From the NCBI GenBank assembly GCA_023249105.1, contig JAHFDG010000030.1, positions 1 to 45,242 of the forward strand: 45,242 nt of DNA, written 5' to 3'. The notes below the pieces were generated by a model. It did no database searches and had not been told where the DNA came from. It saw nothing but the letters and a program-made list of their open reading frames with translations. Position numbers and translations under genes: made by a program. This stretch comes from Candidatus Methanoperedens sp. (GTDB lineage Archaea; Halobacteriota; Methanosarcinia; Methanosarcinales; Methanoperedenaceae). Numbering within the stretch: position 1 is the first letter of the stretch; every line of letters starts with the position of its first letter. Shown here in pieces: positions 1 through 45,242 of this stretch.

Positions 1-1908
1 AACAATATCTTTATGATTATATTTCCGTTGCCCTGCGTCTATGGCGTCGGATTCGTTTCTAATGTATCCAGCGTAAGATTTTAAATTATCGGCTACTCTG
101 GCAATCCTATCTTTACTATAAAGCATCAACGCCCTAGGAGTCGCGCTTACGCCATTGGAAAGTTTATATTCATTCCCTTTTTTCGACAATATCAGCCCAT
201 ATTTGCGGTATTCACCACGTAAGTCATCAAATTCTCCAATATATTCTTTTGGAGCATATTCAGATTCTTTTTCAATTACATCAGCTAGTTTTGCTGGCAT
301 GGTAGGAGCGTATTCATTTACCGTCATTTCCCACGGTTCTTTGACTTCCGTCTTGACCTCGTCCGCGCTACCTTCGAGTAGTTTGGGCTCGGTAGGCACG
401 ACCTTTTCTGCTGGTTTTGTTAGTTCTGCCAATCTCGTTTTCTTCTGTTCTAAATCAACCGCCCTTTTTTCATACTGCGTTTCTCCTTTGTGATTTGCAT
501 TTCTGGAAAGATACTCTTCCTGCTGGACAATTTGATTTTGAAGTTTTTCAACTCTCTTTGCCATTGCCGGTGGAAGTTCTTCTTCTATTGTATCTGGCGG
601 TTCAAAACCAGGAACGTCCTGCTCAACGGTATTCACCAGGGATTCGTCAATCTTTTTCGTGACGTTTTCAGTTATTAATCCATTAATACTGTCTCTTAAC
701 TGTGGATATTTTTCTTTGAATCTGTCAAGGTCGGTATCATCAAAAATTCCACTGTTCTGAGCTTCCTTAATAATTCCAACTGCAACGTCAGGAGTAAAAT
801 CATCATCACCATATTTCCCTGTTTTTAGTCCTTCATCAATATCCATTGAGATCATGGCTCCGGCTTTTAACTTTTCAATATATTGCGCTGCTGCTTTTTC
901 CTCCTGGTCTTTACTTCTTAGTTTATTGGATACTCCAGCCAGCCCACCAGTAAGAATAGTCATAAATGCCGTTGGGCCGATAACATCAATAGCTTCTCCG
1001 ATCGGATTTGCGTTTGGTCTTATTCCTGAATATTTCTCTACCTCGGCTTCCAGTCCGGCTTGCCCTGTTTCAGTCCCGGTCTCAACGCCGATAGTCTTTA
1101 TTAAATCTTTTACAAACTCCTTTGCCCCTCTTTTGGTAATTTCTGACTCGTCAAGACGAAATAATTTTGCAAGATATTTTGTTCCAAAAAATTCGCCCGC
1201 TGATTCAATCGCACCGGTTAAATAAGGGGAAAGTCCAGGATCAACTCCCGTCTGCTCTGCTGTATCTTTAGTTTGTTGCGCTTGCGATAACCCGAATAAA
1301 GTCGCTGTTGACCCAGCAGCAATATTCGTAGCTGACTTTGCAGCAGCCGTGGCTTCTGCTATCTTTCCGGCCTTTAGTAAAGCATTAACACCATTAATTC
1401 CTCTCGCTGCTGTTCCAACAACACCTGCTGGAAGAAGAGAAGGAGCTAGCATTTTAGTTCCTTCATAGACGATTCTATCTAGTCCAGTTCTCTCTATCTC
1501 CGGTCCATATATTTCCTGCCTCTTCTCTTCCGCCCAATCCTTTAATGATTTACCTGCTTTTTCAATCCCTTCGAATGGAAGATGAGAACCAGCAAACTGC
1601 AAAGCTCCGCCAATCATCGATGGTAATTCTGTTGTAATACCCTCCGCTCCACCTTGTAGAAATGATTTTACAACATTTCCGCTTGACTGACCAACGCTGG
1701 CCCTCAGTTTATCCTCGAACGTTGGATTACGCTGCCGACGGTCTTCTTCCAGAATAGACCCGATACCAGCAGACTGTTTCCATGTATCAAAATCAGGCTC
1801 TCCGTTGTGGTAACCTCTTTGATATGCGTCTTTGGCAACATCCTCCAGGGATGCGTCACCGTAAAAGTCCTTATATTTATCTCGATACCTGATAATGTCA
1901 AAAGGCAT
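1..1908 (-). CDS. Large virion/ejection-type protein, C-terminus outside window
   Basis: An open frame of 636 codons without a stop runs from an ATG at 1908 (upstream CAGGAG, 7 bases away) to the window edge, so the protein is truncated by the window and not by mutation. The N-terminal part is mixed charged sequence; around residues 290-325 lies a Gly/Ala-rich hydrophobic stretch (AFMTILTGGLAGV) that could cross a membrane; the rest is Lys/Glu-rich and helical. It is last in the late operon, after the coiled-coil virion genes. In podoviruses this place is usual for large internal or ejection proteins, sometimes multidomain polyvalent proteins. No enzymatic motif was recognised in the visible part, so the role is inferred from size, composition and place. 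Confidence 0.75.
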   Translation of the reverse strand, partial: MPFDIIRYRDKYKDFYGDASLEDVAKDAYQRGYHNGEPDFDTWKQSAGIGSILEEDRRQRNPTFEDKLRASVGQSSGNVVKSFLQGGAEGITTELPSMIGGALQFAGSHLPFEGIEKAGKSLKDWAEEKRQEIYGPEIERTGLDRIVYEGTKMLAPSLLPAGVVGTAARGINGVNALLKAGKIAEATAAAKSATNIAAGSTATLFGLSQAQQTKDTAEQTGVDPGLSPYLTGAIESAGEFFGTKYLAKLFRLDESEITKRGAKEFVKDLIKTIGVETGTETGQAGLEAEVEKYSGIRPNANPIGEAIDVIGPTAFMTILTGGLAGVSNKLRSKDQEEKAAAQYIEKLKAGAMISMDIDEGLKTGKYGDDDFTPDVAVGIIKEAQNSGIFDDTDLDRFKEKYPQLRDSINGLITENVTKKIDESLVNTVEQDVPGFEPPDTIEEELPPAMAKRVEKLQNQIVQQEEYLSRNANHKGETQYEKRAVDLEQKKTRLAELTKPAEKVVPTEPKLLEGSADEVKTEVKEPWEMTVNEYAPTMPAKLADVIEKESEYAPKEYIGEFDDLRGEYRKYGLILSKKGNEYKLSNGVSATPRALMLYSKDRIARVADNLKSYAGYIRNESDAIDAGQRKYNHKDIV

Positions 1909-1920
1909 TTTTAACTCCTG

Positions 1921-2682
1921 TTACAATAGTCCAGCTCTTAACCGATTTCGCGCCTGTCGTTTTTTCCTTTCTTCATCCGTTTCTCTCGTTGCATTTTTTT
2001 GTACGGTATCCCAGTATTGTTTATTAGCTTCTACTTCTTTGGGACTATTGAAAAAAGAAAATCCGGTAGCAGATCTCCTTGTCTTGTTAAACTCATTTTC
2101 TCGTTGTTCTAATGTGGGAGTGGATGGAACGTTCTTTACGGAAGCACCACCGTTAGTATCAGGAGTATTGAAACTGCCTTTATCATTTCCGGACGGAACG
2201 ACTATTTCGCCTTTTTTTGTTGTCTCCTGTTTTATTGTCGGCTGTCCTTTGGCTCCCGAACCAAGAGTTTCCAGTATATCATCCTGGTTATATTTTTTGT
2301 CAATTTCTTGGCGCAGGGTTTGCGCATTAAAACGTCCAAGATTCTCATTAACTCTCTCCTTGTACAAACCAAGATTATATGTACGGGCGTTATTAAGACG
2401 AGCTGTATCTTCCATTAACGTCTGCCGAGCTAACGCGCCGGCGTTGGTTTCACGTGCAACATTCAACGCGCCGGCGTTTGTTTGTTTCCCGACATCAAGT
2501 TGCGTATTTCGTCCCCTGAGCTCTTTCAGATAGGCTTCTTCGCTACCTTTCCTGAGCAAGTCATCTTCCCGTTCTCTCTCTTCTTTGCTGTTAAGGGCGA
2601 AAATATCATCTGTTCCACCTTTCCTTTTTTTAACCATATCCAGTACTTCATTAATTAATCCCTGAAGATTTACACGTCCCAT
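1921..2682 (-). CDS. Small helical virion-associated protein, unknown function
   Basis: A 253-residue protein starting at an ATG with AAAGGAGC upstream. Residues about 30-140 are strongly charged and helical, with a duplicated short motif (QTNAGALN and ETNAGALA, residues about 85-105) that suggests a small internal repeat. The C-terminal third is Pro/Thr/Gly-rich and then basic (KKRQARNRLRAGLL). No family was recognised. It lies 12 bases before the large ejection-type gene and is co-transcribed with it, so an internal virion or assembly role is likely but unproven. Confidence 0.7.
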   Translation of the reverse strand: MGRVNLQGLINEVLDMVKKRKGGTDDIFALNSKEEREREDDLLRKGSEEAYLKELRGRNTQLDVGKQTNAGALNVARETNAGALARQTLMEDTARLNNARTYNLGLYKERVNENLGRFNAQTLRQEIDKKYNQDDILETLGSGAKGQPTIKQETTKKGEIVVPSGNDKGSFNTPDTNGGASVKNVPSTPTLEQRENEFNKTRRSATGFSFFNSPKEVEANKQYWDTVQKNATRETDEERKKRQARNRLRAGLL

Positions 2683-2731
2683 AATTATGCTCCTTTAATG
2701 CTTCACTTAACTGCCATCGTTCCACAAATTT

Positions 2732-4093
2732 TCACACCTTTATCCGAAAGTACGTACAGGGAATTATGGCATATTTATCATTAATAGACAATGTTTTTGT
2801 ATAACTGTCGCTGTCTTTTAAATACATCTGATCCAGTGATGAAAAAGCTTTAGTGGCTGGAGTAATAGAATCCATCTTTAAAACGGCCACCCTATCACCA
2901 ACGCTGTATACAAGGAAATCAGATGATTCTATTTTGATTTGGCATCCCTGAACAGAAACAAGGTATAAATTACCAGCCCTGCCATCTACTCTGTCGTCTT
3001 CCAACGTAACTCCCATTACAATCCCGGATGTAAGATTTCTAGTTTCCATCCAGTTCCCAGCATACAAAAACGGATTACTCTCCTGAAACCACCAGACATG
3101 AGGTGGACAGGCGACCGGGCGAACAAGTATTCCGATGAACTCTCCCGGAACCGGGAAGGTAGAATCTTTATGTATCCAGTACCGCATCCATAATTTTTGT
3201 TTAATATCTTCTCCGTAATCCTTTATATTGCTAGCCCACAACTCCACATCACGGGAAGCAACAGGGGCATAAGCGGACGTACCGTCTGAATTATTGTTAT
3301 TCTGTGAGGGTATAGATATTTCCGGTTTATAATAGGCACTTTCAATAAGGTGTCGTCCAAAACAATAATTTAGTCCGGCGTCTTTCATATCGGGAAACAT
3401 CTCAGGAACGCTTTGTATAGAAGGTTTGTATTTGTCTTCCAAATAACTGATAGCAGGCTTTTGATGATAATACCCTGAAGAAGCGTAGGCCGCAAAGGGA
3501 TATCCGCTCAATTCCGTTTCCTGAAAAAGAGAAATAACTTCCATGACTCCGAGTTGGCCTATCGGGAAAGCGACATATCCTACATAATCGTTGGGTTTGT
3601 CCTTAAATCCATTCGACCCTTCTGATGGATATTCAAGTGGCAAATCTTTTGTCCTCAGTTCAAAAAATGCCGTGTTAATCCAGTAAATACCGTTATTTTC
3701 GTATTGTGCATAGATCAGATTACCAAAAACATCCTCTTGCACTTCCGTAGATAGTTGTTGTTTTAAATCTGTCAGCACCTTTAAGGGTTTTAGTCCCGGT
3801 AGATAACTTAAAAAGTTGAGATTATTATTTAGATAACTCGAATAATCATAATGAGCAGCTTCCTCTGGCTTGTCATAATATTTGCTCAGGAAATTCTGGT
3901 GAAAATATAAATACCAGAGGTCGTAGGCTATTGGCGCAGCAGAAACCTGGCCGTCTGAAGTTCGGACTATATCTCCTGGCTCCATAGTCCCGAAAAAATC
4001 AGAAACCTTTTTAATGGTTTCACCAAGAACAGTTCCGCTCCCAGCCAATCCTTTCATGCTTTCCAGTTTATTAATTAATTCGTCTCTTGTCAT
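2732..4093 (-). CDS. Virion protein of unknown function (453 aa)
   Basis: A 453-residue protein, rich in aromatic residues and beta-type sequence, without signal peptide, membrane segment or coiled coil. The N-terminal 40 residues are helical; the middle contains many Tyr and Trp, as is common in tail or host-contact proteins; the C-terminal 100 residues look like a beta domain. Its ATG overlaps the stop of the upstream coiled-coil gene (ATGA), so translation is coupled. I do not recognise the family. Placement between coiled-coil virion genes and the terminal ejection-type gene suggests a particle component. Confidence 0.7.
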   Translation of the reverse strand: MTRDELINKLESMKGLAGSGTVLGETIKKVSDFFGTMEPGDIVRTSDGQVSAAPIAYDLWYLYFHQNFLSKYYDKPEEAAHYDYSSYLNNNLNFLSYLPGLKPLKVLTDLKQQLSTEVQEDVFGNLIYAQYENNGIYWINTAFFELRTKDLPLEYPSEGSNGFKDKPNDYVGYVAFPIGQLGVMEVISLFQETELSGYPFAAYASSGYYHQKPAISYLEDKYKPSIQSVPEMFPDMKDAGLNYCFGRHLIESAYYKPEISIPSQNNNNSDGTSAYAPVASRDVELWASNIKDYGEDIKQKLWMRYWIHKDSTFPVPGEFIGILVRPVACPPHVWWFQESNPFLYAGNWMETRNLTSGIVMGVTLEDDRVDGRAGNLYLVSVQGCQIKIESSDFLVYSVGDRVAVLKMDSITPATKAFSSLDQMYLKDSDSYTKTLSINDKYAIIPCTYFRIKV

Positions 4094-5250
4094 GTTGACG
4101 CCTTTCTTATCGTATGGGTTAATTGTGTTGTGATTTCCGCCGCTGCCAACTTTTCGGCAACATTAATCGCTGCATACGCTTTGTCCCATGAATTATTCGC
4201 CCTTGCTGAATTTTCCTTTATTCTTTCAGCATCAATCGCTGCGTCGTTAGCTTTATTAATATCAGCCAATGTTTTATTAAGTCCCGACATATTGCTTTCT
4301 AGTTCATTTCGCAGAAGTTTTTCCTGTTCATCGCGTTGAAGTATGTATTCTTTGGTTGTTTGTTTCAAATTAAGTAAGTCGTCTTTATTACGATAAATAG
4401 TATCTTCGTGAGACATCAAAGTATGGGCAATATAATTAAGTTCAGCCTCCGCATCGTCGTATCTGGCCCGCGCCAGGGTTATGCGTGCGTCTGCTATAGG
4501 AAGATTTGATTTAAGAATAGTTGTTTCTGCCTTGGCCAGAGCAAGTTCATCCGAAAGAAGGTCTATCTTCGCAATAGCCCTTTCGGTTTCTGCAATATTT
4601 ACTTGTGTCCGCGCCATCTGAACGTCTATATCCAGCAGTTCAGTAGCTGTGCGTACGATCTGAACCTGTAATCTTAAAATCTCGTTTGCCGTGTCCATCT
4701 TCTGATTTTCTACACGTAGTGCCTGCAATTCCTTTTCTGCTATTTCAATTTCGACGTTACTTAAATTTATCCCCTCAATTTGAATATACGCCTGTAATTC
4801 TGTTATTCGTGCCGCGTTCTTTTCTATCTCGGAAGACACTTTTGCAGACAAGGTTTCCAGAGCTGCCCGATCTGCGTCAAGAGCAGCATAACGCGCATCG
4901 GCAATGGCGCTTTCCATATTAATCTTTTCCTGAGCAGTAATCATTTTCCGGTCATGGATAAGCTTGTCAATTTCGGCTAAATATCTCTTAGAGACAATAT
5001 CAGCGACGACAATTTGTTCCTGATTATTCAAGTCTGCTATTTTGCTATTATAATCAGTAAGTAAATTCGCTAAATCGGAATCTTCAATCTGCTTTAAATA
5101 AAGTTGTCCATTTATATATGAATTAGAATACAATCCAAAGATAACAATCCTTTCGGCGGATTCCGTTTCATTAAAATGGTATGAGTAAGAAAAGGGATTC
5201 CATATTTTGAGTTCCCTTGCCATATTTCGTGCTCTTGCTTCGTCGGACAT
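4090..5250 (-). CDS. Coiled-coil virion protein A
   Basis: A 386-residue protein in which residues about 55-370 are nearly continuous heptad-like helix, rich in Ala, Glu, Ile, Leu and Lys, with the phrase QMARTQVNIAETERAIAKID as a typical segment. The first 50 residues (aromatic, NPFSYSYHFNET) look globular. The start is an ATG after GAGGGTGATC. It stands beside a second coiled-coil protein of similar size and composition, so the two may be diverged partners. Long helical proteins downstream of tail genes in podoviruses are often internal core or ejection proteins; that role is inferred here. Confidence 0.75.
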   Translation of the reverse strand: MSDEARARNMARELKIWNPFSYSYHFNETESAERIVIFGLYSNSYINGQLYLKQIEDSDLANLLTDYNSKIADLNNQEQIVVADIVSKRYLAEIDKLIHDRKMITAQEKINMESAIADARYAALDADRAALETLSAKVSSEIEKNAARITELQAYIQIEGINLSNVEIEIAEKELQALRVENQKMDTANEILRLQVQIVRTATELLDIDVQMARTQVNIAETERAIAKIDLLSDELALAKAETTILKSNLPIADARITLARARYDDAEAELNYIAHTLMSHEDTIYRNKDDLLNLKQTTKEYILQRDEQEKLLRNELESNMSGLNKTLADINKANDAAIDAERIKENSARANNSWDKAYAAINVAEKLAAAEITTQLTHTIRKAST

Positions 5251-5260
5251 TGGATCACCC

Positions 5261-6466
5261 TCAACTTATCAGATGTGTCAGTTGCGCTGTTATGTGAGCA
5301 GCAGCCTGTGCGTCTGCAACCCCTTTTCCTTTGTGTATTTCCGCTGATGTCTCGCTGCCAGCCGCATTGATATTAGCTTGTGTAATTGTTCCAGCACTTT
5401 CCAGTCTTGAACTGTTATTAACCGCGTTAATTTCCGTTTTGTCTGAAATAATTTTTGCCTGTGTTGCCCTTTCATCATTGATGATGGAATTAAAAGAATT
5501 ATTTACATCGTTCTGGTACCGATTCTCGTTTATTATCTCTTTAGAAATAAGGGTTTGCTCATTACCAAACTGTTTATCATTCAGGTCTCTTTTTGCCGCC
5601 GATATTCCGATACCCTTATTCTCGGTTTTGATATCTTCCTTTAACTTTTCCACCTCTTTTTCGGAAAGGTCATTCTTCACATTTGCCTGTTCCAACTTTT
5701 CTTCCGCAATGTCATGCTCTATTGTAATTTGAGAAGGTATTAAGGCAGCATGGTGATTTGTTACTGTTGCCAACTCTGCCAGTCCGGGAATCATTTGTTG
5801 TTTCTTGGTTGCCGTTTCCCGTTCCGCCGCAATTAACTGGGAATAATATGTGCCCTTACCCTGCTCAAGAATGATAAGTTCCTGTTCTTTAGTAATAATT
5901 CTTTCAATCACCGGAATGATTTCTAATTTCTTTTGTGCCGTAAGAAGTTTGGCGTTGGCCAACTGTACCTCATAAGAAGCAGTTGCCGCATCAAGGGTTG
6001 CAAGTTGTGTACGATATCCCTCCATTTCAATATCAATGGCTGTCTTGGCGTTAATTAAAACGGCCTGCCGTGCATCGACTTCAATGGCGAGACTATTTAA
6101 CGTTTCTTCCTCTTCGGCCATTCCTTGTTTAATGATAGATAGTTCAGCGTCCCATGCTGCAATTAAAGATTGCTTCTCTGATTCCCAAATTATTCTGGCC
6201 GTTATATAGGCGTTATTGTAGTCGATCCCCATCTGTTTAAGTTCACGTTCAATGGTTTCTTCAAGAATCTTGTAATTCAGTTCGGAAAGTCCCAATTTAG
6301 CTGCCAGTTCGATTTCATTCTCAAGGTCATAGGCATAACCCGGAAGGTTCTTAAACCCACGTCCGGCTATCTCTGAAAGTAATTTTGCATGTTCCGCAAG
6401 ATACTTTCGGATAACCGGTGTTTTACTTTTGCGCCATGAGGCTAATTCTCTTAAATGTTCTGACAT
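5261..6466 (-). CDS. Coiled-coil virion protein B
   Basis: A 401-residue protein. Residues 1-90 are helical and basic; residues about 95-390 form long heptad-like helices, ending in an Ala/Glu-rich tail (AAAHITAQLTHLIS). The final residues resemble the end of the downstream protein A (AAAEITTQLTHTIRKAST), supporting common ancestry of the two genes. Start ATG at 6466 after GTAGGATTTT. Likely internal or ejection protein by place and composition; no enzymatic motif seen. Confidence 0.75.
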   Translation of the reverse strand: MSEHLRELASWRKSKTPVIRKYLAEHAKLLSEIAGRGFKNLPGYAYDLENEIELAAKLGLSELNYKILEETIERELKQMGIDYNNAYITARIIWESEKQSLIAAWDAELSIIKQGMAEEEETLNSLAIEVDARQAVLINAKTAIDIEMEGYRTQLATLDAATASYEVQLANAKLLTAQKKLEIIPVIERIITKEQELIILEQGKGTYYSQLIAAERETATKKQQMIPGLAELATVTNHHAALIPSQITIEHDIAEEKLEQANVKNDLSEKEVEKLKEDIKTENKGIGISAAKRDLNDKQFGNEQTLISKEIINENRYQNDVNNSFNSIINDERATQAKIISDKTEINAVNNSSRLESAGTITQANINAAGSETSAEIHKGKGVADAQAAAHITAQLTHLIS

Positions 6467-6472
6467 AAAATC

Positions 6473-7990
6473 CTACTTGCTCAAAATAACAGGTATAAGT
6501 TTTATTACATCCAGCGTATCAAAGTCCGCTATTGACAACTTCCAGTTTCTTGATTTCTGTTCATGTGAGGCGACAACCATGCCTTTAGTGTCAATATTGT
6601 AAATTTGGCGACTGCCGTCATCACATTCAAACACCATGACAGGAGAAACTCCGGAAATTCCTAAATATCCTTTTCTAAACCGCTTTTGATTTGGCAATCC
6701 AAAGTCTGTCTCATTTAAAATAACTCCATCATGGATTGTATCCCCTGCATCCGTTGCCCCGGTAAGCTCATAGATACCCGTGTCATTTGCCCCAAAAGCC
6801 CTATTTTCAAACACGCAATACGAATTGAAGTTAAAGCCGGAATACATGGAAGGGTGAAATTTGGGTGTATTAAGAACATAACATTCATAAACCTCATCAT
6901 CTAACTCCACCGTTACATTCATGGAGATGGTATCATAAACAACGGTATAAAAAGTTCCCTTACTGGAGATGGTTTCAGTTAAGGAAAGAGCTTCATTAAG
7001 CGATATTCCTATTCTGCTAATCAAACTTGCAGTATCCGAAGCGTTGAGTGATTCCTGAATAACATTAATGAATGTAGCAACAACACTTACGGCATCCACG
7101 GCGGAAAGCGTTTCCTGAATTATCATCTGCCAGGCGTGATATGAAAAATCAGACAGACCAAGTGATTCGTCCAACGACATAACGCTTGTTCTCATGGCAT
7201 TGGCCAAATCAGAGAAACCCAGATATTCAAGAACGGTTATGGTTAAAGCATAACTGTTCGTATCCGTCAGGGTAATCGCTTCGTTGATTGAAGCAACTAC
7301 ATTAAAATACTTTTCTACTATATCATAAATATTCAACGTGTCATTTACAATATCTCGTCCGTTCCAGTTGTTTGTTTGAGAATCAATAAGCGTAAGCCAG
7401 TCATGTACCATTAAACCAAGAACCTCAGACGTACTATCGGTTAAAACAAGACTCTCTTCGTTGGTTACAGACCATCCGTGTTCCAGCTTATCCCAAATAA
7501 ATAGAACATCCGTCAGAGTAATATTGATGGTAGAATTTAATATTTGAGAAACAGAGACGTCCCCGATATTTATACTTTCGTTAATGGACAGCGAGTAAAT
7601 TACCTCAAAAGCAGTGGAAACAGAGATGTCTTCGCTATACATTGGCAAGGTGGAGGTCTCAACAGTTCCATCAAATACAGTGGAGGCAGAGATGTCTTCG
7701 CTAATCTCTGTAGTATCAATCGTTCCTTCAAACACAGTGGAGGCAGAGATGTCTTCGCTGATACTTATGGAGGTCTCAACAGTTCCATTAAATACAGTAG
7801 AAACGGAGATGTCTTCGTTGATACTTATGGTAGGGGTACTCTCAATCTGCATTATAACAAAAGGCTGCCCTTGAAATGCCCAATCCATTGTTGTGAGGTT
7901 GACATTCCCCTGTGCATCAACCATGCAGAATGGTTGCCCTTGAAATGCCCAATCTAAAGTTTTTAATTCATCTCTGGTTGGTAAACTCAA
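6473..7990 (-). CDS. Repeat-containing tail/adhesion protein
   Basis: A 505-residue protein starting at a TTG (7990) with a strong AAGGAGAGG seven bases upstream; no ATG start is available near it. Residues 12-45 hold two copies of a WAFQGQPF motif. Residues about 50-140 contain four copies of a phrase like SEDISxSTVFxGTVET. A longer series follows to about residue 370, with loosely repeated ESLxLSD-type phrases at roughly 30-50 residue spacing. The last 130 residues are a non-repeated beta-rich domain containing a GIYELTGATDAGD segment. The layout resembles a fibrous shaft with a distal domain. A similar EDISV phrase occurs in the product of the gene at 10393-11907. Tail fibre or receptor-contact role is inferred. 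Confidence 0.75.
   Translation of the reverse strand: MSLPTRDELKTLDWAFQGQPFCMVDAQGNVNLTTMDWAFQGQPFVIMQIESTPTISINEDISVSTVFNGTVETSISISEDISASTVFEGTIDTTEISEDISASTVFDGTVETSTLPMYSEDISVSTAFEVIYSLSINESINIGDVSVSQILNSTINITLTDVLFIWDKLEHGWSVTNEESLVLTDSTSEVLGLMVHDWLTLIDSQTNNWNGRDIVNDTLNIYDIVEKYFNVVASINEAITLTDTNSYALTITVLEYLGFSDLANAMRTSVMSLDESLGLSDFSYHAWQMIIQETLSAVDAVSVVATFINVIQESLNASDTASLISRIGISLNEALSLTETISSKGTFYTVVYDTISMNVTVELDDEVYECYVLNTPKFHPSMYSGFNFNSYCVFENRAFGANDTGIYELTGATDAGDTIHDGVILNETDFGLPNQKRFRKGYLGISGVSPVMVFECDDGSRQIYNIDTKGMVVASHEQKSRNWKLSIADFDTLDVIKLIPVILSK
7623..7817. repeat. In-frame minisatellite in tail gene
   Basis: The 12-mer GAGATGTCTTCG recurs at 7623, 7689, 7746 and 7806 (plus-strand reading), giving periods of 66, 57 and 60 bases, all multiples of three. 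Flanking stretches such as GGAGGTCTCAACAGTTCCAT are also repeated. The array encodes the EDISxST repeats of the 505-residue tail protein. Confidence 0.85.
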
Positions 7991-8004
7991 CTTTCAACCT
8001 CTCC

Positions 8005-10362
8005 TTATGCCTGACTAATCGTAAGATCATCTACGAACACAGTGTACGTTGTTCCTCCATAAGCATAAGCTTCAATTTCCACGACCCCCGCCTCAGAACT
8101 CGTGAAGGAAATATTTAACTCCTGCCATGTATCCGCCGCAGCCGTTATTGAAGCTGTTACATCATCATCTACTCCTGCAATTTGTCTGCCCTTACAAACC
8201 AACTTGCCGGTAATTCCTGTATTGCTTCTGCGGAACCACGCTTTGATAGTAACCAGAGCATTTGCTCCTACCGCTACTTTTGCAATAGATAAATCAAGAG
8301 GGTAGCTTGAAGACCTGTTTGTCGAAGTTGGGTCAAGTCTCCAGGCAATGCCTGAATCAGTATGTCTGATTGTTGCCTCACTGCGAATAGTCCCTCCATC
8401 TGTAAAGATTTTATGATTGTTTAGAGTTTGGTCATGCTTCCCTGAAAAAATACGGGAATTAATAAAGTCCGTAAATCCAGTAACTTCAGTTGCCTCGGCT
8501 ATCAAAGCGTTAAAAAGACAGTTTCTTCCTACGTTGTTATAAACCCCGGCAAGGCCATTCCCGGAAGTTGATAGAGTTCGTATGTTACTGTTATAGCTAC
8601 TACCAAAGTAAACTCCATAACTGCCATTGTTATTTGCATTAGATAAATTAGATATAAGGTTATTATAACAGCCACTGTAGTAAACTCCAGAGTAGCTGTT
8701 GTTATTCGCGTTGGACAGAGTTGCAATGGTGTTGTTATTGCAGTTGACGTAGTAAACGCCATAGTTGCTATTGTTGTTTGCATTAGACAGAGTTGTTATG
8801 GTGTTGTTATTACAGCTACTGTAGTTAATTCCATAGCTGTTGTTGCTGTTTACATTGGACAGAGTTGTTATGGTGTTATTGTTACTGCTGCTGTAGTAAA
8901 CTCCATAGCTGCCGTTGTTATTTGCATTGGACAGAGTTGTTATAGAGTTGTTATTACAGTTGGTATAATAGTAAATTCCATAACTGCTGTTGTTGTTTAC
9001 ATTAGACAGAGTCGTTATAGAGTTGTTGCTACTGTTAAAGTAATAAACTCCATGATAATATCTACTAAAATTCAAATAATTAACCGTAATCCAAGACTTA
9101 CTGCTTTGATAAAGACCATATCCATATCCATTCAAACCATCGAAGAAAGTTTCCCCATCCTGAGTATTTGTTGAAGTGTTATAACCCCCCTGAAATTGGA
9201 TATTATTTCCTGAAGTTCCACTATCCTGAATTTCCTGAACAGGCGTTGAATAAGAAGACATCAGAACTGTTTTAATTGTTTCCCGTTTATAAGTTGTTAC
9301 AGTTTCAGTTGTACCACCATACCCTCTACCGGCATTGGCCAATGTCTCCGTTTCATTATCCAAAAGCACAGTCACACCATCTATGCTTTGTATTCCATAC
9401 CAACCTTCAGTCCCTCCCTGCTCGGCGGAGTTTTTAGAAATCAGACTTTGAAGATTAAGCCCATTCGTTGTGCAAGCGATAATATCATCTATTAAAATGG
9501 TTGGTGTGCCGGGGTCAACATCAGCGTAGATAGCTATGGATTGTATAGCAGCGCCGAGATTCCCTCCGCCATCTTTTGTTAAGGTTAGGGGTAAAAAACG
9601 ATTAGTAGAAGGAATAGCCGGAATCCAGAACGTATCTACTATTGTATCACCAGCCGCATCAGAACAAAGACAAACTTTGAGAATATTTCCAGCAGCAATA
9701 GCAACATTGTTTCTAAACCAAAAGGATATTTTCTGATAGGCTGATAAATTAATAGAAGTAATTGCTTTATAAGCAACCTTTCCTGTAGTAAAGGCGGCAG
9801 CAATGGCAAGCGAAGCAGAATTAGCACCCTGTTTTCTGGTAGTGCTTGTGGTAGCTGTAACATCGGCTGAAGCCGTCCAAGCCTCTTCACACAAATCAAT
9901 ATTAAGCGTTTGCGCCGCCCCAAGAGTTACTGTCTTCGATAAATTCGTCCATTCACCAGTTGTTCCAAGTGAAGTAGGAGCAGGACTTTTAGCTATTCTT
10001 ATAATGTCTCCTGGCGCTATTCTCGCAGCAGTTGCACCACTTGTAACGGTCTTCCAGGCGTCTGCCCAGTTCATTCCACCAAAGGGGACAGCATTTCCAG
10101 TTACATCTGCTCCATTGAAAGACGTCCAAGAAGCACCATCAAGGGTAAAGGTATCAGCGTTTACCAACGTAATTTTCCACACAGAATTAGCATAAGCCTG
10201 TGTGCAGCCGGAAACAGTTATACATGCCCCCGTAACAAGGCCATGACCTGCCTTCGTTCCCAGGACATCATCCACACCTGACAAACTAAAGACCACATCT
10301 GCCAGTGTTGCCCGAACGGCATCATTCCCGTTTTCATAATCCATGTAAAAAATGTTTGACAT
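8005..10362 (-). CDS. Right-handed beta-helix tail protein (tailspike-like)
   Basis: A 785-residue protein. Residues about 1-110 are beta-rich and could bind the particle; residues about 115-300 look like a jelly-roll carbohydrate-binding domain; residues about 430-620 carry seven or so 24-residue repeats of the type NNNTITTLSNANNNSSYGVY, which fit one coil each of a right-handed parallel beta-helix (NosD-like). The last 140 residues form another jelly-roll-like domain (VTIKAWFRRSNTG, ending VFVDDLTIS). Start ATG after GAGAGGAAATAGC. A beta-helix of this kind is known in phage tailspikes that bind or cut surface polysaccharide. No catalytic residues can be assigned from the sequence alone. 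Confidence 0.85.
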   Translation of the reverse strand: MSNIFYMDYENGNDAVRATLADVVFSLSGVDDVLGTKAGHGLVTGACITVSGCTQAYANSVWKITLVNADTFTLDGASWTSFNGADVTGNAVPFGGMNWADAWKTVTSGATAARIAPGDIIRIAKSPAPTSLGTTGEWTNLSKTVTLGAAQTLNIDLCEEAWTASADVTATTSTTRKQGANSASLAIAAAFTTGKVAYKAITSINLSAYQKISFWFRNNVAIAAGNILKVCLCSDAAGDTIVDTFWIPAIPSTNRFLPLTLTKDGGGNLGAAIQSIAIYADVDPGTPTILIDDIIACTTNGLNLQSLISKNSAEQGGTEGWYGIQSIDGVTVLLDNETETLANAGRGYGGTTETVTTYKRETIKTVLMSSYSTPVQEIQDSGTSGNNIQFQGGYNTSTNTQDGETFFDGLNGYGYGLYQSSKSWITVNYLNFSRYYHGVYYFNSSNNSITTLSNVNNNSSYGIYYYTNCNNNSITTLSNANNNGSYGVYYSSSNNNTITTLSNVNSNNSYGINYSSCNNNTITTLSNANNNSNYGVYYVNCNNNTIATLSNANNNSYSGVYYSGCYNNLISNLSNANNNGSYGVYFGSSYNSNIRTLSTSGNGLAGVYNNVGRNCLFNALIAEATEVTGFTDFINSRIFSGKHDQTLNNHKIFTDGGTIRSEATIRHTDSGIAWRLDPTSTNRSSSYPLDLSIAKVAVGANALVTIKAWFRRSNTGITGKLVCKGRQIAGVDDDVTASITAAADTWQELNISFTSSEAGVVEIEAYAYGGTTYTVFVDDLTISQA
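8560..9055. repeat. 72-bp tandem repeat array encoding beta-helix coils
   Basis: The DNA repeats with a period near 72 bases; phrases such as GGACAGAGTTGTTATGGTG and CCATAGCTGTTGTT recur with small differences. Similarity at DNA level is high, not just at protein level, which suggests recent expansion by unequal recombination. Confidence 0.8.
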
Positions 10363-10392
10363 TGCTATTTCCTCTCATTCTAAATAGTTCGC

Positions 10393-11907
10393 TTAGACTG
10401 CTCCCATCACATCTATAAGACCAACAAAACTTGTGGATACCAAGACACTCTCGTCAAGTCCATCCATTGATGTATCAAAATAATCCGTTATGTTTATATT
10501 TTCCGACAGACCATCAATAAGGCCATCTATTGCCTCAGTTACGGACACATTCTGCTGGATTGCCTTCCCTCCGTCCGTAACTGTGAAAGAATCGTCAACA
10601 CTGATGTCTTCCGTTATTAACCCGTCAAGCGTGCGAGAGACACCACTCAAAGTTATGCCATCTCCTGTTTTTTCTGTTGAAAAAGTAGGGGAATAAGCAG
10701 TTATATCGACAACATTATCCGTTGCGGTTGCCGTAAATTCAGCGCCTTCAATTCTGTTAATTGCAAGTGCAAGGTTTGCGGTGGTTTCGTTTACTGTCGC
10801 TCCTATCTGAACTTCATATTGATTCCTCGGATAATAATTTACAAAAGTAAAAGTTACATCCCCTAACGTTCCACCTTTCAGTTTGATGGTATCGCCTGGG
10901 GCAGGATTAGTCGTTAAGGTTATTGAACTGCTGGATGTTAGTTCAATCAACCCGTAATCGGAAGAGAAAATGAACGGTTGAGACGGAGGGGTAAAGTTTC
11001 CCGTCCAGAGGGCTCCCTTGATTATCTGTATCCCGTCTATAATAACTGACGAACCAGTCCCAATCACAAAATTTAGTAACGCATCTTCAATTTCTATATC
11101 AGAAACCGTTTGAGGAGACTCAGGTGTTAATGCTCCGTTATCATACATATACCCATTATAGCCACCAGTTACCTTTACATAAACTGTTACATTATGGATT
11201 GTAGATCCCGCTGGATATCCCCCCTCTGGTTCAAGCAATCTCCTGAACATCGAAAAGGTAAAATCACCTTCTGTGCACTTATTAATAAATGTTGAGTTTG
11301 TTGGGTATGTTAATATTGCCCCTGATTCCGGTAGATTCGAGCTAGAACCATTGAAAAAACATGATCCTGAACCAAATAAAACATTTCCTGTTTCAATTGT
11401 ACAGTTTTGTATTGTTGAAGGCGTAAACCCACTAACAGACTCAACAAATGAACCTTCAAATTCTACATCGAAAAGGATTTCTCCGGCTAAACTTGGAGTC
11501 TCTGGAGAAGGTATTTCTGTTGCTGACACAACCACCGGGTCGCCGGGATTACTATTATCTAAAAAGGTGGCTATATTCATTGTCCCTGAAAATGTTACGG
11601 TTAAAGTAACATTCCCCGGAAGAGAAAAATCAGATATCGACGCGTAATCGCTCCATTTACCAGTAGCGGGAATATAAAAACTCGCGGCTCCATTGACGGT
11701 TACCGGAATATTTTTGGTTCCCTGAATCAGTCTTGCGCTGGTTATAAGAACAGAAGAAACACCATTCCCCGCAAGCCAGAACTTCGCCTGTGGCGTGACT
11801 GGCACTGAAAAGGTCTGCGACACAGTATTTAATACTGATGTCGTGCCTGAACCTATCCCTGATGGATTCCAAGGGTTTCCTCTGGTAAATAAAACAACTT
11901 TAGGCAT
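10393..11907 (-). CDS. Tail/adhesion protein with C-terminal EDISV-type repeats
   Basis: A 504-residue product, starting at ATG 11907, two bases after the stop of the upstream gene; a longer TTG start at 11937 would overlap that gene and is less likely. Residues 1-130 look beta-rich; residues about 140-330 resemble a lectin-like LamG/jelly-roll region (ILFDVEFEGSF, then a SGSCFFNGSSS phrase); the last 80 residues contain degenerate repeats (EDISVDDSFTVTD, SENINITDYF, ESVLVSTSF) related to those in the gene at 6473-7990. Likely a fibre or adhesin that shares its shaft repeat with that protein. Function is inferred from architecture. Confidence 0.7.
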   Translation of the reverse strand: MPKVVLFTRGNPWNPSGIGSGTTSVLNTVSQTFSVPVTPQAKFWLAGNGVSSVLITSARLIQGTKNIPVTVNGAASFYIPATGKWSDYASISDFSLPGNVTLTVTFSGTMNIATFLDNSNPGDPVVVSATEIPSPETPSLAGEILFDVEFEGSFVESVSGFTPSTIQNCTIETGNVLFGSGSCFFNGSSSNLPESGAILTYPTNSTFINKCTEGDFTFSMFRRLLEPEGGYPAGSTIHNVTVYVKVTGGYNGYMYDNGALTPESPQTVSDIEIEDALLNFVIGTGSSVIIDGIQIIKGALWTGNFTPPSQPFIFSSDYGLIELTSSSSITLTTNPAPGDTIKLKGGTLGDVTFTFVNYYPRNQYEVQIGATVNETTANLALAINRIEGAEFTATATDNVVDITAYSPTFSTEKTGDGITLSGVSRTLDGLITEDISVDDSFTVTDGGKAIQQNVSVTEAIDGLIDGLSENINITDYFDTSMDGLDESVLVSTSFVGLIDVMGAV

Positions 11908-11909
11908 GT

Positions 11910-12479
11910 TTATACATCCGCCAGCGTAATTGAGCAAACAACCATTAAAATGTCACCGGATACCACTCCTTTCGCTGTGGCAAACTTACTTGCCGCAAAG
12001 AGAGTCCCTCCGCCTGCGGCGTCGCCCTTAGTCGTTGGCGCAGTGCCACCTCCGCAAAGAAAAGCGCCATAAATCGTTTTGGTAGCGTTTATTGTAAAGG
12101 TTGCCTTGTTTGCGCTGTTTGTGATAACTTTTGCCGTAGCCGCTGCTTCGACATATTCAGGTCTTGCCGCTTCAGTGTAAGCCGAGCTTTCGGTAAAACC
12201 GGGAATGGCATAGGTATCGCCTATAAGAGGCGTATAATTGTCCTCAAACAACCCCATGTACCAGGGCGTGATTGCCGTTGCTCCGTGAAATCCGACATTA
12301 AGCAGATGATTTAATCCTTCTGTCGTGTTGACATTCTTCTGCTCCCACCGGTCAATGAGTTTTCCTTTCCGGTACTGCTCAAATTCCCACCATGAACCAA
12401 TAGGGATAATTGATTTAATCGATGGATTGCTAATGAGCTGAGGGGTAAAAACTGTTCTAATAGGTAATCTTGATTTCAT
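11910..12479 (-). CDS. Virion protein, paralogue of the gene at 14429-15034
   Basis: A 189-residue protein with AAAGGAGAAAT before its ATG. It shares a colinear set of phrases with the 201-residue product at 14429-15034: GKLIDRWEQ.NVNTTEGLNHLL against GKLIHECDQ.NIFTTQGMNYML, then a GLFEDN/GIFKNN segment, TIYGAFL/TVYGAFL, and FATAKGVVSGD/FTTARAVIDND. The two genes are thus an old duplication. The C-terminal half is a small beta domain. Similar small proteins occur among podovirus tail genes; the role is unknown. Confidence 0.75.
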   Translation of the reverse strand: MKSRLPIRTVFTPQLISNPSIKSIIPIGSWWEFEQYRKGKLIDRWEQKNVNTTEGLNHLLNVGFHGATAITPWYMGLFEDNYTPLIGDTYAIPGFTESSAYTEAARPEYVEAAATAKVITNSANKATFTINATKTIYGAFLCGGGTAPTTKGDAAGGGTLFAASKFATAKGVVSGDILMVVCSITLADV

Positions 12480-12500
12480 AATATTTCTCCTTTTTTTTAA

Positions 12501-13313
12501 TCACTTTGTAAAATTCCAGTACATTCCTGTCTGCCGCGCTCTATTATTATAAGACGCCCTAATTTGGCTATCTGAACGCAAATTGCTATAAAGATTATCG
12601 AGATAATAATTCCGGTTGGTCAACTGGACACAAAGCCAGGCATGGCCACCACTGAGTAAATTGCCGTTTGAATCCCATGTATCCAAACCCTTTAATGTAC
12701 CAATTTCAATATGAATAGCTGATGCAGGGTAGCCTTTATCTAAAAGTCTCTTTGCCTTTTCCAACGCATGGTCTTCACAATCGCCCGAACCGAGAACACT
12801 GACAAATTCCCAATTGTCCAGTTTCCCGCCATCGGAAACAAACGGATAGGTCTGGTCGACATAGGAATTTACCTCCTGAAGGTCGGCAAGAACGGTATCG
12901 GAATAAGTTATTTTACTGTCTTCTTCATTCGTTATTAAGGCAAAAGAAGGATAGTGTTGCGCAAAATTATAGAATCCGGGAACGGGCACAAATGCCGTCT
13001 GAAGCACAGGATAAGGCTGCTGATAATCAATGCTTATTCTTGCATCGATGTTTGATTCCGGTGGCAGGATATCAGAAAGCAAATTACCATTAATATCAAA
13101 TACTTTTATACTAGGCGCTATCAGTGTTTCACCCTCTACTTTTATCCCGCTATTAGCAACAATAAACCTGACATTATTGGATGGGAAGTCTCCGGGTACC
13201 ACGCCTCCATCACGGTCAAAAACAGTGCAAACCTGAAATCTTCCGCAGGACTTGATTGTCTTCTGGTATTCTCCCACGCCGTAATGTTTTGCCTTTAAAT
13301 ATGTAGTAGTCAT
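12501..13313 (-). CDS. Transglutaminase-like cysteine peptidase (BTLCP type)
   Basis: A 270-residue product with the triad layout of the bacterial transglutaminase-like cysteine proteinase family: Cys179 in GSGDCEDHA, His224 in SGGHAWLCV and Asp239 in YYLDN. The sequence LLDKGYPASAIHI between them is also typical. Start ATG 13313 lies one base after the stop of the upstream gene; a longer frame to 13427 would overlap that gene by over 100 bases and encode an unlikely hydrophobic leader. The first 120 residues are a separate beta-rich region. The family is mostly bacterial and often linked to surface protein processing; here, among tail genes, it may cut a host surface protein or process a virion protein. 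Target unknown. Confidence 0.8.
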   Translation of the reverse strand: MTTTYLKAKHYGVGEYQKTIKSCGRFQVCTVFDRDGGVVPGDFPSNNVRFIVANSGIKVEGETLIAPSIKVFDINGNLLSDILPPESNIDARISIDYQQPYPVLQTAFVPVPGFYNFAQHYPSFALITNEEDSKITYSDTVLADLQEVNSYVDQTYPFVSDGGKLDNWEFVSVLGSGDCEDHALEKAKRLLDKGYPASAIHIEIGTLKGLDTWDSNGNLLSGGHAWLCVQLTNRNYYLDNLYSNLRSDSQIRASYNNRARQTGMYWNFTK

Positions 13314-13314
13314 A

Positions 13315-14418
13315 TTAATATTGAATGGGCGGCGTCCACCCTCCTCCTCCTTCAATACCCAGGCAGGTATCAAATTCAATGGTGTTGACAAAATTATAAT
13401 CAACCATCGGGAAGTTATAGAGAACAACGTAAGTCATTGTTGAGATGGTGTATAATCTTAATTGCGCTCCGGTATAGGGATCATGCTTATGATCCGGGCA
13501 CCAATAATATTCCTGTTCTTCCGATTCACTTACAAGGTTGCCTTCGCTGTCTTTCGGCCACGAGCCATCATCAAATGTCCACTCACTCTCGACCTCGTCC
13601 CACTTGCCCCACTGCCCGGATAACTGGTCTATAATAATATCTTCCCAATTGGCCGTCCGCACAACGTACAGCAGATGTTCATTGGACATGTCGCACCGGC
13701 TCTCTACAAGGTACATCGGAAATGGCGATTCTTCCCCTCCTACCTGGTCGTCCCACCAACCCTTACGCATGCCAATAAAATCATATATTCCGCTAGCGAT
13801 AAGATTAAATTCATGGTCAAGGGTTATGTACGTTGTCGGACTTGTCCTTATCAGCCAGAGTTCCCGGTTCCACTGCCAGACATGGTCAATAATATATCCT
13901 TCTGAATTGGAGAGGGTATAGGTCTTGCTAACCGTGCCATCAACACCAACGAGTTTCACCCATGACGGGCAGACAACAATATATTTCTGTTGTCGGTAAC
14001 TCCATGAAATGTCGCAGTTTTCGGAATTAAAAATAATATTGTTATAAAGCAAATAATCATTGGGAAAATTATCGGCCCTGGCAATATTTTGATTCTGATA
14101 AACTACCAGTTTTTGAAGTAATATTTCACTCTTCGATCCGCCATAAATGACTTTGCAATCGCCGATTGACAATGCGTTGACCTTCTTCATTACAATAACA
14201 GAATCACCGGCAACAAAATTCTCCGCTGCGCCGTAAATCGCTCCATTATCGCGTAAGTTTGAAGTGGGCAAACTGTGCCAAAACAAGAGAGCAGGATAAA
14301 CACTCCCTGCAATATTCACCGTACAGGTATCATCAGAAGGGGAAACCGTTACTATTTCCCCTTCAAGAAACTCATTTTTCAGCACATCCCCTATATCCAC
14401 AAAATCATGTGTGGGCAT
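13315..14418 (-). CDS. Tail/virion protein of unknown function (367 aa)
   Basis: A 367-residue protein after TAGGAGCATCAAC. Residues 1-100 look like an OB-type beta domain (EIVTVSPSDDTCTVNIAG, then ENFVAGDSVIVMKK), which is common in phage baseplate, hub and spike proteins. The rest is Trp- and Tyr-rich beta sequence, possibly a propeller or sandwich, with an acidic tract near residue 290. The next gene is translated directly after it. A hub or spike component is possible; no named family was recognised. Confidence 0.7.
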   Translation of the reverse strand: MPTHDFVDIGDVLKNEFLEGEIVTVSPSDDTCTVNIAGSVYPALLFWHSLPTSNLRDNGAIYGAAENFVAGDSVIVMKKVNALSIGDCKVIYGGSKSEILLQKLVVYQNQNIARADNFPNDYLLYNNIIFNSENCDISWSYRQQKYIVVCPSWVKLVGVDGTVSKTYTLSNSEGYIIDHVWQWNRELWLIRTSPTTYITLDHEFNLIASGIYDFIGMRKGWWDDQVGGEESPFPMYLVESRCDMSNEHLLYVVRTANWEDIIIDQLSGQWGKWDEVESEWTFDDGSWPKDSEGNLVSESEEQEYYWCPDHKHDPYTGAQLRLYTISTMTYVVLYNFPMVDYNFVNTIEFDTCLGIEGGGGWTPPIQY

Positions 14419-14428
14419 GTTGATGCTC

Positions 14429-15034
14429 CTAAGTTGAGGTGCAAGAAATAGTATAATTTATACTGAGCACATCATTATCAATAACCGCACGAGCTGTAGT
14501 AAACTTTTTAGCGCACATCAGATACCCGGTCGTTGCAGTTTTGGCCGAAACGGTTGACAGAAACGCCCCATAAACTGTTATACTCTGTGCCATCGTAAAA
14601 GAAGCCGGCGATGCAGAATTGGTGCACGAACCCGAAGCCGCTGCCGCGATGGTATATGATGGTTTATCGGTTAACGGAGAGTCGTAGTCGGCATCCTGAC
14701 ATTCTCCATAAGTACCTCCCGCACCAAGTTTAGCTGATGCAGTGTCTGCAAGCGCCGGAGCTACATTGTTTTTGAAAATGCCAACATAAAAAATAGCACT
14801 GCCAGCTTTTGAGGTTGTACCAAACATAACCTCAAGCATATAATTCATGCCTTGTGTCGTGAATATGTTCCCGCCCTGGTCGCACTCATGGATCAATTTC
14901 CCTTCACGGAAATGTTTTGTAAACACCTGTCCGTGAAAGTTAATGCCTGATTCCATAAAGTGTTTGGCGGCATATCTTGCCTCAGCGCTGTCTCTTATGT
15001 TTCCAAGATCGATGGGAATAACTTTTCTTTCCAT
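14429..15034 (-). CDS. Virion protein, paralogue of the gene at 11910-12479
   Basis: A 201-residue protein with AAAGGAGATAAAC before the ATG. It aligns over most of its length with the 189-residue product at 11910-12479 (shared TTQGMNYML-like, TVYGAFL and FTTARAV phrases). The central part is Ala/Ser/Thr-rich. Two genes, for the 367-residue protein and the cysteine peptidase, separate the copies, so this is not a simple tandem duplication. Probably a small tail component. Confidence 0.75.
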   Translation of the reverse strand: MERKVIPIDLGNIRDSAEARYAAKHFMESGINFHGQVFTKHFREGKLIHECDQGGNIFTTQGMNYMLEVMFGTTSKAGSAIFYVGIFKNNVAPALADTASAKLGAGGTYGECQDADYDSPLTDKPSYTIAAAASGSCTNSASPASFTMAQSITVYGAFLSTVSAKTATTGYLMCAKKFTTARAVIDNDVLSINYTISCTST

Positions 15035-15057
15035 TGTTTATCTCCTTTGTTATTTTT

Positions 15058-16386
15058 TTAAATTTCCACGCCGTCCCTATAAACCTTGCAGCTTACCGAA
15101 TCTGTAAAGCAGGCGCGGGATATCTCTCCTTTTAGTACTTTATTGTGGATATCTATCCTGTTATTTTTGAACGTATTATAAGTTTCTTCATCCCGAAAAC
15201 CTCTGCCTGTGCCGGTCGTTCCTGTTTTAAAACTGGTAAGAAACTGGATGACACCGTTAAGATTACGATACAAGGAAGCTCCCAGTTCAGGTATACCCAT
15301 TTTAAGTTTATTTTTTGTGATATTAAAAAACTTTCCTGATGGACTACCGACTACAATACCTTCTTCTGTCAACCAGACCGGGACGTCTGCAAAGTCTTTC
15401 TCTGGTGTTCCCAGAGTCCACCCCAATTCCGGAAGATTATTACAATAAGCCAAAGTTCCTTTGATTGATCCCGGCCCCGCGTCTTGAACAGTCATTTGTT
15501 CCGGTATAGTTCCAGCCAGAAACAGCGTTTTTTTCTTCATGCCGATGAACAAGCCAGTCGTCACTTTCGCAATCATTGTAACCGTATCCTCGAATGAATA
15601 TTTATTTGATGTTAATTTATACCATCCAAAGTTAAAGGCTTCGGAATAATAAACATTCTGTCCAACAGATCCCCAAACACGACCAAAAGCATAACAGAGA
15701 TTTTCCATATACGGCGGAGGGGAACATAAAAATGATGGAAGTGGTTCAATGGTCGGAATATCAACTACTCTATCTGTTGCCCCAACTTTATAAAAAATAC
15801 TCTCGTCGGAATCGGTCACCCATACTAAAGCGCCAGACGGTCTATTCAGTATCTTGATCCCTCCTTCTGCACTCAGTGTAATTTCGGTTATCGGGCCATT
15901 GCCAGAAAGTTGGTTATCAGATACGTTGGTCATACATACTTTATATGTCCCGGCAGGGAGGTTACCGTTATCTGTAGTGAGCATTGGGCCGGGAGGAACG
16001 GCTACACCCCATTGAGAAATTGAATTATTGTACGGATTAAACACTCCCTGCCAGTACGGGTTACTGCAATATACCTTGTTCTCTACATCAATGTAAGAAA
16101 GTGGTGATTTGGAGCCATATACGGTTCCAATATTTACCGCTGTGCCCTGAGATATACGATACAAAATACTATCGGCCACGCAAAGCATACAGGTTTTGCC
16201 AGCCCAAAGACTGTGCGCGTTTTGTAATCCCAAGTAAAGCGTTGTTCCCTGGCGCCGCTTTAAAGAACCGTCAAGGTTCACATCAGCGTTCAAAATAACA
16301 CGCGGAGACAACAATCCCTTGGACGTTAGAAACTGTTCGTTGACGTTATTTGCGCCTGAAAATCCTTTTGTGTTAATCTCGCTCAT
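15058..16386 (-). CDS. Tail nozzle / packaged-DNA stabilisation-like protein
   Basis: A 442-residue beta-rich protein. Near residue 25-50 it has the phrase LLSPRVILNADVNLDGSLKR, and then repeated hydrophobic beta strands, as in propeller-like tail nozzle proteins and P22 gp10-type DNA stabilisation proteins of podoviruses. Its ATG overlaps the stop of the adaptor gene just upstream (TAATG), the usual neighbour of this protein type. It probably extends the head-to-tail channel. Assignment rests on general pattern and gene order, not on a verified match. Confidence 0.65.
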   Translation of the reverse strand: MSEINTKGFSGANNVNEQFLTSKGLLSPRVILNADVNLDGSLKRRQGTTLYLGLQNAHSLWAGKTCMLCVADSILYRISQGTAVNIGTVYGSKSPLSYIDVENKVYCSNPYWQGVFNPYNNSISQWGVAVPPGPMLTTDNGNLPAGTYKVCMTNVSDNQLSGNGPITEITLSAEGGIKILNRPSGALVWVTDSDESIFYKVGATDRVVDIPTIEPLPSFLCSPPPYMENLCYAFGRVWGSVGQNVYYSEAFNFGWYKLTSNKYSFEDTVTMIAKVTTGLFIGMKKKTLFLAGTIPEQMTVQDAGPGSIKGTLAYCNNLPELGWTLGTPEKDFADVPVWLTEEGIVVGSPSGKFFNITKNKLKMGIPELGASLYRNLNGVIQFLTSFKTGTTGTGRGFRDEETYNTFKNNRIDIHNKVLKGEISRACFTDSVSCKVYRDGVEI

Positions 16387-17066
16387 TAGTAATCGTCATC
16401 ACTTCCATAATAAGATGGGCCTTCGTCTATGCCTATAAAAGCACAAAGTTCAGTCATTGCCTCATTAAAAATACTATTGTGTATTTTATATCCGGTGCCC
16501 ATGTTATCTTGTCCATCTTCCAAATGTTCTCCGTATATTCCTTTGCAGACATACGATTTTATTAATTTCATTTGCAGATGTTCAGGAATCCCGTCGGGAG
16601 AATCTCCGTCCAGTGCCATGTCGGTTGGCTTACGATAAAAATGCAGTCCGATAGTCTCAGGGGTTGCGGGAATGCCCTGATAGTATAGTCTTGTACCTTT
16701 AATGGCGACACAATAAACCTGCCCTTTTTCTTCAAGGCGCAAATCACTTAAGCCTCTCAGAAACAGATTATAGGCATAATAATTACCGTCGGATGTAGGG
16801 CTAATCCTGTTCCCGGAACTATCGCAGACAAGAAAGACATTGCGTTGATAATCAGAAGGCAAAGAGACGTAAGCCTGAGTTGATGTTATTACCGTGTCGT
16901 AGTCAACCAAATCGGGCAAAGGCGGAGAAATACTTCTATTCGGCATTATTATACCGGCAGCGATGGAATTTACCGCTTCGTTTATTTTTTTTGTATATTT
17001 CGCCAGATACGCATCGTCTTGAATTATATCATTGATGGCATCGGTAAGAGTTGATAAAGTTTCCAC
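16386..17066 (-). CDS. Head-tail adaptor protein
   Basis: A 226-residue protein starting at GTG 17066 with GAGGC about eight bases upstream. The N-terminus is helical (residues 1-35), followed by a beta-rich middle (QAYVSLPSDYQRNVF) and a C-terminal helix region (PEHLQMKLIKSYVCKGIYGE) as in gp4/gp6-type connector or adaptor proteins of podoviruses. It lies between the capsid block and the nozzle-like gene, which fits a ring below the portal. A terminator stands just before it, so its expression may be set by read-through. Confidence 0.65.
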   Translation of the reverse strand: METLSTLTDAINDIIQDDAYLAKYTKKINEAVNSIAAGIIMPNRSISPPLPDLVDYDTVITSTQAYVSLPSDYQRNVFLVCDSSGNRISPTSDGNYYAYNLFLRGLSDLRLEEKGQVYCVAIKGTRLYYQGIPATPETIGLHFYRKPTDMALDGDSPDGIPEHLQMKLIKSYVCKGIYGEHLEDGQDNMGTGYKIHNSIFNEAMTELCAFIGIDEGPSYYGSDDDY

Positions 17067-17079
17067 GCCCAGCCTCTTT

Positions 17080-17115
17080 AAAAAAATCCCTCCCCTCGCT
17101 AAAAGGAGAGGGATT
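17080..17115 (-). terminator. Rho-independent terminator after capsid accessory gene
   Basis: On the minus strand an 11-base-pair stem (AATCCCTCTCC pairing with the 17085-17095 segment, one G-T pair) with a 7-base loop is followed by a run of seven T. It lies between the 128-residue capsid-associated gene and the adaptor gene and should lower adaptor expression relative to capsid. Confidence 0.85.
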
Positions 17116-17140
17116 GTATTATTTAACCGAACAACTTTTC

Positions 17141-17527
17141 TTACGCTTCCAGAGACTCCTGTTTTACGTATGCTGAATCGTCGTAAACGATATGCAGCAA
17201 CACATTTGCCGCACCGCCAAGGATTGTGGCATCAAGTGACACCTTGATCTTGGTATTAGCAACCGTTGACGAATCGGGATCAAAAACCAATCCTTTGTTT
17301 GTGGTGTCGGGAACGCCTTTCAGAACTATTCCCGCAGCAGTACCGCCCGCTGGTGCGGTAGCCGTATTGACTGCCGTGGTGTCTCTTGCTAAAATAATTG
17401 TTCCGCTCGCAACCATCGCTGCGTTGGCCATATACTCTGCTGACTTGACAGTTCCACGGCAAGGAACAGGAATGTAATAGTCTTCCACTCCTCCGGCACT
17501 GTATAAATTTACATAAATATCTTTCAT
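17141..17527 (-). CDS. Small capsid-associated (decoration-type) protein
   Basis: A 128-residue beta-rich protein after AAGGAGAAATACC. It contains no coiled coil or membrane segment; strands alternate with Gly/Ala/Thr loops (TAPAGGTAAGIV), a jelly-roll-like pattern. Position two genes after the major capsid protein and a terminator directly behind it suggest a protein made in large amounts, such as a head decoration or cement protein. Family not verified. Confidence 0.65.
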   Translation of the reverse strand: MKDIYVNLYSAGGVEDYYIPVPCRGTVKSAEYMANAAMVASGTIILARDTTAVNTATAPAGGTAAGIVLKGVPDTTNKGLVFDPDSSTVANTKIKVSLDATILGGAANVLLHIVYDDSAYVKQESLEA

Positions 17528-17569
17528 GGTATTTCTCCTTAATTTTATTTTTGTTACTTACGTTAAATG

Positions 17570-18487
17570 TTATTCAGCTATCACCGCAAAAGGTACTGTT
17601 GCCGCTACGCCGTTAAGACCAGTAAGGATGTTGCCGGAGGCCAATGCTAAATTGAAATCATAGCCACCCGTGGTTGTGGCGATATTAGCAGCCGTAATCA
17701 GACGATTATCGGTGACAATAACTGTATCTGAATTGTCGTCAATAGTCAGAACTGTTGCCTTAATGATGCTGTTCTTGATACGACTACCGTATGCCGGTGA
17801 ATTTGCCACAACATCAATGCCCTCTGTGGCTTCCACGAAGCAATCATCGATCAGGAATTGATGGGTTGACGCTATTCCGGCGACGGAAATTCCAACAGCG
17901 CAAATACCTGTTCCGTACGCGCCGGGGTTCTGGTGAATCTCAAAACCTTGAATCTTAAAGAGGGCCGAATCGGTGATCTGTACACCGACTGTATTCCCTG
18001 CTAAAGACGGCTGCAGCATACCGCCCAAAATCTGGAAACCGTGGCATCCTGCTGGAATTGTAAGACCGACACCGGTTCCATCTAATGTGAATCCGATATT
18101 GATAAAGCGGCATCCAACTTTTGCCAACGCAATAGTGTGATGGCCGATTATACGGGGATAAGGAACTAGATCAGAGCCACATCCGATGACATCGCATTTT
18201 TCTGGAAGAACGGTTAAGTTTTCGGTAATACCATCGCCGCATACAAAAATCTTATTGCGTCTTGCCCACCAACGATTCGCCGCAAGGCCAATACTGGCGT
18301 TGGAAGCGGTGATTGCTTCTGCAACAGTCGCGAAGGGATGATCGGGTGATCCACTACCGGTTGCCGCTACATTCAGATCAACGTAATACTTACCGGCCTT
18401 GGGCCCTTCGTAATCGTTAACCATTAAAAAATCTGAAATAGGCTTAGATGCCTTACTTCCGCCAACGGTTAAAACTCTTTCACTCAT
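17570..18487 (-). CDS. Beta-helix virion protein next to capsid gene
   Basis: A 305-residue product starting at ATG 18487 (AAAGGAGAATATC upstream); a nine-codon longer start lacks a ribosome site. Residues about 45-290 have irregular beta-helix character, with phrases such as FINIGFTLDGTGVGLTI, GFEIHQNPGAYGTG and RIKNSIIKAT. Gene position directly after the capsid gene points to a head fibre or decoration protein instead of a tailspike. It carries no recognisable hydrolase motif. Confidence 0.7.
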   Translation of the reverse strand: MSERVLTVGGSKASKPISDFLMVNDYEGPKAGKYYVDLNVAATGSGSPDHPFATVAEAITASNASIGLAANRWWARRNKIFVCGDGITENLTVLPEKCDVIGCGSDLVPYPRIIGHHTIALAKVGCRFINIGFTLDGTGVGLTIPAGCHGFQILGGMLQPSLAGNTVGVQITDSALFKIQGFEIHQNPGAYGTGICAVGISVAGIASTHQFLIDDCFVEATEGIDVVANSPAYGSRIKNSIIKATVLTIDDNSDTVIVTDNRLITAANIATTTGGYDFNLALASGNILTGLNGVAATVPFAVIAE

Positions 18488-18541
18488 GATATTCTCCTTT
18501 ATTGCAGGCCTCAAACTACGCCTGCTGAGATTTAAAGGGTT

Positions 18542-18566
18542 ACAGGGGCGATTTCTCGCCCCCTGT
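18542..18566 (-). other. GAAA-tetraloop hairpin behind the capsid gene
   Basis: Five bases after the capsid stop codon, the minus strand forms a stem of ten base pairs (ACAGGGG-CGA with TCG-CCCCTGT, one bulged G) capped by GAAA. No T-run follows, so it is more likely a transcript-stabilising or partial termination element than a full terminator. Confidence 0.7.
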
Positions 18567-18570
18567 TAAA

Positions 18571-19569
18571 TTACGCCGCTTTACTTAGGTTTGTATGCAA
18601 CACGTTCATCTTGCGATTCTTGCAAATCAAATTTCCCTGCCATCTCGTATTGGCCGATATCACATCCGGCTGTCCGAGAACTGACTTGTCAAGCCACACC
18701 GGCTTGGTGAAATTGAAATCCTTATGCGCTTTCAGCCCCAAATAGTTGAGATTGAGTGCAAACAGCCAGCCGGCTGGGACGCCACTATCGGATACAATAG
18801 GAGCGCCTTTGTGCATGATGTTTCTCCATCCGGCCTGAACCATGACATCGTTTGTGTATCTTTGCTGCGGATGTAAGGACAACTCGTAGGCATCTTTCAA
18901 TAGTGCCGTTGTGCAACAGAAATTGGGCAGTTTACTGTCAACGTCGCCTGCCGCAGGTGCTCTGAAAATGCCCTGCATAGTCTCGAAACACATGGTTTCC
19001 GCTGTCTTGATGACGTTGTTTATCCAGTTCGGCTCTTCAGACAGGGCGATACATCCGTATTCAACACTTGTCGCACCCTCGACTCCGGCGGCGCTTACAT
19101 TGAATAAGTCCAACAAACCGTTTATGCCGTCACCTGTGCCCCTTGCACTCATAATCTGTGCCGCAAGATCAACACGGGCAGACTCTTTGATGTTTTCCAT
19201 GTATTGATTGGTTAATCGGATTACCGCTTCCGAGCCGGAGTTCTTAACCTTGTCGTCAAGATTCAACGTATTGGAACCGTAGGCGCCACCCCATCCGAAT
19301 CGGGCCGCAGTCACAAGGTCTTTCTTGGACTGATTAATTACGGTAGTTGCTCCGTAGGTGCCGTGATTTGAATTCGCATTAAGCAGCGGAACTTTAATCA
19401 TAGTTCCGCCGTCAACAGTTTCTTCGGGCTGGACAATAAGACTATCTTCCGCTTTCGCCTTGCCGCAAAGCGCCCATAAAAGAGCCGATGCAGTATTAAA
19501 AATATCTTCTGGAACAACAGAGTTCCAGTATACTTCGGTTGTTGCATTTAATTGATTTTGTAAAGTCAT
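18571..19569 (-). CDS. Major capsid protein
   Basis: A 332-residue protein after AAGGAGATATAGCT. Sequence features fit a HK97-fold shell protein of the podovirus type: an N-terminal arm, a region rich in Thr/Asn (ANSNHGTYGATTVI), a long helix around residues 115-145 (NQYMENIKESARVDLAAQIM) that fits the spine helix, and C-terminal beta segments. It directly follows the scaffold gene, the standard order. No delta-domain protease is encoded nearby, consistent with a separate scaffold. Confidence 0.85.
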   Translation of the reverse strand: MTLQNQLNATTEVYWNSVVPEDIFNTASALLWALCGKAKAEDSLIVQPEETVDGGTMIKVPLLNANSNHGTYGATTVINQSKKDLVTAARFGWGGAYGSNTLNLDDKVKNSGSEAVIRLTNQYMENIKESARVDLAAQIMSARGTGDGINGLLDLFNVSAAGVEGATSVEYGCIALSEEPNWINNVIKTAETMCFETMQGIFRAPAAGDVDSKLPNFCCTTALLKDAYELSLHPQQRYTNDVMVQAGWRNIMHKGAPIVSDSGVPAGWLFALNLNYLGLKAHKDFNFTKPVWLDKSVLGQPDVISANTRWQGNLICKNRKMNVLHTNLSKAA

Positions 19570-19595
19570 AGCTATATCTCCTTATACAAGGACGA

Positions 19596-20381
19596 TTACC
19601 CGCTTAACTTGGCCAAAGCTTCGGCCATAGCAGCGTCACGCTCCTTGCCGGTTAGTATTGTTTTGTTAGTGGTCTGTCCGGGACTTTGTCCCTTTATGAT
19701 CACCGTTCCTGTTTTATCCCTCCCTGCTTGCAGTTTAAGGGCTTCCATCATTTCTGCGTTTTTTTGTTCCAGTGCGGCTGCTCTTGCTTCCGCATCAGTA
19801 GCCTTGATTTCAGCGAACGCCGACATTTTGTCATGCATCCCGGTAGAATCGTTGGCGATAAAATCATTTATTCGCTGTTGCATTTCCGGGGTGTTGAATG
19901 TGGGATTTGCCTTGAGGAATTCTCTCTGCGATGTTTTTATATCGCGTTCCTGTAATTCCTTCTGAAAGAGCTTCCCAGCCTCACCAAGGACAGTATTTTT
20001 AACTTTTTCGGCTGTTAGTTGATTAGATTTTGACATCAACTTAGCAAGTTCGCCCTGATATTTTTCACTCAAAGGATCAAGTTTCTCTATCTGAGCGTTT
20101 ACGTTTGCAATTTCCGAATCGTAATCAATACCTTCCGCCTTTTCCTTTCCGTATCCCGGTTGAGATTTCTCTTTGGTAAGGGTTTCTTTTAGGGTTTCGG
20201 CTAAGGTCTGCGCTTGATTGCGTATTTGCCCCAGTTCGTTCCCCTGCTCTCCAAGTTTCTTTTCCAGATTTGTCCTCTGCGCCTGTTCTTTGGCAAATGC
20301 AGCGGCTAACTCTTCCGGGGTCTTAAAACCTGTCCCAGCAATTCCTTTATCTTCGCTTTGATCATTCATATTCTCTTCCAT
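19596..20381 (-). CDS. Capsid scaffolding protein
   Basis: A 261-residue, highly charged and almost wholly helical protein: Gln/Glu/Lys-rich coiled coil over residues about 20-150, then KANPTFNTPEMQQRINDFI and a basic C-terminus (DKTGTVIIKG). Start ATG 20381 has GGAGAG eight bases upstream. Lies between portal-side genes and the major capsid gene, the normal place of a scaffold. A strong terminator upstream (20463-20518) separates it from the portal-side genes. Confidence 0.85.
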   Translation of the reverse strand: MEENMNDQSEDKGIAGTGFKTPEELAAAFAKEQAQRTNLEKKLGEQGNELGQIRNQAQTLAETLKETLTKEKSQPGYGKEKAEGIDYDSEIANVNAQIEKLDPLSEKYQGELAKLMSKSNQLTAEKVKNTVLGEAGKLFQKELQERDIKTSQREFLKANPTFNTPEMQQRINDFIANDSTGMHDKMSAFAEIKATDAEARAAALEQKNAEMMEALKLQAGRDKTGTVIIKGQSPGQTTNKTILTGKERDAAMAEALAKLSG

Positions 20382-20462
20382 TTTTTTCTCTCCATTTCCC
20401 GGACTCAGTATGATTTCGGCTGCCCTTGCGGACCGATGGCTGAGCTACCCGATTTTGGTATT

Positions 20463-20518
20463 AAAAAAAAGCCCAGATTGTACGGACACGTTTGTGTTTG
20501 TCGTACAGTCTGGGCTTT
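20463..20518 (-). terminator. Strong rho-independent terminator upstream of scaffold gene
   Basis: Minus-strand stem of about 17 positions (AAAGCCCAGA and GTACG arms, one C-A mismatch) with an 18-base loop and eight T behind it. It ends transcripts that come from the portal-side genes, so capsid genes may need their own start site or antitermination. The 20519-20584 stretch between it and the previous gene holds no gene. Confidence 0.9.
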
Positions 20519-20584
20519 AGCTACCTTCTTAAAGGACTTAAGTACCCCTTATATCCTTAAAATAATAACGGTTGACTGAGCATT

Positions 20585-20773
20585 CTATTTACCTTGTTTT
20601 AAAATACACACCTTTGTATTGTCTTGCATATACGCTGATCCTATGAATCCTTGTGAGAAGTCTAGGATTAATGTTAATTCAACCCTACCAGAAACTTTAT
20701 CCAATATCAAGTTTTTTATTTTCTCTCTGCAAAAAGAGATTATGGCTTCAATTTTCTGTTCTTTGTCGTCCAT
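20585..20773 (-). CDS. Small hypothetical protein (62 aa)
   Basis: A 62-residue protein with an amphipathic N-terminal helix (KIEAIISFCREKIKNLIL) followed by two beta strands. The upstream gene ends five bases before its ATG; the ribosome site is weak (GGGGC), so translation is likely coupled. It is last before the strong terminator. No family recognised. Confidence 0.55.
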   Translation of the reverse strand: MDDKEQKIEAIISFCREKIKNLILDKVSGRVELTLILDFSQGFIGSAYMQDNTKVCILKQGK

Positions 20774-20778
20774 GCCAC

Positions 20779-21351
20779 TTACTGCCCCGTCTTAATATAG
20801 TTTTGCATTCTATTTAATATATCCAGTTGTTTGGGAGAATATTGTAATTGACCCGACTTAATACCTTCCAGATAAGAGGGATCATTGACTCCTCTTATAT
20901 AAGCGTCATGGATAGCGGCATCAGACGCACCTTTGCCGTTTGCATCACTCCACCACGACCGGCCTTGTTTCATTCTATTTATTTCTTCAGGTGCATAATT
21001 AGCTTTAAAATCTTCTCTCATTTTATTAAACGTCTGGTCGTTTTTCATTCCATGATAAAGCTCTCCTTCGATATGTCTTGAAAGCCTTTGCTGGTTACTC
21101 ATTATAGTTGGATCGTATATTTCTATTACATTTTTCCCCGGCATGGGATGTGGCAAATCTGGAGTCCCTGTTTCACCAGCCGGCCAAAATTCTCCGTAAC
21201 CTTTCCTTTTTCGTTCTTCCGGTGCAATTATTGCTTTTGTGTTTTCAGGGGAAAAAGTTTTAGCATATCCCTTGTTGATGGATAATACCTCCGCCAACAC
21301 CCGATCACCCATTTGATTATAATAATCTTTATTTATTAGTTCCGTCCCCAT
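20779..21351 (-). CDS. Phage protein of unknown function between portal and scaffold (190 aa)
   Basis: A 190-residue product starting at ATG 21351, two bases after the upstream stop and behind GGGGG; a longer frame to 21426 would overlap that gene. A striking segment RLSRHIEGELYHGM (near residue 110) has His and Glu spaced as in some metal-binding proteins, but a full metalloprotease motif is not present. The N-terminus is Lys-rich; C-terminus is helical (QLDILNRMQNYIKTG). Place in the operon matches genes of unknown function beside portal genes. Confidence 0.6.
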   Translation of the reverse strand: MGTELINKDYYNQMGDRVLAEVLSINKGYAKTFSPENTKAIIAPEERKRKGYGEFWPAGETGTPDLPHPMPGKNVIEIYDPTIMSNQQRLSRHIEGELYHGMKNDQTFNKMREDFKANYAPEEINRMKQGRSWWSDANGKGASDAAIHDAYIRGVNDPSYLEGIKSGQLQYSPKQLDILNRMQNYIKTGQ

Positions 21352-21352
21352 A

Positions 21353-21634
21353 TTATCCCCCACACGAGAGGTTATTTTCTTTGAGATACCTTCTATGCTC
21401 TGTCCGCGACTCAATATGTTGTGCATTATTCGGCAGCGTATCCAATGATGATTTTAACCATTTCACATCATTAATAGAGTCACACAGTATCGCACCGCTT
21501 TGGGGAATTATCCGTCTGGCCATGCGTCCACACCCTTTCCCCTTACACCTTACTTTTTTAGGGATATTGTCTATCCGATGGAACTTTTCGGTTATTTTTT
21601 TACATCTCGGACAACTATATTCGTAGATAGGCAT
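21353..21634 (-). CDS. FmdB-type zinc ribbon protein
   Basis: A 93-residue protein that begins MPIYEYSCPRCKKITEK, the hallmark start of the FmdB/CxxC-CxxC zinc ribbon family, with a second Cys pair in RCKGKGCGRMARRII. Such domains are found in many bacteria and phages as small nucleic-acid or protein-binding modules; the role is not settled. Its start lies inside the end of the upstream gene (43-base overlap) behind AAAGGAG, so coupling is likely. Confidence 0.8.
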   Translation of the reverse strand: MPIYEYSCPRCKKITEKFHRIDNIPKKVRCKGKGCGRMARRIIPQSGAILCDSINDVKWLKSSLDTLPNNAQHIESRTEHRRYLKENNLSCGG

Positions 21635-21921
21635 TCACACACTCCTTTAGACTTTTTTAGTTTTTTCTTTTCCGCTTCTTTTCCATTACGAATTTCTCCC
21701 AATAATCCAATCAATGCTGTATACGTAATTTTTTGAACATACGAAAAGACAAGCTCGTCTCCTTCGATAAAATTTCTTCTATTTAAAAAATCCTCAACAA
21801 GTTTAAATGTATTTTCTTTAAATCGTAACTCAAACAAACCTTTAAACATTGCTTCTACTCGCGCAGCCAACTTGTCCTCTTCTTCTAATGTAATTCCGTA
21901 CTGTCTTCTTAAAGATTCCAT
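21592..21921 (-). CDS. Helical protein of unknown function after portal gene (109 aa)
   Basis: A 109-residue, mostly helical and basic protein with AAGGAGGAGGAG upstream. It contains FKGLFELRFKENTFKLVEDF and a Lys-rich tail (EAEKKKLKKSKG). The last 14 codons overlap the FmdB-type gene. No family recognised; the place directly after the portal gene suggests a head-assembly or accessory role, which cannot be shown from sequence. Confidence 0.55.
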   Translation of the reverse strand: MESLRRQYGITLEEEDKLAARVEAMFKGLFELRFKENTFKLVEDFLNRRNFIEGDELVFSYVQKITYTALIGLLGEIRNGKEAEKKKLKKSKGVCECLSTNIVVRDVKK

Positions 21922-21951
21922 GTTGCTTCTCCTCCTCCTTATGTTTTTGTT

Positions 21952-23835
21952 TTATTTTTGATCGTTTCCCTGCGTTTGCAACGATGATTGCATGACAAAA
22001 TCTCTTAGCTGAATAGCCGTCTCTTCCGGCAAACCAGCATTGACTAAAACCTGAAGCGCCTGTTCTGTTTGAGATTCAGCATTTCTTTCTAAAATCTCTT
22101 TCCATCCGGGAAATCCGATGGATTCAAGTGTTGCTTGTTGGTCAATGACGCCCATTTCTTTTAACTTTAGCGCTAAATCTTGCCATTGAAGTTTTGTTCT
22201 TGGCGTTGATGAACCTGACTCAACCACATAACCAAACTTTCTCCCGGCGAACTCTACACCTGCAAATGGCAACTGTTCGTCCGCCACATTAACAGAATCA
22301 GGACGTGTCCCAAAATTTTGATACAATCCTATTGCCCACTTGGATCTCTCTTCTGCTAGAAAATCAACAGAAGAAGTCTTGGTCAGCATTAAGACCTGAT
22401 TACGTTCTTGAAGCGCCTGAATCGCCGCATAAGCGATAACTCCATTTGGTGCTTGCCCCCTGTCGGCGTCCTCTATAGCGTAAATACGATCAAAATTTCG
22501 TATAAGCAATTCTAGGACGCGAAAAAATGTTTCCGGCAAATTGGGTATTTGCATAAACTCAATCCGGGCATTCGGAATGGTCGGCATCAAAACCATCCTG
22601 CCGGGTTTACTGATAGAATTTTCTATCATTTCTTTAGTTATTCCACAATGTTGCTGCACAATTAACGGTGGAGCCATAACGTTGATTACATAATTGATAA
22701 GTTTAGAGAAAATGAGATTGATTTTAACTATCAGATCTCCGACCTGTTCAGCCGCTGCAAATCCATAAATTGTAACACCATCTTTGTAGGAATTTGCAAC
22801 ATAGCAGGGCAATCTCCCCCAGGGATATGTTGTTGAAGCAAGTTCATCTGCCAGTTCTGGATTAAGATTTGGGTTTGCATTATCGTCAAGGATAATTATT
22901 CCGCTCTTAATAGCCGGGTCTTTGCTTTTGGAAATCGTTATTTTTCGTATTCCGTCGCGATACACTTTTTTCTTTATTGTTGTTATTCTAACTTGAGGAG
23001 CCCCGTTTTCGTCTATAAAGGGTTCTTCTGTTTTTTCTTCTGTTTCACGGTCATCTCTTAACCAAACCTCAATTACCAGACAACGTTCAAGGATTTTTGT
23101 GTCTTGTCCGGCAACCTCTCTAGTTACGGTCATAGCATCAGTATAATTTCCAATACTCTTCTCTATTCCGTAACCTTGTGTCTTGTATGTTTCCCGGACT
23201 GTGCCCATTAAATCATAAGCATCATCTTTAGCAATATCCTTTACTTTAAAAATACTCTCTATGCTAGAAACGAAATCAATGTACGCATAACAGATATACG
23301 GAGCTTCCTCTGCTATATTATCCCAGTTTCCGGGACACGGGAAAATACTATACGGATCTGTCACTGCAATATCGGGGCGAAATCTTCCTTTGTCCCAATA
23401 GGGTTTTTCCGGTGTAAATCCGTATATTTCCATCTGCCTGGAGGATGTGCGTGTCTTTGATTGTTGATTAGTGTCCTTCCACCATTTTTTTAGGACCATA
23501 GACAGGATATTTTCAGAACCGTCACTTTGTCCATCAAGGTCAACTACTTCTCCTGTGGGTTCTCTTGCAGTAATGTTTGAGACAGTTCTTTCCACATTGG
23601 CAAAATAGAGATTAATCGGAGTAAGGACTTTCTTTTTGCGTGGAGCTCCTTTGCGGCCTGATTGCTGCGTATCCTGATTCCCTCGATACAAAGCGAAATT
23701 ATTATTAAAATCGTCATGTTTTCCCAAGCGTTCTTTCTCGTTTTTTGCCGCTTCAAAAAGCGAAAATGCGAATTCTCCTACATCAGGATCATTTTTTGGT
23801 GGCACATTTGATAGACTCCAATCATATTTAACCAT
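21952..23835 (-). CDS. Portal protein
   Basis: A 627-residue protein after GAGAGGAGAGAAAC. The length, the N-terminal region with conserved NNNFALYRGNQ and the TPINLYFANVERTVSNITAREP segment, a central acidic beta part and a long C-terminal helix region (RVLELLIRNFDRIYAIEDADRG, then AAIQALQERNQVLML) match the wing, stem and crown plan of podovirus portals of the P22 class. It lies downstream of TerL and upstream of scaffold and capsid. The dodecamer would form the DNA channel at the vertex. Confidence 0.9.
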   Translation of the reverse strand: MVKYDWSLSNVPPKNDPDVGEFAFSLFEAAKNEKERLGKHDDFNNNFALYRGNQDTQQSGRKGAPRKKKVLTPINLYFANVERTVSNITAREPTGEVVDLDGQSDGSENILSMVLKKWWKDTNQQSKTRTSSRQMEIYGFTPEKPYWDKGRFRPDIAVTDPYSIFPCPGNWDNIAEEAPYICYAYIDFVSSIESIFKVKDIAKDDAYDLMGTVRETYKTQGYGIEKSIGNYTDAMTVTREVAGQDTKILERCLVIEVWLRDDRETEEKTEEPFIDENGAPQVRITTIKKKVYRDGIRKITISKSKDPAIKSGIIILDDNANPNLNPELADELASTTYPWGRLPCYVANSYKDGVTIYGFAAAEQVGDLIVKINLIFSKLINYVINVMAPPLIVQQHCGITKEMIENSISKPGRMVLMPTIPNARIEFMQIPNLPETFFRVLELLIRNFDRIYAIEDADRGQAPNGVIAYAAIQALQERNQVLMLTKTSSVDFLAEERSKWAIGLYQNFGTRPDSVNVADEQLPFAGVEFAGRKFGYVVESGSSTPRTKLQWQDLALKLKEMGVIDQQATLESIGFPGWKEILERNAESQTEQALQVLVNAGLPEETAIQLRDFVMQSSLQTQGNDQK

Positions 23836-23847
23836 GTTTCTCTCCTC

Positions 23848-24003
23848 TCACAAACCCACTCTTGCGTTCGCTATTCTTATCGCTTTTTTTTCGTCTCCTG
23901 TTTCTTTCAATATTGCATTGGCTATCTGAGCGGCTTTTTTTGCTTGTTTATCCGACAATTTATTGTTGTGCTTTTTTCTAAATTCTTCTGCTGTCCAGGG
24001 CAT
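23848..24003 (-). CDS. Small helical protein (51 aa) upstream of portal
   Basis: A 51-residue protein: MPWTAEEFRKKHNNKLSDKQ, then an Ala/Lys-rich helix (KKAAQIANAILKE) and a short C-terminal KAIRIANARVGL. A GAGGA ribosome site stands eight bases before the ATG. This short module with MPWT..F.KKHN..L is one I recognise as recurring in phages and bacteria as a small domain of unknown function, sometimes fused to head proteins. Too short for default ORF cut-offs and easy to miss. Confidence 0.75.
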   Translation of the reverse strand: MPWTAEEFRKKHNNKLSDKQAKKAAQIANAILKETGDEKKAIRIANARVGL

Positions 24004-24024
24004 TTGACGTTCCTCATTTTTGAC

Positions 24025-24327
24025 TCACTGCAATTCTTTTCCACTCACATCAACAAGTGGAGGTTTTTTAACTAACGACAAACCAGACACGCTTTCTTTG
24101 TACGCGTGGATAACTTTTTCATCATTAATGTCGTAATTCATTGCACCCCGATCAATTTCAAACCATTTCGGTTGACCAAGCATGAGAACAATATTGACAT
24201 TAAACTTTTCTTCTTCCGTTTTAATCATTTGCATAATTCGGGGATCTTTCAGCGCTAATATTCCAATCTCCGATGGAACCTTCTCCCCGATAACAATCCC
24301 TACTGGCGTGTAAACTATTTTAATCAT
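24025..24327 (-). CDS. Small hypothetical protein (100 aa)
   Basis: A 100-residue protein after AAAGGAGAAAAC. N-terminal beta hairpin (MIKIVYTPVGIVIGEKV), central helix and beta pieces; no recognised family. Its ATG lies inside the last codons of the upstream zinc-finger gene, so they are coupled. Found between TerL-side genes and the portal. Confidence 0.6.
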   Translation of the reverse strand: MIKIVYTPVGIVIGEKVPSEIGILALKDPRIMQMIKTEEEKFNVNIVLMLGQPKWFEIDRGAMNYDINDEKVIHAYKESVSGLSLVKKPPLVDVSGKELQ

Positions 24328-24736
24328 TGTTTTCTCCTTTATGAGACCTCTTGTGACTATTTAGCCCCAACTCACTCTTACATCCCTTGCCGCATACGTC
24401 GCAAATAAAGACGGGGAGATGAATGTTTCTCGGATCGACAATGTTAAGTTTATCGCCGTCTATGTGCGCCTGCAAAGTATCATCACGGATAGGCACCTGC
24501 AAATCATTGGCTGCTATTTTTGCCGGCATCACAACGTTCAGGGCGCCTCCTACAACCAGCGGAGCCAGGCATTCGGGGCACGCAAGGTCTGCTGCCTTAG
24601 TTGTTGCTGATAATAAAAAATCAATATGATATTGAAGCAGCGAACGCAGCATCCCGCCGTGGGGCGGTAAATTCGGGTCAAACTGTTCATTAGTTTCAAA
24701 TGACATCCTCCCGCATTGGGGACATTTCACTTTCAT
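24320..24736 (-). CDS. Zinc-binding protein with a C2H2-type finger
   Basis: A 138-residue protein with three likely metal sites: CPQCGRM at residues 5-8, CPECLAPL near 53-56, and at the C-terminus FICDVCGKGCKSELGLNSH followed by KRSHKG (residues about 110-133), which has the spacing of a classical C2H2 finger (C-x2-C-x12-H-x3-H). Start ATG after AAGGAGGAAAC. Classical fingers are rare in bacterial viruses; the first two Cys pairs may form a zinc ribbon. Likely DNA or protein contact; target unknown. Confidence 0.75.
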   Translation of the reverse strand: MKVKCPQCGRMSFETNEQFDPNLPPHGGMLRSLLQYHIDFLLSATTKAADLACPECLAPLVVGGALNVVMPAKIAANDLQVPIRDDTLQAHIDGDKLNIVDPRNIHLPVFICDVCGKGCKSELGLNSHKRSHKGENND

Positions 24737-25002
24737 GTTTCCTCCTTAATGTTTTTCCCGAATATATGATTAAAAATTCTATTTTTTGCAAGGACTTTTT
24801 TTTCCGCGCCATCTTCGCTAAGAGAATCAAGCTCGTCTTTCATCGTGAACACTTCGCCCTTTGGGACACTACCCGTTATAAATCCAGTCCCTGGAATAGT
24901 TGACTTGGCGCGATGAACGATAAAGGCACCGAGAAAGACACCTGATAAACATAAGACCCCACCAAGTCCTATTAACGCCAATGCCTGCAAAAGTTCAATC
25001 AT
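24733..25002 (-). CDS. Small membrane protein 1
   Basis: An 89-residue protein starting at ATG 25002 behind AGGAGG; a TTG nine codons earlier has no ribosome site. Residues about 3-32 form a long hydrophobic segment (LLQALALIGLGGVLCLSGVF), followed by a basic turn (HRAK) and a soluble acidic/basic tail. This N-in or N-out single-span layout, next to a second small single-span gene, could mean holin, spanin or anchor function; none is proven. The last bases overlap the next gene (ATGA). Confidence 0.65.
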   Translation of the reverse strand: MIELLQALALIGLGGVLCLSGVFLGAFIVHRAKSTIPGTGFITGSVPKGEVFTMKDELDSLSEDGAEKKVLAKNRIFNHIFGKNIKEET

Positions 25003-25276
25003 TGTTTTTCCTCCTGTTTTTTTTGACAATCATCTGCTTTGCCCCTACATCAACCATCTCTATATCCAGATAGTCGTTTAGCAATTTTTTATATTCCTTA
25101 AGGCTTATATATAATTCATTGTATCCATCAGACAGGCGTGTATAGCTGGACATTAGATATCCGTGCGGATCAGGATTGTACTCATTTAAGTTATTGCTTT
25201 TATCTTTCCACATTTTTAAATAACAAACTATTAAAATAACAACAACAATCGTTAATACTATTTCAATAAAGTCCAT
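24995..25276 (-). CDS. Small membrane protein 2
   Basis: A 93-residue protein starting at ATG 25276 after AGGAGG. Residues 3-22 (FIEIVLTIVVVILIVCYLKM) are a membrane helix, followed by a Lys-rich stop and a soluble tail with a helical stretch (YNELYISLKEYKKLLNDYL). It overlaps the downstream small membrane gene by eight bases and shares its leader pattern (AGGAGG just before MIE or MDFIE), suggesting a functional pair. Confidence 0.65.
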   Translation of the reverse strand: MDFIEIVLTIVVVILIVCYLKMWKDKSNNLNEYNPDPHGYLMSSYTRLSDGYNELYISLKEYKKLLNDYLDIEMVDVGAKQMIVKKNRRKNND

Positions 25277-25301
25277 AAATTTTCCTCCTGTTTTTTGTTC
25301 G

Positions 25302-26003
25302 TTAATTGTCAATCACAAAGCAATTAGAAGAGTGCTGATCCATCCATTCAGTGCTTAGCAATAATGTATGCACTAAACCTCCAACTGCCATGACTGCCGG
25401 CTCATCTCTTTTGAACTCTCTTAGTCTGCTCTTCAAAATCTCTAACCCTGAAAATTTAAAACGCTTTACTTCAATGTCTTTTGATATCAACGACTGCATC
25501 GAGCGCGCATAATCATCAAAACATGTCGATTCGTACAGATCAACAGTCGGGCTAATTGCCAATTCTTTACCCTTATATCTCTCGTTAAATCTAGCTATGG
25601 TGGTTATAAATCTGTCTGGGTCTCCCCACCACGAAGCCAGCAACGTAGGTTGTAATCCATAGCCATACTTCTCTCGCATAGATATTGTATGATTTAGCAG
25701 GGTTGGGATATTCTTACTCTCAGCTTCGGCTAATAATCGGAATATAGGCTCTTCTATCGGTTGTGCATCTTTAATGACTGCAACAATTGCTAAATATCCC
25801 GGCCTTCCTTCGTCTTTTTCCGAAACCGCGGTTGGCCAGCCGATACAGCCATAAATATCGTAATATTGTTCATTGTTTTCAATATTTTCATAATAAAATG
25901 GGCGCTCAATCATTGGTTTTTTAGTGATTATAGCGGCATCTAAACGCGCTTGCCGGAGCTCGTAGGCATAGGGATGAGTTATTTTCTTAATTATAGATTC
26001 CAT
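25302..26003 (-). CDS. Phage protein of unknown function downstream of TerL (233 aa)
   Basis: A 233-residue protein, GAGGACTAGCG before the ATG, two bases after the TerL stop. It contains YDIYGCIGWPTAV, SWWGDPDRFITTIARFN and a C-terminal EPAVMAVGGLVHTLLLSTEW. It has no membrane segment or recognised catalytic motif. A protein of this type downstream of TerL has a plausible role in packaging or in early assembly, but I do not recognise the family. Confidence 0.65.
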   Translation of the reverse strand: MESIIKKITHPYAYELRQARLDAAIITKKPMIERPFYYENIENNEQYYDIYGCIGWPTAVSEKDEGRPGYLAIVAVIKDAQPIEEPIFRLLAEAESKNIPTLLNHTISMREKYGYGLQPTLLASWWGDPDRFITTIARFNERYKGKELAISPTVDLYESTCFDDYARSMQSLISKDIEVKRFKFSGLEILKSRLREFKRDEPAVMAVGGLVHTLLLSTEWMDQHSSNCFVIDN

Positions 26004-26005
26004 CG

Positions 26006-28303
26006 CTAGTCCTCAAATACACTATCGCTAAAAAAGCTCTCGCCGATCAGGTCGGTTATTGCCCAGACTAGCGCATCTAAACGGTTTGGCGATTTGTCGC
26101 CCGGTAACCACAAGCAGAGCTCATCTTCCAAGGCCGGAAAATTTCCGACATGATGGACAAGATTCTTCTCATACTTTGCGCTTACCGGCTCGGCGCGCAC
26201 ATTTTTACCGCGCGCGGCGTGAACGAGTTTAACGGGAACATCTTTATCAACTTGTTTAATTGTAATGGCCACCATCTCCCCGCCTTGATTCTTCTCGGCC
26301 ACAATCAGATTTGCCTTGTGCCGGTGATAGGCATCAACGGCAGCCTGGGCCCATGCCAAAGGTGATCCATTCAATGTGCAATCTTCCAGAATAAAACCCT
26401 GATCGGCCAGGGTGCCGGCCACGATGATACCGGCAGCGTCCCCGCCACCATCGGCAGAGGTTGTCGGGTCGATGGCCACAACGATCTTTGATAGTTCAGG
26501 TGATTGTATAACCCTGTTCTTTTCGATGTTCTCCCGTGTCCACAACGCGCCCGGTGCTTGATCTATGTCCTCAGCAAGAATTTCCATCCGGTAAGCCAGG
26601 CTGCTCATGTCAGAAGTAATTTCTGCCAGCGCGTCTTGGCTTATGTACGGATTGTCCATACTGGAAAAATGGAATGTGGCCCAGCGTCCGGGGTTTGATT
26701 TTCCCAGTAGCGCCGCTTTTTTAAACAGTTTTGCGGCGTGCTGAGGGTCGTTGGCTTTTGAAACACTGCGGGAGTGCAAAGAGGGCGGCGTATAAATAAA
26801 AACTGCGTCTCCGTCGTTGTCGAGCAGCATTGGCGCACCGACAACCGCCCAAGCATCTTCATTGATGAGTTGGTACTCGTCAAAAATGAGCAAGCTGCAA
26901 TAATCACCACGTAGCGTATCAGCATTCCAGCAAGTTTTTGCTCTCAATCTTTGCTCTGTGCCTTTTAACTCAATAATATGTTCAGTCTCATTTTTGTAAA
27001 AAATCTTGTTTCGGGTCAGCTCATCGGTTGCGTTTGTAACCGATGTCCAAAATCTGCCAATTTGCTCTGAAGTTGGAGCTGCATACAAGACTCTGCGACC
27101 TTTTAGAAATTCCTGTATGGCAAAAATAGCAATTCCCACGGTGTTATGTGTCGCAATGAAATTATCCGTAAGGTAAAGTCCAGCCGGATCAGATATCTTT
27201 ATACACTGCGCGGCTTCTTCTCTAACTTTCTCAACTTTATGTATGTACCTTTTGACCGGCCAAGCTCTCCGTTTCGCTTTTTGTTTTTTGGCTGGGAGGG
27301 TAAATAAACATGAGGCATCCGGGAATAATATGCTTTGTCGGTAAACATCTCTCGCTATAACTTTAACCCCTTTGTATTTATAAGAATTTTTCTTCACATG
27401 AAGAGTGCATAATCCACCCATGGATTGTATTACCTCTGCAACATCTTTCGCAAGTCTTTCTGACGTTTGTTCTAGCCTCGGCTGGCCATATTGATCTACA
27501 GACCCATCTGTGTCTAATATCCCCTGTATAATTCCCATCCTTACCTCTATAGAGTTATATTTATATACATCGGGAATATATTTTTCGTAACTGTACTTAC
27601 CCCATAAATTAAGCTTTTTTAGTGCTCTAATGATTGGATTCTCGTAGACACCCATACCAACACTTAAAACATAATCATGTTTGTCGCCATCTCGCCGCAT
27701 AGTCATTCCTTGCGGCAATCTTTTACTCACTTGCTCACGGATATATGGATCATATGCAGACACCATCACTGATTCATGCAACATGCTGCCATCTCCAATC
27801 AAAACCCCAAGCAAATATGGATCTATTGGCACATCTTGAGACATAAACCGCACGGGGCTTGTGGATGGAATGGTTGGCCTCCTTTTAGTGCCATGACCCA
27901 CTTGTGTAATGGTCTTCATTTTTGATAATTGTTCAGTCGTAACAACCCTGGTTCTCTCCTTCCAAACACTATCTGTTCGCCTTTCTTTTATCTCCCAAAG
28001 ATGGTCGAATGTGCTTTCAGCGTATTCACCGCCCCCAAACGATACACGATAAATATCCTGTATCCCTTGCGGATAGACTCCTTCAACTCTTGCCACGCCA
28101 CCAGCCGGTGTTAGGACTTTATCTCCGATTTTGATATCCGCCATAATTTTATACCCCGTAGGAGTATATATTTTGGCCGTTAGCGGCTGTGCTTTTCCCG
28201 AGCGTCTCCCCGCCCTAATCACCTTTCTTTTTGCGGTCGACTGCATAAAATCCAGTTGTTTTGCGTGCGGCTTCGGAAGTTTTACTGTGTATTTTTTAGT
28301 CAT
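26006..28303 (-). CDS. terL: Terminase large subunit (TerL) interrupted by an intein
   Basis: 765 codons; the spliced product would be 415 residues. ATG 28303 overlaps the TerS stop by eight bases; a longer frame to 28372 overlaps TerS more and lacks support. The ATPase Walker A motif is split: GRRSGK (residues 32-37) ends at the intein, and T388 resumes it. Walker B is LLIFDEY (471-477). The C-terminal nuclease has Asp612 in VVAIDPTT, Glu670 in AEKNQGG and Asp743 in PNRLDAL, the usual acidic metal-binding trio. The enzyme translocates and cuts phage DNA at the portal. Without protein splicing the ATPase site would be broken, so intein activity is essential to the phage. Confidence 0.95.
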   Translation of the reverse strand: MTKKYTVKLPKPHAKQLDFMQSTAKRKVIRAGRRSGKAQPLTAKIYTPTGYKIMADIKIGDKVLTPAGGVARVEGVYPQGIQDIYRVSFGGGEYAESTFDHLWEIKERRTDSVWKERTRVVTTEQLSKMKTITQVGHGTKRRPTIPSTSPVRFMSQDVPIDPYLLGVLIGDGSMLHESVMVSAYDPYIREQVSKRLPQGMTMRRDGDKHDYVLSVGMGVYENPIIRALKKLNLWGKYSYEKYIPDVYKYNSIEVRMGIIQGILDTDGSVDQYGQPRLEQTSERLAKDVAEVIQSMGGLCTLHVKKNSYKYKGVKVIARDVYRQSILFPDASCLFTLPAKKQKAKRRAWPVKRYIHKVEKVREEAAQCIKISDPAGLYLTDNFIATHNTVGIAIFAIQEFLKGRRVLYAAPTSEQIGRFWTSVTNATDELTRNKIFYKNETEHIIELKGTEQRLRAKTCWNADTLRGDYCSLLIFDEYQLINEDAWAVVGAPMLLDNDGDAVFIYTPPSLHSRSVSKANDPQHAAKLFKKAALLGKSNPGRWATFHFSSMDNPYISQDALAEITSDMSSLAYRMEILAEDIDQAPGALWTRENIEKNRVIQSPELSKIVVAIDPTTSADGGGDAAGIIVAGTLADQGFILEDCTLNGSPLAWAQAAVDAYHRHKANLIVAEKNQGGEMVAITIKQVDKDVPVKLVHAARGKNVRAEPVSAKYEKNLVHHVGNFPALEDELCLWLPGDKSPNRLDALVWAITDLIGESFFSDSVFED
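27143..28192 (-). other. Class 3 intein with LAGLIDADG homing endonuclease in TerL
   Basis: 350 codons inserted between K37 and T388 of TerL. The first residue is Ala, so the standard N-terminal nucleophile is missing; class 3 marks are present: Trp103 in block B (TFDHLW), Cys367 in block F (QCIKISD), and Thr385 in the C-terminal ATHN before the +1 Thr. The endonuclease motifs are LLGVLIGDGS (164-173) and MGIIQGILDTDGS (256-268). Inteins in phage terminases at the Walker A site are known; residue positions here use the 765-residue numbering. Confidence 0.93.
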
Positions 28304-28793
28304 TAAAAATATGCGTCTTCCCTTCGCTCTCGTAAATAATTTTAATTTCCACTGGCCCCCCATCCTTCCCAACTACCTGCTGATTGTCAGCATAATGTGC
28401 ATGATTCTTTAACCAGAAGATTGGTCCGGTAGCGTTCTTCCCCGCCAATAAATATTCCTCAACATTCATTTCCACTTTTAACTTCGCCTTTTTTATTATG
28501 TCTAAAAACCCTTTTCTGGTATCATAATTAATAAGCGATTGCCGGGAATTAAAACCAAGGAATGAAGCCAGTCCTGCGATGGTGTATGGTTGATTTTGAT
28601 AGCGACTATTGGTTGTTGTGACATTCCCTTCTTTGTCAGTAATTTCAACAACTTTATCAATCCAACAGGATTCAAAATACTCTTTTATTTTAGTTTCTAA
28701 CTCCTGCGGTGTTTTAAATATAGGAGGTCTTCCGCCGACATTTAACGGTTTGTCGACCATGTCAACTTTTTTTTTGTTCTTTTTTTTCAGCAT
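28296..28793 (-). CDS. terS: Terminase small subunit (TerS)
   Basis: A 165-residue product with a very Lys-rich N-terminus (MLKKKNKKKVD), then VGGRPPIFKTPQELETKIKE, TIAGLASFLGFNSRQSLINY and AGKNATGPIFWLKNHAH, phrases that recur in small terminase subunits that bind phage DNA through a helix-turn-helix. Start ATG 28793 has AGGAG eleven bases upstream; longer starts overlap the RNA-rich region and lack a site. It marks DNA for packaging and feeds TerL, whose gene it overlaps. Confidence 0.88.
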   Translation of the reverse strand: MLKKKNKKKVDMVDKPLNVGGRPPIFKTPQELETKIKEYFESCWIDKVVEITDKEGNVTTTNSRYQNQPYTIAGLASFLGFNSRQSLINYDTRKGFLDIIKKAKLKVEMNVEEYLLAGKNATGPIFWLKNHAHYADNQQVVGKDGGPVEIKIIYESEGKTHIFND

Positions 28794-28885
28794 CCTTTTT
28801 TTTGCTCCTGATCTAACCCATATCGACACATTTTTCCGCAATCGACTTGTCCGTTATTAAGTAGATGTAATAATTAAGTTTTATC

Positions 28886-29089
28886 TCAGGGCATATCGTC
28901 GAGACTACCATGTAGCTCCTCGCTGTCTGTCCCAGCGTGCCATCCGTCCTCCATGTTGCCGACGACCTGTTACTTCCCGGGTCAACTGATGTTTCCCCGG
29001 GCTCTAGGTTCCCGTTTTTTCCGTTACCCGGCGGCTTACTCTACCTGCGCCGGCGATCGGGGTGCCGGGTATATCAGCACCCACCCTGA
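28886..29089 (-). ncRNA. Candidate structured RNA ahead of terminase genes
   Basis: This 204-base, GC-rich stretch in the gap 28794-29096 contains no gene but many perfect complementary segments. Outer stem TCAGGG/CCCTGA closes it (29084-29089 with 28886-28891). Inside are GGGTGC/GCACCC (29077-29082 with 29059-29064), CCGGCG/CGCCGG (29047-29052 with 29028-29033), CCCGGG/CCCGGG (28996-29001 with 28976-28981) and TCGTCG/CGACGA (28960-28965 with 28896-28901); the last encloses CGCTG/CAGCG and CTAC/GTAG hairpins. An extending G-U pair fits the minus strand. I do not know an RNA family that matches. Confidence 0.6.
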
Positions 29090-29096
29090 TTTATCC

Positions 29097-29312
29097 TTAT
29101 GTATATATAGTGGACAATGCCTTAATAGTTATCCCTGATGCTGGGCAACCTCCGTGCTCTAAAAGAAAATTTGATAAATTATCTCCATAACATGTCCACT
29201 TGTCTGACCCTTTATTTTTACAGAGTTTAACCTGTTTTGCAACGCCATCAGGGAGACAACACTTCTCACACACCAACAAAAAATTTTCTATTTCCGAAAT
29301 TAATATCTCCAT
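29097..29312 (-). CDS. Small Cys-rich protein, first gene of late operon
   Basis: A 71-residue protein starting at ATG 29312 behind AGGAGCCATA; longer frames start further up without a site. Contains VCEKCCLP, then VKLCKNKGSDKWTCYGDN and HGGCPASG, six Cys residues in total that may bind zinc. It lies 205 bases upstream of the RNA-rich region and is the first gene after the leftward promoter candidate. Unknown function. Confidence 0.65.
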   Translation of the reverse strand: MEILISEIENFLLVCEKCCLPDGVAKQVKLCKNKGSDKWTCYGDNLSNFLLEHGGCPASGITIKALSTIYT

Positions 29313-29355
29313 TATGGCTCCTCGCTGATTAACTACCCTTATACTCTTTTTTTTT

Positions 29356-29384
29356 ACTTTATCAAGCATTTTTTTGTTTATCAA
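29356..29384 (-). promoter_or_regulatory. Leftward sigma70-like promoter for late operon
   Basis: Minus strand: TTGATA at 29379-29384, 17-base spacer, TAAAGT at 29356-29361. It lies 44 bases upstream of the first late gene. The -35 element overlaps a TTATCAACA box. Confidence 0.4.
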
Positions 29385-29578
29385 CAACCTGCCAGAAGCG
29401 TGTAGCGCGTAAGTTATTGTTTTTTAAAGCAATTCAACGCTACCTGTTGATAACATTGTTGATAACAGGTGTTGCTGGGTATCTTCAACGGTTCACTGGG
29501 TTTCCTCACAAACGGGCATTTTTAAGCTCCTGATTGGCCTAAGGTGTTGATTTACAAACATTATTCCAGTTATCAACA
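29378..29578. other. Cluster of four TTATCAACA boxes (DnaA boxes or operators)
   Basis: The 9-mer TTATCAACA occurs at 29378-29386 and 29570-29578 (plus strand) and 29445-29453 and 29457-29465 (minus strand). It differs from the DnaA consensus TTATCCACA at one position. The two central copies lie in ACCTGTT...AACAGGT. An AT-rich stretch follows at 29630-29660. This non-coding region 29313-29781 also holds both divergent promoters. It could be a replication origin or an operator cluster. Confidence 0.55.
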
Positions 29579-29699
29579 GTTTTTACAGGTGGTTATTTTC
29601 ACCAATTGGCACGGTTCGGGATTTTGCCAAAAACTTTTATATATTTTTATTACCTTTTAAAAACAGATACTTACGGTGTTTTGTTGTTATTTGCAAGGT

Positions 29700-29728
29700 T
29701 TGGCATGTCTATTGCTCTTATATAAAAT
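29700..29728 (+). promoter_or_regulatory. Rightward sigma70-like promoter
   Basis: TTGGCA at 29700-29705, 17-base spacer, TAAAAT at 29723-29728, 53 bases before the ATG at 29782. Both hexamers differ from consensus at one position. Confidence 0.6.
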
Positions 29729-29781
29729 CAGATTTAAACATAAAAAGATGCGCTATCGGCACGACGGGCGAAGGAGAAATA

Positions 29782-30336
29782 ATGAAAAATCTGACATTAA
29801 AAGCATTACTGGCAGGGGATTACAAAATTGAGCACGCCGAAAATTGCAGTTGTACGTTTGATTGGCAAATAAACGGCGATAGTATTGAGGATAATTGCGA
29901 CGGCAACGAGTGTTGGGAGGGGAAAATACTGTATGTTGGCGGCGAGATGATAGCCGAGAATATAAGGTACAATGGCAGAAATATGCTTACAGACAAGATA
30001 TCTGAAAACGATATCCCGGATGAAATATGGGATGAGATGAGAATGAGCGATATGGTTGAGCAGGGCGAGTCGCCCAATAATGATACACACGAGGCTAATC
30101 GCCGGGATACCCTCATCGATTGGCTTGAGGAGCTTACTGCTGAGGGATACAGATTAATGCGCGATAATGAGCGTGGATTTGTAAACGAATTTACTGTTAT
30201 TTTAGTTTCTCCTGGCAGTGAAAAAGAGGAGATCGGAGATACCTGGGAGGATCTCGGAATTGAAGAATGGGCGGATGAATATCTTTATTGCGGTGATGCG
30301 GCAACACAAGATTACAGCTCTTATAGGGTAATTTAA
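29782..30336 (+). CDS. Acidic protein of unknown function (184 aa)
   Basis: A 184-residue, strongly acidic protein with GAAGGAGAAATA before the ATG. It has a CSCTFDWQINGDSIEDNCDGNEC-type Cys-rich N-terminal region (residues 23-44), a helical centre (NRRDTLIDWLEELTAEGYRLM) and a Tyr-rich end. Acidic small proteins in phages are often DNA mimics or inhibitors of host enzymes; that is only a possibility. No family recognised. Confidence 0.7.
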   Translation: MKNLTLKALLAGDYKIEHAENCSCTFDWQINGDSIEDNCDGNECWEGKILYVGGEMIAENIRYNGRNMLTDKISENDIPDEIWDEMRMSDMVEQGESPNNDTHEANRRDTLIDWLEELTAEGYRLMRDNERGFVNEFTVILVSPGSEKEEIGDTWEDLGIEEWADEYLYCGDAATQDYSSYRVI

Positions 30337-30348
30337 TATTTAATCATG

Positions 30349-30367
30349 CCCGGCACCTGAAGCCGGG
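30349..30367 (+). other. Intergenic hairpin
   Basis: CCCGGC/GCCGGG with a seven-base loop, 13 bases after the 184-residue gene. No T-run; likely a mild attenuator or RNA end. Confidence 0.5.
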
Positions 30368-30386
30368 AGAAGCAGAAGAGATTCTG

Positions 30387-30590
30387 ATGCGTGATATGCC
30401 GCAAGGGAGTATCGGCAGAATTATAAGTGATCCATATCACAACACAATTGTGAGGAGAACTTACTCGGAAACTCTTGTGGTAGAAAATCTGTCGGATCCG
30501 GGAAATAACTGTTGTTGGACATCGCTGGATGTACTTGGTTTGCGCGTGTCGCTTACGCCCAACGCAAAAATCATCATTGATATGGGCTAA
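30387..30590 (+). CDS. Small hypothetical protein (67 aa)
   Basis: A 67-residue protein, MRDMPQGSIGRIISDPYHNT at its start, beta-rich, with an AGAAGAG ribosome site. It lies between two genes with good ribosome sites and continues the same transcript. A reverse-strand frame over the same bases is not supported by a ribosome site. Confidence 0.55.
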   Translation: MRDMPQGSIGRIISDPYHNTIVRRTYSETLVVENLSDPGNNCCWTSLDVLGLRVSLTPNAKIIIDMG

Positions 30591-30604
30591 GAAGGAGAGA
30601 GAAA

Positions 30605-30805
30605 ATGTTAGAAAATAAATGGACTCTAAAGATAAAGCAACTACAAGAACGCATAGACTACCTGGAGTCGTGCCTCCGGGCTGCTGGTGACAATGTGCAA
30701 GAGAATCAGCGGCTGCTAAAGCTGGCATGGGAGCAGATAGACCGGATGAAAGAGGAACTGCCGGAGGAGAACATTAACCTTATGTTTTTTGAGTTAGCGG
30801 GTTAA
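30605..30805 (+). CDS. Small coiled-coil protein (66 aa)
   Basis: A 66-residue protein with GAAGGAGAGAGAAA upstream. Residues 5-55 are a regular heptad helix (KIKQLQERIDYLESCLRAAG, then QENQRLLKLAWEQIDRMKEE), fit for dimer formation. Followed by a terminator at 30858-30897. Unknown role. Confidence 0.7.
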   Translation: MLENKWTLKIKQLQERIDYLESCLRAAGDNVQENQRLLKLAWEQIDRMKEELPEENINLMFFELAG

Positions 30806-30857
30806 TTGCAATTGCCTGCCTTCCCCTGGAGACCTAAAATCGCCTACAATCAATTTT

Positions 30858-30897
30858 GAGGCTGGGAGGGTTGGTTTGCCTTGCCCGGCCTCTTTTT
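30858..30897 (+). terminator. Rho-independent terminator, plus strand
   Basis: Stem of nine pairs (GAGGCTGGG with CCCGGCCTC, one G-T) followed by TTTTT. It ends the short rightward operon. The stretch 30898-31007, up to the end of the convergent leftward operon, holds a GTTCAG/CTGAAC hairpin but no gene. Confidence 0.85.
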
Positions 30898-31007
30898 CGT
30901 CCCCTGCGAAGCTACACAGCGTTTTTACCCGGTTCAGTGACCACACCTGAACTTATATCGTGTTTATTATTGCTATTGCATATTCCCTCCGATTTAACTC
31001 GATAGTC

Positions 31008-31265
31008 TCAAAACGGAACATCTTGCGATTCGATTCCGACCGCGGCGGCAATCTCTCGCAAAACGTTGATAACATTATCTTTATTACCTAACGTAACTTT
31101 TACTGGCCACGATTTTTCCTGAAACTCTCCCTTCCCCTTCTGATACATCGCCCACACGGCGTAGTTTTTGTCGCCCACCACGTTCTGGGCTGATAATGAT
31201 ATAACTCCCTTATATTCCTCAACTTTTATACCTGTCTTTTCGCCTGTTTTAATAATTTTGTCCAT
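31008..31265 (-). CDS. Small protein with SSB-like acidic tip (copy 2)
   Basis: An 85-residue product starting at ATG 31265 behind AAAGGAGATTAAAA; longer frames are less good. Beta-rich first 60 residues (EEYKGVISLSAQNV, SWPVKVTLGNKDN), then a helix (VINVLREIAAAVG) and the terminal SQDVPF. The D-V-P-F end resembles the tip of bacterial SSB (DDDIPF), which docks partner proteins. The layout of sheet plus C-terminal helix recalls PC4-like ssDNA-binding folds. It is related to the 92-residue product at 33690-33968. ssDNA binding is inferred. Confidence 0.65.
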   Translation of the reverse strand: MDKIIKTGEKTGIKVEEYKGVISLSAQNVVGDKNYAVWAMYQKGKGEFQEKSWPVKVTLGNKDNVINVLREIAAAVGIESQDVPF

Positions 31266-31476
31266 TTTTAATCTCCTTTGATTGTCTCTTTGTCTCAATT
31301 GCTTCGCAGTTTAATTTATCTGAAGTGAAATATCTGATCATCGATTCTTTTTTAACGCCGTACTTTTTGGCCATCACGGGTAAGCATTTCAGAATTGCCT
31401 TGTAATTAGTCTCAGCTTCCGTTTCCATTTTGGAAATCTCGCCTTGGTAATTGAAAACAACCTTGAATTTATTCAT
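31249..31476 (-). CDS. Small hypothetical protein (75 aa)
   Basis: A 75-residue protein starting at ATG 31476 behind AAGGAGGTCGACGAA. Beta-helix-beta pattern: NKFKVVFNYQGEISKMETEA, then a helix with KAILKCLPVMAKKYG. It overlaps the next gene by 17 bases and the upstream one by eight. Unknown; resembles neighbouring 74-residue protein in size and may be a distant relative. Confidence 0.6.
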   Translation of the reverse strand: MNKFKVVFNYQGEISKMETEAETNYKAILKCLPVMAKKYGVKKESMIRYFTSDKLNCEAIETKRQSKEIKNGQNY

Positions 31477-31693
31477 TTTCGTCGACCTCCTTAAATTCTG
31501 TTTCAATCAGGATATCAAAATTGTCCGGGAACTCCTTCATCCATGACAATACAGTTACCGGCAAAACCCCTTGTTTTTTAGCAATCCGTCTGGCTATTAC
31601 CATCCGGGCCTGCTTTTCTGTATAGGCCTGTACATATTCAATATATAGATTTTTTCTGAATTGAACCATAACCTTATACAGGTTTTTAATCAT
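31469..31693 (-). CDS. Small hypothetical protein (74 aa)
   Basis: A 74-residue protein: beta strand MIKNLYKVMVQFRKNLYIEY, helix with TEKQARMVIARRIAKKQG, then an acidic C-terminus. Its ATG is inside the last codons of the primase-helicase gene and follows GGGTG. Likely a small replication accessory factor by location only. Confidence 0.6.
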   Translation of the reverse strand: MIKNLYKVMVQFRKNLYIEYVQAYTEKQARMVIARRIAKKQGVLPVTVLSWMKEFPDNFDILIETEFKEVDENE

Positions 31694-33368
31694 CAGCTTT
31701 CACCCATCCTAACTTTTCGCCATCTTTTTTAACATCAGAAAAAAACATACCTTTTGTCAACTTGAAAGGCTTTTCCATGCCGTTTGGGTTTATCAATCCT
31801 GAGACCCAGTTTTTTGCTTTTACAATCTTTATGAACCCAGGACGCATTGACAAATAGAGTCTTGCTTTCTCTGTTGATCTTGCACCTCCGAGCCCTTCAT
31901 CTCGTCCCTTGTTTTTTTGAATTGCAATAATAGCTATACCTTTGTCCAGTTTATCAAATATTTTTTTAATAAAGCTGCCTATTTTGTAAAACTCGTCATT
32001 TATTTCAAGGAAATCAATTATATTGATATCGTTCGGCCTTATCGCTATATCAAAATCATTTGATCGCTCAATAAAAGTGCAGTGTTCCCACATTTGTAAT
32101 GGTACTCTTTCGGTAAAGTTCAATAGCCGCTCTTTAAGCTCCGCTCCGCCCATCTCCGAGCTAAAATAAAAAACCTTGTGGTCAATCATGTTTTCTGCTG
32201 CCGTGTTCAGAAGAAATGCACTTTTCCCAGCATTGGATTCCCCGGCAATAATAATTATATTTTTTGGCATGATTTTTACCATCTCGTGAATCCCAAGCGG
32301 TAATTTAAGCGGCAGACTGGTATTATCTGCTGAGGCCAGATCGATTATGCTTTCTTCCAGTTGCTCGGTTTTCTTGTAAGTCCCGCTTTTTTCTCCATAT
32401 TTTTCTATTATTCCTGCTTCTTTCATCCTGAGCAATGCCATATTGATAGCTTTCTTGTGGTCGCTTGTGGTCGCTTGTAGCTGTTTGTGGCAGTCTGTGG
32501 TCGTTATGTAGCCGTCTGTGGTCGTTATGTAGTCGCGTACTTCTTCCGTCCAATTTTTTTGTCGTCGTTCAATTCTGCCTATTGCAGATTTAATTTTTGA
32601 GTCAATCCATTTCTGGTCAGGATTTTCTCCCCACGAAAGTATAATCCTTTCAAGCACTTGTGCTATCTCATCATCTGGCATGCCACCTTTAACAAGGCAA
32701 TTTGCAGTGTGAAAAAGGTCGTTGTCCCTGGTGCCAGAAAGGAACATTTGTGGTCGTTTGTGGTCGTTGTGGTTGGTTGTGGTTGTGGTTGGTTGTGGTT
32801 GTTTTGTGGTTCCCTTATATAATGTACTTATATTATTATATATGCTTGTGCCCTGGAGGGCACTCGTTAGATTCGCGAAGTCGGATTTGCTTTTTGGTTT
32901 GATTAGCCATGAGTATTCATCACCACTTTTACTTCTCGTTGGCGGAAGAGTAATTAATGAGTTTTCTGATTGTAAATCCATGTCGCTGTAAAAACGAACT
33001 TGCTTCTTTAGAGGAACGTCTGAGTAAAAAAAATAATGTCTTGCACCTGAAATAGATTTGCTGCATGGGATGATTATTCCATCCGGCAAGATTGCTTCTA
33101 TATCATCTATTGCTTTTTGTGAGTCACAATCAATTGCAACCACACCGCCCGAAATGGAACCCATTACGGCTGCAATTCCTGCTTCTGGAAACTGAGTCCA
33201 CCAATTTTTTATATCTTCATCTGTGACTTCTTTTTTTTGCAATTCACTCCATGGAACAAGTGGTTTTTTTTCATACTTGCCGCGTAGTTCATTCCACGTA
33301 ACATTAACAGGCAAAACATTTAATCCCAGGTCATTTTTATAATGCAGTGCAATCTCAATCATATTCAT
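31686..33368 (-). CDS. Prim-pol/helicase (bifunctional replication protein)
   Basis: 560 residues. Residues 1-180: prim-pol domain with DxD (Asp80, Asp82 in VVAIDCD) and SGARHYFF (His111). Residues 185-310: a linker of low complexity rich in Thr, Asn and His. Residues about 355-560: RecA/DnaB-type ATPase with Walker A GESNAGKS (376-383) and a downstream IIIDF-type strand. It should synthesise primers and unwind DNA at the fork. The ATG is at 33368 with AGGGGCTGGA upstream. No phage DNA polymerase was seen in this window, so the phage probably uses one from the host or outside the window. Confidence 0.85.
   Translation of the reverse strand: MNMIEIALHYKNDLGLNVLPVNVTWNELRGKYEKKPLVPWSELQKKEVTDEDIKNWWTQFPEAGIAAVMGSISGGVVAIDCDSQKAIDDIEAILPDGIIIPCSKSISGARHYFFYSDVPLKKQVRFYSDMDLQSENSLITLPPTRSKSGDEYSWLIKPKSKSDFANLTSALQGTSIYNNISTLYKGTTKQPQPTTTTTNHNDHKRPQMFLSGTRDNDLFHTANCLVKGGMPDDEIAQVLERIILSWGENPDQKWIDSKIKSAIGRIERRQKNWTEEVRDYITTTDGYITTTDCHKQLQATTSDHKKAINMALLRMKEAGIIEKYGEKSGTYKKTEQLEESIIDLASADNTSLPLKLPLGIHEMVKIMPKNIIIIAGESNAGKSAFLLNTAAENMIDHKVFYFSSEMGGAELKERLLNFTERVPLQMWEHCTFIERSNDFDIAIRPNDINIIDFLEINDEFYKIGSFIKKIFDKLDKGIAIIAIQKNKGRDEGLGGARSTEKARLYLSMRPGFIKIVKAKNWVSGLINPNGMEKPFKLTKGMFFSDVKKDGEKLGWVKADD
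32456..32532. repeat. Iteron-like TGTGGTCG repeats in primase gene, part 1
   Basis: TGTGGTCG at 32456, 32466, 32496 and 32517. The 19-base GTCTGTGGTCGTTATGTAG is repeated exactly at 32493 and 32514 (21-base period). The first pair is spaced ten bases. The coding strand gives the linker phrases TTTDGYITTTD and TTSDHKK. Confidence 0.75.
32749..32812. repeat. Iteron-like TGTGGTCG repeats in primase gene, part 2
   Basis: TGTGGTCG at 32749 and 32759 (10-base spacing), then a run of TTGTGGTTG variants to about 32812. Encodes the TTTTTNHNDHKR linker. Together with part 1 there are six exact TGTGGTCG copies in about 310 bases. Confidence 0.7.
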
Positions 33369-33385
33369 TCCAGCCCCTCCATTTT

Positions 33386-33505
33386 TTATAATGCTCTGTC
33401 AATTTTTAATGACAGGCGTTTGCTGAAGGGTTTTTTGATGTTTCTCTCAAGAAACCTGAGGTGGATTGACCAAACTAAACGTTTAATTTTGTTTATCATT
33501 TTCAT
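33386..33505 (-). CDS. Short basic peptide (39 aa)
   Basis: A 39-codon frame MKMINKIKRLVWSIHLRFLE, then RNIKKPFSKRLSLKIDRAL. Strongly basic and amphipathic. The start is the first ATG after the structured leader (33523-33633), but its ribosome site (AAGAAG) is weak. It lies between the leader and the primase gene. It could be a real peptide or a leader ORF; compare the 33-residue peptide at 35611-35712. Confidence 0.4.
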   Translation of the reverse strand: MKMINKIKRLVWSIHLRFLERNIKKPFSKRLSLKIDRAL

Positions 33506-33522
33506 CGTTGCGTCTTCTTATC

Positions 33523-33633
33523 GCCATGCAAAATCCCCTGCCGCGGTGACACCCATACCGGGGAGGCATGGCGCGACAAGGGATTAGTTGCATGGCTTTG
33601 TTTAATTGTTGATGGTTTACACATGGGTGTCAC
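33523..33633 (-). promoter_or_regulatory. Possible pseudoknot in primase-operon leader
   Basis: Two perfect inverted repeats interleave: GCCATGCAA (33523-33531) with TTGCATGGC (33588-33596), plus AATCCC/GGGATT inside; and GTGACACCCAT (33546-33556) with ATGGGTGTCAC (33623-33633). Interleaving of a 9-base and an 11-base pairing is the plan of an H-type pseudoknot. A shorter GCATGGC copy (33566-33572) offers a second partner for the first arm. The region 33506-33689 has no gene. Confidence 0.6.
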
Positions 33634-33644
33634 TCCATATTTGT

Positions 33645-33673
33645 TCTTTAGCACAAAATTTAAACTGTGTCAA
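33645..33673 (-). promoter_or_regulatory. Possible leftward promoter for primase leader
   Basis: TTGACA (consensus) at 33668-33673, 17-base spacer, TAAAGA at 33645-33650 (3 of 6). It would start an RNA just before the 11-base arm. Confidence 0.4.
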
Positions 33674-33689
33674 AACTTTTTTTTGTTGT

Positions 33690-33968
33690 TTAAAAGGGAA
33701 CATCATCTCGCTGCCCGTCATCCGGCACAGGCTTCTCTCGTTGTAGAAACGCTATCACCGCGCGCAAGGTCGAAATTGCCATCTCTTTGTTATCGCCCAA
33801 GTCAACAGCGACCGGCAACCTTTTTTTGTTGTCCTTGCCTATCTCAACGTCACCCCACTTTTGGTAAACCTTCCCATTTTTTTCAGTTGCCGCTATTAGA
33901 CTGATGCGGCCCCGGAACTCGTTGATTTCAATTCCATTTCCGTACTTTAAATCTGTTTTTATAAACAT
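33690..33968 (-). CDS. Small protein with SSB-like acidic tip (copy 1)
   Basis: A 92-residue protein with AAGGAGGCAC upstream. Beta-rich body (IEINEFRGRISLIAATEKNG, RLPVAVDLGDNKE), helix (AISTLRAVIAFLQ), then a disordered end PVPDDGQRDDVPF. The final DDVPF closely resembles the SSB tip DDDIPF. Related to the 85-residue product at 31008-31265 in strand order and ending. A role in coating or handling ssDNA during ERF/primase-based replication is inferred. Confidence 0.65.
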   Translation of the reverse strand: MFIKTDLKYGNGIEINEFRGRISLIAATEKNGKVYQKWGDVEIGKDNKKRLPVAVDLGDNKEMAISTLRAVIAFLQREKPVPDDGQRDDVPF

Positions 33969-33986
33969 TGTGCCTCCTTGTTTTTT

Positions 33987-34019
33987 GGCCGCTGATTTGC
34001 TACACTGGCTCAGCAGGCC
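33987..34019 (-). other. Hairpin in leader of SSB-tip gene
   Basis: GGCC-T-GCTGA pairs with TCAGC-GGCC (nine pairs, one bulge) on the minus strand, 14-base loop, ending 12 bases before the ribosome site. No T-run; could act on translation or RNA stability. Confidence 0.5.
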
Positions 34020-34046
34020 GAAACCTCGATTGACATATTCATTGGT

Positions 34047-34829
34047 TCACTGCCGCTTGGCGGTAAACTTGTTTTGATAGTTCTTGATTCTTTCTTGAGC
34101 CATTGTGCAGTATTGGGAAGAATGTTCAGCGCCTATCCATTCACGATTTAATATTTCGGCAGCTAGCGCCGTTGTGCCCGATCCCATAAATGGGTCAAAA
34201 ATCACACCTTCATTTGTTGCGGCTATGCATCTTTGAGCTAATTCTATTGGAAATGGTGCGGGATGTTTATTATCCCGCGCTTGAGGTATGTCCCATACAT
34301 CTCCTTGACAATTAGCCTTCGGAGCTAATTTAAAGTCTGGTTTTGCTATCAAATAGATTACCTCATAGGTAGGCAGAAAATATCCCGGGTTGAAATTAAT
34401 CCCGCCCTTACGTCTCCATATGATAATTTGCCGAACAGGAAAGCCATCAACGATTTCTGCCCTATCCTGGAGTAATCCGTTTTGAACACGCCATTTATGG
34501 TTATAAAAAATAGCGCCATCCGGTCTTAATATCCTCATCATAGCCGTAAGGCAGTTTCGTTGCCATTCGACATATTCGGGATATGGCATGTCATCACTAT
34601 GATCTGTATAGCCATTTCTTAGCGCAGCATTAGCCCATTTCCCGCTTCCGTTGGCTTGCATTCCAGGCCGCCCTGTACTGTTTCTGAGATTATACGGCGG
34701 AGACGTGACAATAACACTGATACTTTCTGCCGGGAGAACCTTCATCAGCTTCAGGCAATCCATGCAGTTAATTTTACCAATCCATTGGGCTAACGCTTTA
34801 TTTTCTTGTGGCATGAGTTTACTCTTCAC
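34047..34829 (-). CDS. Site-specific DNA methyltransferase, beta class
   Basis: A 260-residue protein with motif IV TSPPYNLR at residues 42-49 and motif I DPFMGSGTT at 212-220, the order of beta-class N6-adenine or N4-cytosine methyltransferases. The SPPY form is most common in N4-cytosine and some N6-adenine enzymes. AdoMet binds near motif I, the target base near SPPY. No matching restriction nuclease lies beside it, so an orphan enzyme protecting phage DNA or marking it is likely. Confidence 0.9.
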   Translation of the reverse strand: MKSKLMPQENKALAQWIGKINCMDCLKLMKVLPAESISVIVTSPPYNLRNSTGRPGMQANGSGKWANAALRNGYTDHSDDMPYPEYVEWQRNCLTAMMRILRPDGAIFYNHKWRVQNGLLQDRAEIVDGFPVRQIIIWRRKGGINFNPGYFLPTYEVIYLIAKPDFKLAPKANCQGDVWDIPQARDNKHPAPFPIELAQRCIAATNEGVIFDPFMGSGTTALAAEILNREWIGAEHSSQYCTMAQERIKNYQNKFTAKRQ

Positions 34830-35181
34830 GTCTTGATTTAAACTTTTCAGGCCAGCGGGCTTCCCTGTACAATTTTAATGCCTTCTTGTATTCCTTCGTG
34901 CCGGGTTCTATGTGAATATTTTTGGCAGGATTATATACTTGCGACCGGCATGCCCCGCACAACCCTCCGCCCATGATCATTTTCACCCTCCCGCAATTGC
35001 TGCAGGCTTTCATCCTGTATTTTTTTTGCGACGCATAGGCGCCTTTGTGATAATCGCAAGACCTCACAGTGTAAGGCGTTATTTTATTCAGTGTTTCGCC
35101 GCACTTGATACAGGTGTCCCGATTAATTAGTTTAGACCCGCAGCGCGGGCAGGATTGAGTTGTCGCTACGTTATTATTCAT
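34819..35181 (-). CDS. Zinc ribbon protein (120 aa)
   Basis: A 120-residue product starting at ATG 35181 behind GGAGCTAATT. Three Cys-pair clusters: SCPRCGSKL and DTCIKCGET near the N-terminus, then ACSNCGRVKMIMGGGLCGAC. A basic C-terminus (PEKFKSRREE) follows. It overlaps the RuvC-like gene upstream and the methyltransferase downstream. Probably nucleic-acid binding; family unknown. Confidence 0.65.
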   Translation of the reverse strand: MNNNVATTQSCPRCGSKLINRDTCIKCGETLNKITPYTVRSCDYHKGAYASQKKYRMKACSNCGRVKMIMGGGLCGACRSQVYNPAKNIHIEPGTKEYKKALKLYREARWPEKFKSRREE

Positions 35182-35614
35182 AATTAGCTCCATTTACGAT
35201 TTGTCCGGCGTAGGTAACTGCAACAGCTAATGCCGCCCAGATATCTTTAGAGCAACCCTTTGTTTTTTCTTTTCCCAGCAGGTCTATCAAGGCCTGCCGG
35301 ATATTTGCATCCTTTGCCTTCATCGTTCCACACAAGAAAATTTTCTCTTCACGCCGGTAAATTAAAGAATATTCATCCGGCGAAGCCTCGATGAACCGGC
35401 CAATCCAGAGGCAGGTATTAAACACTTCCTTTCCTACGGGCATGCCGAAACAGGAGATCATCTCAATAACCAGGCGGTCTTCCTCGCCAGCTTTGACGAT
35501 ATCAAGCATTTCCATATTCGGGACAATGCCCTTGCGCAGGATGATTTGTTCTACTGTATCGAAAAAAACAAAAGCCGATTTTTCATTTCCCGGGTCAATC
35601 GCTAAAATAATCAT
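35174..35614 (-). CDS. RuvC-like Holliday junction resolvase
   Basis: A 146-residue protein with the RuvC/RNase H fold pattern: Asp7 in LAIDPGNEKSAFV, Glu51 in LVIEMISCFG, and a C-terminal CSKDIWAALAVAVTY with Asp124. These match the acidic catalytic residues that cut four-way junctions. The length is typical of phage RuvC. It should resolve recombination intermediates or branched DNA before packaging; the ERF gene across the switch region would produce them. Start ATG overlaps the stop of the upstream 33-codon frame. Confidence 0.8.
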   Translation of the reverse strand: MIILAIDPGNEKSAFVFFDTVEQIILRKGIVPNMEMLDIVKAGEEDRLVIEMISCFGMPVGKEVFNTCLWIGRFIEASPDEYSLIYRREEKIFLCGTMKAKDANIRQALIDLLGKEKTKGCSKDIWAALAVAVTYAGQIVNGANYE

Positions 35615-35712
35615 CTAAAAAACCACCTCAAAACATCCCTCCTGATTTTCTGCCGCCAAATCCAGAACGATAACGACAACTCTCGCTTCAACTTAATAAT
35701 TTTCTTCAACAT
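35611..35712 (-). CDS. Short basic peptide (33 aa)
   Basis: A 33-codon frame MLKKIIKLKRELSLSFWIWR, then QKIRRDVLRWFFR, with AAAGGTGAACT upstream. Strongly basic, Trp-rich and amphipathic. Its stop overlaps the ATG of the RuvC-like gene (ATGA), a sign of true coupling. It resembles the 39-residue peptide at 33386-33505 in composition. It may be a translated leader or a small membrane-active peptide. Confidence 0.5.
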   Translation of the reverse strand: MLKKIIKLKRELSLSFWIWRQKIRRDVLRWFFR

Positions 35713-35732
35713 AGTTCACCTTTTCTGTGTTA

Positions 35733-36518
35733 TCATTCAAACAACACTGTTTGGTCGGGATCTTGTTTTTTGTGTTTATCGTCAAGCCACCAGTTAAACA
35801 TAGCCTCCCCGTTTTGCCATCTGGCACCATTATCAAAATTATTTCCTAACCGTTGGATATTTAGTTTTGCGGCAATTTCAAAAGCGGCTCTGTATTTTTT
35901 TTCGAATCCAGGCCAACGGGCAAATTCCTTTAATCTTTCGGTTCTTCCGGCCATAGGACAACCGATACATCCAAGACGCTTAAATCCTTCATCATAAAGA
36001 GAGCAATATTTTACGTTATTATCCTTGATATATTTCCAAACATCTTCATCCGTCCAATCAACGATTGGATGAATATAATGTTTTTTTGAATCTTTAAAAC
36101 ACGTCTCTACCATCATTCTCTTGCTTCTTCGTAGACTTTCAGCCCAGCGGACACCCGTTACAACCAAACGATTACTCCCACCCCTCTCTTTTAGATATTC
36201 GCAACAATAGCGTATTTTGCGCGTAGGAGGCATCATTTTTTTTACAATCAATTGCCACATCGTTATCTCTGGTTTATGCCTTTTTACTTCCCGAAAATTA
36301 TCTCTAATAAATCTAACTAATTCCGGAGGATCTACTCCGGTTATATTATAATGCGCGTCAAACGGAACCCCCGCCTTCTTTACCAAATCTAAAATCACAA
36401 TACTGTCCTTCCCTCCAGAGAAGGCAACATAATAACCTTCCGGCGGACAGAACGCTTTAATGCGGTCAATCGCGATTTCGGTTTTATCCTTACCAGAAAA
36501 AAGGTTTAAGGTACTCAT
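35733..36518 (-). CDS. PAPS reductase/PP-loop family protein
   Basis: A 261-residue protein with the PP-loop FSGGKDS (residues 33-39) and a Cys pair in GCIGCPMAG near residue 190, and CCEYLKE near 118. This is the phosphoadenosine phosphosulfate reductase superfamily in the phage-borne form, also related to DndC-like sulfur-transfer enzymes. Whether it makes sulfite or adds sulfur to nucleic acid cannot be told. It is coupled to the repressor-like gene by ATGA, which suggests early expression. Confidence 0.85.
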   Translation of the reverse strand: MSTLNLFSGKDKTEIAIDRIKAFCPPEGYYVAFSGGKDSIVILDLVKKAGVPFDAHYNITGVDPPELVRFIRDNFREVKRHKPEITMWQLIVKKMMPPTRKIRYCCEYLKERGGSNRLVVTGVRWAESLRRSKRMMVETCFKDSKKHYIHPIVDWTDEDVWKYIKDNNVKYCSLYDEGFKRLGCIGCPMAGRTERLKEFARWPGFEKKYRAAFEIAAKLNIQRLGNNFDNGARWQNGEAMFNWWLDDKHKKQDPDQTVLFE

Positions 36519-36694
36519 TTTTTTGCCTTCTTATAGTATGCTTCGATCCTGTCCCAAAGGTTTATGTGCCCGGCGTTTTTACCATTTATTAGCCGATACA
36601 GCGGCATATATGGCCACCTTAACCGGCGAGACATTTCCATAACCCCATATTTTTTTACGTCTTTTTTAAGTTTTTCCAGAAGTTTCTTTCTCAT
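36515..36694 (-). CDS. Cro-like helix-turn-helix protein, likely leaderless mRNA
   Basis: A 59-residue protein. Residues about 17-50, GVMEMSRRLRWPYMPLYRLI then NGKNAGHINLWDRIEAYY, match the XRE/Cro pattern of a small helix-turn-helix fold (the NGK turn and hydrophobic LWDRI following it). Size is that of phage Cro. The promoter -10 lies 10 bases upstream, so the expected transcript starts about four bases before the ATG, a leaderless mRNA, as for lambda cI from PRM. It lies first in the leftward early operon, next to operator-like repeats. Repressor role inferred. Confidence 0.7.
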   Translation of the reverse strand: MRKKLLEKLKKDVKKYGVMEMSRRLRWPYMPLYRLINGKNAGHINLWDRIEAYYKKAKK

Positions 36695-36704
36695 AGTGGC
36701 TGGT

Positions 36705-36733
36705 ATGATATAATAGTTTTACATTTTTGTCAA
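36705..36733 (-). promoter_or_regulatory. Leftward early promoter
   Basis: Minus strand TTGACA (36728-36733, consensus), 17-base spacer, TATCAT (36705-36710, 5 of 6). Confidence 0.8.
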
Positions 36734-36776
36734 CAGGTAATCCTACTGCTAAAAATATTTTACTTTTTTGTAAAAT
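36717..36776. promoter_or_regulatory. Two operator-like inverted repeats
   Basis: TTTTAC-N6-GTCAAC (36717-36734) and ATTTTAC-N6-GTAAAAT (36757-36776, perfect 7-base arms). They share TTTTAC-N6-GT and are 41 bases apart, close to four helical turns. The first covers the -35 of the leftward promoter; the second lies just upstream of the rightward -35. Fit sites for the Cro-like protein. Confidence 0.6.
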
Positions 36777-36781
36777 AATGT

Positions 36782-36810
36782 TTGACAGAAAAAAAAGACT
36801 GTGTTACTAT
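36782..36810 (+). promoter_or_regulatory. Rightward early promoter
   Basis: TTGACA (36782-36787), 17-base spacer, TACTAT (36805-36810, 4 of 6), 174 bases before the first rightward gene; 36811-36983 is an untranslated leader with no gene that I trust. Confidence 0.6.
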
Positions 36811-36983
36811 ACGTCATCAAAAGCCCCAAGCTGTAAGCTCTGACGGGACAGGCACTCAACCATGGTTTTCACCGGGAAAAATGAGAATAACAGGCAAACA
36901 CCAGCAGGAGCAAACAGCGGGAGAAAGCCACGGTAGGCAGATTGGTGCGAGGGCCGGGCGGAATAATAAAAAGGAGGATGAGC

Positions 36984-37193
36984 ATGAAAGAAACAAACAG
37001 CGCGGCAGAATTCAATGCACTGATTTGTGAAGCGCAGGTTATATTCCTTGAAGCCGAGGCCATGAAAATTGCGAACAGGGTGTCGGAATTGAAGAAGGAA
37101 AACCCGGCATACCGTGAGTCTGATTTCATGGAACTGGCACAATATGTCAAGGGAATAGCACAGAAATTCAGGAAGTTGGGAGGCACGAAATGA
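36984..37193 (+). CDS. Small helical protein before ERF (69 aa)
   Basis: A 69-residue product starting at ATG 36984, six bases after GGAGG; an ATG two codons earlier is too near the site. Nearly all-helical and charged: EFNALICEAQVIFLEAEAMK and RVSELKKEN. Its stop overlaps the ERF start. First gene of the rightward operon; unknown role, possibly an ERF partner. Confidence 0.7.
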   Translation: MKETNSAAEFNALICEAQVIFLEAEAMKIANRVSELKKENPAYRESDFMELAQYVKGIAQKFRKLGGTK

Positions 37194-38101
37194 TTCAATC
37201 GGAAACAATCGGAAAACTGGCAGAGGCGTTGTCGAAGGCGCAGGCCGCCATCGAGAACGCCAAAAAGGAATCAAATAATCCGTATTTCAAATCGAAATAC
37301 GCTGATTTGGCATCAATATGGGAGGCGTGTCGAAAACCATTAACGGATAACGGCTTAAGTATCGTTCAATCGCCTGTTTTCCTCACGGAGCATCCCGATA
37401 TGGTTGGGTTGGATACACGCCTGTGCCATGCGTCCGGTGAGTGGCTGGAGGGTAGAATTGTTATGAAACCAGTCAAATCAGACCCGCAGTCTTACGGGTC
37501 GTGCTTAACCTATTTGCGACGTTATTCGTTGCAATCATTTATCTCTGTCTGTGCAGAAGAGGATGATGATGGGAATGCCGCAACGCAGCCGAACACTGCC
37601 GCCGGAAAGAAAGTGGACACAAAACCCAAGGCCACGACCAGACAACCCGATGACATCCCCGAAGCAACAGGGCGGCCACCGGACGAAGTCCCGCCACAGG
37701 GCAACGTCGCAAGGAATGAGGGCATTGAGGTAGGATATGTGAGGATAGCAAACGTATCCGCTAAAGAAGGAGAGACCAAAGGGAAAAAGTGGAAGGCCTT
37801 TTTTATTAAAACAGTTACGGGAGAGGACTACGGGACGTTTAGCGAGAGTTTAGCTGCTTTGGCAAGTACCTATCAAAAAACAGGAGAATTGGTAGGAATA
37901 TCCTGGAAAAAAGGTAAAAAGCCCGGGTCAAAGGAATTGGTGGGAATAGAAGAAAAGAAAGAACCTGCTGCCGTTCCCGACCCGGCAGCAACTGACTTTG
38001 CCCCGGCTCCGGCTCCGTGTCCCGACAACCCGGAAACAATCTATCTCCGAAAATATTGCGAGGCATGCCCGAAGTTTGTCGGATGTCCGGTTTATTCTTA
38101 A
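37190..38101 (+). CDS. erf: ERF-family single-strand annealing protein
   Basis: A 303-residue protein. Residues 1-130 show the ERF domain: KAQAAIENAKKESNNPYFKS, KYADLASIWEACRKPLTDNG, LTYLRRYSLQSFISV. Such proteins anneal complementary ssDNA in phage recombination and circularisation. A long acidic and Pro/Ala-rich linker (about 125-190) leads to a second beta-rich domain (about 175-250), then a Cys-rich tail (YCEACPKFVGCPV). The extra C-terminal parts are longer than in simple ERF proteins and may hold partner or metal binding functions. Confidence 0.9.
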   Translation: MIQSETIGKLAEALSKAQAAIENAKKESNNPYFKSKYADLASIWEACRKPLTDNGLSIVQSPVFLTEHPDMVGLDTRLCHASGEWLEGRIVMKPVKSDPQSYGSCLTYLRRYSLQSFISVCAEEDDDGNAATQPNTAAGKKVDTKPKATTRQPDDIPEATGRPPDEVPPQGNVARNEGIEVGYVRIANVSAKEGETKGKKWKAFFIKTVTGEDYGTFSESLAALASTYQKTGELVGISWKKGKKPGSKELVGIEEKKEPAAVPDPAATDFAPAPAPCPDNPETIYLRKYCEACPKFVGCPVYS

Positions 38102-38117
38102 GCGGGAGGAGAGAAAC

Positions 38118-38282
38118 GTGAAAAATCAAAAAGTAAATTACTCCCGCCGGGGAGTTTGCATGGCACAGACCATCACGCAGGAAACGGAATGCCTGAATTT
38201 TAAGCGCGCGAAGGGTAACCAATATTACCAAGTTTGCGCAAACAGGCGTGATGACGGGAAGTGCCGAAAACTGGGGGCATAA
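38118..38282 (+). CDS. Small Cys-containing protein (54 aa)
   Basis: A 54-residue protein beginning at GTG 38118 behind GGGAGGAGAGAAA. MKNQKVNYSRRGVCMAQTIT..., with Cys residues in ECLNFKRAKGN, VCANRRDDGKC. The GTG start has the best ribosome site in the area. Four Cys could bind zinc. Unknown. Confidence 0.6.
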   Translation: MKNQKVNYSRRGVCMAQTITQETECLNFKRAKGNQYYQVCANRRDDGKCRKLGA

Positions 38283-38286
38283 AATA

Positions 38287-38481
38287 ATGAAAAGATACTG
38301 GAAATTCTACGTCAAAAACAATGATGGTAAAGGATTTTATCTGGAAGAAGAAAATCCTTTCGTTGGGACAGACGACGAGGCAGCCGATGAAGCTACTCTC
38401 CGATCGGACGCATACGAAAACGAGACGGGCAGGACGATTGACAATGTCATTATGGAATCGCGCGGAATAGTCATTAACTGA
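38287..38481 (+). CDS. Small acidic protein (64 aa)
   Basis: A 64-residue product starting at ATG 38287, four bases after the upstream stop, with GGGGGC upstream. KRYWKFYVKNNDGKGFYLEE then an acidic centre (DDEAADEATLRS). No family. Confidence 0.6.
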   Translation: MKRYWKFYVKNNDGKGFYLEEENPFVGTDDEAADEATLRSDAYENETGRTIDNVIMESRGIVIN

Positions 38482-38492
38482 GTGGAGGCAAA

Positions 38493-38741
38493 ATGAAAGA
38501 AAGAGTAATGGATGGTGTCTTTTTACTCATTGTTATTGCTTGTGTTTTCGGTCTGCTCGTTTCTTGGAACGATGGGCAGCGGAGGAAAAATGATAATTCC
38601 TGGTCTCTTTCCAAAGCGGAGCGGAAACTAATCATGGAAGAGTTGGATAAACGGGGTGCAGGATATTGCGTTTTAGAGCCAATTCCCAGCGGTTGGAAAT
38701 GTACGGACCAACAGGGGAAGATTTTCGTGGTGAGAAAATGA
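38493..38741 (+). CDS. Small membrane protein (82 aa)
   Basis: An 82-residue protein with GTGGAGGCAAA upstream. Residues 8-24 (GVFLLIVIACVFGLLVSW) form one membrane segment, followed by a basic turn (GQRRKND) and a soluble C-terminus. Its end overlaps the next gene (ATGA). Confidence 0.65.
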   Translation: MKERVMDGVFLLIVIACVFGLLVSWNDGQRRKNDNSWSLSKAERKLIMEELDKRGAGYCVLEPIPSGWKCTDQQGKIFVVRK

Positions 38742-38932
38742 ATGAGCAAGCTCGAAATTATATAATCAACCAGTACCTCTTTGAGACAATAGCGCGGGAT
38801 AACAAAGAGCCTGCGTGTGCGATCTGCGGGCACGGGGTTAAATACCATAACCATAACTTCCAGTGCCCGGATTACACCGGCCCGTCCGTTAGATGGCTGG
38901 AAACGAAATTTGTAATTAATCAGGAGGAGTAA
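38738..38932 (+). CDS. Small zinc-binding protein (64 aa)
   Basis: A 64-residue protein at ATG 38738 (GGTGAGAAA upstream, ATGA overlap). ACAICGHGVKYHNHNFQCPD has Cys and His spaced for a zinc site. Unknown role. Confidence 0.65.
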   Translation: MNEQARNYIINQYLFETIARDNKEPACAICGHGVKYHNHNFQCPDYTGPSVRWLETKFVINQEE

Positions 38933-38935
38933 AAC

Positions 38936-39499
38936 ATGTTAGAAGAAGCAAAAAGAGCATACGAAGAAATTTTTGAAGTAATAGAAAAACATGGCGATTT
39001 GTGCGTCTTTAATGTCGTCAACTTGAAACGAGAAGCAGAATGCCACATCTTTGGTCTTGAACTAAAAGAAAAATATGGACTCAATTTTAAGGAAAAAATT
39101 TATTCAATAGATTATATTTGTTTTGGCGAGTATATGCACATTGCCAGATGGGGTGAAAAATATAACAGAACAATTAGTTGGTCTGACGACGACACACAAC
39201 CAAACGATGAAGTGTTATTGAGTGTATCATTTCCCACCGGGCCATACATCTTTGGAAAAGATTATCCACGAGAGTTCTTTTTAAAATTCTTTAGCGAGTT
39301 GCAAAAATATAACCCTAAATATAAAGACTCGACGAATTATACTCTTTATTATACTTTGGATAATGCCAAGGACATCTTCAATAATTTAGATAAAATCCTG
39401 GATAAATATTACAAAATAAACAAAGAAGACTGTATCAGACGTAAAATAATAAAGCTGGAAAAAGAACTAGAAGAACTTAGAGGAAAGGAGGAGAAATAA
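38936..39499 (+). CDS. Hypothetical protein (187 aa)
   Basis: A 187-residue protein with GAGGAGTAAAAC upstream. Helical N-terminus, aromatic beta middle (YSIDYICFGEYMHIARWGEK), and a Lys/Glu-rich helical end (RRKIIKLEKELEELRGKEEK). AT-richer than its left neighbours. No family recognised. Confidence 0.65.
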   Translation: MLEEAKRAYEEIFEVIEKHGDLCVFNVVNLKREAECHIFGLELKEKYGLNFKEKIYSIDYICFGEYMHIARWGEKYNRTISWSDDDTQPNDEVLLSVSFPTGPYIFGKDYPREFFLKFFSELQKYNPKYKDSTNYTLYYTLDNAKDIFNNLDKILDKYYKINKEDCIRRKIIKLEKELEELRGKEEK

Positions 39500-39906
39500 T
39501 GTACCCAGAAAAAGAACAACTGGAAATGTTAATCAGGTTACAGTCCGTAATAAAAGCGAACATGAAAAATTGGGAAATAGGAGACCAAGTATGTATAAAA
39601 GACAGCACATGGTCTGACAAAACAAGTGTAGTGATTTATACCTATAATTGCCATGACGATAATTTTGTAAGATTATCGAGACATGGTGATTATGACGTAG
39701 ATGACGAACGGATTATCCGTCTCCCTTTAATTATAGATCCTGTTAATCCACAAAGAGGATTGTGCGGAATGCTGGATTGGAGGAAGTGGAGTTTTTCCTG
39801 GAAAGAAATTGCCGTTATATTTGATGAATATCATAATGTTATCTTCACAGAAGATACCATGGCGCCGGGCATGTTAAAAGCCTTGTGCGCACAAGAAGGA
39901 GTTTAA
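39499..39906 (+). CDS. Hypothetical protein (135 aa)
   Basis: A 135-residue protein with GGAGGAGAAATA upstream; its ATG shares a base with the previous stop (TAATG). Contains WKEIAVIFDEYHNVIFTED and a WEIGDQVCIKD segment, a small beta domain. Unknown. Confidence 0.6.
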   Translation: MYPEKEQLEMLIRLQSVIKANMKNWEIGDQVCIKDSTWSDKTSVVIYTYNCHDDNFVRLSRHGDYDVDDERIIRLPLIIDPVNPQRGLCGMLDWRKWSFSWKEIAVIFDEYHNVIFTEDTMAPGMLKALCAQEGV

Positions 39907-39908
39907 CG

Positions 39909-40043
39909 ATGAAAACAGACTGTGAAAAATACGATGAGTGTCGGAAGCCAGTGCAGGCATGCACTCCCAAATGCCTGGAATATGTCAAAAGAAAAAACTC
40001 AAGTGCTCGAAAACAAAAAAGATTAGAGAAACGACGTCAATGA
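39909..40043 (+). CDS. Cys-rich small protein A (44 aa)
   Basis: A 44-residue protein after AGAAGGAGTTTAACG. Cys pattern in CEKYDECRKPVQACTPKCLEY, then a Lys/Arg-rich tail. It aligns with the 56-residue product at 40560-40730 (CENFGKCTLPVQICARKCPGY): C-x5-C-x6-C-x3-C with a shared PVQ. The HNH gene lies between them and overlaps its stop by ATGA. Confidence 0.7.
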   Translation: MKTDCEKYDECRKPVQACTPKCLEYVKRKNSSARKQKRLEKRRQ

Positions 40044-40540
40044 AAACAATAAATATATATAGGAAGAAAGAAGTTGTCGGCCAAACCCAAGTATCTGATG
40101 AGGACTATGTAGACTTAAATCAGTATAGATGGGGAGTGCAGAGAGGTAAGAATACTGATTATGCAAAAAGAGGTAAGAGTGTAGAAGGAAGAATCTTACA
40201 TATTTTTATGCATAGAGTCGTGTTAGAACGTAAACTTGGTAGACTTTTATTATCTGGTGAGTTTACCGACCATATAGACCACAACGGCCTTAATAACCAA
40301 AGAGACAATATAAGAGTTGCTTCAAAGAGTCAAAATGAAATGAATAAGCATTTAAGTATTGATTCCTCTTCTGGTTGTAAGGGCGTATGTTGGTATAAAG
40401 AGCGTAAGAAGTGGCGTTCGTGTATTAGGTTTGAGGGAAAGCAAATTCATCTGGGCTATTTTGATAATAAGGAGCTTGCTTCTCAAACCTACCAAACCAA
40501 AGCCAAGAAGCTCTTTGGAGAATTTTACTGTGAGAAATGA
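40040..40540 (+). CDS. HNH-AP2 homing endonuclease
   Basis: A 166-residue product starting at ATG 40040. The HNH part contains FTDHIDHNGLNNQRDNIRVA, with paired His and Asn as in HNH_3 enzymes; the C-terminal AP2 DNA-binding part has CKGVCWYKERKKWRSCIRF and GKQIHLGYFDNKELASQTY. Together these are the free-standing homing endonucleases common in phages. It lies between two paralogous Cys-rich genes and uses the last codons of the first, a usual insertion pattern. Confidence 0.9.
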   Translation: MKTINIYRKKEVVGQTQVSDEDYVDLNQYRWGVQRGKNTDYAKRGKSVEGRILHIFMHRVVLERKLGRLLLSGEFTDHIDHNGLNNQRDNIRVASKSQNEMNKHLSIDSSSGCKGVCWYKERKKWRSCIRFEGKQIHLGYFDNKELASQTYQTKAKKLFGEFYCEK

Positions 40541-40559
40541 TGCGAGATGGAGGAATGAT

Positions 40560-40730
40560 ATGAAAATGTCTTGTGAGAATTTTGGCAAGTGCACACTCCC
40601 GGTACAGATCTGCGCCAGAAAGTGTCCCGGATATAAAAAATCTTCTTCCGCGAGCGGGAGTAAGCTGGCTGACGCTAATGTTGGGGAACAAAAGCAGGCA
40701 GTTCCCGCTCGCGGAAGGAGTAAGGAATGA
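40560..40730 (+). CDS. Cys-rich small protein B (56 aa)
   Basis: A 56-residue protein: MKMSCENFGKCTLPVQICAR then KCPGYKK, with a C-terminal extension (residues about 29-56) that is encoded by DNA holding a long inverted repeat (40645-40717). The paralogue at 39909-40043 lacks this extension. It has GATGGAGGA upstream. Possibly zinc-binding. Confidence 0.7.
   Translation: MKMSCENFGKCTLPVQICARKCPGYKKSSSASGSKLADANVGEQKQAVPARGRSKE
40645..40717. repeat. 15-bp perfect inverted repeat inside a gene
   Basis: CTTCCGCGAGCGGGA (40645-40659) and its exact complement TCCCGCTCGCGGAAG (40703-40717) with 43 bases between. It falls in the 3' part of the Cys-rich protein B gene only. Confidence 0.85.
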
Positions 40731-40801
40731 AAAATCTTTGGGTGCTTCAATTATAAGCCCAAAATTGTGATTGGAAATTTTTTAGGGAGGAAGTAAAGGA
40801 A

Positions 40802-41080
40802 ATGAAATTAGAAGATGCAATTTATTGTCCAAAATGTAAAGAAATGTTTAACCAGATAGAGCATGGACATGGACATAGATGCCCTTTTTGTGGCAATCAA
40901 TGTCCCTCTATTTTGGATATACTGCTGGTTCTTAATACAGCCGATATTCTGCACAAAGGGAAGTTCGGGTTCGGCATAGTTAATAGAGTAATAATTATTA
41001 CTCTGCTGGTATTGGCGTCATGGGGAATCGTCTTTGCGGCTTTTTATGGTGCAATTAAAATAATAGAGTTAGTTTTTTAA
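40802..41080 (+). CDS. Zinc ribbon membrane protein (92 aa)
   Basis: A 92-residue protein with GGAGGAAGTAAAGG upstream. N-terminal zinc ribbon (YCPKCKEMFNQ and CPFCGNQCP, with HGHGH between), then a membrane part (VNRVIIITLLVLASWGIVFA, continuing to about residue 90). A small membrane-anchored zinc protein; unknown function. Confidence 0.7.
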   Translation: MKLEDAIYCPKCKEMFNQIEHGHGHRCPFCGNQCPSILDILLVLNTADILHKGKFGFGIVNRVIIITLLVLASWGIVFAAFYGAIKIIELVF

Positions 41081-41094
41081 AAGGAGCGAAATTT

Positions 41095-41169
41095 ATGATG
41101 AGCTTAGATAAACTGAAGTTGATTTTTGACTACATGTGCTGGCCAGATGACAAAAATGGTACAAAATGA
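41095..41169 (+). pseudogene. Short frame ended by an in-frame TGA
   Basis: AAGGAGCGAAATTT stands before ATGATGAGCTTAGATAAACT; the frame codes MMSLDKLKLIFDYMCWPDDK and stops at TGA 41167-41169. Read past the TGA the same frame continues HPAIAKMLSNILEGRNG to 41229. A TGG to TGA change would explain the break. Either a 24-residue peptide, a broken gene or a read-through case. Confidence 0.45.
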
Positions 41170-41215
41170 CATCCTGCCATTGCAAAGATGTTAAGTAATA
41201 TTTTGGAGGGTAGAA

Positions 41216-41578
41216 ATGGGTCAAATAGAAATGACTGAAAAAGAAATGTGGTACAAAAAAAAACATGAGAGTCTTTGGAAGTGGTTAGCAAAAAACCCCA
41301 AAAAAGAAAAGAAAGACTGGCCGGGATTTAAAAAATCTTTTGTGCCAGACTGGGAATGCTTCGCTTGCGATTTTGCTGGTAGAGATGAAAGTGGAAGAAG
41401 TTGTCACAAATGCCCTGTTGACTTCGGGGTAAAAAAGAATAAAAAAAATCCGCCTCATTGCGAGCATCTAACCAACGAAAAAAAAAGTTACTATATGTTA
41501 TGGCAAAGAGCAATAACGTCTGCGGAAAGAAGAAAATATGCTTTGCTAATAGCTAATGGCTGGAAGTCAGGAGGATAA
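41216..41578 (+). CDS. Cys-rich hypothetical protein (120 aa)
   Basis: A 120-residue, very basic protein with TTTGGAGGGTAGAA upstream. Residues 45-85 hold a Cys/His set: ECFACDFAGRDESGRSCHKC and HCEHL. This looks like a zinc site. The Trp-rich N-terminus (MWYKKKHESLWKWLAKN) is helical. Unknown. Confidence 0.65.
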   Translation: MGQIEMTEKEMWYKKKHESLWKWLAKNPKKEKKDWPGFKKSFVPDWECFACDFAGRDESGRSCHKCPVDFGVKKNKKNPPHCEHLTNEKKSYYMLWQRAITSAERRKYALLIANGWKSGG

Positions 41579-41581
41579 AAA

Positions 41582-41659
41582 ATGGAATCATACGAATATC
41601 GTGGCTACTGCACAGCCAAAGGTGAAGAACAAAATGACTTACGAATGTATTGTATATAA
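41582..41659 (+). pseudogene. Truncated paralogue of the gene at 42104-42295
   Basis: A 25-codon frame, MESYEYRGYCTAKGEEQNDL, that matches the start of the 63-residue gene at 42104 (MKFYEYHGYCTARVEEQRKC) and then diverges and stops. The DNA TGGCTACTGCACAGCC is shared. It overlaps the 5' end of the next gene, which starts inside it. Confidence 0.7.
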
Positions 41660-41843
41660 AAACGGTATAGCAATTGATTGGCTTAGTCCAGTCATCAACG
41701 AAGATGACGTCACTGAAACAGAAGAAGGATTACATATTGTTTTAGGTAATAATGCTACTTATGATTTCTCTAAGGAAGACTACGATTTTTACGAGTTAGA
41801 CGAGTTAGACGACCCGGACACACCACTTTTTAAAGGAGCTTAA
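41634..41843 (+). CDS. Acidic hypothetical protein (69 aa)
   Basis: A 69-residue product from ATG 41634 with AGGTGAAGAAC upstream. MTYECIVYKNGIAIDWLSPV, then an acidic end (FYELDELDDPDTPL). Followed at once by a 14-codon frame (41844-41888) with AAAGGAGCTTAA. Unknown. Confidence 0.55.
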   Translation: MTYECIVYKNGIAIDWLSPVINEDDVTETEEGLHIVLGNNATYDFSKEDYDFYELDELDDPDTPLFKGA

Positions 41844-41884
41844 ATGTTCGTCGATGGAATTTCTAAAGATAAAAGGAGGCTAAA

Positions 41885-42097
41885 ATGAAAGAGATAAAAG
41901 AATTAATTGATCTCTTAGAAATGAACACATGCGTTATGTCGCAGATCCCTTCAGTTTATAAAAGAACGCGGGAGTCTCTAAGACTTGCGACAACAATCAA
42001 TAACAAAATAAAGGCTGTCGAGACATTAATTGACACGCCGAAATATGCGAATGACGTTGTAACTGTGCATCAGATTCAGGTAATTTTAGAGGCATAA
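41885..42097 (+). CDS. Small helical protein (70 aa)
   Basis: A 70-residue protein with AAAGGAGGCTAAA upstream. All helix: IKELIDLLEMNTCVMSQIPS, RESLRLATTINNKIKAVETL. No family. Confidence 0.65.
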   Translation: MKEIKELIDLLEMNTCVMSQIPSVYKRTRESLRLATTINNKIKAVETLIDTPKYANDVVTVHQIQVILEA

Positions 42098-42103
42098 GGG
42101 AAA

Positions 42104-42295
42104 ATGAAATTTTATGAATATCATGGCTACTGCACAGCCCGAGTCGAAGAACAAAGAAAGTGCAGGAATTTTGCAGAGTGTAAAGCAGGACAGGGAATCT
42201 GCAAATATTCCCTCTTAGGAGGGTCATGCGACTGGGAACCAGATACTATGGACATGATAGTGGATATTTATGATTGCAAAGGAGAAAAAGAATGA
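42104..42295 (+). CDS. Small Cys-rich protein (63 aa)
   Basis: A 63-residue protein, YEYHGYCTARVEEQRKCRNF, then ECKAGQGICKYSL and SCDWEPD: five to six Cys residues. Its first 17 residues recur in the broken copy at 41582. Ends with ATGA overlap into the next gene. Confidence 0.65.
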   Translation: MKFYEYHGYCTARVEEQRKCRNFAECKAGQGICKYSLLGGSCDWEPDTMDMIVDIYDCKGEKE

Positions 42296-42522
42296 GAAAG
42301 TGCAAAGCAAAGTACTTGAATGAAGGTTCTTGGGTGTGGATAGAGGGATGGTTCCATACGTGGGCACCCTGGTATGATGAGTATGAGAATGGCCCCGGTA
42401 ATTATATGGAGGCGTTGGTCGAAGAGAATAATGGGCAAATGAGGAGATGCTATGTTGACTCTGTGAAGTTTACAGATACAACAGAACCACTTCCACATAA
42501 TCAAATTGGATACGATAGATAG
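42292..42522 (+). CDS. Small Trp-rich protein (76 aa)
   Basis: A 76-residue product from ATG 42292 (ATGA overlap). MRKCKAKYLNEGSWVWIEGW, FHTWAPWYDEYENGPG; Trp- and Tyr-rich SH3-like beta look. Unknown. Confidence 0.6.
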   Translation: MRKCKAKYLNEGSWVWIEGWFHTWAPWYDEYENGPGNYMEALVEENNGQMRRCYVDSVKFTDTTEPLPHNQIGYDR

Positions 42523-42524
42523 AT

Positions 42525-42746
42525 ATGGCTTCCGAAGACAGGGATAAACCGGTAAATAGTCAAGAGCAGAGGGCAATAGATATGATTAATGATTTTGCTA
42601 GTCTCATAAAGCAAGGATTTACTGACTACGAGAAGGTAGTGTGTATTCAAAGGTTACTTAAATCTTATTATGAAATAAAAGGTAATGTAATTGTAGATGA
42701 CTATGAAAAAACCATAATGGCTCGTAAAAAACTTTATAAAAAATAG
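42525..42746 (+). CDS. Small helical protein (73 aa)
   Basis: A 73-residue protein; helices QRAIDMINDFASLIKQG and DYEKVVCIQRLLKSYYEIKG. Starts two bases after the upstream stop with no clear ribosome site, so probably coupled. Unknown. Confidence 0.55.
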   Translation: MASEDRDKPVNSQEQRAIDMINDFASLIKQGFTDYEKVVCIQRLLKSYYEIKGNVIVDDYEKTIMARKKLYKK

Positions 42747-42787
42747 AAAGGAGACAAAATGACAGAAAAAGTAAGAGAGGAGAAAAA

Positions 42788-43369
42788 ATGGCCATTACAG
42801 AAGAATTTTTAAAAGATATCCACCCTTGCGACGAAGGGTATCAATGGTGGCTGAATCACGGAAGGCCAGCAGATTCACAGGCTACGTTAGAAACATTAAT
42901 TGCCGACGAACAAATAAATTGGGCAAACTGGCTGATTGTCAGACTAATGAATCGTAAACAAAAAATAGCATATGCCATATATGCCGCAGAGCAGGTAATA
43001 TCCATCTACAAACTAAAATATCCAGATGATAATCGGCCGCAAAAGGCGATTGACGCCGCGAAAAAATTCCTTTCGGATACGTCTACGAAAAACAAAGATG
43101 CGGCTGATGCGGCGGCTGATGCGGTTCATGCGACTGATGCGGCTGCGGCGGTAGTTTATGAGGCTGATGCGGCAGTTTATGCGGCGGATGCGGCAGTTTG
43201 TGCGGCTAATGCGGCTTATGCTGCTGATGCGGCTGCGGTGACAGTTTATGCGGCGGATGCGGCAGTTTGTGCGGCTAATGCGGCTTATGCTGCTGATGCG
43301 GAGGAAATGCTGATAAAAATTATAAAACATGGGATGAGCCTAATGACCTTTGAAGAAAACGTTCCGTAG
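42788..43369 (+). CDS. Ala-rich repeat protein (193 aa)
   Basis: A 193-residue protein with AGAGGAGAAAAA upstream. Residues 1-85 are a globular helical domain (HPCDEGYQWWLNHGRPADSQ); residues about 100-175 are AADAAVYAADAAVCAANAAY-type short repeats, likely packed helices. The DNA has a 60-base exact direct repeat at 43173 and 43242. Similar Ala/Asp-rich repeat proteins are seen in phages and prophages, function unknown to me. A 17-codon frame (42759-42812, good AGGAG) overlaps its start. Confidence 0.75.
   Translation: MAITEEFLKDIHPCDEGYQWWLNHGRPADSQATLETLIADEQINWANWLIVRLMNRKQKIAYAIYAAEQVISIYKLKYPDDNRPQKAIDAAKKFLSDTSTKNKDAADAAADAVHATDAAAAVVYEADAAVYAADAAVCAANAAYAADAAAVTVYAADAAVCAANAAYAADAEEMLIKIIKHGMSLMTFEENVP
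43173..43301. repeat. 60-bp exact direct repeat in Ala-rich gene
   Basis: CAGTTTATGCGGCGGATGCG... to GCTGCTGATGCGG at 43173-43232 is repeated without change at 43242-43301 (69-base period, in frame). Confidence 0.9.
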
Positions 43370-43411
43370 GTGAGGTTTTCATGGTTAAAATAGTAGAGGA
43401 GGTGAGGTAAT

Positions 43412-43633
43412 ATGCCAGAATTGTCAGCAGAAGATATCAAAAAAATGAAACATCATGTGAACTCAGGTAAAAAGTTTAATGAAGCAAAAGAAAAAAGACC
43501 GATGTATGAAAGTCAACTCACTTGCTATAGCTGGTGCTGTAAGTGCGGATATTGTAATGAAGCCAACTCGCCAGTATGTGCAGCATGTGGAGGAGATGAG
43601 TATAAGACAGTGTTGTATGCAGTGCTGAGCTGA
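43412..43633 (+). CDS. Zinc-binding protein (73 aa)
   Basis: A 73-residue protein with GAGGTGAGGTAAT upstream. C-terminal CYSWCCKCGYCNEANSPVCA then ACGGDEYK, a RanBP2-like or zinc-ribbon Cys set. The N-terminus is helical and basic. Unknown role. Confidence 0.65.
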   Translation: MPELSAEDIKKMKHHVNSGKKFNEAKEKRPMYESQLTCYSWCCKCGYCNEANSPVCAACGGDEYKTVLYAVLS

Positions 43634-43644
43634 AGGGAGTCACC

Positions 43645-43842
43645 GTGTTTGTAACAGTAAAAAGAAAAGGGAAGAAAGTTAAAGTAGATGTAAGTGAGAA
43701 GAATTGCCCGCTCTATACGTGTTTTTCGGTAGACCTTGTTTGCCGGGACGGGAGTAAACCGAGCAAGGAAGATTACAACGTTTGCAGTTGCAGACACCTT
43801 CACGGTTGCCCGGACATAAAAATATTTAAGGAGAAACTATGA
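43645..43842 (+). CDS. Small Cys-rich protein (65 aa)
   Basis: A 65-residue protein starting at GTG 43645 behind AAGGGAGTCACC. MFVTVKRKGKKVKVDVSEKN then CPLYTCF, VCRDGSKPS, VCSCRHLHGCPD. Basic start, six Cys. Overlaps the next gene by ATGA. Confidence 0.6.
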   Translation: MFVTVKRKGKKVKVDVSEKNCPLYTCFSVDLVCRDGSKPSKEDYNVCSCRHLHGCPDIKIFKEKL

Positions 43843-44297
43843 TTAATATTAAAAAGAGTCAAACAGCAGATACAAGATCGTGTGATTTTTCACAAGTAAC
43901 AAAAGAACAGTTAAGAGAAAGTAGCTTACAACACATTAATGACGTAAGAAAGGGAATGAATTTCATAAGAGAATTAATTAGTATGGCTGCAACTTATCAC
44001 GATTATGACAAACTAACCAATTTAGATCATTTTCATGCCGACTTTGTAACTGGATTTAAGCAAACTGGTTGGTGGGATAATCACAGAAAAGTCAATCGTC
44101 ATCACCTGCTAGCGGAAGACGGAATACCTCATAACGTAAATCTTGTTGATGTATTGGATATGATTGTAGATTGCGTCATGGCGGGCATGGGAAGAACCGG
44201 AACTGTTTATCCTTTAGAAATAAAACCAGAGGTCTTAATGGCTGCCTTTCAAAACACAGTTGAATTATTAAAGAGCGAGATTGTAGTGGATGATTAA
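43839..44297 (+). CDS. HD-like phage protein (152 aa)
   Basis: A 152-residue protein with AAGGAGAAACT upstream. Residues about 48-95, AATYHDYDKLTNLDHFHADF and WWDNHRKVNRHHLL, give His-Asp pairs and spaced His residues as in HD-domain metal phosphohydrolases. The downstream helix (VNLVDVLDMIVDCVMAG) fits. HD phage proteins often act on nucleotides; substrate unknown and the family is inferred from motifs. Confidence 0.6.
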   Translation: MINIKKSQTADTRSCDFSQVTKEQLRESSLQHINDVRKGMNFIRELISMAATYHDYDKLTNLDHFHADFVTGFKQTGWWDNHRKVNRHHLLAEDGIPHNVNLVDVLDMIVDCVMAGMGRTGTVYPLEIKPEVLMAAFQNTVELLKSEIVVDD

Positions 44298-44322
44298 GTT
44301 TACTTTAAGGAAAAGAGGGAAT

Positions 44323-44535
44323 ATGATTATCATAAGAAAAGAATTAGAAAAGTTGTTGGATAATGCAGAAGCAGAACAGAAAAGCTATACGCCAGATTTC
44401 ATTCTGGCACAGTTTCTTTTTTCCTGTTTGTCCGCATACGACGAGGCAGTAAATAGTCGGGACAAATGGTACGGCACACAAAATGACATAAAAGAGAAAA
44501 AAAACATTTGCTTTAACTCAAAAGAAAAAACTTAG
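44323..44535 (+). CDS. Small helical protein (70 aa)
   Basis: A 70-residue product from ATG 44323 behind GAGGGAAT; a longer start at 44290 overlaps the previous gene. MIIIRKELEKLLDNAEAEQK, then FILAQFLFSCLSAYDEAV, typical of a small phage helical protein of unknown role. Confidence 0.65.
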   Translation: MIIIRKELEKLLDNAEAEQKSYTPDFILAQFLFSCLSAYDEAVNSRDKWYGTQNDIKEKKNICFNSKEKT

Positions 44536-44588
44536 CCTGTCCTTTTTTCACCACCCCGTGCCTACAGTTTCGCAGTGAAGAAAAGTTC

Positions 44589-44617
44589 TTGACATCCAGA
44601 AAAAAATGATTTATGTG
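44589..44617 (+). promoter_or_regulatory. Possible promoter for small RNA
   Basis: TTGACA (44589-44594), 17-base spacer, TATGTG (44612-44617; weak). Confidence 0.35.
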
Positions 44618-44623
44618 AAAAGC

Positions 44624-44751
44624 AAGAAAGGAAAGAAAAGGGAATGCTGATCCCAACAATAAAAAATTCAATAGCGATTCTCGAAGGCAGCCTCAGCAAC
44701 TGCCCCTTTCTTAGCCACCCTTCAGTAGCAATACTGCGGGGTGGTTTTTTT
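44624..44751 (+). ncRNA. Small RNA candidate with two hairpins
   Basis: GGCAG/CTGCC hairpin (44686-44704) and then a strong terminator hairpin (44715-44744). No stop-to-stop frame with a ribosome site covers it. The expected start is near 44624. Confidence 0.45.
44715..44751 (+). terminator. Strong rho-independent terminator ending the rightward region
   Basis: CCACCC-TT-CAGTA pairs with TACTG-CG-GGGTGG around a GCAA loop, followed by seven T. Interior mismatch is two bases on each side. It probably ends the rightward operon and any small RNA. Confidence 0.9.
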
Positions 44752-45242
44752 GTGTTTCGTGGAAGGCTGAGCGAATGTTACAAAGATGAATTCACGAAGC
44801 ATACTACTACCCTCACTGACTTCGCAACTGCGGAAACAAAATTCAGCCTGTGCGAAAGAGGGCATGTTGCAGGAAACTTACCGGCCTCTGGTGTAACGAA
44901 CTTAAAAACCCCGCACCAAGCTCCAACGTTCCTGACTGCATGGCATAGTGTCCGACAAGTAACAAAAGAACAGATAAAAAAGCTGGTATAAAAAAATAGC
45001 ACGGGACTTCTTGTTCGTTTCTTTGTTCCGTTCTGCTCTGAGTGTCTTTAAGATATGAACTGTTAAGAGCTCTCTCAGATACTGGAATCCATAGAAACCA
45101 GTAAAAGGGGGAAGAGTGTCAAAATTCAAGAAAGTTGAGTTTCACCAAAAACGCCAAATTCCTGCTTAAATCAATTTAACCGGGTTTTTAAAGCACCCTA
45201 ATTTGTACATTCCTGTGGGAGTAAGCGCTTTCTCAACTGGCT
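44752..45242. other. Right-end stretch with no convincing gene
   Basis: Frames here either cross the terminator or lack a ribosome site. A 19-base sequence ACAAGTAACAAAAGAACAG at 44955-44973 repeats part of the HD-like gene (43892-43910). Confidence 0.6.

Follow-up and report, generated by a model that had tools for sequence, protein, structure and literature searches.

A structured RNA with covarying helices beside the terminase genes of a tailed virus, a possible leader of the late operon

Results

A conserved RNA on the late strand

The window, meaning the whole stretch of 45,242 bases analyzed, carries a structured RNA at 28886–29089 on the minus strand, which is also the strand of the packaging genes. 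The RNA is borne out by covariation across homologues. It makes up a new family that is rare and so far known from viruses only, and belongs to the broad, familiar class of viral structured leaders or noncoding RNAs. The evidence slightly favours a leader RNA that acts in cis on the late (packaging) operon, and the element seems to be a portable device by which viruses control their late genes through RNA. The sequence-only reading had proposed either a packaging RNA or a controller of terminase dosage; the former now appears less likely and a controller of late or terminase expression is favoured, because the same RNA with its tail precedes unrelated terminase genes and near terminase relatives do without it.

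The description of the region as a GC-rich stretch dense in complementary pairs was accurate. The GC content is 57–59%, compared with 31–40% around it (100-base windows), the five pairs TCAGGG/CCCTGA, GGGTGC/GCACCC, CCGGCG/CGCCGG, CCCGGG/CCCGGG and TCGTCG/CGACGA are all found in the window, and the outer helix ends precisely at 28886 on one side and at 29089 on the other. Also the statement that there is no good reading frame was right: indels of 1 and 25 bases among the homologues shift the frame, and the element is noncoding. Folding gave a modest signal, with −77.3 kcal/mol for the minus strand (z −2.29, 1 of 200 shuffles as good) and z −1.28 for the plus strand (20 of 200 as good). Since the folding energy by itself is modest, the verdict of a structured RNA is based on the covariation among homologues.

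The RNA had been called undescribed, and the searches agree. Rfam gave no match over the window at the gathering score and nothing credible over 28750–29250 at E up to 5, the tRNA and tmRNA search found none, and no description was found in open-licence papers. The element is single-copy in the genome assembly. The covariance model R1, which has the window itself among its sequences, matched 28874–29094(−) with 271 bits.

Table 1. Coordinates of the RNA, its helices and the neighbouring features in the window.
Feature	Position	Strand	Basis or remark
Structured RNA, whole element closed by P1	28886..29089	−	covariance model R1 and double-sided changes
P1 5′ strand UCAGGGUG	29082..29089	−	partner 28886–28893
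P1 3′ strand	28886..28893	−	partner of 29082..29089
P2 hairpin GGUGCUG-AUAUACC-CGGCACC	29061..29081	−	invariant in six sequences
P3: CCG/CGG, conserved internal loop AUCG/GUAA, then CCGGCG/CGCCGG	29021..29060	−	covariation
P4 5′ strand CGGGAACC	29007..29014	−	partner 28900–28909
P4 3′ strand GGUAGUCUCG	28900..28909	−	covariation
P5 optional hairpin CCCGGG/CCCGGG	28976..29001	−	found in 4 of 6 homologues
P6 hairpin UCGUC/GACGG, conserved loop GGCAAYAUGGAG	28941..28969	−	strongest covariation
P7 hairpin CGCUG/CAGCG	28921..28937	−	CCCCG/UGGGG in L123
Conserved leader 3′ tail AUAAWACU...	28804..28885	−	alignment A4
Tail motif UGUYRAYAUGGGUUAGA	~28813–28830	−	A4; exact or near variant in 6 of 6
Shine-Dalgarno CAGGAGC	~28804–28810	−	sequence reading and A4
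TerS (GP3_package, PF16677)	28296..28793	−	family match and start reading
TerL (Terminase_6C)	26006..28372	−	intein-like insert with LAGLIDADG_3
Small gene Up, no family	29097..29387	−	ends just before conserved element; probable ATG ~29311
Late promoter-like site TTGATA-16-TATAAG	29338..29365	−	sequence reading; lead only
Upstream control block, four GTTATCAAC/GTTGATAAC-like sites (29377, 29446, 29458, 29569)	29377..29648	.	block alignment with L123

Covariation and helices

In the alignment of six distinct full-length sequences (A1), which are few and from which the structure was also derived, 14 of the 51 consensus pairs had both partners changed, with the pairing preserved, in one or more sequences. 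Shuffled controls had 4.6±1.6 such pairs and none of 500 reached 14. When the partner was slid by 1–3 columns, only 0–3 double-sided pairs were left and the share of pairing cells was 28–42% instead of 96.4%. Circularity is less of a concern in view of the slid control and the separate compensations, and the compensatory changes, exceeding both kinds of controls, speak for the conserved RNA that had been predicted. On the minus strand G-U cells outnumbered A-C cells 25:6 (19:6 at variable pairs), which argues for an RNA of the late strand and against one of the other strand or a DNA cruciform.

Four of the five helices named in the sequence-only reading hold. The fifth, TCGTCG/CGACGA, was rejected as incomplete in every homologue (3–5 of 6 pairs); it is replaced by UCGUC/GACGG of P6, kept with 5 of 5 pairs in all six sequences by means of five different sequence pairs (UCGUC/GACGG, CCGGC/GCCGG, UCGGC/GCCGG, CCGCU/AGCGG and CUGGC/GCCAG). 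Also the two 3′ hairpins proposed earlier are real, but they are enclosed by a helix not listed then, CGGGAACC/GGUAG-UCUCG, so that the 3′ domain is closed by CGGGA/UCUCG; in L126 the P4 pairs CGGGA/UCCCG are compensated to CAGGC/GCCUG. In P1, UCAGGG/CCCUGA is exchanged for ACAAAG/CUUUGU (ACAAAGC/GCUUUGU in L123), and P3 is represented by UCAGUG/CGCUGA in L119 and by CCCG/CGGG in L126 and L127. L126 and L123 have lost P5. The P2 loop UGANNNNCCCG is kept in the short relative L162 although the stem there is CGUC/GACG.

Some further candidates were discarded. A kissing interaction between CUGAU of the P2 loop and AUCAG of the P5 loop is not general, P5 being absent in L126 and L123, and the pairing of UACCCGG in the P2 loop with CCGGGUA in P3 is broken in L119, which yet keeps P3. 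The frames of the leader peptides GUG GGU GCU GAU... and AUG GUA GUC... are broken in L119, L123 or MetMV.

Distribution of the RNA

Methanosarcina virus MetMV has a homologue with 94.7% identity (blastn) at 7224–7448 and a second copy in its repeat. Viral contigs scanned by protein and by pattern yielded an RNA identical to that of the window in L005, RNAs with 92–95% identity in L004, L127 and L119/L122, and more distant ones in L126 (75%) and L123 (72%). Among 50,697 phage records there was no carrier besides MetMV, and none among the plasmid records. R1 matched only the window's own assembly among 393 genomes of its phylum and nothing among 395 genomes from the phylum to which the assembly with L083 (G421) belongs, while the core pattern was found in the window alone in 155 + 186 genomes.

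When a second model, R2, was run on other terminase relatives, L162 and L182 were the sole matches. L162 (TerL 62% of that of L122) has a short RNA form upstream of TerS, in which P2 has changed to CGUC/GACG and P3 to UCUGAC/GUUAGA while the signature CUGANNNNCCCGG - CGAUCG - GUAACG is retained; as L162 is part of R2, its independent support comes from R1 only (21 bits, E ~9e-5, the E-values of these home-made covariance models being rough). L182, with a TerL 92% identical to that of L123, has a truncated RNA with the 5′ part alone retained. No RNA match was present across the loci of L157 and L158, the TerLs of which are 90–94% identical to that of L122. In L015 the GC content also peaks upstream of TerS, but that stretch looks coding and was rejected as an RNA candidate. 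That the contig of L004 ends within the RNA was likewise not taken to indicate a cos site, since a near-identical stretch of another virus in the same metagenome, L127, explains the assembly break.

Terminase context

The late genes of the window lie on the minus strand in the order small gene, element, TerS (GP3_package), TerL (Terminase_6C), portal and major head protein, and MetMV shares the order small gene, RNA, TerS and TerL. The RNA of L127 and L119/L122 is followed by another TerS and another TerL (phrog_979 type), and the Up gene is absent in L119. Located behind a gp3-type TerS in L123 and a Sf6-type TerS in L126, the RNA precedes in both a TerL of the EBPR-podovirus type. In every case it is on the sense strand of the terminase genes, placed either in front of TerS or in the interval from TerS to TerL. 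In blastp at E 0.01, the three groups gave no TerL matches to each other. Accompanying three TerL types and at least three TerS types, the RNA does not belong with any particular terminase.

For the TerS of the window, the ATG at ~28793 after CAGGAGC is preferable as a start to the TTG at 28841, since the two are separated by the conserved leader tail. The TerL of the window has an intein-like LAGLIDADG_3 insert (residues ~61–410), which its relatives do not have, and the TerL of L127 has an Intein_splicing domain (PF14890) in a different place. In L158 (3592–4026) and L159 (384–611), both relatives without the RNA, small genes with weak helix-turn-helix/sigma-region-4-like matches are present upstream of TerS.

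Conserved tail and upstream block

Judged from the alignments, the conserved cassette extends beyond the RNA and includes also the 3′ tail and an upstream block. The tail is conserved up to the Shine-Dalgarno sequence though the next gene differs, being a gp3-type TerS in the window and MetMV, an unrelated TerS in L127 and L119, and TerL in L123 and L126. All six sequences thus have the RNA on the same strand as a late gene and ahead of it, and the conservation extends towards the ribosome-binding site of that gene. AUG GGU UAG at 28813–28821, shortly 5′ of the terminase gene and conserved in 6 of 6 leaders, is a possible two-codon minimal ORF.

Upstream of the RNA, the window is similar to L123 at 29648–29420 (70% identity, E 2e-29, ~230 bases) and again at 29097–28810, the RNA and tail (71%, E 5e-41), whereas the gene between the two regions differs. 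The spacings of the GTTATCAAC-like sites are near-identical, 111/12/69 in the window and 99/12/70 in L123. The GTTATCAAC/GTTGATAAC-like cluster (29377–29585) is placed between divergent operons and is common to L123; these sites are probable operators of a viral regulator. The late promoter-like site of the window was not listed by the consensus promoter scan under its own rule. MetMV has TATAAT at the corresponding place, and L119 has TTGATA-17-TATAAG with the RNA starting only ~20 bases downstream, as the small gene is missing there.

Function of the RNA

The reading as a cis-acting leader is suggested by the two things that stay with the RNA, the ribosome-binding region of the following packaging gene and a shared late control block. 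The short distance from the promoter-like site to the RNA in L119 and the weakly matching helix-turn-helix/sigma-region-4-like genes of L158 and L159 also count in its favour. We infer that the RNA is co-transcribed with the late genes and acts in cis. It would be made together with the late genes from the minus strand, fold with P1 around P2, P3 and the multibranch domain of P4–P7, and work on its own transcript by setting the amount of late mRNA or of terminase protein. The position behind TerS in L123 and L126 counts against a cis leader, leaving a single cis target gene undefined.

Two acting steps may be considered, both speculative. The first choice would be processive antitermination, in which the RNA would modify RNA polymerase near the head of the ~27-kb operon. 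A strong intrinsic-terminator-like hairpin (13 pairs and a T run) is located at 17115–17085(−), with structural genes of the late operon on either side. Together with the location of the RNA this is suggestive only, because terminator-like sites across the operon were no commoner than in shuffles. The second choice would be protein-dependent translational control of the following packaging gene. No terminator was found in the leader and no helix hiding the Shine-Dalgarno sequence is common to all homologues, its pairing differing between them, so no classic switch is visible.

The alternatives are all less probable. A trans-acting packaging RNA, forming part of the terminase–portal motor like the pRNA of phi29, would agree with the constant position on the sense strand beside terminase genes and with the several hairpins with conserved loops. 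A part of a motor should follow its motor, however, and this element does not follow its terminase: a nearly identical RNA (92–95%) is found next to unrelated TerS and TerL, while L157 and L158 lack it and L182 has it truncated in spite of their closely related TerLs, which makes a motor RNA quite unlikely. A trans-acting packaging RNA that is portable, serving TerS/TerL motors of several unrelated terminase families and inherited in a cassette with its own control region, is decidedly unlikely. We consider it rather unlikely that the RNA is a small viral RNA that acts in trans outside packaging, binding for example a host protein or mRNA, and is a passenger in the late operon; the conserved unpaired UGAUAUACCCG, AUCG/GUAA and GGCAAYAUGGAG could be binding sites and the presence is patchy, but a free small RNA would not need the conservation through the untranslated region to the Shine-Dalgarno sequence of the next gene.

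Two further explanations concern DNA. Sites of the cos or pac type usually lie next to TerS, and the element both adjoins TerS and has inverted repeats. Such a packaging site is nevertheless very improbable, as TerS has been swapped while the element stays (L127, L119, L126), i.e. the two are not inherited together, as the wobble pairs favour one strand as RNA, and as the element comes after TerS in L123 and L126. The patchy presence, the GC content unlike that of the surroundings and the GATAAA on either side in the window might also point to a mobile element, a MITE-like or ribozyme-like insert with inverted TCAGGG/CCCTGA ends and GATAAA repeats. This too has very little probability: there is one copy in the genome assembly and the element was never met away from terminase genes. 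A target-site duplication of GATAAA was rejected since the flanking repeats travel with the element (GGATAAA ... ATAATAC in L126 and L123).

Comparison with known systems

Like the phi29 pRNA (RF00044), the element is a structured viral RNA encoded next to packaging genes, but no match to RF00044 was found (window at the gathering score, 28750–29250 at E up to 5). It also differs from the pRNA in being ~200 bases long with P1 around P2, P3 and P4–P7, and in belonging to systems with TerS and TerL, where it moves between unrelated terminases. Instead of being tied to one type of packaging ATPase, as would be expected of a pRNA, it is found alongside three types of TerL. In phage HK022, the put RNAs act in processive antitermination, the RNA modifying RNA polymerase near the head of the operon. 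The element resembles them as a structured RNA that lies close to the promoter of a long phage operon and does not depend on the coding content that follows, but it is larger, unrelated in sequence and in a late instead of an early operon. With 5′-leader regulators such as riboswitches and ribosomal-protein leaders it shares the conserved fold followed by the Shine-Dalgarno sequence of the next gene, whereas it has neither a shared terminator/antiterminator or Shine-Dalgarno-blocking helix nor an Rfam family match. MetMV (MK170447), a virus of the same type as that of the window, carries the RNA, but unannotated.

To our knowledge, structured RNAs heading the packaging operons of tailed viruses are hardly known. 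The present one has a defined covarying fold without an Rfam relative and is a module exchanged between viruses with unrelated terminases, and with it the control of late genes by RNA can be put to a direct test in viruses of anaerobic microbes. It also cautions against reading an RNA beside terminase genes as a packaging RNA.

The virus and its host

The window is the genome of a tailed virus from a methane site, close to MetMV, with large blocks of 93–99.8% identity, and comes from a 3.28-Mb assembly with archaeal rRNA. The published host assignment of MetMV is from in silico prediction only (PMC7164591). The Shine-Dalgarno sites of the window are GGAGG-like and the late promoter-like site sigma-70-like, and the contig of the nearest cellular relative, L083 (TerL 70%), was binned as Syntrophaceae; a bacterial host therefore fits equally. 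The host is doubtful, and the window contig may be mis-binned. Window bases 1–20000 had no CRISPR-spacer or other matches in 30 other genomes of the genus.

In the MetMV record (MK170447, L110 and L111; 67,826 bases) a stretch of 8,697 bases is present twice, so that the unit genome is ~59.1 kb and the gene count and length of the record are inflated. A related contig is 58.8 kb long. Among the early genes of the window, 39938–40540 encodes a homing endonuclease of HNH_3 + AP2 type.
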